A DNA stretch of 20,705 bases, taken from the IMG/VR virus record IMGVR_UViG_3300042882_000833, positions 1 to 20,705 of that record. One strand, written 5' to 3'. Below, piece after piece: positions 1-20,705 of this stretch (position 1 is its first letter; each line of letters begins with the position of its first letter). The stretch comes from a virus. The notes beneath the pieces were generated by a model. The model worked only from the letters and a program-made list of their open reading frames with translations, was not told the origin of the DNA and searched no databases. The translations under genes were made by a program, and so were the position numbers.

Positions 1-755
1 CATCCATTGTCTCGAGCCATCTTAAGATGGTGTTCCCACGCATTTTCGTTGCGATTGGTATAAAGATAGATATTTTTGGGCTGAAAGTAAAGTTGAGCTA
101 GATGTAAATATCCGCTGTCAACTCCAATGTGATATTTGGCCCGACTCATTGCATATCCAGCGCCGGTTGCTCTACGTAAAGCCGGATCAACAGCGTCGCC
201 CCCTACAACGACTATTTCACATCCTAGATCGGCAAATTTTTTATACAGTTGATCCACTTGCTCTTGTGTAGGACGCCGTTGAATACTTGTTGCATCTATT
301 TGCATAGTAGCAAAACTTTCAGGTAAACAAATAGAATTACTTACATCGTCTGAATCAAGACAAGGAAAATTTTCAGCAATCAAGTAATCGTCGACCCAAA
401 AAAATGGATGTAACGGTTTTTGTAGTTTGCCCGGATATTTTTGATAGTAATGTAATTCAGCATTGGGATGATCGGCCAACACAAGATCAAGGAACGCTTG
501 ATCAGTCATTGTAGAAGTTTTATAAGGTTTTAAAAATACAGTGTCTTTTGGAAATAATTTAATTACTTCGTTCCAGGTAGTAGGTTTGTCTCGATTATAT
601 TGATGACTTGCAATATGTAAGGTTGCGGCCTCACCGTGCGCCTGCCCGTAAAGGTAAGTCAAAAGACAACTATGAACTATGTCTCCAAATCCAGGGCAAC
701 TATATTGAAGATCTGGAATTCTTGTACTCCAGAAACGCATAACAACATTTTTCAT
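1..755 (-). CDS. GT9-like (heptosyltransferase-type) glycosyltransferase, 3'-partial
   Basis: The reading frame is open from the ATG at 755 to the left edge, giving 251 residues without the C-terminus. The clearest motif is GVDSGYLHLAQ at residues 211-221, which matches the nucleotide-sugar-binding signature of glycosyltransferase family 9 (ADP-heptose:LPS heptosyltransferases, usually written GxDxGxxHLA). An N-terminal FGDIVHSCLLTYLYG (residues 23-37) resembles the GDxxxxxP/L start of the same GT-B fold, and VVVGG (183-187) fits the strand before the second Rossmann half. By family it would transfer a sugar to a lipopolysaccharide-like or other glycan acceptor; donor and acceptor cannot be read. 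It is the most downstream visible gene of the minus-strand glycan operon, three bases after the preceding stop. The methionine start is supported by this tight spacing. Confidence 0.6.
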   Translation of the reverse strand, partial: MKNVVMRFWSTRIPDLQYSCPGFGDIVHSCLLTYLYGQAHGEAATLHIASHQYNRDKPTTWNEVIKLFPKDTVFLKPYKTSTMTDQAFLDLVLADHPNAELHYYQKYPGKLQKPLHPFFWVDDYLIAENFPCLDSDDVSNSICLPESFATMQIDATSIQRRPTQEQVDQLYKKFADLGCEIVVVGGDAVDPALRRATGAGYAMSRAKYHIGVDSGYLHLAQLYFQPKNIYLYTNRNENAWEHHLKMARDNG

Positions 756-758
756 TAA

Positions 759-1313
759 TTATTTTCTTTTAATAATAGCGTAACCAAAACTACGATCATC
801 ATACACTACATATTCCCAATCGCCTCTAGCTACAAATTCATCAATTGCTTTTTTAATAGGAGGATATCGGGCATCATGAAATACAATATATTTGTTTACT
901 TTTGGTGCATGCAGTTTAATTTCAGCACAGACATGCTTATAGGTGTGTATACTATCAACCATAAGCATGTCTACTGTTGACACCGGAACATTGGCATCAA
1001 TACTACTGTTATGATTGAACACTAAACGGTCCTCACATTCTTGTTCAAACAAATGACGATGAGGAGCTATAGTATCAAAGTTAACGTCAACTAATTCAAT
1101 ATATTTTAAATTTGTATTTCCTACCCAAGCGGCTGCAGCACTCACACCCGACAACACTCCGAGCTCTTTATAACTGTCGCATTCAGTTATTAGACGTTGT
1201 ATATGCTGGTAATACAAGATAAATTCTGGCCCGTATTCTTTAACAAAACACTCGCAGGCGTAATTATAAAACTCGAGTAAACTATTACATTGATTAAAAT
1301 TTGGAATTAACAT
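759..1313 (-). CDS. Class I SAM-dependent methyltransferase-like protein (CmcI/Methyltransf_24 type)
   Basis: This 184-residue protein has the order of motifs seen in small Rossmann methyltransferases of the CmcI/Methyltransf_24 type. ELGVLSGVSAA (residues 50-60) sits where the SAM-binding glycine loop is expected. IELVDVN (72-78) supplies the acidic end of strand 2. VDMLMVDSIHTYKHV (114-128) corresponds to the DLIFIDGDHSYEGV motif, and YIVFHDA (142-148) to the VVFHD strand. The family methylates small molecules and sugars; some members are hydroxylases. Here the operon context suggests glycan O-methylation, which is inference. The glycine loop is less rich than usual (GVLSG), so SAM binding is probable but not certain. 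One base separates it from the upstream gene, implying coupled translation. The local DNA is very AT-rich (10 G+C in the row 1261-1320). Confidence 0.6.
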   Translation of the reverse strand: MLIPNFNQCNSLLEFYNYACECFVKEYGPEFILYYQHIQRLITECDSYKELGVLSGVSAAAAWVGNTNLKYIELVDVNFDTIAPHRHLFEQECEDRLVFNHNSSIDANVPVSTVDMLMVDSIHTYKHVCAEIKLHAPKVNKYIVFHDARYPPIKKAIDEFVARGDWEYVVYDDRSFGYAIIKRK

Positions 1314-1314
1314 A

Positions 1315-1836
1315 TTATTTCTTTATAACATAGACTTTTCTTGTTCTGCTTTGGATGTAGTCATCACCAAACATTTCTTTAATGGCTATCATAGTTCCTG
1401 GAATCCAAGGTACTACATCATCAAACCAAATAATACCACCTGGTACCATAAGCGGCAACAAATAAGCTACACTATCTTTAATTGCACGATATTGGTCGCA
1501 GTCAATATGTGCAAAAGCAATATTTTGCATAGTAACAGCACTGTTTGGAAATATTCCTTTGACTACAGTAGCATATGGCAACGCAGATTTGACCGTTTCA
1601 TAATCAGTATCACTAAAATCTCCAACTTTATGATGGTCAATCTCATCTTGAAAAGGAATACCTTCAAAAGTGTCGTACAAGAACACTTCTCTATTTTGTT
1701 GTTGAGCAATCTCGCAAAAATGCCAAGCGGTGCCTCCTTGATACACACCTATCTCTACAAAAGCACCAGGTGGCGTAGATGCAGCAACTTCTCTTAATTC
1801 TCTTATTACTTTTTTGTTAACTTTTGTTGGTAACAT
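1315..1836 (-). CDS. TylF/MycF-like sugar O-methyltransferase
   Basis: A 173-residue protein matching the macrocin O-methyltransferase (TylF, PF05711) pattern. FVEIGVYQGGTA (26-37) is the SAM loop. DTFEGIP (55-61) is the very characteristic DTFEG(F/M/L)P motif of the family. AHIDCDQYRA (109-118) matches the hxxhDxDxY strand that carries metal and SAM ligands, and PGGIIWFDDV (132-141) matches PGGxxxxDDY. TylF proper is about 250 residues, so this is a short version lacking some of the N-terminal region. TylF enzymes methylate sugar hydroxyls on macrolides, and relatives occur in polysaccharide clusters, which fits the neighbours. The ATG at 1836 lies one base after the upstream stop. Of the three methyltransferases in this operon it is the most secure. 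Confidence 0.72.
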   Translation of the reverse strand: MLPTKVNKKVIRELREVAASTPPGAFVEIGVYQGGTAWHFCEIAQQQNREVFLYDTFEGIPFQDEIDHHKVGDFSDTDYETVKSALPYATVVKGIFPNSAVTMQNIAFAHIDCDQYRAIKDSVAYLLPLMVPGGIIWFDDVVPWIPGTMIAIKEMFGDDYIQSRTRKVYVIKK

Positions 1837-1837
1837 T

Positions 1838-2419
1838 TTAATCCTTTTTCTTTATAATGTACACTCTACTAGGGCACCGACCTTTGATACCAGTGGTCTC
1901 AAAAGTGTCATCAATCGTCATATCTAATGCATCAACTAGATATCTAATTTCCTCATCGTGTATTTCTAACGGATCACTGGCCCTGCTATAATTGTCAATT
2001 TCAGTATAAGCGTGTTCAATATACAATATTCCATTGACATCAAGTTGATTTCGCCAAGTTGTTAAAACTTGAGTTGGATTGTAGCTATGATCAATTGCGT
2101 TGGAATATACAATGTCAAACAGCCCAACCCATTCACGATTTTCATTATGAAAATCCCATTGTACAGTCATTGGAAACTTGGTAGCAGTATGAGATATTTC
2201 TGTACCAATAATGGTAGCGTTGGGATAAAATTCTTTAAAGAATTTTTGTTCAGCAGCATTCCTAGTGCCGTGGCACAGTATATTTTTTGCAGTAGGCTGA
2301 CGCTGATTTATTTGTTTAATAGTTGCTCGATCAACCCAAATATTATTAATTTTTCTTACATTGGCTTCAATTTGGGCCGCTACATACTCGTCGTGGGTTT
2401 GGTATTGATATATTTTCAT
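1838..2419 (-). CDS. Class I SAM-dependent methyltransferase-like protein
   Basis: This 193-residue protein reads as a Methyltransf_11-type Rossmann domain. NILCHGTRNAAEQKFF (about 46-61) takes the place of the SAM loop, followed by IIGTEIS (70-76), where the glutamate would hold the SAM ribose. FDIVYSNAIDHSYNP (about 101-115) matches the FDxVxSxxxxxH motif, and LDVNGILYIEHA (about 126-137) matches LKPGGxLxIxxP. The loop CHGTRNAAE lacks the usual GxGxG, so the SAM pocket is unusual though similar forms occur in methyltransferases annotated from phages. The substrate is unknown; operon context suggests a sugar or glycan. There are 15 bases between it and the upstream gene, the largest gap in this operon. 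Confidence 0.55.
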   Translation of the reverse strand: MKIYQYQTHDEYVAAQIEANVRKINNIWVDRATIKQINQRQPTAKNILCHGTRNAAEQKFFKEFYPNATIIGTEISHTATKFPMTVQWDFHNENREWVGLFDIVYSNAIDHSYNPTQVLTTWRNQLDVNGILYIEHAYTEIDNYSRASDPLEIHDEEIRYLVDALDMTIDDTFETTGIKGRCPSRVYIIKKKD

Positions 2420-2434
2420 AATATTAGCCTATAT

Positions 2435-3127
2435 TTATGCAGTGCTAGTGCTCTGACTTTGCTTAACTATTGTGATGAAAGGATAATATTCTTCTAACCA
2501 CGGAAACAGTTGTAAGCATATAGTGGCATCATTGGGCCATACTCCATATTTCTTGTAAGCCCTAATAAATTTTTCAGCTGCCCGGGGCTTAACTATGTAA
2601 GCACTATTGCCTGAAAAGCCGTCGGGGATTCGACTGTCGTGTTCACGTTTACGTGTTAGTGGATGTGCACCTTCGGTGCCACGCTGGGTCATAATATTAC
2701 TGTGCTCTTTTCCATGATATCCACCACCGCAAGGATCATTGATTTGTATCGCACCGTTGAATTCGATACTGGGTAGTGGTCTCACAAAAACAGCATCATG
2801 TTCAAGAATCAACATAGGGTCATTGCCGATTGCACACTCTTTCCACAGTAAATAGTGACTCATGCTACAAGCCATTTTAGTCAGCACATTTTTAGCACGA
2901 TATGGAAATTGTTGCAGACTGGTGTAGACACACACAGTTTCTTTGGTATTATTATCGGCCCACGACCAGCGTAGATTTTCCTGTTGCATTATTTCCTGCA
3001 CATTTTTTGCTGTAACAGCAGGAAAAAGTTCTACCTCGAGACCATGAGTTGCGGCACTGCTGATACAACGTTGTGCCATATGTTCTGAATACTCGTGGCC
3101 GATGATGGTAATAACACGAGCTTTCAT
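2435..3127 (-). CDS. Glycosyltransferase family 25-like protein (LPS biosynthesis type)
   Basis: The chosen 230-residue protein starts MKARVITIIGH at 3127, where the ATG overlaps the upstream stop as ATGA. The frame stays open to 3262, but that extension lies wholly within the upstream gene and reads as non-protein-like sequence. GT25 features are visible: KMACSMSHYLLWKECA (84-99) matches the family (G)CxxSHxxxW motif, and LILEHDAVF (106-114) matches the ilEDDa metal-binding motif with H in place of the first D. An aromatic and Asp-rich C-terminal part (NDATICLQLFPWLEEYYPFI, near 200-219) follows. GT25 enzymes add galactose or glucose to LPS core or to protein hydroxylysine. Sugar and acceptor are not readable here. 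Confidence 0.68.
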   Translation of the reverse strand: MKARVITIIGHEYSEHMAQRCISSAATHGLEVELFPAVTAKNVQEIMQQENLRWSWADNNTKETVCVYTSLQQFPYRAKNVLTKMACSMSHYLLWKECAIGNDPMLILEHDAVFVRPLPSIEFNGAIQINDPCGGGYHGKEHSNIMTQRGTEGAHPLTRKREHDSRIPDGFSGNSAYIVKPRAAEKFIRAYKKYGVWPNDATICLQLFPWLEEYYPFITIVKQSQSTSTA

Positions 3128-3906
3128 AAATTGTGGATTTCTGTAATGATTTGATTGATACTTTTGTCTGCAGGAATGTGTGTCGCTAGAAAGAAATGTA
3201 CAAAGTAAGCGTCTGACAAATATTGATCTTCTATGCCACGGTACAAGGCATTCCAACGCCAATCTAAATTTTTAGTAGGCACATTATCATGTTTAATCCA
3301 ATAGTTTAGCAGAGTTTGGTCAGTGCTCCACCGCCAATTTCCTTCGCCATTTACAAATCTTTCAAACTCTGGTCTGCGTATAAATTGTTCTGAATTTTGT
3401 GCGTTTAAATATGATTGTAACTGATTCTTGCACAACATCAGACCCATATTGTAAAATTCAGCACCAAGATTATTCCAACGAAAATCTGCTTCTGATCTTA
3501 GTGGACCATATTGTCCTTCACTATATTTACGAATCTTTTTCTTGTGTTGTTCAGTCAATGGCATGTCACGCTCGGCTACAGCGCCAAACACCGCATCTCC
3601 TAGTTGATCAAATATATCGGGCGCCGTGGGCATGATGTAGATATCGCTATCAACAATACACACAGCATCATATTGATCCAAAAAATCAAACGCATTTTCT
3701 TTTTCAAATATAGGCAGATAGCCCAGTCGTTCTACTGCACCTTCACTGCGAAAACTATGCAATGGTCGTATACGAAGAATAGGCTCATGTTGTACGCGAT
3801 GCTCAATACCCCAACGTTGACAATAAGAGGCCACGCTGGCAATGCAGATTTCGTATAAGGGATTAGGTTTACCTACAGCTACTTGATAAATTAAATTTTT
3901 AGCCAT
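3124..3906 (-). CDS. GT-A fold glycosyltransferase (nucleotide-sugar transferase)
   Basis: The 260-residue protein starts MAKNLIYQ at the ATG 3906-3904, which overlaps the upstream stop by eight bases. The frame extends upstream to 4041 but only inside the neighbouring epimerase gene. AVCIVDSDIYI (81-91) carries a DxD motif (D86, D88) at the end of a hydrophobic strand, the metal and nucleotide-diphosphate site of GT-A enzymes. NMGLMLC (153-159) and WSTDQTLLNYW (193-203) are the later acceptor-side elements common in such proteins, and VHFF (236-239) near the end could provide the histidine ligand seen in GT8-like enzymes. It probably adds a hexose to a glycan. The family is not assigned firmly; GT8 or an unclassified phage GT-A family are the options. 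It is coupled to both neighbours by overlaps. Confidence 0.65.
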   Translation of the reverse strand: MAKNLIYQVAVGKPNPLYEICIASVASYCQRWGIEHRVQHEPILRIRPLHSFRSEGAVERLGYLPIFEKENAFDFLDQYDAVCIVDSDIYIMPTAPDIFDQLGDAVFGAVAERDMPLTEQHKKKIRKYSEGQYGPLRSEADFRWNNLGAEFYNMGLMLCKNQLQSYLNAQNSEQFIRRPEFERFVNGEGNWRWSTDQTLLNYWIKHDNVPTKNLDWRWNALYRGIEDQYLSDAYFVHFFLATHIPADKSINQIITEIHNL

Positions 3907-4603
3907 CGCGCATGATATTTTTAGTAGGCATCCACCCATGAGATTGTAAAAAGCCAATGTCGGCCTGGGTATGTAATCTTTCTCCTGTGGTTTCTTTGAT
4001 AGGTAAATGACCAAAACCTCGACTTTGCGCAAATTGATCAACTCGTGTAACAGTTCCTGTGCCTATATCAAGATATCGCGGAGTTTGATCTAAATTAATT
4101 AACAGATCGATAGCACTAACTACATCTTCTACGTGGGTCCAATCTCTTTCATGGGTGGTTAGATATTGTATTTTTCCTTTGAGCATCATGTCATAAAACA
4201 TGTCAGGTCGACTATCACTACCCCACACGGTGTGGAATCTCATGCCTGTACTGTTTGTTGGTGATAATTGTTCCATGGATTTTTTAGTGGTAGCGTAGGG
4301 ATTTAGCCACCATTCGTAAATTGATGATGAACTAGCATAAAACACTTTTTTATTATTTTCAGTTGCCCAGTTAAAAATAAGTTGACTGGCCATTACATTA
4401 GTGGCCCAGTATGCCTCAGGATCTTGCCAACTGGCCCGTACACCTGCCAAAGCTGCTAGATGTAGTACAAGATCGCAATGTCCATCAAATGCAAATTCTC
4501 GTATATCTCCTGGATATAATACAAATTCATATTTGTGTTTTAATAATTTTACTGTGTTCCGGCCTATGAATCCTTCATGGCCGGTTATTAATATGGTTTT
4601 CAT
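3899..4603 (-). CDS. NAD-dependent sugar epimerase/dehydratase (extended SDR)
   Basis: This 234-residue protein shows the signature of extended short-chain dehydrogenases that act on nucleotide sugars (UDP-glucose 4-epimerase, GDP-mannose or dTDP-glucose 4,6-dehydratase). The NAD-binding TGHEGFIG is at 7-14. HLAALAGV (48-55) matches the conserved HLAAxxxV strand. The active-site serine region is SSSSIY (91-96), and the catalytic YxxxK is Y103-K107. These enzymes epimerise or dehydrate the sugar of an NDP-sugar, so this gene could supply a modified donor to the flanking glycosyltransferases. At 234 residues it is well short of the usual 310-340, mainly in the C-terminal substrate domain, so substrate choice cannot be inferred. 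It overlaps the downstream gene by eight bases and the upstream gene as ATGA. Confidence 0.82.
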   Translation of the reverse strand: MKTILITGHEGFIGRNTVKLLKHKYEFVLYPGDIREFAFDGHCDLVLHLAALAGVRASWQDPEAYWATNVMASQLIFNWATENNKKVFYASSSSIYEWWLNPYATTKKSMEQLSPTNSTGMRFHTVWGSDSRPDMFYDMMLKGKIQYLTTHERDWTHVEDVVSAIDLLINLDQTPRYLDIGTGTVTRVDQFAQSRGFGHLPIKETTGERLHTQADIGFLQSHGWMPTKNIMRDG

Positions 4604-5397
4604 TGATATTTTCTTAGTTCTTTTTTAAATATTTCTAGATCTTTGCGTTTGCCTTTAGCACTCCATATACTGCTGGTGGGTTGCATACGCCAATCTACAT
4701 ATGATATGGGCAATAATCCTTTTTTATAATCAACTATGACACGATCTAGGCTGTGTTGATCTAGGAACCAATAAATGTTATCTTGCTCAATTTGTTCTTT
4801 TATGACTGCCGCTAATTTTTGTGCAAACTGCAAACACTCTGGTTTGTCAGTGTACAAGATAGCACCAGCCAAATGTCCACCTTTTTCTTTTTGATATAGA
4901 TAAAAATCCTTTTCACCATCGTCTGCAAATTGGGTTTCAAATGTACCACGCACTAGTCCATCTATATCAATCTCTAAAAATCGCCTGGGGGTAGTAACTA
5001 TTTCGGGCAAGCGCACAAATCTCATACAAGCATAATAGGTTTTTTTGATCCAGGCTGACAAATTGGCATTATCTGTGAATTGTTTTAGGCCTAACATTTT
5101 GTTTTTTCTACTGTGGTATGGCTCCGGTAAATCAGTCCTACCCCAAAACGCAAAGGCTGAGTCAAATTGCCCTGGTGCAGTAGTTTCCCAAGTTACACTA
5201 ATTCGATCGGTATTTTTACAATATTCTAATTGAGCTGGCGTAGGATCATATAAATGAAAATGCACTCCGTGATCAGTGTTTCTAACCACGCTGTTGGCCA
5301 ATGCAGGCCCAAATCTATCAAAATAAACAGCATCGGCGGCTGCATATATAAAAAATTGATTCTGGTCTAGGTTTCCGTGTAGTGGTGGTAGCATCAT
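4600..5397 (-). CDS. Putative GT-A-like glycosyltransferase, first gene of the minus operon
   Basis: A 265-residue protein without a confident family. It begins with a strand-turn segment (FFIYAAADAVYFDRFG, 15-30) typical of transferases that collect a nucleotide sugar. EIDIDGLVRG (142-151) offers a DxD-type motif after an RRF strand, HLAGAILYT (175-183) resembles the acceptor-side GG/AG-hydrophobic motif, and WFLDQHSLDRV (210-220) resembles the DQ..L.. segment of GT8-like proteins. The same order (DxD, then xAGxxxx, then DQ) recurs in the other GT-A proteins of this operon. The start is the first of two adjacent ATG codons at 5397; the second, at 5394, is equally possible. The promoter is the palindrome at 5399-5414, whose minus-facing TAAATA box lies nine bases upstream of the start. 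Its stop overlaps the next gene as ATGA. Confidence 0.5.
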   Translation of the reverse strand: MMLPPLHGNLDQNQFFIYAAADAVYFDRFGPALANSVVRNTDHGVHFHLYDPTPAQLEYCKNTDRISVTWETTAPGQFDSAFAFWGRTDLPEPYHSRKNKMLGLKQFTDNANLSAWIKKTYYACMRFVRLPEIVTTPRRFLEIDIDGLVRGTFETQFADDGEKDFYLYQKEKGGHLAGAILYTDKPECLQFAQKLAAVIKEQIEQDNIYWFLDQHSLDRVIVDYKKGLLPISYVDWRMQPTSSIWSAKGKRKDLEIFKKELRKYQ

Positions 5398-5398
5398 A

Positions 5399-5414
5399 GT
5401 TAAATATATTTAAC
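5399..5414. promoter_or_regulatory. Palindromic bidirectional late-type promoter
   Basis: GTTAAATATATTTAAC is a perfect 16-bp palindrome between two divergent operons. It contains TAAATA on the plus strand (5401-5406) and TAAATA on the minus strand (5412-5407), back to back. T4-like late promoters use TATAAATA at -10 with no -35 element, so each half is a plausible late -10 box. The plus start codon is 11 bases and the minus start codon 9 bases beyond its box, predicting 5' leaders of only a few bases. Promoter function is inferred from sequence only. Confidence 0.5.
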
Positions 5415-5417
5415 CGT

Positions 5418-6269
5418 ATGCGTGTGGCCTACTTTCCAAATCAATGTGCTTTAAACAGTGTTCCTGTCGTGCAGGCCATGCTAGATAGCCTACGCAACGC
5501 AGGCCATACCATTGAACCAAACAGCATGGATGCAGATGCTGTAGTAATATGGTCGGTATTGTGGTCAGGCCGTATGGCCGCCAATCAGGCAGTGTGGAGT
5601 CACTATAGAAGTCTGGGTCGTCCAGTCATTGTCATAGATATAGGTGCCTTGTATCGTGGCGAAACTTGGAAGATAGCCCTAAACTCCATCACGTCCAATG
5701 GTTACTACGGACACACAGAAAACCTGGACTGGGACCGTCCTAGAAAACTGGGCATCAGCCTGGCCATCAATGTCAGCCGCAATCCCAGGATCGTCATAGC
5801 CGCGCAACATGCCCGTAGTCTGCAGACAGTGGGTTTGGTCAGCATGGAAGGTTGGGTGGTGCAACAAGTACAACAACTACGCACAGTCACAGACCGTCCT
5901 ATTGTGGTGCGCCCCCACCCACGTAGTCCTTTGAACTGGGCCGGCCTGGTGCATTTGCCTCCGGATGTTGTCATAGAACAGCCACAAAAAATTGCCAATA
6001 CCTATGACAGCTACAACTTGGCCTTTGATTGCCATGCCATGGTCAATCATAATTCTGGCCCAGGCATACAGGCTGCATTGGCCGGAACTAGACCCATAGT
6101 TGATAGTTCCAGTCTGGCCTATCCTGTGAGTATCGGCATGGCCGATATTGACCGGCCTTACACAGCAGATAGAGATCAGTGGCTGGTAGAAATCTGCCAT
6201 ACCGAATACATCTTGCCAGAAATTGGTTCTGGATTGTGGCTACAGCGTCTGGAAACACAAATTGGATAA
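5418..6269 (+). CDS. GT-B-like polysaccharide glycosyltransferase (surface-glycan type)
   Basis: This 283-residue protein has a beta/alpha layout without membrane segments. VVRPHPRSP (163-171) matches the RPHPR/HP motif of CDP-glycerol glycerophosphotransferase-like and capsule-export KpsC/KpsS-like glycosyltransferases. NHNSGPGIQAALAGTRPIV (210-228) matches their conserved stretch in which a serine/glycine turn precedes the EAL-like helix and the G.P.V strand that hold the nucleotide. The first half (VIWSVLWSGRM, VIVIDIGALYRG) looks like the acceptor-side Rossmann half. The protein most likely transfers a sugar or polyol phosphate to a glycan; the exact reaction is not readable. It starts at the ATG 5418 behind the palindromic promoter. 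The gene is far richer in G+C (35 of 60 in row 5761) than the operon facing it. Confidence 0.5.
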   Translation: MRVAYFPNQCALNSVPVVQAMLDSLRNAGHTIEPNSMDADAVVIWSVLWSGRMAANQAVWSHYRSLGRPVIVIDIGALYRGETWKIALNSITSNGYYGHTENLDWDRPRKLGISLAINVSRNPRIVIAAQHARSLQTVGLVSMEGWVVQQVQQLRTVTDRPIVVRPHPRSPLNWAGLVHLPPDVVIEQPQKIANTYDSYNLAFDCHAMVNHNSGPGIQAALAGTRPIVDSSSLAYPVSIGMADIDRPYTADRDQWLVEICHTEYILPEIGSGLWLQRLETQIG

Positions 6270-7056
6270 ACTGGCCAAACGAGCACACAAACTAGCACAA
6301 CGTCAGCCCACAGTAGATCAAATGTTGGCGCCTGAGACCGTGATTACCGGACCCATAGATTGTGCCTGTGTTATACACGGCGACAGATATGATTGGTCTT
6401 ACGTGGAACGTTTATACAACATGTTGAGCCGTAATATTTCTGCAGGCATAAGATTGCATGTATATACCGAAGCCGAAAGAACAGTGCCTGCACCCATGAT
6501 CAAGCATGAGCTGGTGCCATGGCAACTGAAACGTGCTAATCGCGGATGGTGGTACAAAATGCAGTTGTTTAACCCAGAACATCATTCGGGTCCATTGCTG
6601 TATTTTGATCTAGACACAGTGATAGTTAGCAACATAGATTGGATCTGTCATCAGTCGCCGGATAACTTTTGGACTGTGAGAGATTTCAAGTATTTGTGGC
6701 GTGCCAATCACGTGGGTATAAATTCCAGTGTCATGTGGTGGAATACCGCCCACTATCAACATGTGTGGGACAGTTTCTGTGCCCAGGGCCTGGACAACAT
6801 GGTAAAACGCCATCATGGAGATCAGGACTTTTTGACTGCAACAATCCAGCCAAATCAGTGCAGATATCTAGATGTGAATCGGGTACAAAGTTGGCGCTGG
6901 CAGTGCCTGGACGGTGGCTATGATTTTCGCCGTCGACGCCACAAATGTCCAGGAACCGGTACCCAGATCTCAAACAGCGCCAGTGTATTAGTATTTCACG
7001 GAAATCCAAAACCTGCAGAAATCACTGATTCGGTTATCCTGCAACACTGGCAATGA
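6262..7056 (+). CDS. GT-A fold glycosyltransferase
   Basis: The core is clear: LLYFDLDTVIVSNID (112-126 with this start) contains the DxD motif D116/D118, preceded by GWWYKMQLF (95-103), the KxxxF segment common in nucleotide-sugar transferases. HHGDQDFLT further on is the D-Q/D acceptor-side motif, and VFHGNPKP near the end matches the HxxGxxKP motif that closes the active site in GT8-like enzymes. The start is uncertain. No ATG lies near the preceding stop; TTG at 6262 gives an eight-base overlap with the upstream gene and has GGAA at 6251-6254, while TTG 6223 and ATG 6322 are alternatives. With TTG 6262 the protein has 264 residues. Coupling to the upstream GT-B-like gene suggests the two act on one glycan. 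Confidence 0.68.
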   Translation: MDKLAKRAHKLAQRQPTVDQMLAPETVITGPIDCACVIHGDRYDWSYVERLYNMLSRNISAGIRLHVYTEAERTVPAPMIKHELVPWQLKRANRGWWYKMQLFNPEHHSGPLLYFDLDTVIVSNIDWICHQSPDNFWTVRDFKYLWRANHVGINSSVMWWNTAHYQHVWDSFCAQGLDNMVKRHHGDQDFLTATIQPNQCRYLDVNRVQSWRWQCLDGGYDFRRRRHKCPGTGTQISNSASVLVFHGNPKPAEITDSVILQHWQ

Positions 7057-7074
7057 TAAATAACTATCTAGGAG
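7055..7074 (+). promoter_or_regulatory. Late-type promoter box with ribosome binding site
   Basis: GATAAATA at 7055-7062 differs from the T4 late box TATAAATA at one base. It begins within the stop codon of the upstream glycosyltransferase. Transcription would start near 7069, just before AGGAG at 7070-7074, which is eight bases ahead of the ATG at 7083. This is the only late-type box in the window whose gene also has a clear Shine-Dalgarno sequence. Confidence 0.45.
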
Positions 7075-7082
7075 ATACAAAA

Positions 7083-7739
7083 ATGGCACAAAAAACTTTA
7101 GCTTTTCAAGGGTTAGCATATGGAGCAACCCCGGCTGTTATACAGTCCACAGCGAATGGGGCAGTGATATTTTCTGGTTCAGTTGCCGCTGTTGATTCTA
7201 CCCCACCGCCATTGCCAATAAGTCAAGAGTTGTTGTATACTCCCACCGCTTTGTTTACTATGACTGTAGATACAGCATTTAGTGGTACTATTCCAATTAC
7301 TCATCAAGTCAATAACGGCACAGTGATATTTTCTCAGATATTGCAAAATTATAGCGTTATAACAAATCCTATATATTCGCAAGAACAACTAGCCGTGTTA
7401 ACTGATGCATCCAGCACCAGAACACAACGCAACGCCATATATATGATACCCGGACTGGCTGTACCCACGCTAAATCAAACAGATATTGACGTTTTGGAAA
7501 ACCCAAACACAACTGGACCACAATATCGAGCTGTATTGGTTGAACATAATTTGACAGTATCAATACAGGGTGGACCCACTGATTTTGGCCCGGTAGGCGA
7601 AGGTCAGCCAGATCCGGTCAGCGCGGTATTGATCAATGGCCTACCAGTAGCACGAGGTGACGATTTGCAGGGCATGTGGTGGTGGACAGTTCCTGCAGGG
7701 TCTACAATCAGCTTTAATCTGGACGTTTCTCAGTCTTAG
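7083..7739 (+). CDS. Putative virion structural protein
   Basis: A 218-residue protein beginning MAQKTLAFQGLAYG. The frame is open from 7053, but AGGAG at 7070-7074 fixes the ATG at 7083. It is rich in Thr, Ser, Pro, Gly and Asn, low in Lys, with alternating beta-type segments (AVIFSGSVAAVDSTPPPLP, then TALFTMTVDTAFSGTIPIT) and a final AGSTISFNLDV strand; this is the composition of phage tail, baseplate or decoration proteins. The segment DDLQGMWWWTVPAGSTISF resembles the folded ends of fibre-tip domains. No enzyme motif is present. A late-type box upstream and a strong terminator downstream make it a likely single-gene late transcript, although read-through from the two upstream genes is possible. 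The function is inferred from composition and context. Confidence 0.5.
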   Translation: MAQKTLAFQGLAYGATPAVIQSTANGAVIFSGSVAAVDSTPPPLPISQELLYTPTALFTMTVDTAFSGTIPITHQVNNGTVIFSQILQNYSVITNPIYSQEQLAVLTDASSTRTQRNAIYMIPGLAVPTLNQTDIDVLENPNTTGPQYRAVLVEHNLTVSIQGGPTDFGPVGEGQPDPVSAVLINGLPVARGDDLQGMWWWTVPAGSTISFNLDVSQS

Positions 7740-7752
7740 ATTTTCACGCACA

Positions 7753-7783
7753 AAAAAAACCCTACTTCTTGTAGGGTTTTTTT
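7753..7783. terminator. Rho-independent terminator, probably bidirectional
   Basis: A-run plus CCCTAC (to 7765), loop TTCTT (7766-7770), GTAGGG plus T-run (to 7783). The six-base GC-containing stem is extended by seven A:T pairs, and the T-tract follows directly. The A-tract on the left makes it symmetric, so it could also stop minus-strand transcription. It separates the virion-like gene from the sigma70-type promoter at 7789. Confidence 0.88.
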
Positions 7784-7788
7784 ATGGC

Positions 7789-7817
7789 TTGACCAATAAT
7801 TGTTTGCCTGCTATAAT
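7789..7817 (+). promoter_or_regulatory. Sigma70-type promoter for the small membrane protein
   Basis: TTGACC (7789-7794), 17-bp spacer, TATAAT (7812-7817), with TG one base before the -10 (extended -10). Transcription would start near 7824, giving a leader of about 42 bases before the ATG at 7866, with a weak purine-rich site GAAAGAG at 7854-7860. Confidence 0.72.
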
Positions 7818-7865
7818 TGTAGCATAATGTAGTTTTTACGCAACACTTTTATAGAAAGAGCAAGT

Positions 7866-8090
7866 ATGAATTCAAAGTTCAAAGCAGGAATATTGACCAC
7901 TGGTTTTGGTGCAGTTTGTGTGGCAGTGGCATTCGCTTTCCAATATCTGGCCACTGTTATGACTCCAGAGCAGTTTGTGATTGGGTTGGCAGTTATGGGC
8001 ATCACCGCATGTCTTTACACAATCTATTCAGTTTTATTGTCACACTTCCAGTACAAAGACCACTTAAACAGCATGGTTGACAAGAAATAA
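7866..8090 (+). CDS. Small membrane protein with two predicted transmembrane helices
   Basis: A 74-residue protein. Two hydrophobic segments are visible, about residues 8-30 (GILTTGFGAVCVAVAFAFQYLAT) and 37-59 (FVIGLAVMGITACLYTIYSVLLS), joined by the short polar turn MTPEQ. The N-terminus is basic (MNSKFK) and the C-terminus charged (YKDHLNSMVDKK), so both ends are probably cytoplasmic. No family was recognised. A class II-like holin topology would fit by size and helix count, but the sigma70-type rather than late-type promoter argues for early expression and for some other membrane role such as host takeover or exclusion. The last codons GTTGACAAG contain the -35 element of the next gene. 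Confidence 0.7.
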   Translation: MNSKFKAGILTTGFGAVCVAVAFAFQYLATVMTPEQFVIGLAVMGITACLYTIYSVLLSHFQYKDHLNSMVDKK

Positions 8091-8133
8091 CCCATTTGCT
8101 ATAATAGTATTATTAAAACAATCAAAGAAGGAG
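8077..8133 (+). promoter_or_regulatory. Consensus sigma70 promoter and ribosome binding site of the AAA+ gene
   Basis: TTGACA (8077-8082), exactly 17 bp, TATAAT (8100-8105): both hexamers match the sigma70 consensus, with a TG one base before the -10. The -35 lies inside the last codons of the upstream gene. AAGGAG at 8128-8133 precedes the ATG at 8142 by eight bases. This is the strongest-looking promoter of the window. Confidence 0.85.
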
Positions 8134-8141
8134 CTAGAAGT

Positions 8142-9167
8142 ATGTCAACTATTCTCATTAAAAATGGGTCATATCGCAATCAACCCGTAAACGGTATGAT
8201 CTTTAACCTGGTCAAGGGTTTTCAAACTGGTGCCAAAGGAGGCTATGTGACAGTGCAAGCAGATGGCTATTTTGGCCCAGAAGTGCCCGAAGTGGTTCGT
8301 ATCAAAGTAGACAGCATTGAAGATCTAGAATTCGCCGGTGGCCAACCTGTGGACACACCCAAGGTCACCGTCCAGTCTGTGGAACCAGCAGAAACTGATG
8401 ATCAAGTCATGGATCGAATTGAACAACGATTTGATATCCTGGATCAGATGACCAAGGCTACCATAGCCGGTGATGTGCGAGCCATGATCGTGGTTGGCCC
8501 TCCTGGTGTGGGCAAGAGCTACGGTGTAGAAAAACAACTGGAGAAGTCTGGCTTGTTTGACAAACTCAGTGGTCGCAAGATCAAGTATGAAGTGATCAAA
8601 GGTGCCATGACTCCCATTGGTCTCTACTGCACTCTGTACAAACACTCAGATCCCAACAACGTTTTGGTGTTTGACGACTGTGACTCAGTGTTCCAAGATG
8701 ACTTGAGCTTGAACATTCTCAAGGCCGCCCTGGACTCAGGCAAGAAACGCAGGATCTACTGGAACTCAGACTCGGCCATGTTGCGCCGTGAAGGTGTGCC
8801 TGACTGCTTTGACTTCAAAGGTGCCTGTATCTTCATCACCAATTTGCAGTTCAGCAATCTCAAAAGCAAGAAACTGCAAGACCATTTGGAAGCCTTGCAG
8901 AGTCGTTGCCACTTCTTGGACTTGACTCTCAATACCATGCGTGATCGTTTCTTGCGTATCAAGCAGATCTTCCGCCAAGGACAACTGTTCAATGACTATG
9001 ATTTCAGCCCAGAACAAGGTGACGAAATCCTAAACTTCATGGATGCCAACAAAGATCGACTACGTGAAATGAGCCTGCGTATGGCCTTGAAGATCGCTGA
9101 CTTGACCAAGGTCAGTGCAGACAATTGGAAGGCCTTGGCTGCAAGCACTTGCATGAAAAACTCATAA
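8142..9167 (+). CDS. AAA+ family ATPase
   Basis: A 341-residue single-ATPase-domain protein. Walker A GPPGVGKS is at 119-126, Walker B VLVFDDCD at 174-181, sensor 1 IFITN at 230-234, and QSRCHFLDL (253-261) places R255 as a candidate arginine finger. The first ~85 residues form a separate basic and beta-rich region (KNGSYRNQPVNGMIFNLVKG) before an acidic linker. AAA+ proteins work as hexameric ATP-driven remodelers; the target is unknown. It is not one of the T4 clamp-loader subunits by layout (no zinc site or RFC-type SRC motif in the usual place, though QSRC is loosely similar), so gp44 was considered and not chosen. It is transcribed alone from a consensus promoter and ends before two tandem hairpins, which suggests high, independently controlled expression. 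Confidence 0.8.
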   Translation: MSTILIKNGSYRNQPVNGMIFNLVKGFQTGAKGGYVTVQADGYFGPEVPEVVRIKVDSIEDLEFAGGQPVDTPKVTVQSVEPAETDDQVMDRIEQRFDILDQMTKATIAGDVRAMIVVGPPGVGKSYGVEKQLEKSGLFDKLSGRKIKYEVIKGAMTPIGLYCTLYKHSDPNNVLVFDDCDSVFQDDLSLNILKAALDSGKKRRIYWNSDSAMLRREGVPDCFDFKGACIFITNLQFSNLKSKKLQDHLEALQSRCHFLDLTLNTMRDRFLRIKQIFRQGQLFNDYDFSPEQGDEILNFMDANKDRLREMSLRMALKIADLTKVSADNWKALAASTCMKNS

Positions 9168-9178
9168 TCGGTAGCTCC

Positions 9179-9204
9179 TGGGCAGTGGCAACACTGCCCA
9201 TTTT
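9179..9204 (+). terminator. First of two tandem terminator hairpins
   Basis: TGGGCAGTG (9179-9187), GCAA tetraloop, CACTGCCCA (9192-9200), then TTTT. A perfect nine-pair stem with a stable GNRA-type loop. The T-run is short, so alone it may be a weak terminator or a 3'-end stabilising hairpin. Confidence 0.7.
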
Positions 9205-9206
9205 AC

Positions 9207-9233
9207 AACAGGCACTTTGGTGCCTGTTTTTTT
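9207..9233 (+). terminator. Second tandem rho-independent terminator
   Basis: AACAGGCAC (9207-9215), loop TTTG, GTGCCTGTT (9220-9228), continuing as a T-run to 9233. A nine-pair stem with a full T-tract. It closes the AAA+ transcription unit and abuts the next promoter. Confidence 0.9.
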
Positions 9234-9261
9234 GATCTTTGGCAACTAAGTATGCTATACT
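9232..9261 (+). promoter_or_regulatory. Sigma70-type promoter giving a leaderless mRNA
   Basis: TTGATC (9232-9237), 18-bp spacer, TATACT (9256-9261) with TG one base upstream (extended -10). The ATG at 9268 starts seven bases after the -10, exactly where transcription should begin, and no Shine-Dalgarno sequence is present. The -35 overlaps the T-tract of the preceding terminator. Confidence 0.62.
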
Positions 9262-9267
9262 AACACA

Positions 9268-10395
9268 ATGTCTTTTTGCTACTCACCTTGGACCAATATT
9301 GATATCAGCCCAACAGGCAATATAAGCCCTTGCTGTAAATTTCAAACACAATATTACGATCGCACTTATAATATCCAACAAGACTCGATTGCCGATTACT
9401 TGAACAGTGACATGCTGACCGAAGTCAAAAAAAACTTTGCAAACAATAAATGGCCAACCGGGTGTGAGCGTTGTAGGATTGAAGAACAAAATAGTATTGC
9501 CAGCAAACGTGAGTTGGACTGGGAACGTTGGCAAGCAACATACAAAGAAATTGAATTAACTGATTCTCAATTCATAACCGCTAGTATAGCGTTCGGAAAT
9601 ACCTGTAATTTAAAATGTTTAACATGCAGTTCGTATGCCAGCAGTCGTTGGCAAAAAGAATACAGAGAGATCTACAATGTAGACTGGCCGCATGTTAAAT
9701 TTTACAAACGAGACTTTGTAGAAAGATTTGTGCAACTGGCTCCCGGATTGATACATCTTGACCTACCAGGCGGTGAACCCTTTCTGAGCGGTATAGATGA
9801 ACAGAAAAAATTACTGCAACATTACATAGATATAGGTCGATCTTCGCAAATCACTCTGCATTATACTACCAATTCAACTATTTTTCCTGATGATTCATGG
9901 TGGCAATTATGGAACAGCTTTAAAGAAATTGATATCCAACTTAGCATAGATGCTGTAGGCGACAGATATGAATACATAAGATATCCAGCCAATTGGAGCC
10001 AGGTGGTACTTAATGTTGATCAATACATTGCCAAAAGTCAACACATGACCAATCTCAAACTCAGTGTCAGTCATACCGTAAGCGCATACAACGTGTATTA
10101 TCTTGACGAATTTTTTTCTTGGTGTTACAATATAGGTTTACCTAGGCCGTGGTTGGGCCGAGTGCATAATCCCAAACACATGCGCCCTACTGTTTGGCCT
10201 GCAGAGGTTCGTGATATTATCGCACAGCATCTTAGACAGAGCAATTATCCAGATGTGTATGCCTGGGCAACAATGTTGGAAAATGAAGATGATAGTGTGT
10301 TTTTTCAAATGTTTCTACAGCGAAGACAACAACATGATCAATATCGTGGATTAGATTTCAACATTACATTTTCAGAACTGGCAAAACACACATGA
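9268..10395 (+). CDS. Radical SAM protein with N-terminal twitch domain (rSAM 1)
   Basis: A 375-residue enzyme. The radical SAM 4Fe-4S site is CNLKCLTC (C113, C117, C120; Cx3Cx2C), followed by the SAM-contact motif GGEP at 168-171 and the later strand LHYTTNST (197-204). Before it lies a half-SPASM (twitch) domain with C4, C22-C23 and C66-C69, which would hold an auxiliary Fe-S cluster. This order is that of N-terminal-twitch radical SAM proteins, common in phages and of unknown reaction; relatives with C-terminal SPASM or twitch domains modify peptides or small molecules. A motif EYIRYPANWSQV (235-246) recurs in rSAM 2. The gene is leaderless, has no ribosome binding site, and overlaps uvsW as ATGA, so the two are translated together. 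Confidence 0.85.
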   Translation: MSFCYSPWTNIDISPTGNISPCCKFQTQYYDRTYNIQQDSIADYLNSDMLTEVKKNFANNKWPTGCERCRIEEQNSIASKRELDWERWQATYKEIELTDSQFITASIAFGNTCNLKCLTCSSYASSRWQKEYREIYNVDWPHVKFYKRDFVERFVQLAPGLIHLDLPGGEPFLSGIDEQKKLLQHYIDIGRSSQITLHYTTNSTIFPDDSWWQLWNSFKEIDIQLSIDAVGDRYEYIRYPANWSQVVLNVDQYIAKSQHMTNLKLSVSHTVSAYNVYYLDEFFSWCYNIGLPRPWLGRVHNPKHMRPTVWPAEVRDIIAQHLRQSNYPDVYAWATMLENEDDSVFFQMFLQRRQQHDQYRGLDFNITFSELAKHT

Positions 10396-11852
10396 GAAAA
10401 GCCACAATCATTATAAAAGACGAAGTTAATATCAAGATCGAAGGGCTTGAACTTGATGCTCGCCGTAGTTTAGTAAATGCATTCAAATATGATGTTCCGG
10501 GAGCCAGATACTTGCCCGCGGTCAGACTTGGCCGTTGGGATGGCAAGGTCAGCTATTTCCAACTGGGTGGCAGCACTTATGTGAACCTGTTGCCAGAGAT
10601 CATTCCCATACTGGAAAAGTTCAACTATGACATTGAGCTGGATGATCAGCGTGATTATTCTACTACGTTTGAGTTTGAAAAGGTAACTGAACAAACATTC
10701 AGTCACATTGCCTGGGGCCCAGGACATCCCCTAGAAGGCAAGCCAATGGAACTGCGTGACTATCAAGTCGACATTATCAACAACTTTCTTGAGAATCCAC
10801 AATGCATACAAGAGATTGCCACCGGCGCAGGCAAGACAGTTATCACAGCCGCATTATCAAATGCCGTGGCACCATATGGCAGGACCATTGTTATTGTGCC
10901 CAACAAGAGTCTAGTAACGCAAACAGAAAAGGACTACATCAACATGCAACAGGATGTGGGTGTTTACTTTGGCGACCGCAAGGAGTGGGGACGACAGCAC
11001 ACAATCTGTACATGGCAAAGTTTAAATGTGCTGTTGAAGAATACCAAGAACAGTGTAGGCGATGTTACCATTGGTGAGTTCTTGGAAGATGTGGTATGCG
11101 TTATTGTTGACGAAGTGCATATGGCCAAGGCTGATGCATTAAAGAGCTTGCTCACAGGTGTAATGGCTAAAATACCTTTGCGTTGGGGACTCACAGGAAC
11201 CATACCCAAAGAACCCTATGAGTTCCAGGCATTGAAGTGTAGTCTTGGTCCGGTGATCAATCAACTCAGTGCCAGCGAGTTACAGGATCGCGGTGTCTTG
11301 GCACAATGCCATGTCAACGTGGTACAGTTGGTGGATCATGCCGAGTTCTCTAACTATCAAAGTGAACTAAAGTTCTTGCTAGAAGAACCCGACAGGCTCA
11401 AAACCATGGCACAATTGATAGCACAGGTCAATGCCACGGGCAATACCCTGGTCTTGGTAGACCGTGTGGCCGCAGGTCATGCCCTGGTGGACCTGCTGGG
11501 AGACCAGGCAGTGTTTGTCAGCGGTGCAACCAAAGCCAAGGACCGGCAAGACGAATATGACGAAGTGGCAACCAGCACTGGCAAGATAATTGTTGCCACC
11601 TACGGTGTTGCTGCTGTGGGTATTAATTTGCCTAGGATTTTTAATCTGGTGCTGGTTGAGCCCGGCAAGAGCTTTGTCCGGGTCATCCAATCCATCGGCC
11701 GAGGAATACGAAAAGCTGAAGACAAAGATCATGTGCAGATCTGGGACGTGACCAGCACCTGTAAATTTGCCAAAAGACACCTGACCAAACGCAAACAGTT
11801 CTATCGAGAAGCAAATTATCCTTTTACGCAAGAGAAGCTAGAGTGGAAATAA
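10392..11852 (+). CDS. uvsW: UvsW-like superfamily 2 DNA/RNA helicase
   Basis: A 486-residue protein, close to T4 UvsW (about 500). SF2 motifs appear in order: Q-region LRDYQ (121-125), Walker A ATGAGKT (143-149), Ia VPNKSLVTQ (169-177), II DEVH (240-243), III LTGT (267-270), IV VLVDR (354-358), V VATYGVAAVGINLP (401-414), VI QSIGRGIRK (433-441). The N-terminal ~100 residues hold the GRWDGKVSYF segment (47-56), matching the small substrate-binding domain of UvsW. UvsW unwinds R-loops and migrates branched DNA, ending origin-dependent initiation and helping fork restart. It overlaps the radical SAM gene by four bases (ATGA) and precedes a PLP-enzyme-like gene by five bases. Confidence 0.9.
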   Translation: MRKATIIIKDEVNIKIEGLELDARRSLVNAFKYDVPGARYLPAVRLGRWDGKVSYFQLGGSTYVNLLPEIIPILEKFNYDIELDDQRDYSTTFEFEKVTEQTFSHIAWGPGHPLEGKPMELRDYQVDIINNFLENPQCIQEIATGAGKTVITAALSNAVAPYGRTIVIVPNKSLVTQTEKDYINMQQDVGVYFGDRKEWGRQHTICTWQSLNVLLKNTKNSVGDVTIGEFLEDVVCVIVDEVHMAKADALKSLLTGVMAKIPLRWGLTGTIPKEPYEFQALKCSLGPVINQLSASELQDRGVLAQCHVNVVQLVDHAEFSNYQSELKFLLEEPDRLKTMAQLIAQVNATGNTLVLVDRVAAGHALVDLLGDQAVFVSGATKAKDRQDEYDEVATSTGKIIVATYGVAAVGINLPRIFNLVLVEPGKSFVRVIQSIGRGIRKAEDKDHVQIWDVTSTCKFAKRHLTKRKQFYREANYPFTQEKLEWK

Positions 11853-11857
11853 TCTAG

Positions 11858-12715
11858 ATGAAACAGGCACACGATCCAATACACATTCCAGAAAGCAATG
11901 AATTCATCAATGGACTCATGTCCAATATCACAGTTGACCAATTGCAACAGGTCGCTCATACTGAACTAGACACAGCCTGGCGTAGTTGGCTGAACAATTC
12001 ATCCTACAATACAGTACATGCCCTAAATCAATTTGACTATTCGTGTTTCAGCGCCGGGACAACTCCGGCGTTTGGAGAGTTTATTTCACGTTTCTCGACA
12101 CGTAGAGTCCGAGTCAGTCGAAGTGATTTTGTGCTGACCCGTATACTATCTGCAACCTACAATAGATCCATGCTGTATCTTGAAGATGCAGAACTTGATC
12201 AAAACGATTGTGTAATCATAAGTTTTCCATTCTCTGGAAATGGATCATTGTACCCTGGATACAACCAACTGCTAGATCATGCAGACAAATTGCAGGTCCC
12301 TGTTTTCATCGATGGCGCTTATTTTGGAATCAGTCATGGCATTGATTATCCATTGGCTCATGCCTGTGTTACAGATTTTTCTGTCAGTTTAAGCAAGCAT
12401 CTCTCTGGAAACTGTCTCAGATTGGGTATCAGATTTACTCGTAACTCAGTAGACGATTGCATCAGTGCAGGACTGATAGGCAACAACCTGTTTGACAGAT
12501 TGAATTCGTATGTAAGCATACAATTACTCAATCAATTTTCTCATGACTGGATAATTGACAAATATAAACAGTCCAGCAACCTAATTTGTGCTCAACACAA
12601 TCTTGTCCCAACCAACACAATTACCATTGGGCTAGGTGGACAAGAATACATAACATTTAAAAGAGGAGATTATATACGTGTCTGTATCTCGGAAAAACTT
12701 TCTAAACTATCTTAG
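11858..12715 (+). CDS. PLP-dependent aminotransferase-like protein (fold type I)
   Basis: A 285-residue protein with the landmark residues of class I/II aminotransferases in the right order. CFSAGTTPAFGEF (63-75) resembles the TxGxxxA phosphate-cup start. VIISFPFSGNGSLYPG (119-134) stands where NPxNPTG is expected. PVFIDGAYFG (148-157) matches the hDxAYxxF motif with D152 for the PLP nitrogen. SLSKHLSGNCLRLG (177-190) matches SxSKxxxxxGxRxG, making K180 the candidate Schiff-base lysine and R188 the phosphate-side arginine. YIRVCIS (272-278) offers R274 for the substrate carboxylate. At 285 residues it is about 100 shorter than free-standing aminotransferases, and the NPxNPTG asparagines are not conserved, so activity is uncertain. 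It is the last gene of the rSAM 1-uvsW operon. Confidence 0.58.
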   Translation: MKQAHDPIHIPESNEFINGLMSNITVDQLQQVAHTELDTAWRSWLNNSSYNTVHALNQFDYSCFSAGTTPAFGEFISRFSTRRVRVSRSDFVLTRILSATYNRSMLYLEDAELDQNDCVIISFPFSGNGSLYPGYNQLLDHADKLQVPVFIDGAYFGISHGIDYPLAHACVTDFSVSLSKHLSGNCLRLGIRFTRNSVDDCISAGLIGNNLFDRLNSYVSIQLLNQFSHDWIIDKYKQSSNLICAQHNLVPTNTITIGLGGQEYITFKRGDYIRVCISEKLSKLS

Positions 12716-12732
12716 AACAGCATTGAATAAAT

Positions 12733-12761
12733 TTGACTTTTTGCAATAAATCCTATATTAT
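12733..12761 (+). promoter_or_regulatory. Sigma70-type promoter giving a leaderless mRNA
   Basis: TTGACT (12733-12738), 17 bp, TATTAT (12756-12761). The ATG at 12768 is seven bases past the -10, the expected transcription start, and there is no Shine-Dalgarno sequence. An alternative -10 TATATT at 12754 would shift the start two bases upstream. The whole promoter sits in the 52-base gap after the PLP-like gene. Confidence 0.65.
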
Positions 12762-12767
12762 ACAAGT

Positions 12768-13268
12768 ATGAGAATATTAACCTTGGACAATGAGCCGTTT
12801 GAACTAGATCATCTTCCTGAAGAAGTAGATGACATGCGTTTTGCTATATTTGACAATAGTGATCCCAAAGATCCAGATTATCATTACATACCCTTGATCT
12901 TTTTGGAAAGCTTCACAGCACCGGCTCTAGTCTTACGCATAGGTGAACACAGGATCAAAATGCCCGTAGACTGGCAGATCCTGATTGGCGAACCCGATCT
13001 AGGCGACTTAGAGGTGCTACCGTTGACTGCCATCAATGATCGTGGATTCAAAGCATTTCAGTTCAACCCACTCAGCAGCTTCAGACCCAGTTTCTTGGAT
13101 GTGGAAATCATTGATGTGTATCAAGAGGTCACCTGGTATGCTCCCAAACTCAAAAACGGCCAGATGCTGTGTGTGCCCATGGGCGAAGGTAAAAAACCAG
13201 ACTGCGTTTATTTTGTCAAAGATATCAGCAGAAACTGTGAAGTGGTCAACTATAATCAGGCCTGGTAG
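12768..13268 (+). CDS. Conserved-looking phage protein of unknown function
   Basis: A 166-residue acidic protein that I do not recognise. It begins MRILTLDNEPFEL, has an Asp/Pro-rich turn (DNSDPKDPDYHYIPL, 29-43), then alternating beta strands (APALVLRIGEHRIKMP; DVEIIDVYQEVTWYAP) and a C-terminal hydrophobic strand CVYFVKDI. There is no membrane segment, cysteine cluster or nucleotide-binding motif. It heads the operon that contains the clamp-loader candidate, a zinc-finger protein and the DnaE-like protein, which suggests a replication, recombination or transcription-coupling role. Its message would be leaderless. Its stop shares one base with the next start (TAGTG). Confidence 0.7.
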   Translation: MRILTLDNEPFELDHLPEEVDDMRFAIFDNSDPKDPDYHYIPLIFLESFTAPALVLRIGEHRIKMPVDWQILIGEPDLGDLEVLPLTAINDRGFKAFQFNPLSSFRPSFLDVEIIDVYQEVTWYAPKLKNGQMLCVPMGEGKKPDCVYFVKDISRNCEVVNYNQAW

Positions 13269-13714
13269 TGGATAAACTAAGCATAGCCAATGAAATGGCC
13301 CAGTTTGATCGCAAGAACCGAAAGTTCTATGATGATCTCACCGACGAAGAACGCAAAAAATTCAGCAACTATCTCATGATACGCTGGGGTAGTTCGGTAC
13401 AGGGGTCAAAAGAACTACAGGAGTTTTATGTGATTGCCACCAACGAGAGATTGAACAAAAGATTTTTTGATATCAACCGCCATCCTCGACTGCAATGGCT
13501 CACAGCCACCACAGTGAGTCCGGCACTGGGCACACAACGACATCCGTGGATTGCTCCCAAGAAACGAGAAGCCGGTGCCAGCAGTGTTAGAAAACAATTG
13601 GCCGAGCTGTATCCACATTTCAAAGATGATGAACTGGACTTGTTGGCCCGGATCACTACAAAAAAAGACATAGATGATTATTTAAAAGCCGCAGGACAAG
13701 ACGCAAAGAAATGA
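13268..13714 (+). CDS. Candidate clamp-loader small subunit (gp62-like)
   Basis: A 148-residue protein starting at GTG 13268, coupled to the previous stop as TAGTG. The pattern of a short helical N-terminus, then FSNYLMIRWGSS (32-43), then FYVIATNERLNKRFFDINRHPRLQWL (53-78) and a basic PWIAPKKR (93-100) resembles the small clamp-loader subunits annotated in marine T4-like phages, where a (F/Y)(M/L)(I/N)RW/F...S segment is followed by NE.N and a basic IxxKKR-type segment. The final helix (DDELDLLARITTKKDIDDYL) is typical of their C-terminus. gp62 joins gp44 to load the gp45 sliding clamp. The gp44 partner and gp45 are not in this window. Resemblance to T4 gp62 itself is weak, so the call rests on pattern and operon context. 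Confidence 0.5.
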   Translation: MDKLSIANEMAQFDRKNRKFYDDLTDEERKKFSNYLMIRWGSSVQGSKELQEFYVIATNERLNKRFFDINRHPRLQWLTATTVSPALGTQRHPWIAPKKREAGASSVRKQLAELYPHFKDDELDLLARITTKKDIDDYLKAAGQDAKK

Positions 13715-14385
13715 CTTATACCTGTCAGTATTGTAAAAAGGATTTTATAAAGGAAAGCAGTCTTGCAGTTCATAGTTGCGAGCCGCGTCGGCGTCGCATG
13801 GAAAAAGATGAACCAGGTGTGCGCTTGGGATTCCATGCTTACTTAAAATTCTATGAGCTTACACAAGGTAGTGCCCGGTTAAAAACCTATGATGACTTTT
13901 GTGAAAGTCCCTACTATCGTGCCTTTGTAAAATTTGGTCGTTACTGTGTAGATATCCGTGCTGTAAATCCTGCAAGATTTGTAGAATGGGTATTGAAACA
14001 AAACAAAAAGATTGATCACTGGTGTCGAGACACCATCTATACCGAATACTTGATTGACTACCTGCGTGTAGAAAACATCAATGATGCCCTGGCCCGAGCC
14101 ATGGAGTTTTCAATAGACTGGAGTGAGGAGACTGGCAATCCAGCCGAGGATTGCCTGCGTTATGGCAACACCAATGCTATGGTCTATGCTGTGACCGCCG
14201 GCCGCATCAGTCCTTGGATCATTTATAATTGTGAAAGTGGACAACGGTTCTTGAGCGAACTAGATGCCACACAAATTGCCATGATCTGGTCCTATATCGA
14301 TTCGGATATCTGGATGAAAAAGTTTGCAGACTATGTGGCTGATCAAGAATATGTTCGAGAAATGTTACAGAAAGCAGGTTGGTGA
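13711..14385 (+). CDS. C2HC zinc-finger protein, possible replication/helicase-loading factor
   Basis: A 224-residue protein that overlaps the upstream gene as ATGA. A single zinc finger opens it: C5, C8, H21, C23 in Cx2C-x12-HxC spacing, followed by a strongly basic RRRR (26-29). The remainder is predicted to be helical and rich in aromatic residues, with FHAYLKFYELTQG (41-53), FCESPYYRAFVKFGRYC (63-79) and, near the end, GRISPWIIYNCESGQRFL and an IW-rich helix. The helix followed by a G.ISP....Y....L segment faintly recalls T4 gp59, the loader of the gp41 helicase, but I cannot show homology. Nucleic-acid binding through the finger and basic patch is the safest inference. Confidence 0.65.
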   Translation: MTYTCQYCKKDFIKESSLAVHSCEPRRRRMEKDEPGVRLGFHAYLKFYELTQGSARLKTYDDFCESPYYRAFVKFGRYCVDIRAVNPARFVEWVLKQNKKIDHWCRDTIYTEYLIDYLRVENINDALARAMEFSIDWSEETGNPAEDCLRYGNTNAMVYAVTAGRISPWIIYNCESGQRFLSELDATQIAMIWSYIDSDIWMKKFADYVADQEYVREMLQKAGW

Positions 14386-14963
14386 TGAGTGCAGATATTG
14401 ATATTGATTTGGCCGACAGAGATCAACTGCTGGCATTGATTCAAGCCACACCAGCCAGACAAATGCATCAAGGACAGGTACGTCGTCACAACAGCGGTGT
14501 ATATGTGACAGACATTCCTTATGATCCGGTCAATGCTTGTGCCGCTATTGACTATGAAACTGCTGAACAACTTGGCTATTTCAAAGTTGATCTATTGAAC
14601 ATGACGGTGTACAAGTTGATCCAGAGTGCAGAGCACTATGAACAAATGCTGGCACAGGAACCCACCTGGTCGCGACTATGGACGGATCCTACCTGGGCCA
14701 GCGAGCTGGTTCACGTGGGTAATTATGCAACATTGTTGCAAAGCATGAAACCCGACAGCATACCCAGGATGGCGGCCTTTATCAGCATCATCAGGCCTGG
14801 CAAGGCACACCTACAGGACAAGGATTGGGCCACAGTGTTTACGTCTGTGTGGGATGGCGATGCCAGCCGCGGATTTGTGTTCAAGAAATCTCATGCCCTT
14901 GGTTACGCAACTTTGGTGGCACTGCACATGAATCTGCTCAGTCAATCCTGCGCACCAGTGTAA
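14385..14963 (+). CDS. Miniature DNA polymerase III alpha (DnaE)-like palm-domain protein
   Basis: A 192-residue protein whose ATG at 14385 shares one base with the upstream stop (TGATG); in-frame TTG and GTG codons at 14379 and 14382 lie inside the upstream gene. The sequence reads as DnaE catalytic-core landmarks in order. ADIDIDLADRDQLL (3-16) matches PDFDIDF..RRDEV with D6 and D8 as the paired catalytic aspartates. RRHNSGVYVTDIP (33-45) matches the vHAAGVVIs segment. LGYFKVDLLNM (63-73) matches LGLxKxDxLGL with D69 as the third catalytic aspartate. MAAFISIIRPG (129-139) matches the ALYRPG motif, and FVFKKSHALGYATL (164-177) matches FNKSHAxAYaxL. The PHP, clamp-binding, OB and most finger regions are absent; DnaE is about 1160 residues. 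It may be a minimal or split polymerase, or a decoy that binds replisome parts. It is last in its operon. Confidence 0.68.
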   Translation: MSADIDIDLADRDQLLALIQATPARQMHQGQVRRHNSGVYVTDIPYDPVNACAAIDYETAEQLGYFKVDLLNMTVYKLIQSAEHYEQMLAQEPTWSRLWTDPTWASELVHVGNYATLLQSMKPDSIPRMAAFISIIRPGKAHLQDKDWATVFTSVWDGDASRGFVFKKSHALGYATLVALHMNLLSQSCAPV

Positions 14964-15315
14964 TGCTTTTGCGCTTGCTTTTTCTGCTGGCCATCTCGCC
15001 GAGACTACACACAGGGCCATGCAAGATTTCAAGATCTTTGTTGGTAAATGTTCTTAGATAGGGCCGAAACATATCCCAATCGCCCTTGAGGAATATGTTG
15101 ATAGGTATGCTTCTGTTACTTTCCCACCACCATACATTGGCCAATTCAATAAATTTTTGTTTGATTTCTGGGTGTTGTATGGACCCAAAATCATAGATAG
15201 TGGTAACTGCACTGTCTTGGTTTTGTATGATGCCCACATATTCTGTGCTGGCATACACACACAAGGTGATAAATGGGTATTTTTCAGCCAATCGGGCAAA
15301 CAGATCATGATTCAT
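14938..15315 (-). CDS. Conserved hypothetical phage protein
   Basis: A 125-residue protein on the minus strand, starting MNHDLFARLAEKYPFITLCVY. The order of a short helix, beta strands EYVGIIQNQD (25-34), an aromatic run WWWESNRSIPINIFL (62-76) and a basic tail (RKSKRKSITLVRR) looks like a family I believe is common and unnamed in marine T4-like phages; no function is known to me. A late-type TAAATA box lies nine bases upstream of its ATG, so the transcript would be nearly leaderless. Its 3' end overlaps the 3' end of the DnaE-like gene by 26 bases in convergent orientation, and no terminator is visible between them. Confidence 0.75.
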   Translation of the reverse strand: MNHDLFARLAEKYPFITLCVYASTEYVGIIQNQDSAVTTIYDFGSIQHPEIKQKFIELANVWWWESNRSIPINIFLKGDWDMFRPYLRTFTNKDLEILHGPVCSLGEMASRKSKRKSITLVRRID

Positions 15316-15324
15316 AGGTTGTGA

Positions 15325-15330
15325 TATTTA
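15325..15330 (-). promoter_or_regulatory. Late-type promoter box (minus)
   Basis: TAAATA on the minus strand, nine bases upstream of the ATG at 15315. With the usual distance from a -10 box, transcription would start about three bases before the start codon. No Shine-Dalgarno sequence is present. Confidence 0.42.
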
Positions 15331-15361
15331 CCAAATGGTTTTCACGTTGAAATCTTACCGC

Positions 15362-15369
15362 GCTAAATA
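15362..15369 (+). promoter_or_regulatory. Late-type promoter box (plus), leaderless
   Basis: GCTAAATA, six of eight matches to the T4 late box TATAAATA. The ATG at 15376 begins seven bases after its last base, at the expected transcription start, so the mRNA would be leaderless. It forms a divergent late promoter pair with the minus box at 15325-15330. Confidence 0.45.
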
Positions 15370-15375
15370 CTCTGT

Positions 15376-16521
15376 ATGTACTCGACTCAGGCCTATATCT
15401 ATCAGCAGATCACTCAGGTGTTACTCATAGACACAGGTGCGGGCGAAACATTTATCTATAGGTATGATCCTGTGTACGCAAAACCATTGACCATAAACAA
15501 AGGTGTAGACAACGTGCTGTTGTTTGAATTTATCAATCAGCAAGAAAAGCCGGTAAACATCACTGGCAGCACATTCTTGTTCAGGGTGATCAACACTGCT
15601 GGCGACGAATTATTGCTGGAAAAACCCATGGTCACATTGAATGCGGCCACTGGGCGTGCCAAGGTCACTTTGACCAGTGCTGAACTGCTGGAGGTCTTGG
15701 CACAGCCAGCCAACTACAGTATCCAACGCAGCAGTGGCAATTTAGTTGAAGCAGTGTTTACCAACGCACAGGCCGGCGCCCGGGCTCCTGCGAACATTGT
15801 GGATTCAATTTTACCACAGTATGTTCCAAGCGCACCACTCACAATACCTACTATCAAACTTAGTGCTCAGGGCAGTCCAGATGGTATTGGATGGACCCAA
15901 TGGCCTTCCAACCCATATTATTCTGGAAATCCCAATGGTGGAAATTTTTACAACAGTTTTTTAAACACTGAATATTTTAGTAGTTTTATTGAACCCACAA
16001 AAGGCATTACCACGGTACAGATGACCTTGGTGGGTTACACAGGCACAATCAAAGCACAGGCTGCAGAAAACTACCAAAGCATATTTTACAATGTCACAGA
16101 ATCTACTACCTATTACGACGAAACCAGAACCATATACATGAACATTGTGGGATGGCATCCTATAATTAGATTGTGTTTCAACAACAGCATTTTTGCTGTG
16201 CCAGATCAACCTGGATTACCAGCCATAGCCACAGCCATTACAGAAAACGGTGTGGTCACCGCCATCAACGTGGTCAACGGTGGAAATGGTTATTTGGCAC
16301 CACCCAAGATCAACATCATAGGCAGCGGTTCTGGAGCAACAGCAGAAGCCACTATCTCGGGTGGTGTGGTCACAGGTATCACAGTGACCAATGGTGGAAG
16401 TGGTTATTGGTATCTACCCAATGCAGGCTCGACCAGTGTGGTCAGTCCTGCTCCTCCGTCGACATCCAGTGCTGCTGTGGTAATCAGCACCGGTTATGTG
16501 GTTGATCTATTGTATAGATAA
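15376..16521 (+). CDS. Baseplate or tail-fibre protein with BppU-like N-terminus
   Basis: A 381-residue virion-type protein. Residues ~35-117 (KPLTINKGVDNVLLFEF, then TFLFRVINTAGDELL, then LTSAELLEVLAQPANYSI) follow the beta-sandwich pattern of the BppU/DUF2479 baseplate N-terminal domain found in lactococcal and other phages, where the strand order vxfxfxxxxGxxxxLtgxxvxFxixxxdG occurs. A middle region rich in Tyr, Asn, Ser and Thr follows. The C-terminus holds two copies of GVVTxIxVxNGGxGY (292-306 and 330-344), a repeat widespread in phage fibres. Such proteins attach receptor-binding domains to the tail. No signal peptide or enzyme motif is present. It is placed among replication genes but has its own late-type box. 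Confidence 0.66.
   Translation: MYSTQAYIYQQITQVLLIDTGAGETFIYRYDPVYAKPLTINKGVDNVLLFEFINQQEKPVNITGSTFLFRVINTAGDELLLEKPMVTLNAATGRAKVTLTSAELLEVLAQPANYSIQRSSGNLVEAVFTNAQAGARAPANIVDSILPQYVPSAPLTIPTIKLSAQGSPDGIGWTQWPSNPYYSGNPNGGNFYNSFLNTEYFSSFIEPTKGITTVQMTLVGYTGTIKAQAAENYQSIFYNVTESTTYYDETRTIYMNIVGWHPIIRLCFNNSIFAVPDQPGLPAIATAITENGVVTAINVVNGGNGYLAPPKINIIGSGSGATAEATISGGVVTGITVTNGGSGYWYLPNAGSTSVVSPAPPSTSSAAVVISTGYVVDLLYR
16249..16407 (+). repeat. Imperfect tandem-type repeat in the fibre gene
   Basis: Two 45-base units at 16249-16293 and 16363-16407 match at 36 of 45 positions and encode GVVTAINVVNGGNGY and GVVTGITVTNGGSGY. The 69 bases between encode the linking strand with GSGSGATAEA. This is a protein-level beta-repeat seen at the DNA level, not a mobile or recombination site. 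Confidence 0.85.
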
Positions 16522-16533
16522 TATCAAAACTCA

Positions 16534-16562
16534 TTGAAGTTTGCCAAAAATCGTGTTATAAT
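16534..16562 (+). promoter_or_regulatory. Sigma70-type promoter giving a leaderless mRNA
   Basis: TTGAAG (16534-16539), 17 bp, consensus TATAAT (16557-16562) with TG one base before it. The primase ATG at 16569 lies exactly seven bases past the -10, so translation and transcription would begin together. There is no Shine-Dalgarno sequence. Confidence 0.68.
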
Positions 16563-16568
16563 AGACAC

Positions 16569-17552
16569 ATGATTGATGTGACCGCTTATCTGCCCGCACG
16601 ACGCAAGCCCAGTGCTTCGGGTTGGATCAGTTTCAATGCACCCTGTTGTGAGCACAATGGCGAAAGCCGAGATCGCCGCAGTCGTGGCGGTATCAAAACC
16701 ACAGATGCGGGTTGGAGCTTTCATTGTTTCAACTGTGGCTACACTGCCAGCTTTATCATAGGTCGTAATCTCAGTTTCAAGGCAAGAAAATTGTTGTCAT
16801 GGCTGGGAGTACCCGCAGAGGAAATAGAACGCATCAATCTTGAAAGCCTGCGTCATCGCAACATGGAAGGCTTGCTGACAGATCGTCAAAGGTTAAGCAA
16901 CACCTTGCAAGGCATAGAGTTTGAGGAACGCGACCTGCCACCGGCTGCAGAACTGATCACCACAAAACACAATACGCATTGGGATTACTTGCGTGGCCGT
17001 GCCGTGCCCGAAGACTATCCTGTGATGACTGTGCTGGAAAATGACAGTGTGCATTGGACTCGTCCGCAGGTCATTGTGCCATTTACCTATGACAATCGTG
17101 TGGTAGGCTACAGCAGTCGCATGTTGGACAACCGCCAGCCCCGGTACATACACGACACGCAACTGGGCTATGTGTTTGGCACAGACTTACAAGGTGCCGA
17201 CTGGCGCTATGCCATAGTGGTTGAAGGAGTGTTTGATGCACTCAGTATCGGCGGCTTGGCTGTGTTACATGCTGAGATCAATGATGCACAGGTCAGACTC
17301 ATACGTAGCCTGGATCGTGAGATCATAGTGGTTCCAGATCAAGATGCGGCAGGCATGAAGTTGGTGGATCGTGCGGTAGAGCTAGGATGGAGTGTGAGCA
17401 TGCCCGACTGGCCTGTGGATGTCAAAGATGTCAACGATGCTGTGATTCGCTGGGGAAGATTAGCAACTTTGATAACTATCATGCAGGCCCGAGAAACCAG
17501 TCGAATCAAAATAGAACTAAGGAAGAAATCACTTGTTAAAAGACAACTTTAA
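16569..17552 (+). CDS. DNA primase (T4 gp61-like)
   Basis: A 327-residue primase. The N-terminal zinc-binding part has C26, C27, H29 and C53xxC56 (CCEH ... CFNC), matching the CHC2-type finger that reads the priming site. The TOPRIM catalytic domain shows VVEGVFDALSI (217-227), with the conserved glutamate E219, and VPDQDAAG (255-262), the DxD pair for metal. This is the layout of T4 gp61 and DnaG-type primases, and length agrees with gp61 (342). It makes RNA primers for lagging-strand synthesis with the gp41-like helicase two genes downstream. The C-terminal end overlaps the next gene by 20 bases. It heads an operon with two radical SAM genes and the helicase. Confidence 0.88.
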   Translation: MIDVTAYLPARRKPSASGWISFNAPCCEHNGESRDRRSRGGIKTTDAGWSFHCFNCGYTASFIIGRNLSFKARKLLSWLGVPAEEIERINLESLRHRNMEGLLTDRQRLSNTLQGIEFEERDLPPAAELITTKHNTHWDYLRGRAVPEDYPVMTVLENDSVHWTRPQVIVPFTYDNRVVGYSSRMLDNRQPRYIHDTQLGYVFGTDLQGADWRYAIVVEGVFDALSIGGLAVLHAEINDAQVRLIRSLDREIIVVPDQDAAGMKLVDRAVELGWSVSMPDWPVDVKDVNDAVIRWGRLATLITIMQARETSRIKIELRKKSLVKRQL

Positions 17553-18666
17553 AAGTATCACAGAGTCTCAAGATTTCTTTTGCAATTATTATGACCAAGG
17601 ATTGTTTATAGGTAGCACTCCCCAGGGACAAAATTCAATTGCAATGTGTTGCTACCAAAATAAAAAAATCATTGATGTGGTTGAATTTGATCATCCTTAT
17701 CTACAAGACCTACGAACAGAAGCCAAAAACAAAGTTCCAGCGGTGTGTGATCCAGCGTGCAAATCATCAAAATATCACAATGAGAGATTGCGCACCAGGC
17801 TTGAACAATACTGGACTGATTCGGGTGTTGAGATAAAAAAATTACATCTTGAGCAAAGTTTAATTTGCAACTTGACTTGTATATCTTGTAGCAGCCGTTA
17901 CAGCAGTGCATGGTCAAAAGATTACAAAATATTTGATCCTCATGCTCATACGGTCCAATTAAAAAAATATCCTGATAGAGTTTGGAAAAATCTCAATTTT
18001 TCTAGTCTTGAACATGTGCATTTCACCGGCGGCGAACCTTTGCTTAATTTTGATAATTTTTTGATCTTAGAACATCTGGCCAGCATTGGTAGACTGAATC
18101 AGGTCACACTCACTTACAATACCAATGGAACTGTGAGAGTATCAAATAAACTTGTTGAATTATGGAAACAAGCCAAGTGGGTGAGATTACATTTTAGTTT
18201 GGATGGCAGCGGTTCTACTTTTGAATATACCAGATATCCGGCCAACTGGCAACAGGTACAAGAAAACATTCAGTGGTATAGACAACTACCAGATCCTTGT
18301 ATATTGATCGAAGTCAATGCAATTGTAGGCATACATAATGTGTTTAACTTGGATGACTTTTATCAGTGGTGGAAACAAAATTGTCAGACTGGCAATCAAG
18401 GAGACAATAGCCATATATTTGTTAAAGCAATTGCACCCAGTTCATATGGCGGCCGAGTATTGAGCCTGACTCACATGCCCAAACAATTTGAACAGCACGC
18501 ACAGGATATGTTACAATCACTGAGTGACTTGCCTGGGGCCAGCGATTTGATTTCTCTGGTAAGTCAACAAAGTGACATGCAATGGTTAGAATATTTTGAA
18601 AAATTAGACAATTTAAGAGGCACAAATTGGCGAGCATCTCTGACAGGACCTATAATTACAATTTGA
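17533..18666 (+). CDS. Radical SAM protein with N-terminal twitch domain (rSAM 2)
   Basis: A 377-residue enzyme paralogous to rSAM 1. The cluster site is CNLTCISC (C112, C116, C119), GGEP is at 166-169, and TYNTNGT (194-200) is the following strand. The N-terminal twitch cysteines are C17, C39-C40 and C72-C76; the last pair is spaced Cx3C instead of the Cx2C of rSAM 1 and 3. EYTRYPANWQQV (231-242) repeats the motif seen in rSAM 1. The start is TTG 17533, supported by AAGGAAG at 17519-17525 with a seven-base gap; no ATG lies nearby. It overlaps the primase gene by 20 bases and is four bases from the helicase start. It is richer in A+T than both neighbours (23 G+C in row 18001, against 31 in rows sampled from each). 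The reaction is unknown. Confidence 0.85.
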   Translation: MLKDNFKSITESQDFFCNYYDQGLFIGSTPQGQNSIAMCCYQNKKIIDVVEFDHPYLQDLRTEAKNKVPAVCDPACKSSKYHNERLRTRLEQYWTDSGVEIKKLHLEQSLICNLTCISCSSRYSSAWSKDYKIFDPHAHTVQLKKYPDRVWKNLNFSSLEHVHFTGGEPLLNFDNFLILEHLASIGRLNQVTLTYNTNGTVRVSNKLVELWKQAKWVRLHFSLDGSGSTFEYTRYPANWQQVQENIQWYRQLPDPCILIEVNAIVGIHNVFNLDDFYQWWKQNCQTGNQGDNSHIFVKAIAPSSYGGRVLSLTHMPKQFEQHAQDMLQSLSDLPGASDLISLVSQQSDMQWLEYFEKLDNLRGTNWRASLTGPIITI

Positions 18667-18670
18667 TACT

Positions 18671-20074
18671 ATGTTAAAAGATTACGGACTTGAAGTCCAA
18701 CGCTTGTTCTTAGAAATGATGTTGCAGGACGCAGAAAGCTATGTGCGTGTGCAGAACATTTATAACCCAGAAAACTTTGATAGAAGTTTGCGACCTGCGG
18801 CTGAGTTTATAGCCCGGCACAGTGACGATCACAAGACTTTGCCCACCACAGAACAGATTGCAGCCAGCACAGGTGTGCGACTGAATCATATTCCTGACTT
18901 GAACGACGGACACTTTGAATGGTTCATGGACGAGTTTGAAGGCTTTACTAGACGCCAAGAACTAGAACGGGCAATCCTAAAATCAGCAGACTTGCTGGAA
19001 AAAGGTGAATATGATCCAGTGGAGAAACTGATCAAAGATGCGGTGCAGATCAGCTTGACCAAGGACATGGGCACAGACTATTTTGCAGATCCGCAAGCAC
19101 GTATCAACAAATACTTTAATAGCGGTGGACAGGTGTCAACAGGTTGGCCACAGATGGACAAGATCTTGTATGGTGGATTCAGCAGAGGTGAGCTAAACAT
19201 ATTCGCAGGTGGATCAGGATCGGGCAAGAGCTTGGTCATGATGAACATAGCCCTGAGTTGGTTGCAAGCAGGACTCAGTGGCGTGTATATCAGTTTAGAA
19301 CTCAGTGAAGAACTGTGTGCGTTGAGGACTGATGCCATGTTGGCCGGAATGAGCACCAAAGAGATCCGCAAGGACATTGATCAGACCGAACTCAAGGTCA
19401 AACTTGTGAGCAAGAAAGCTGGACAGTACCGTATCAAGGCCCTGCCAGCACAGAGCAACATCAATGACATACGAAGCTACATCAAAGAAGTACAAGTGCA
19501 AACAGGACTAAAGGTAGACTTTGTCATGTGTGATTACCTGGACTTGTTGATGCCGGTAAGTGCAAAAGTCAGCCCCAATGACCTGTTTGTCAAAGACAAG
19601 TATGTGAGCGAAGAACTGCGTAACTTGGCCAAAGAGCTCAATGTGTTGTTTGTGACAGCGAGTCAGTTGAATCGTAGTGCTGTGGAAGAAATTGAATTTG
19701 ATCACAGTCATATCTCAGGCGGTATAAGCAAGATCAACACAGCCGACAATGTGTTTGGAATCTTTACAAGTAGAGCCATGCGTGAGCGTGGCAAGTATCA
19801 GATCCAATGTATGAAGAGTCGTAGCAGTACAGGCGTAGGACAAAAGATTGACTTGGACTACAACATTGAAACCATGCGTATCACTGATCCTGGTGAGGAA
19901 GCTGGGCCGGTTAATTCATTTGCCAAAGGCAATTTGCTTGACAGCATCAAAGCAAAAAGCACAATGATCAACAAAGAAACTGTAGATGTTGATCCTGGTG
20001 GAATTAGTAAAGTTACTGCCGATGTGCAAAGTGCTAAACTAAAACAGCTATTGGGACAAATCAAACAGTCATGA
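18671..20074 (+). CDS. Replicative DnaB-like helicase (T4 gp41-like)
   Basis: A 467-residue helicase, close to T4 gp41 (475). The N-terminal helical part (1-130) ends in a linker; the RecA-type motor follows with STGWPQMDKILYGGFSRGEL (156-175), Walker A GGSGSGKS (180-187), the catalytic glutamate strand YISLELSEEL (206-215), Walker B VDFVMCDYLDLL (282-293) and SQLNR (331-335), the H3-like motif. The KSRSS segment near 378 fits the arginine-finger/H4 region. As a hexamer it unwinds the fork on the lagging strand and works with the gp61-like primase encoded in the same operon. The ATG is four bases after the rSAM 2 stop, and the stop overlaps rSAM 3 as ATGA. Confidence 0.9.
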   Translation: MLKDYGLEVQRLFLEMMLQDAESYVRVQNIYNPENFDRSLRPAAEFIARHSDDHKTLPTTEQIAASTGVRLNHIPDLNDGHFEWFMDEFEGFTRRQELERAILKSADLLEKGEYDPVEKLIKDAVQISLTKDMGTDYFADPQARINKYFNSGGQVSTGWPQMDKILYGGFSRGELNIFAGGSGSGKSLVMMNIALSWLQAGLSGVYISLELSEELCALRTDAMLAGMSTKEIRKDIDQTELKVKLVSKKAGQYRIKALPAQSNINDIRSYIKEVQVQTGLKVDFVMCDYLDLLMPVSAKVSPNDLFVKDKYVSEELRNLAKELNVLFVTASQLNRSAVEEIEFDHSHISGGISKINTADNVFGIFTSRAMRERGKYQIQCMKSRSSTGVGQKIDLDYNIETMRITDPGEEAGPVNSFAKGNLLDSIKAKSTMINKETVDVDPGGISKVTADVQSAKLKQLLGQIKQS

Positions 20075-20705
20075 CCAATCTTTATTGCTCAATGATACAT
20101 GGCGGGTTGAATATTGATTTCAAGGTAACCAATATTGACAATCAAGCTGTAATAAGACATTGTTGTTTGCGTAATGATGCTTTTCCTGTGGAAATTGATC
20201 ATAATTTTTGGCGGAATAAAAAATTAGAAACGCTGAGAGAAACTAATAAAAAAAATATATGGGATTCTGGTTGTTCAAACTGTGAAAGATTAGAATCTTC
20301 AAATGAGGTCAGTTTTAGAACTGGAATGAATGAAGGCCTAAATATTTTTGGACAATACGACACAACAGGACCATCACGCATTGATCTCATGTTTGACATT
20401 AGCTGTAATTTAGCTTGTCGTATTTGTAGTCCTCGTGACAGCACATATTGGCAACGACATCTTAAAGAACATGGACTATGGGATCAACCGGTATCAATAC
20501 CAAGAAATAAATACAACGTAATTGAATCTTTATCTAAACTTGATCTTAGCAATCTACATCAATTGGTATTTTGCGGTGGTGAAACGTTGTTGGGGCAAGA
20601 ATATTGGGATGTAGCAGAATGGCTAGGCAACAATGTTCCCAATGCCAAACAACAATTGACCTTGTGTTTTCAAACCAACGGCACCCAACCAATACTTCCT
20701 AAAAA
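20071..20705 (+). CDS. Radical SAM protein with N-terminal twitch domain (rSAM 3), 3'-partial
   Basis: The frame is open from the ATG at 20071, which overlaps the helicase stop as ATGA, to the right edge, giving 211 residues. The twitch cysteines are C6, C31-C32 and C68-C71. The radical SAM site is CNLACRIC (C112, C116, C119), followed by CGGET (168-172), a GGE motif with T in place of the usual proline. The TNGT strand near residue 203 matches rSAM 1 and 2. The C-terminal half is outside the window, so the RYPANW motif cannot be checked. It is the most AT-rich of the three (20 G+C in row 20161). No function beyond radical SAM chemistry can be assigned. Confidence 0.82.
   Translation, partial: MTNLYCSMIHGGLNIDFKVTNIDNQAVIRHCCLRNDAFPVEIDHNFWRNKKLETLRETNKKNIWDSGCSNCERLESSNEVSFRTGMNEGLNIFGQYDTTGPSRIDLMFDISCNLACRICSPRDSTYWQRHLKEHGLWDQPVSIPRNKYNVIESLSKLDLSNLHQLVFCGGETLLGQEYWDVAEWLGNNVPNAKQQLTLCFQTNGTQPILPK

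Follow-up and report, generated by a model that had tools for sequence, protein, structure and literature searches.

How a protein of 192 residues can carry the catalytic landmarks of a bacterial replicative DNA polymerase, and what such a protein does in a phage, are the questions raised by a gene at 14385-14963 (+) of an uncultivated virus (IMG/VR record IMGVR_UViG_3300042882_000833, positions 1 to 20,705; this stretch of 20,705 nucleotides is hereafter referred to as the window). The original prediction, made from the letters alone, described the product as a miniature core of the DNA polymerase III alpha subunit (DnaE) and left four options: a minimal polymerase, one half of a split enzyme, a repair polymerase or a replisome decoy. 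Here we describe a computational analysis of the protein and its relatives, which indicates that it is probably the chain contributing the catalytic aspartates to a minimal C-family DNA polymerase that is split in two, in a T4-like large phage.

The open reading frame is exactly as predicted, with an ATG start and 192 codons plus stop, and its ATG shares one base with the stop of the gene before it. The protein belongs to the PHROGs family phrog_11778, annotated as "DNA polymerase" (E = 8.8e-54; residues 3-187 of 192 against profile positions 7-193 of 197), and partly matches phrog_405, the full-length DnaE family (E = 1.7e-6). Single-sequence searches of Pfam and the PDB with the 192-residue protein gave no significant match; the significant matches came only from profiles, PHROGs and the structure model. 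All five predicted landmarks are present in DnaE order. In Escherichia coli DnaE, PDFDVDF supplies D401, D403 and D405, and KFDFLGL supplies D555; of these four, D401, D403 and D555 are catalytic (PMC8485763). As the catalytic aspartates are the first two of PDFDVDF, their counterparts in DIDID (residues 4-8; 14394-14408, +) are D4 and D6, with D8 corresponding to D405; the original assignment to D6 and D8 was one aspartate off, whereas its placing of D69 at D555 stands. D69 lies in FKVDLLNM (residues 66-73; 14580-14603, +), in which K67 and L71 correspond to K553 and L557. HNSGVYV (residues 35-41; 14487-14507, +) matches HAGGVVI of DnaE, with H35 at H511 and G38 at G514, and IIRPGK (residues 135-140; 14787-14804, +) matches ALFRPGP, with R137 at R639 and P138 at P640. 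Finally, FKKSHALGYA (residues 166-175; 14880-14909, +) matches FNKSHSAAYA and places Y174 at Y764 and H170 at H760, which is presumed to be the steric gate that excludes ribonucleotides from E. coli DnaE (PMC8485763). A strict regular expression for the ordered motifs found no match in 200,000 shuffled versions of the protein, and these shuffles, together with the conservation described below, rule out a chance string of motifs.

The protein thus shares with bacterial DnaE (E. coli b0184) the palm fold, the catalytic aspartates, K553, H511, R639 and the steric gate, but has 192 residues against 1160, and the PHP, thumb, clamp-binding, OB and tau-binding regions, along with the C-terminal domains, of the complete replicase are absent. 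The predicted compression of the spacing between landmarks is real. D405 and H511 are 106 residues apart in E. coli DnaE and 27 here, the thumb region being gone, and RPG and FNKSH are 117 residues apart in DnaE and 29 here, with the loss of about 90 residues, and hence most, of the fingers, including RRAMGKK. The GS motif of DnaE is likewise encoded elsewhere, as set out below.

An AlphaFold2 model built from an 87-sequence alignment of IMG/VR homologs has a mean pLDDT of 92.0 and a pTM of 0.83. In a Foldseek search of the PDB with this model, the 11 best matches were all Pol III alpha (Thermus aquaticus, Mycobacterium tuberculosis and E. coli), the best with E = 9e-4 and a probability of 1.00, and everything past Pol III alpha had E values of 1.5 or higher; significant and near-significant matches therefore comprised Pol III alpha alone, although the TM-scores were modest (0.37-0.51 on the query). 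The named top matches among viral models were phage Pol III alpha or DNA polymerases, and a profile-profile comparison aligned residues 33-141 with E. coli DnaE 509-643 (E = 4e-8). The two PHROGs families, the profile-profile alignment and the structure matches bear out the proposed homology: the 192-residue protein is a genuine conserved palm/finger fragment of the C family (DnaE/Pol III alpha).

Homologs are numerous. A tblastn search with the protein retrieved 148 phage records, 88 of them matching over at least 80% of its length at about 28-41% identity, and those inspected were jumbo phages of the RaK2/121Q, PA5oct, Atu_ph07/Phosso, SCTP-2 and XacN1/RAS14 groups; IMG/VR holds hundreds more, including some 75-100% identical. 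Weak matches in Streptomyces phages carry the annotation DnaE-like Pol III alpha; the single such record opened, that of phage Zemlya, encodes an ordinary full-length phage DnaE and not a split form. In a set of 168 distinct homologs with identities down to about 30%, D4, D6, D8, H35, G38, K67, D69, L71, R137, P138, K140, H170 and Y174 are invariant (168/168), whereas G139, K168 and S169 vary freely. The catalytic triad, the conservation of which the original prediction had put forward as a check, accordingly never varies, nor does D8. In a small comparison set of DnaE proteins, including one phage PHP-less form, the invariant core includes D401, D403, D405, H511, G514, K553, D555, L557, R639, P640, R709 and H760; all of these except R709 have invariant counterparts in the phage protein, and K140 is a further residue fixed throughout the split family. 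The pN/pS of the gene against close relatives is about 0.19, a value obtained with saturated synonymous sites.

The GRGS nucleotide-binding motif of DnaE is absent from the 192-residue chain, which starts at about DnaE residue 400, and is found in a second protein of its relatives. Searching the phages RaK2, Atu_ph07, Phosso and Paride with PF07733 identified one other gene in each, encoding 169-177 residues and belonging to phrog_11127 (hereafter the N-half, the phrog_11778 protein being the C-half). The last 75 residues of this partner match E. coli DnaE 319-393 (E = 7e-9), within the GRGS-bearing palm segment at about DnaE 317-393, and contain GVGRGSS, the GS motif, which is invariant among 67 sequences. 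All PDB sequence matches of the partner are Pol III alpha (best E = 4e-7). Its AlphaFold2 model has a pLDDT of 84.7, and the top 15 PDB structures found with it by Foldseek are all bacterial replicative polymerases of the Pol III alpha/PolC type, with weaker E values (0.08 and up). Because the partner alignment ends at FERFLN and the C-half resumes at about residue 400, the cut lies in the short stretch before the first catalytic strand. In relatives, the GRGS-bearing segment that precedes the C-half region in DnaE has a gene of its own, and this favours, among the options originally listed, one half of a split enzyme.

The two half genes lie 11-224 kb apart in the relatives measured. The 320-kb contig G001, with a C-half 81% identical to that of the window, carries the N-half (22551-23072, -), the C-half (125028-125591, -) and an 890-residue family B polymerase (around 311-312 kb). 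The N-half gene was not found within the 20.7-kb window record, which is too short to show whether this virus has it or a family B polymerase. Both halves occur in 22 of 26 large relatives, comprising 18 of 22 large records and all four isolates; the four records without one half are contigs of 221-280 kb and possibly fragments. Across 22 genomes, the pairwise distances of the two halves correlate (r = 0.90; 0 of 5000 permutations), as would also be expected from plain vertical inheritance.

Such a system was described by Iyer et al. 2021 (PMC7824862), who reported a phage-specific minimal Pol III alpha alongside a family B polymerase in group 2.2 jumbo phages, found its NTP-binding and Mg2+/template-binding parts to be separate proteins encoded far apart, suggested that the halves possibly cooperate in one-strand synthesis or repair, and proposed that the minimal enzyme models the ancestral state. 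A truncated half of 172 residues had been noticed in the CBB genome paper (PMC5259590), and our literature search found no experimental work on the split minimal Pol III alpha. The window protein belongs to this family published in 2021: the family and the kind of phage are the same (relatives of RaK2, 121Q, Atu_ph07 and PA5oct), and its relatives carry the same separate NTP-binding and Mg2+/template halves together with a family B polymerase. The window virus differs in being uncultivated, with about 35-41% identity to the isolates. To the published description the present analysis adds the exact position of the cut, the finding that the steric gate is retained, invariance across 168 sequences, figures for gene linkage, and a carrier that is not a jumbo phage. 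The last is Alishewanella phage Slicko01 (OQ508956.1, 141 kb), which encodes both halves about 11 kb apart (79020-79532, equivalent to L118:3713-4225 in our locus set, and 67597-68157, L314) and a family B polymerase; the split enzyme therefore extends beyond jumbo phages.

A family B polymerase is present in 25 of the 26 large relatives (21 of 22 large records and all four isolates), and the surprise voiced in the original prediction, that a DnaE core should stand alongside such an enzyme, holds. Two close relatives additionally encode a single-chain, PHP-less DnaE-like protein of 557 residues (L289:2052-3725, +, in G001; L290:750-2423, -, in G008), which matches PF07733 (E = 3e-37) and PF17657 (E = 1e-14). 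Like the split enzyme, it is a C-family protein with all the core motifs from the same kind of phage; unlike it, it is a single chain with fingers (WRRAFAKK) and a thumb-sized insert, encoded by a separate gene in the same genomes. Three polymerases are thus possible in these two relatives, namely the family B enzyme, the split mini Pol III and the 557-residue protein. RaK2 has a DnaQ-like gene nearby, which suggested a Pol III core equipped with a DnaQ exonuclease, but we rejected this: an RNase_T-type exonuclease is encoded in only 9 of 22 relatives and is missing from the closest ones, so a DnaQ-type exonuclease is not part of the unit.

Downstream of the C-half in the window are a Toprim primase of the T4 gp61 type (16569-17552, +), found in all 40 close relatives with at least 3 kb of downstream sequence, and a DnaB-like replicative helicase of the T4 gp41 type (18671-20074, +), found in all 21 with at least 5.2 kb; upstream lies a UvsW-type helicase (10392-11852, +), found in 40 of 43 with at least 3 kb of upstream sequence. 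The clamp-loader candidate that the original prediction placed nearby proved weak, as the AAA+ ORF at 8142-9167 belongs to phrog_1250 (E = 1e-85), a family of unknown function, and matches a clamp-loader family with E = 1e-3. The true gp44 adjoins the N-half, not the C-half, in relatives: a gp44-type clamp loader follows the N-half in 59 of 59 loci where the flank suffices, and in 71 of 80 N-half loci overall. A GroES-like gene follows the N-half gene in 76 of these 80 loci (L200-L279).

Two small genes flank the mini polymerase directly. The upstream neighbour (13711-14385, +; phrog_11058) is found in 147 of 160 related loci and shows a weak C2H2 zinc-finger match at its N terminus, and could serve the mini polymerase as an accessory protein. 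On the other side, a gene for 125 residues (14938-15315, -; phrog_11637) runs antisense, its 3′ end overlapping the 3′ end of the mini-polymerase gene; a gene of this type lies on the opposite strand in 148 of the 160 loci and on the same strand in none. The replication cluster of the window also contains radical-SAM genes (9268-10395 and 17533-18666; phrog_14086), one of them between the primase and gp41 genes, and an ORF at 20071-20703 resembles them by eye; among relatives these genes are sporadic. At 3-7056, adjoining the replication genes, lies a mainly minus-strand block of methyltransferase-like, epimerase and glycosyltransferase-like ORFs.

Four other readings of the C-half bear on these observations. 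A decayed remnant of a captured host dnaE, which the loss of most of DnaE might suggest, is exceedingly improbable and already refuted by conservation, since 168 distinct sequences all retain an uninterrupted, full-length reading frame, with fixed synteny, the low pN/pS and an invariant active site. Hardly more credible is a standalone 192-residue polymerase that needs no partner. The three catalytic aspartates are held and the single chain has a confident predicted fold, but the chain begins at about DnaE 400 without the GS motif, found instead in the product of a second conserved gene, and the absence of the nucleotide-binding palm segment disfavours the minimal polymerase on its own. A catalytically silent structural or regulatory subunit, which would bind primer-template, dNTP or host Pol III without polymerising, as a scaffold or a host-replisome decoy, deserves more weight, but is unlikely. 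It would fit with the missing thumb, PHP and clamp-binding regions, with the loss of most of the fingers including R709, and with phages that already own a family B replicase; against it, the metal ligands, the K553 counterpart and the steric gate, needless for a scaffold, are invariant in 168 of 168 sequences, while positions 139, 168 and 169 vary. As every retained catalytic residue is invariant, the decoy among the original options is disfavoured.

The main rival concerns the role of a split polymerase rather than its nature, and assigns it to repair, in particular gap repair, translesion synthesis or gap filling away from the replication fork. Minimal distributive polymerases are typical of repair, and the conserved upstream neighbours include uvsW, which acts in recombination and repair. 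One-strand synthesis or repair was also the suggestion of Iyer et al. 2021 (PMC7824862). The fixed neighbours, however, include the fork proteins primase, gp41 and gp44, yet T4-like phages pack such genes together, and we regard a repair role as possible but doubtful.

Under the preferred reading, a two-chain polymerase, the two chains would associate to rebuild one nucleotidyltransferase active site, in which the partner would give the GS motif and its helices to hold the dNTP triphosphate, the C-half would give D4, D6 and D69 with two Mg2+ ions, and H170 of the C-half would select the deoxyribose. The R390 of FERFLN aligns with an invariant glutamate in the partner, and a search for a separate fingers gene in 22 relatives found none. 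Given this change from arginine to glutamate, and with no counterpart of R709 (RRAMGKK), triphosphate binding must differ from that of DnaE. On this sequence comparison, polymerase activity of the split pair cannot be taken for granted.

As to function, the C-half is locked beside the primase and gp41 helicase and the N-half beside gp44, and thumb, PHP, clamp-binding and most finger elements are absent. From these features and by analogy, we tentatively suggest a distributive auxiliary polymerase that may add a short stretch of DNA to RNA primers, or close small gaps, and then give way to the family B replicase. The precedent is Bacillus subtilis, in which DnaE, with DnaG and DnaC, extends primers for PolC (PMC5627055). 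The likeness, drawn from gene order, would be purely functional, in that a C-family polymerase additional to the main replicase is linked to primase and helicase; the B. subtilis DnaE is a full-length single chain, and the main replicase there is PolC, not a family B enzyme. The fuller proposal, that the pair is the smallest natural C-family polymerase (about 370 residues), is active, takes primers from the primase-helicase and passes them to the family B replicase, is more speculative still.

Both half genes have been located in the cultured phages 121Q (gp16 and gp56), RaK2, Paride (Paride_0017 and Paride_0087), Atu_ph07 and Slicko01, making a direct test possible. If the pair is active, it would be a natural split polymerase, and its roughly 370 residues would represent the core needed by C-family replicases, which bears on the origin of DnaE. 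It would also form part of a two-family replisome small enough to reconstitute, in which a phage would pair a bacterial-type polymerase with one of the archaeo-eukaryotic type.
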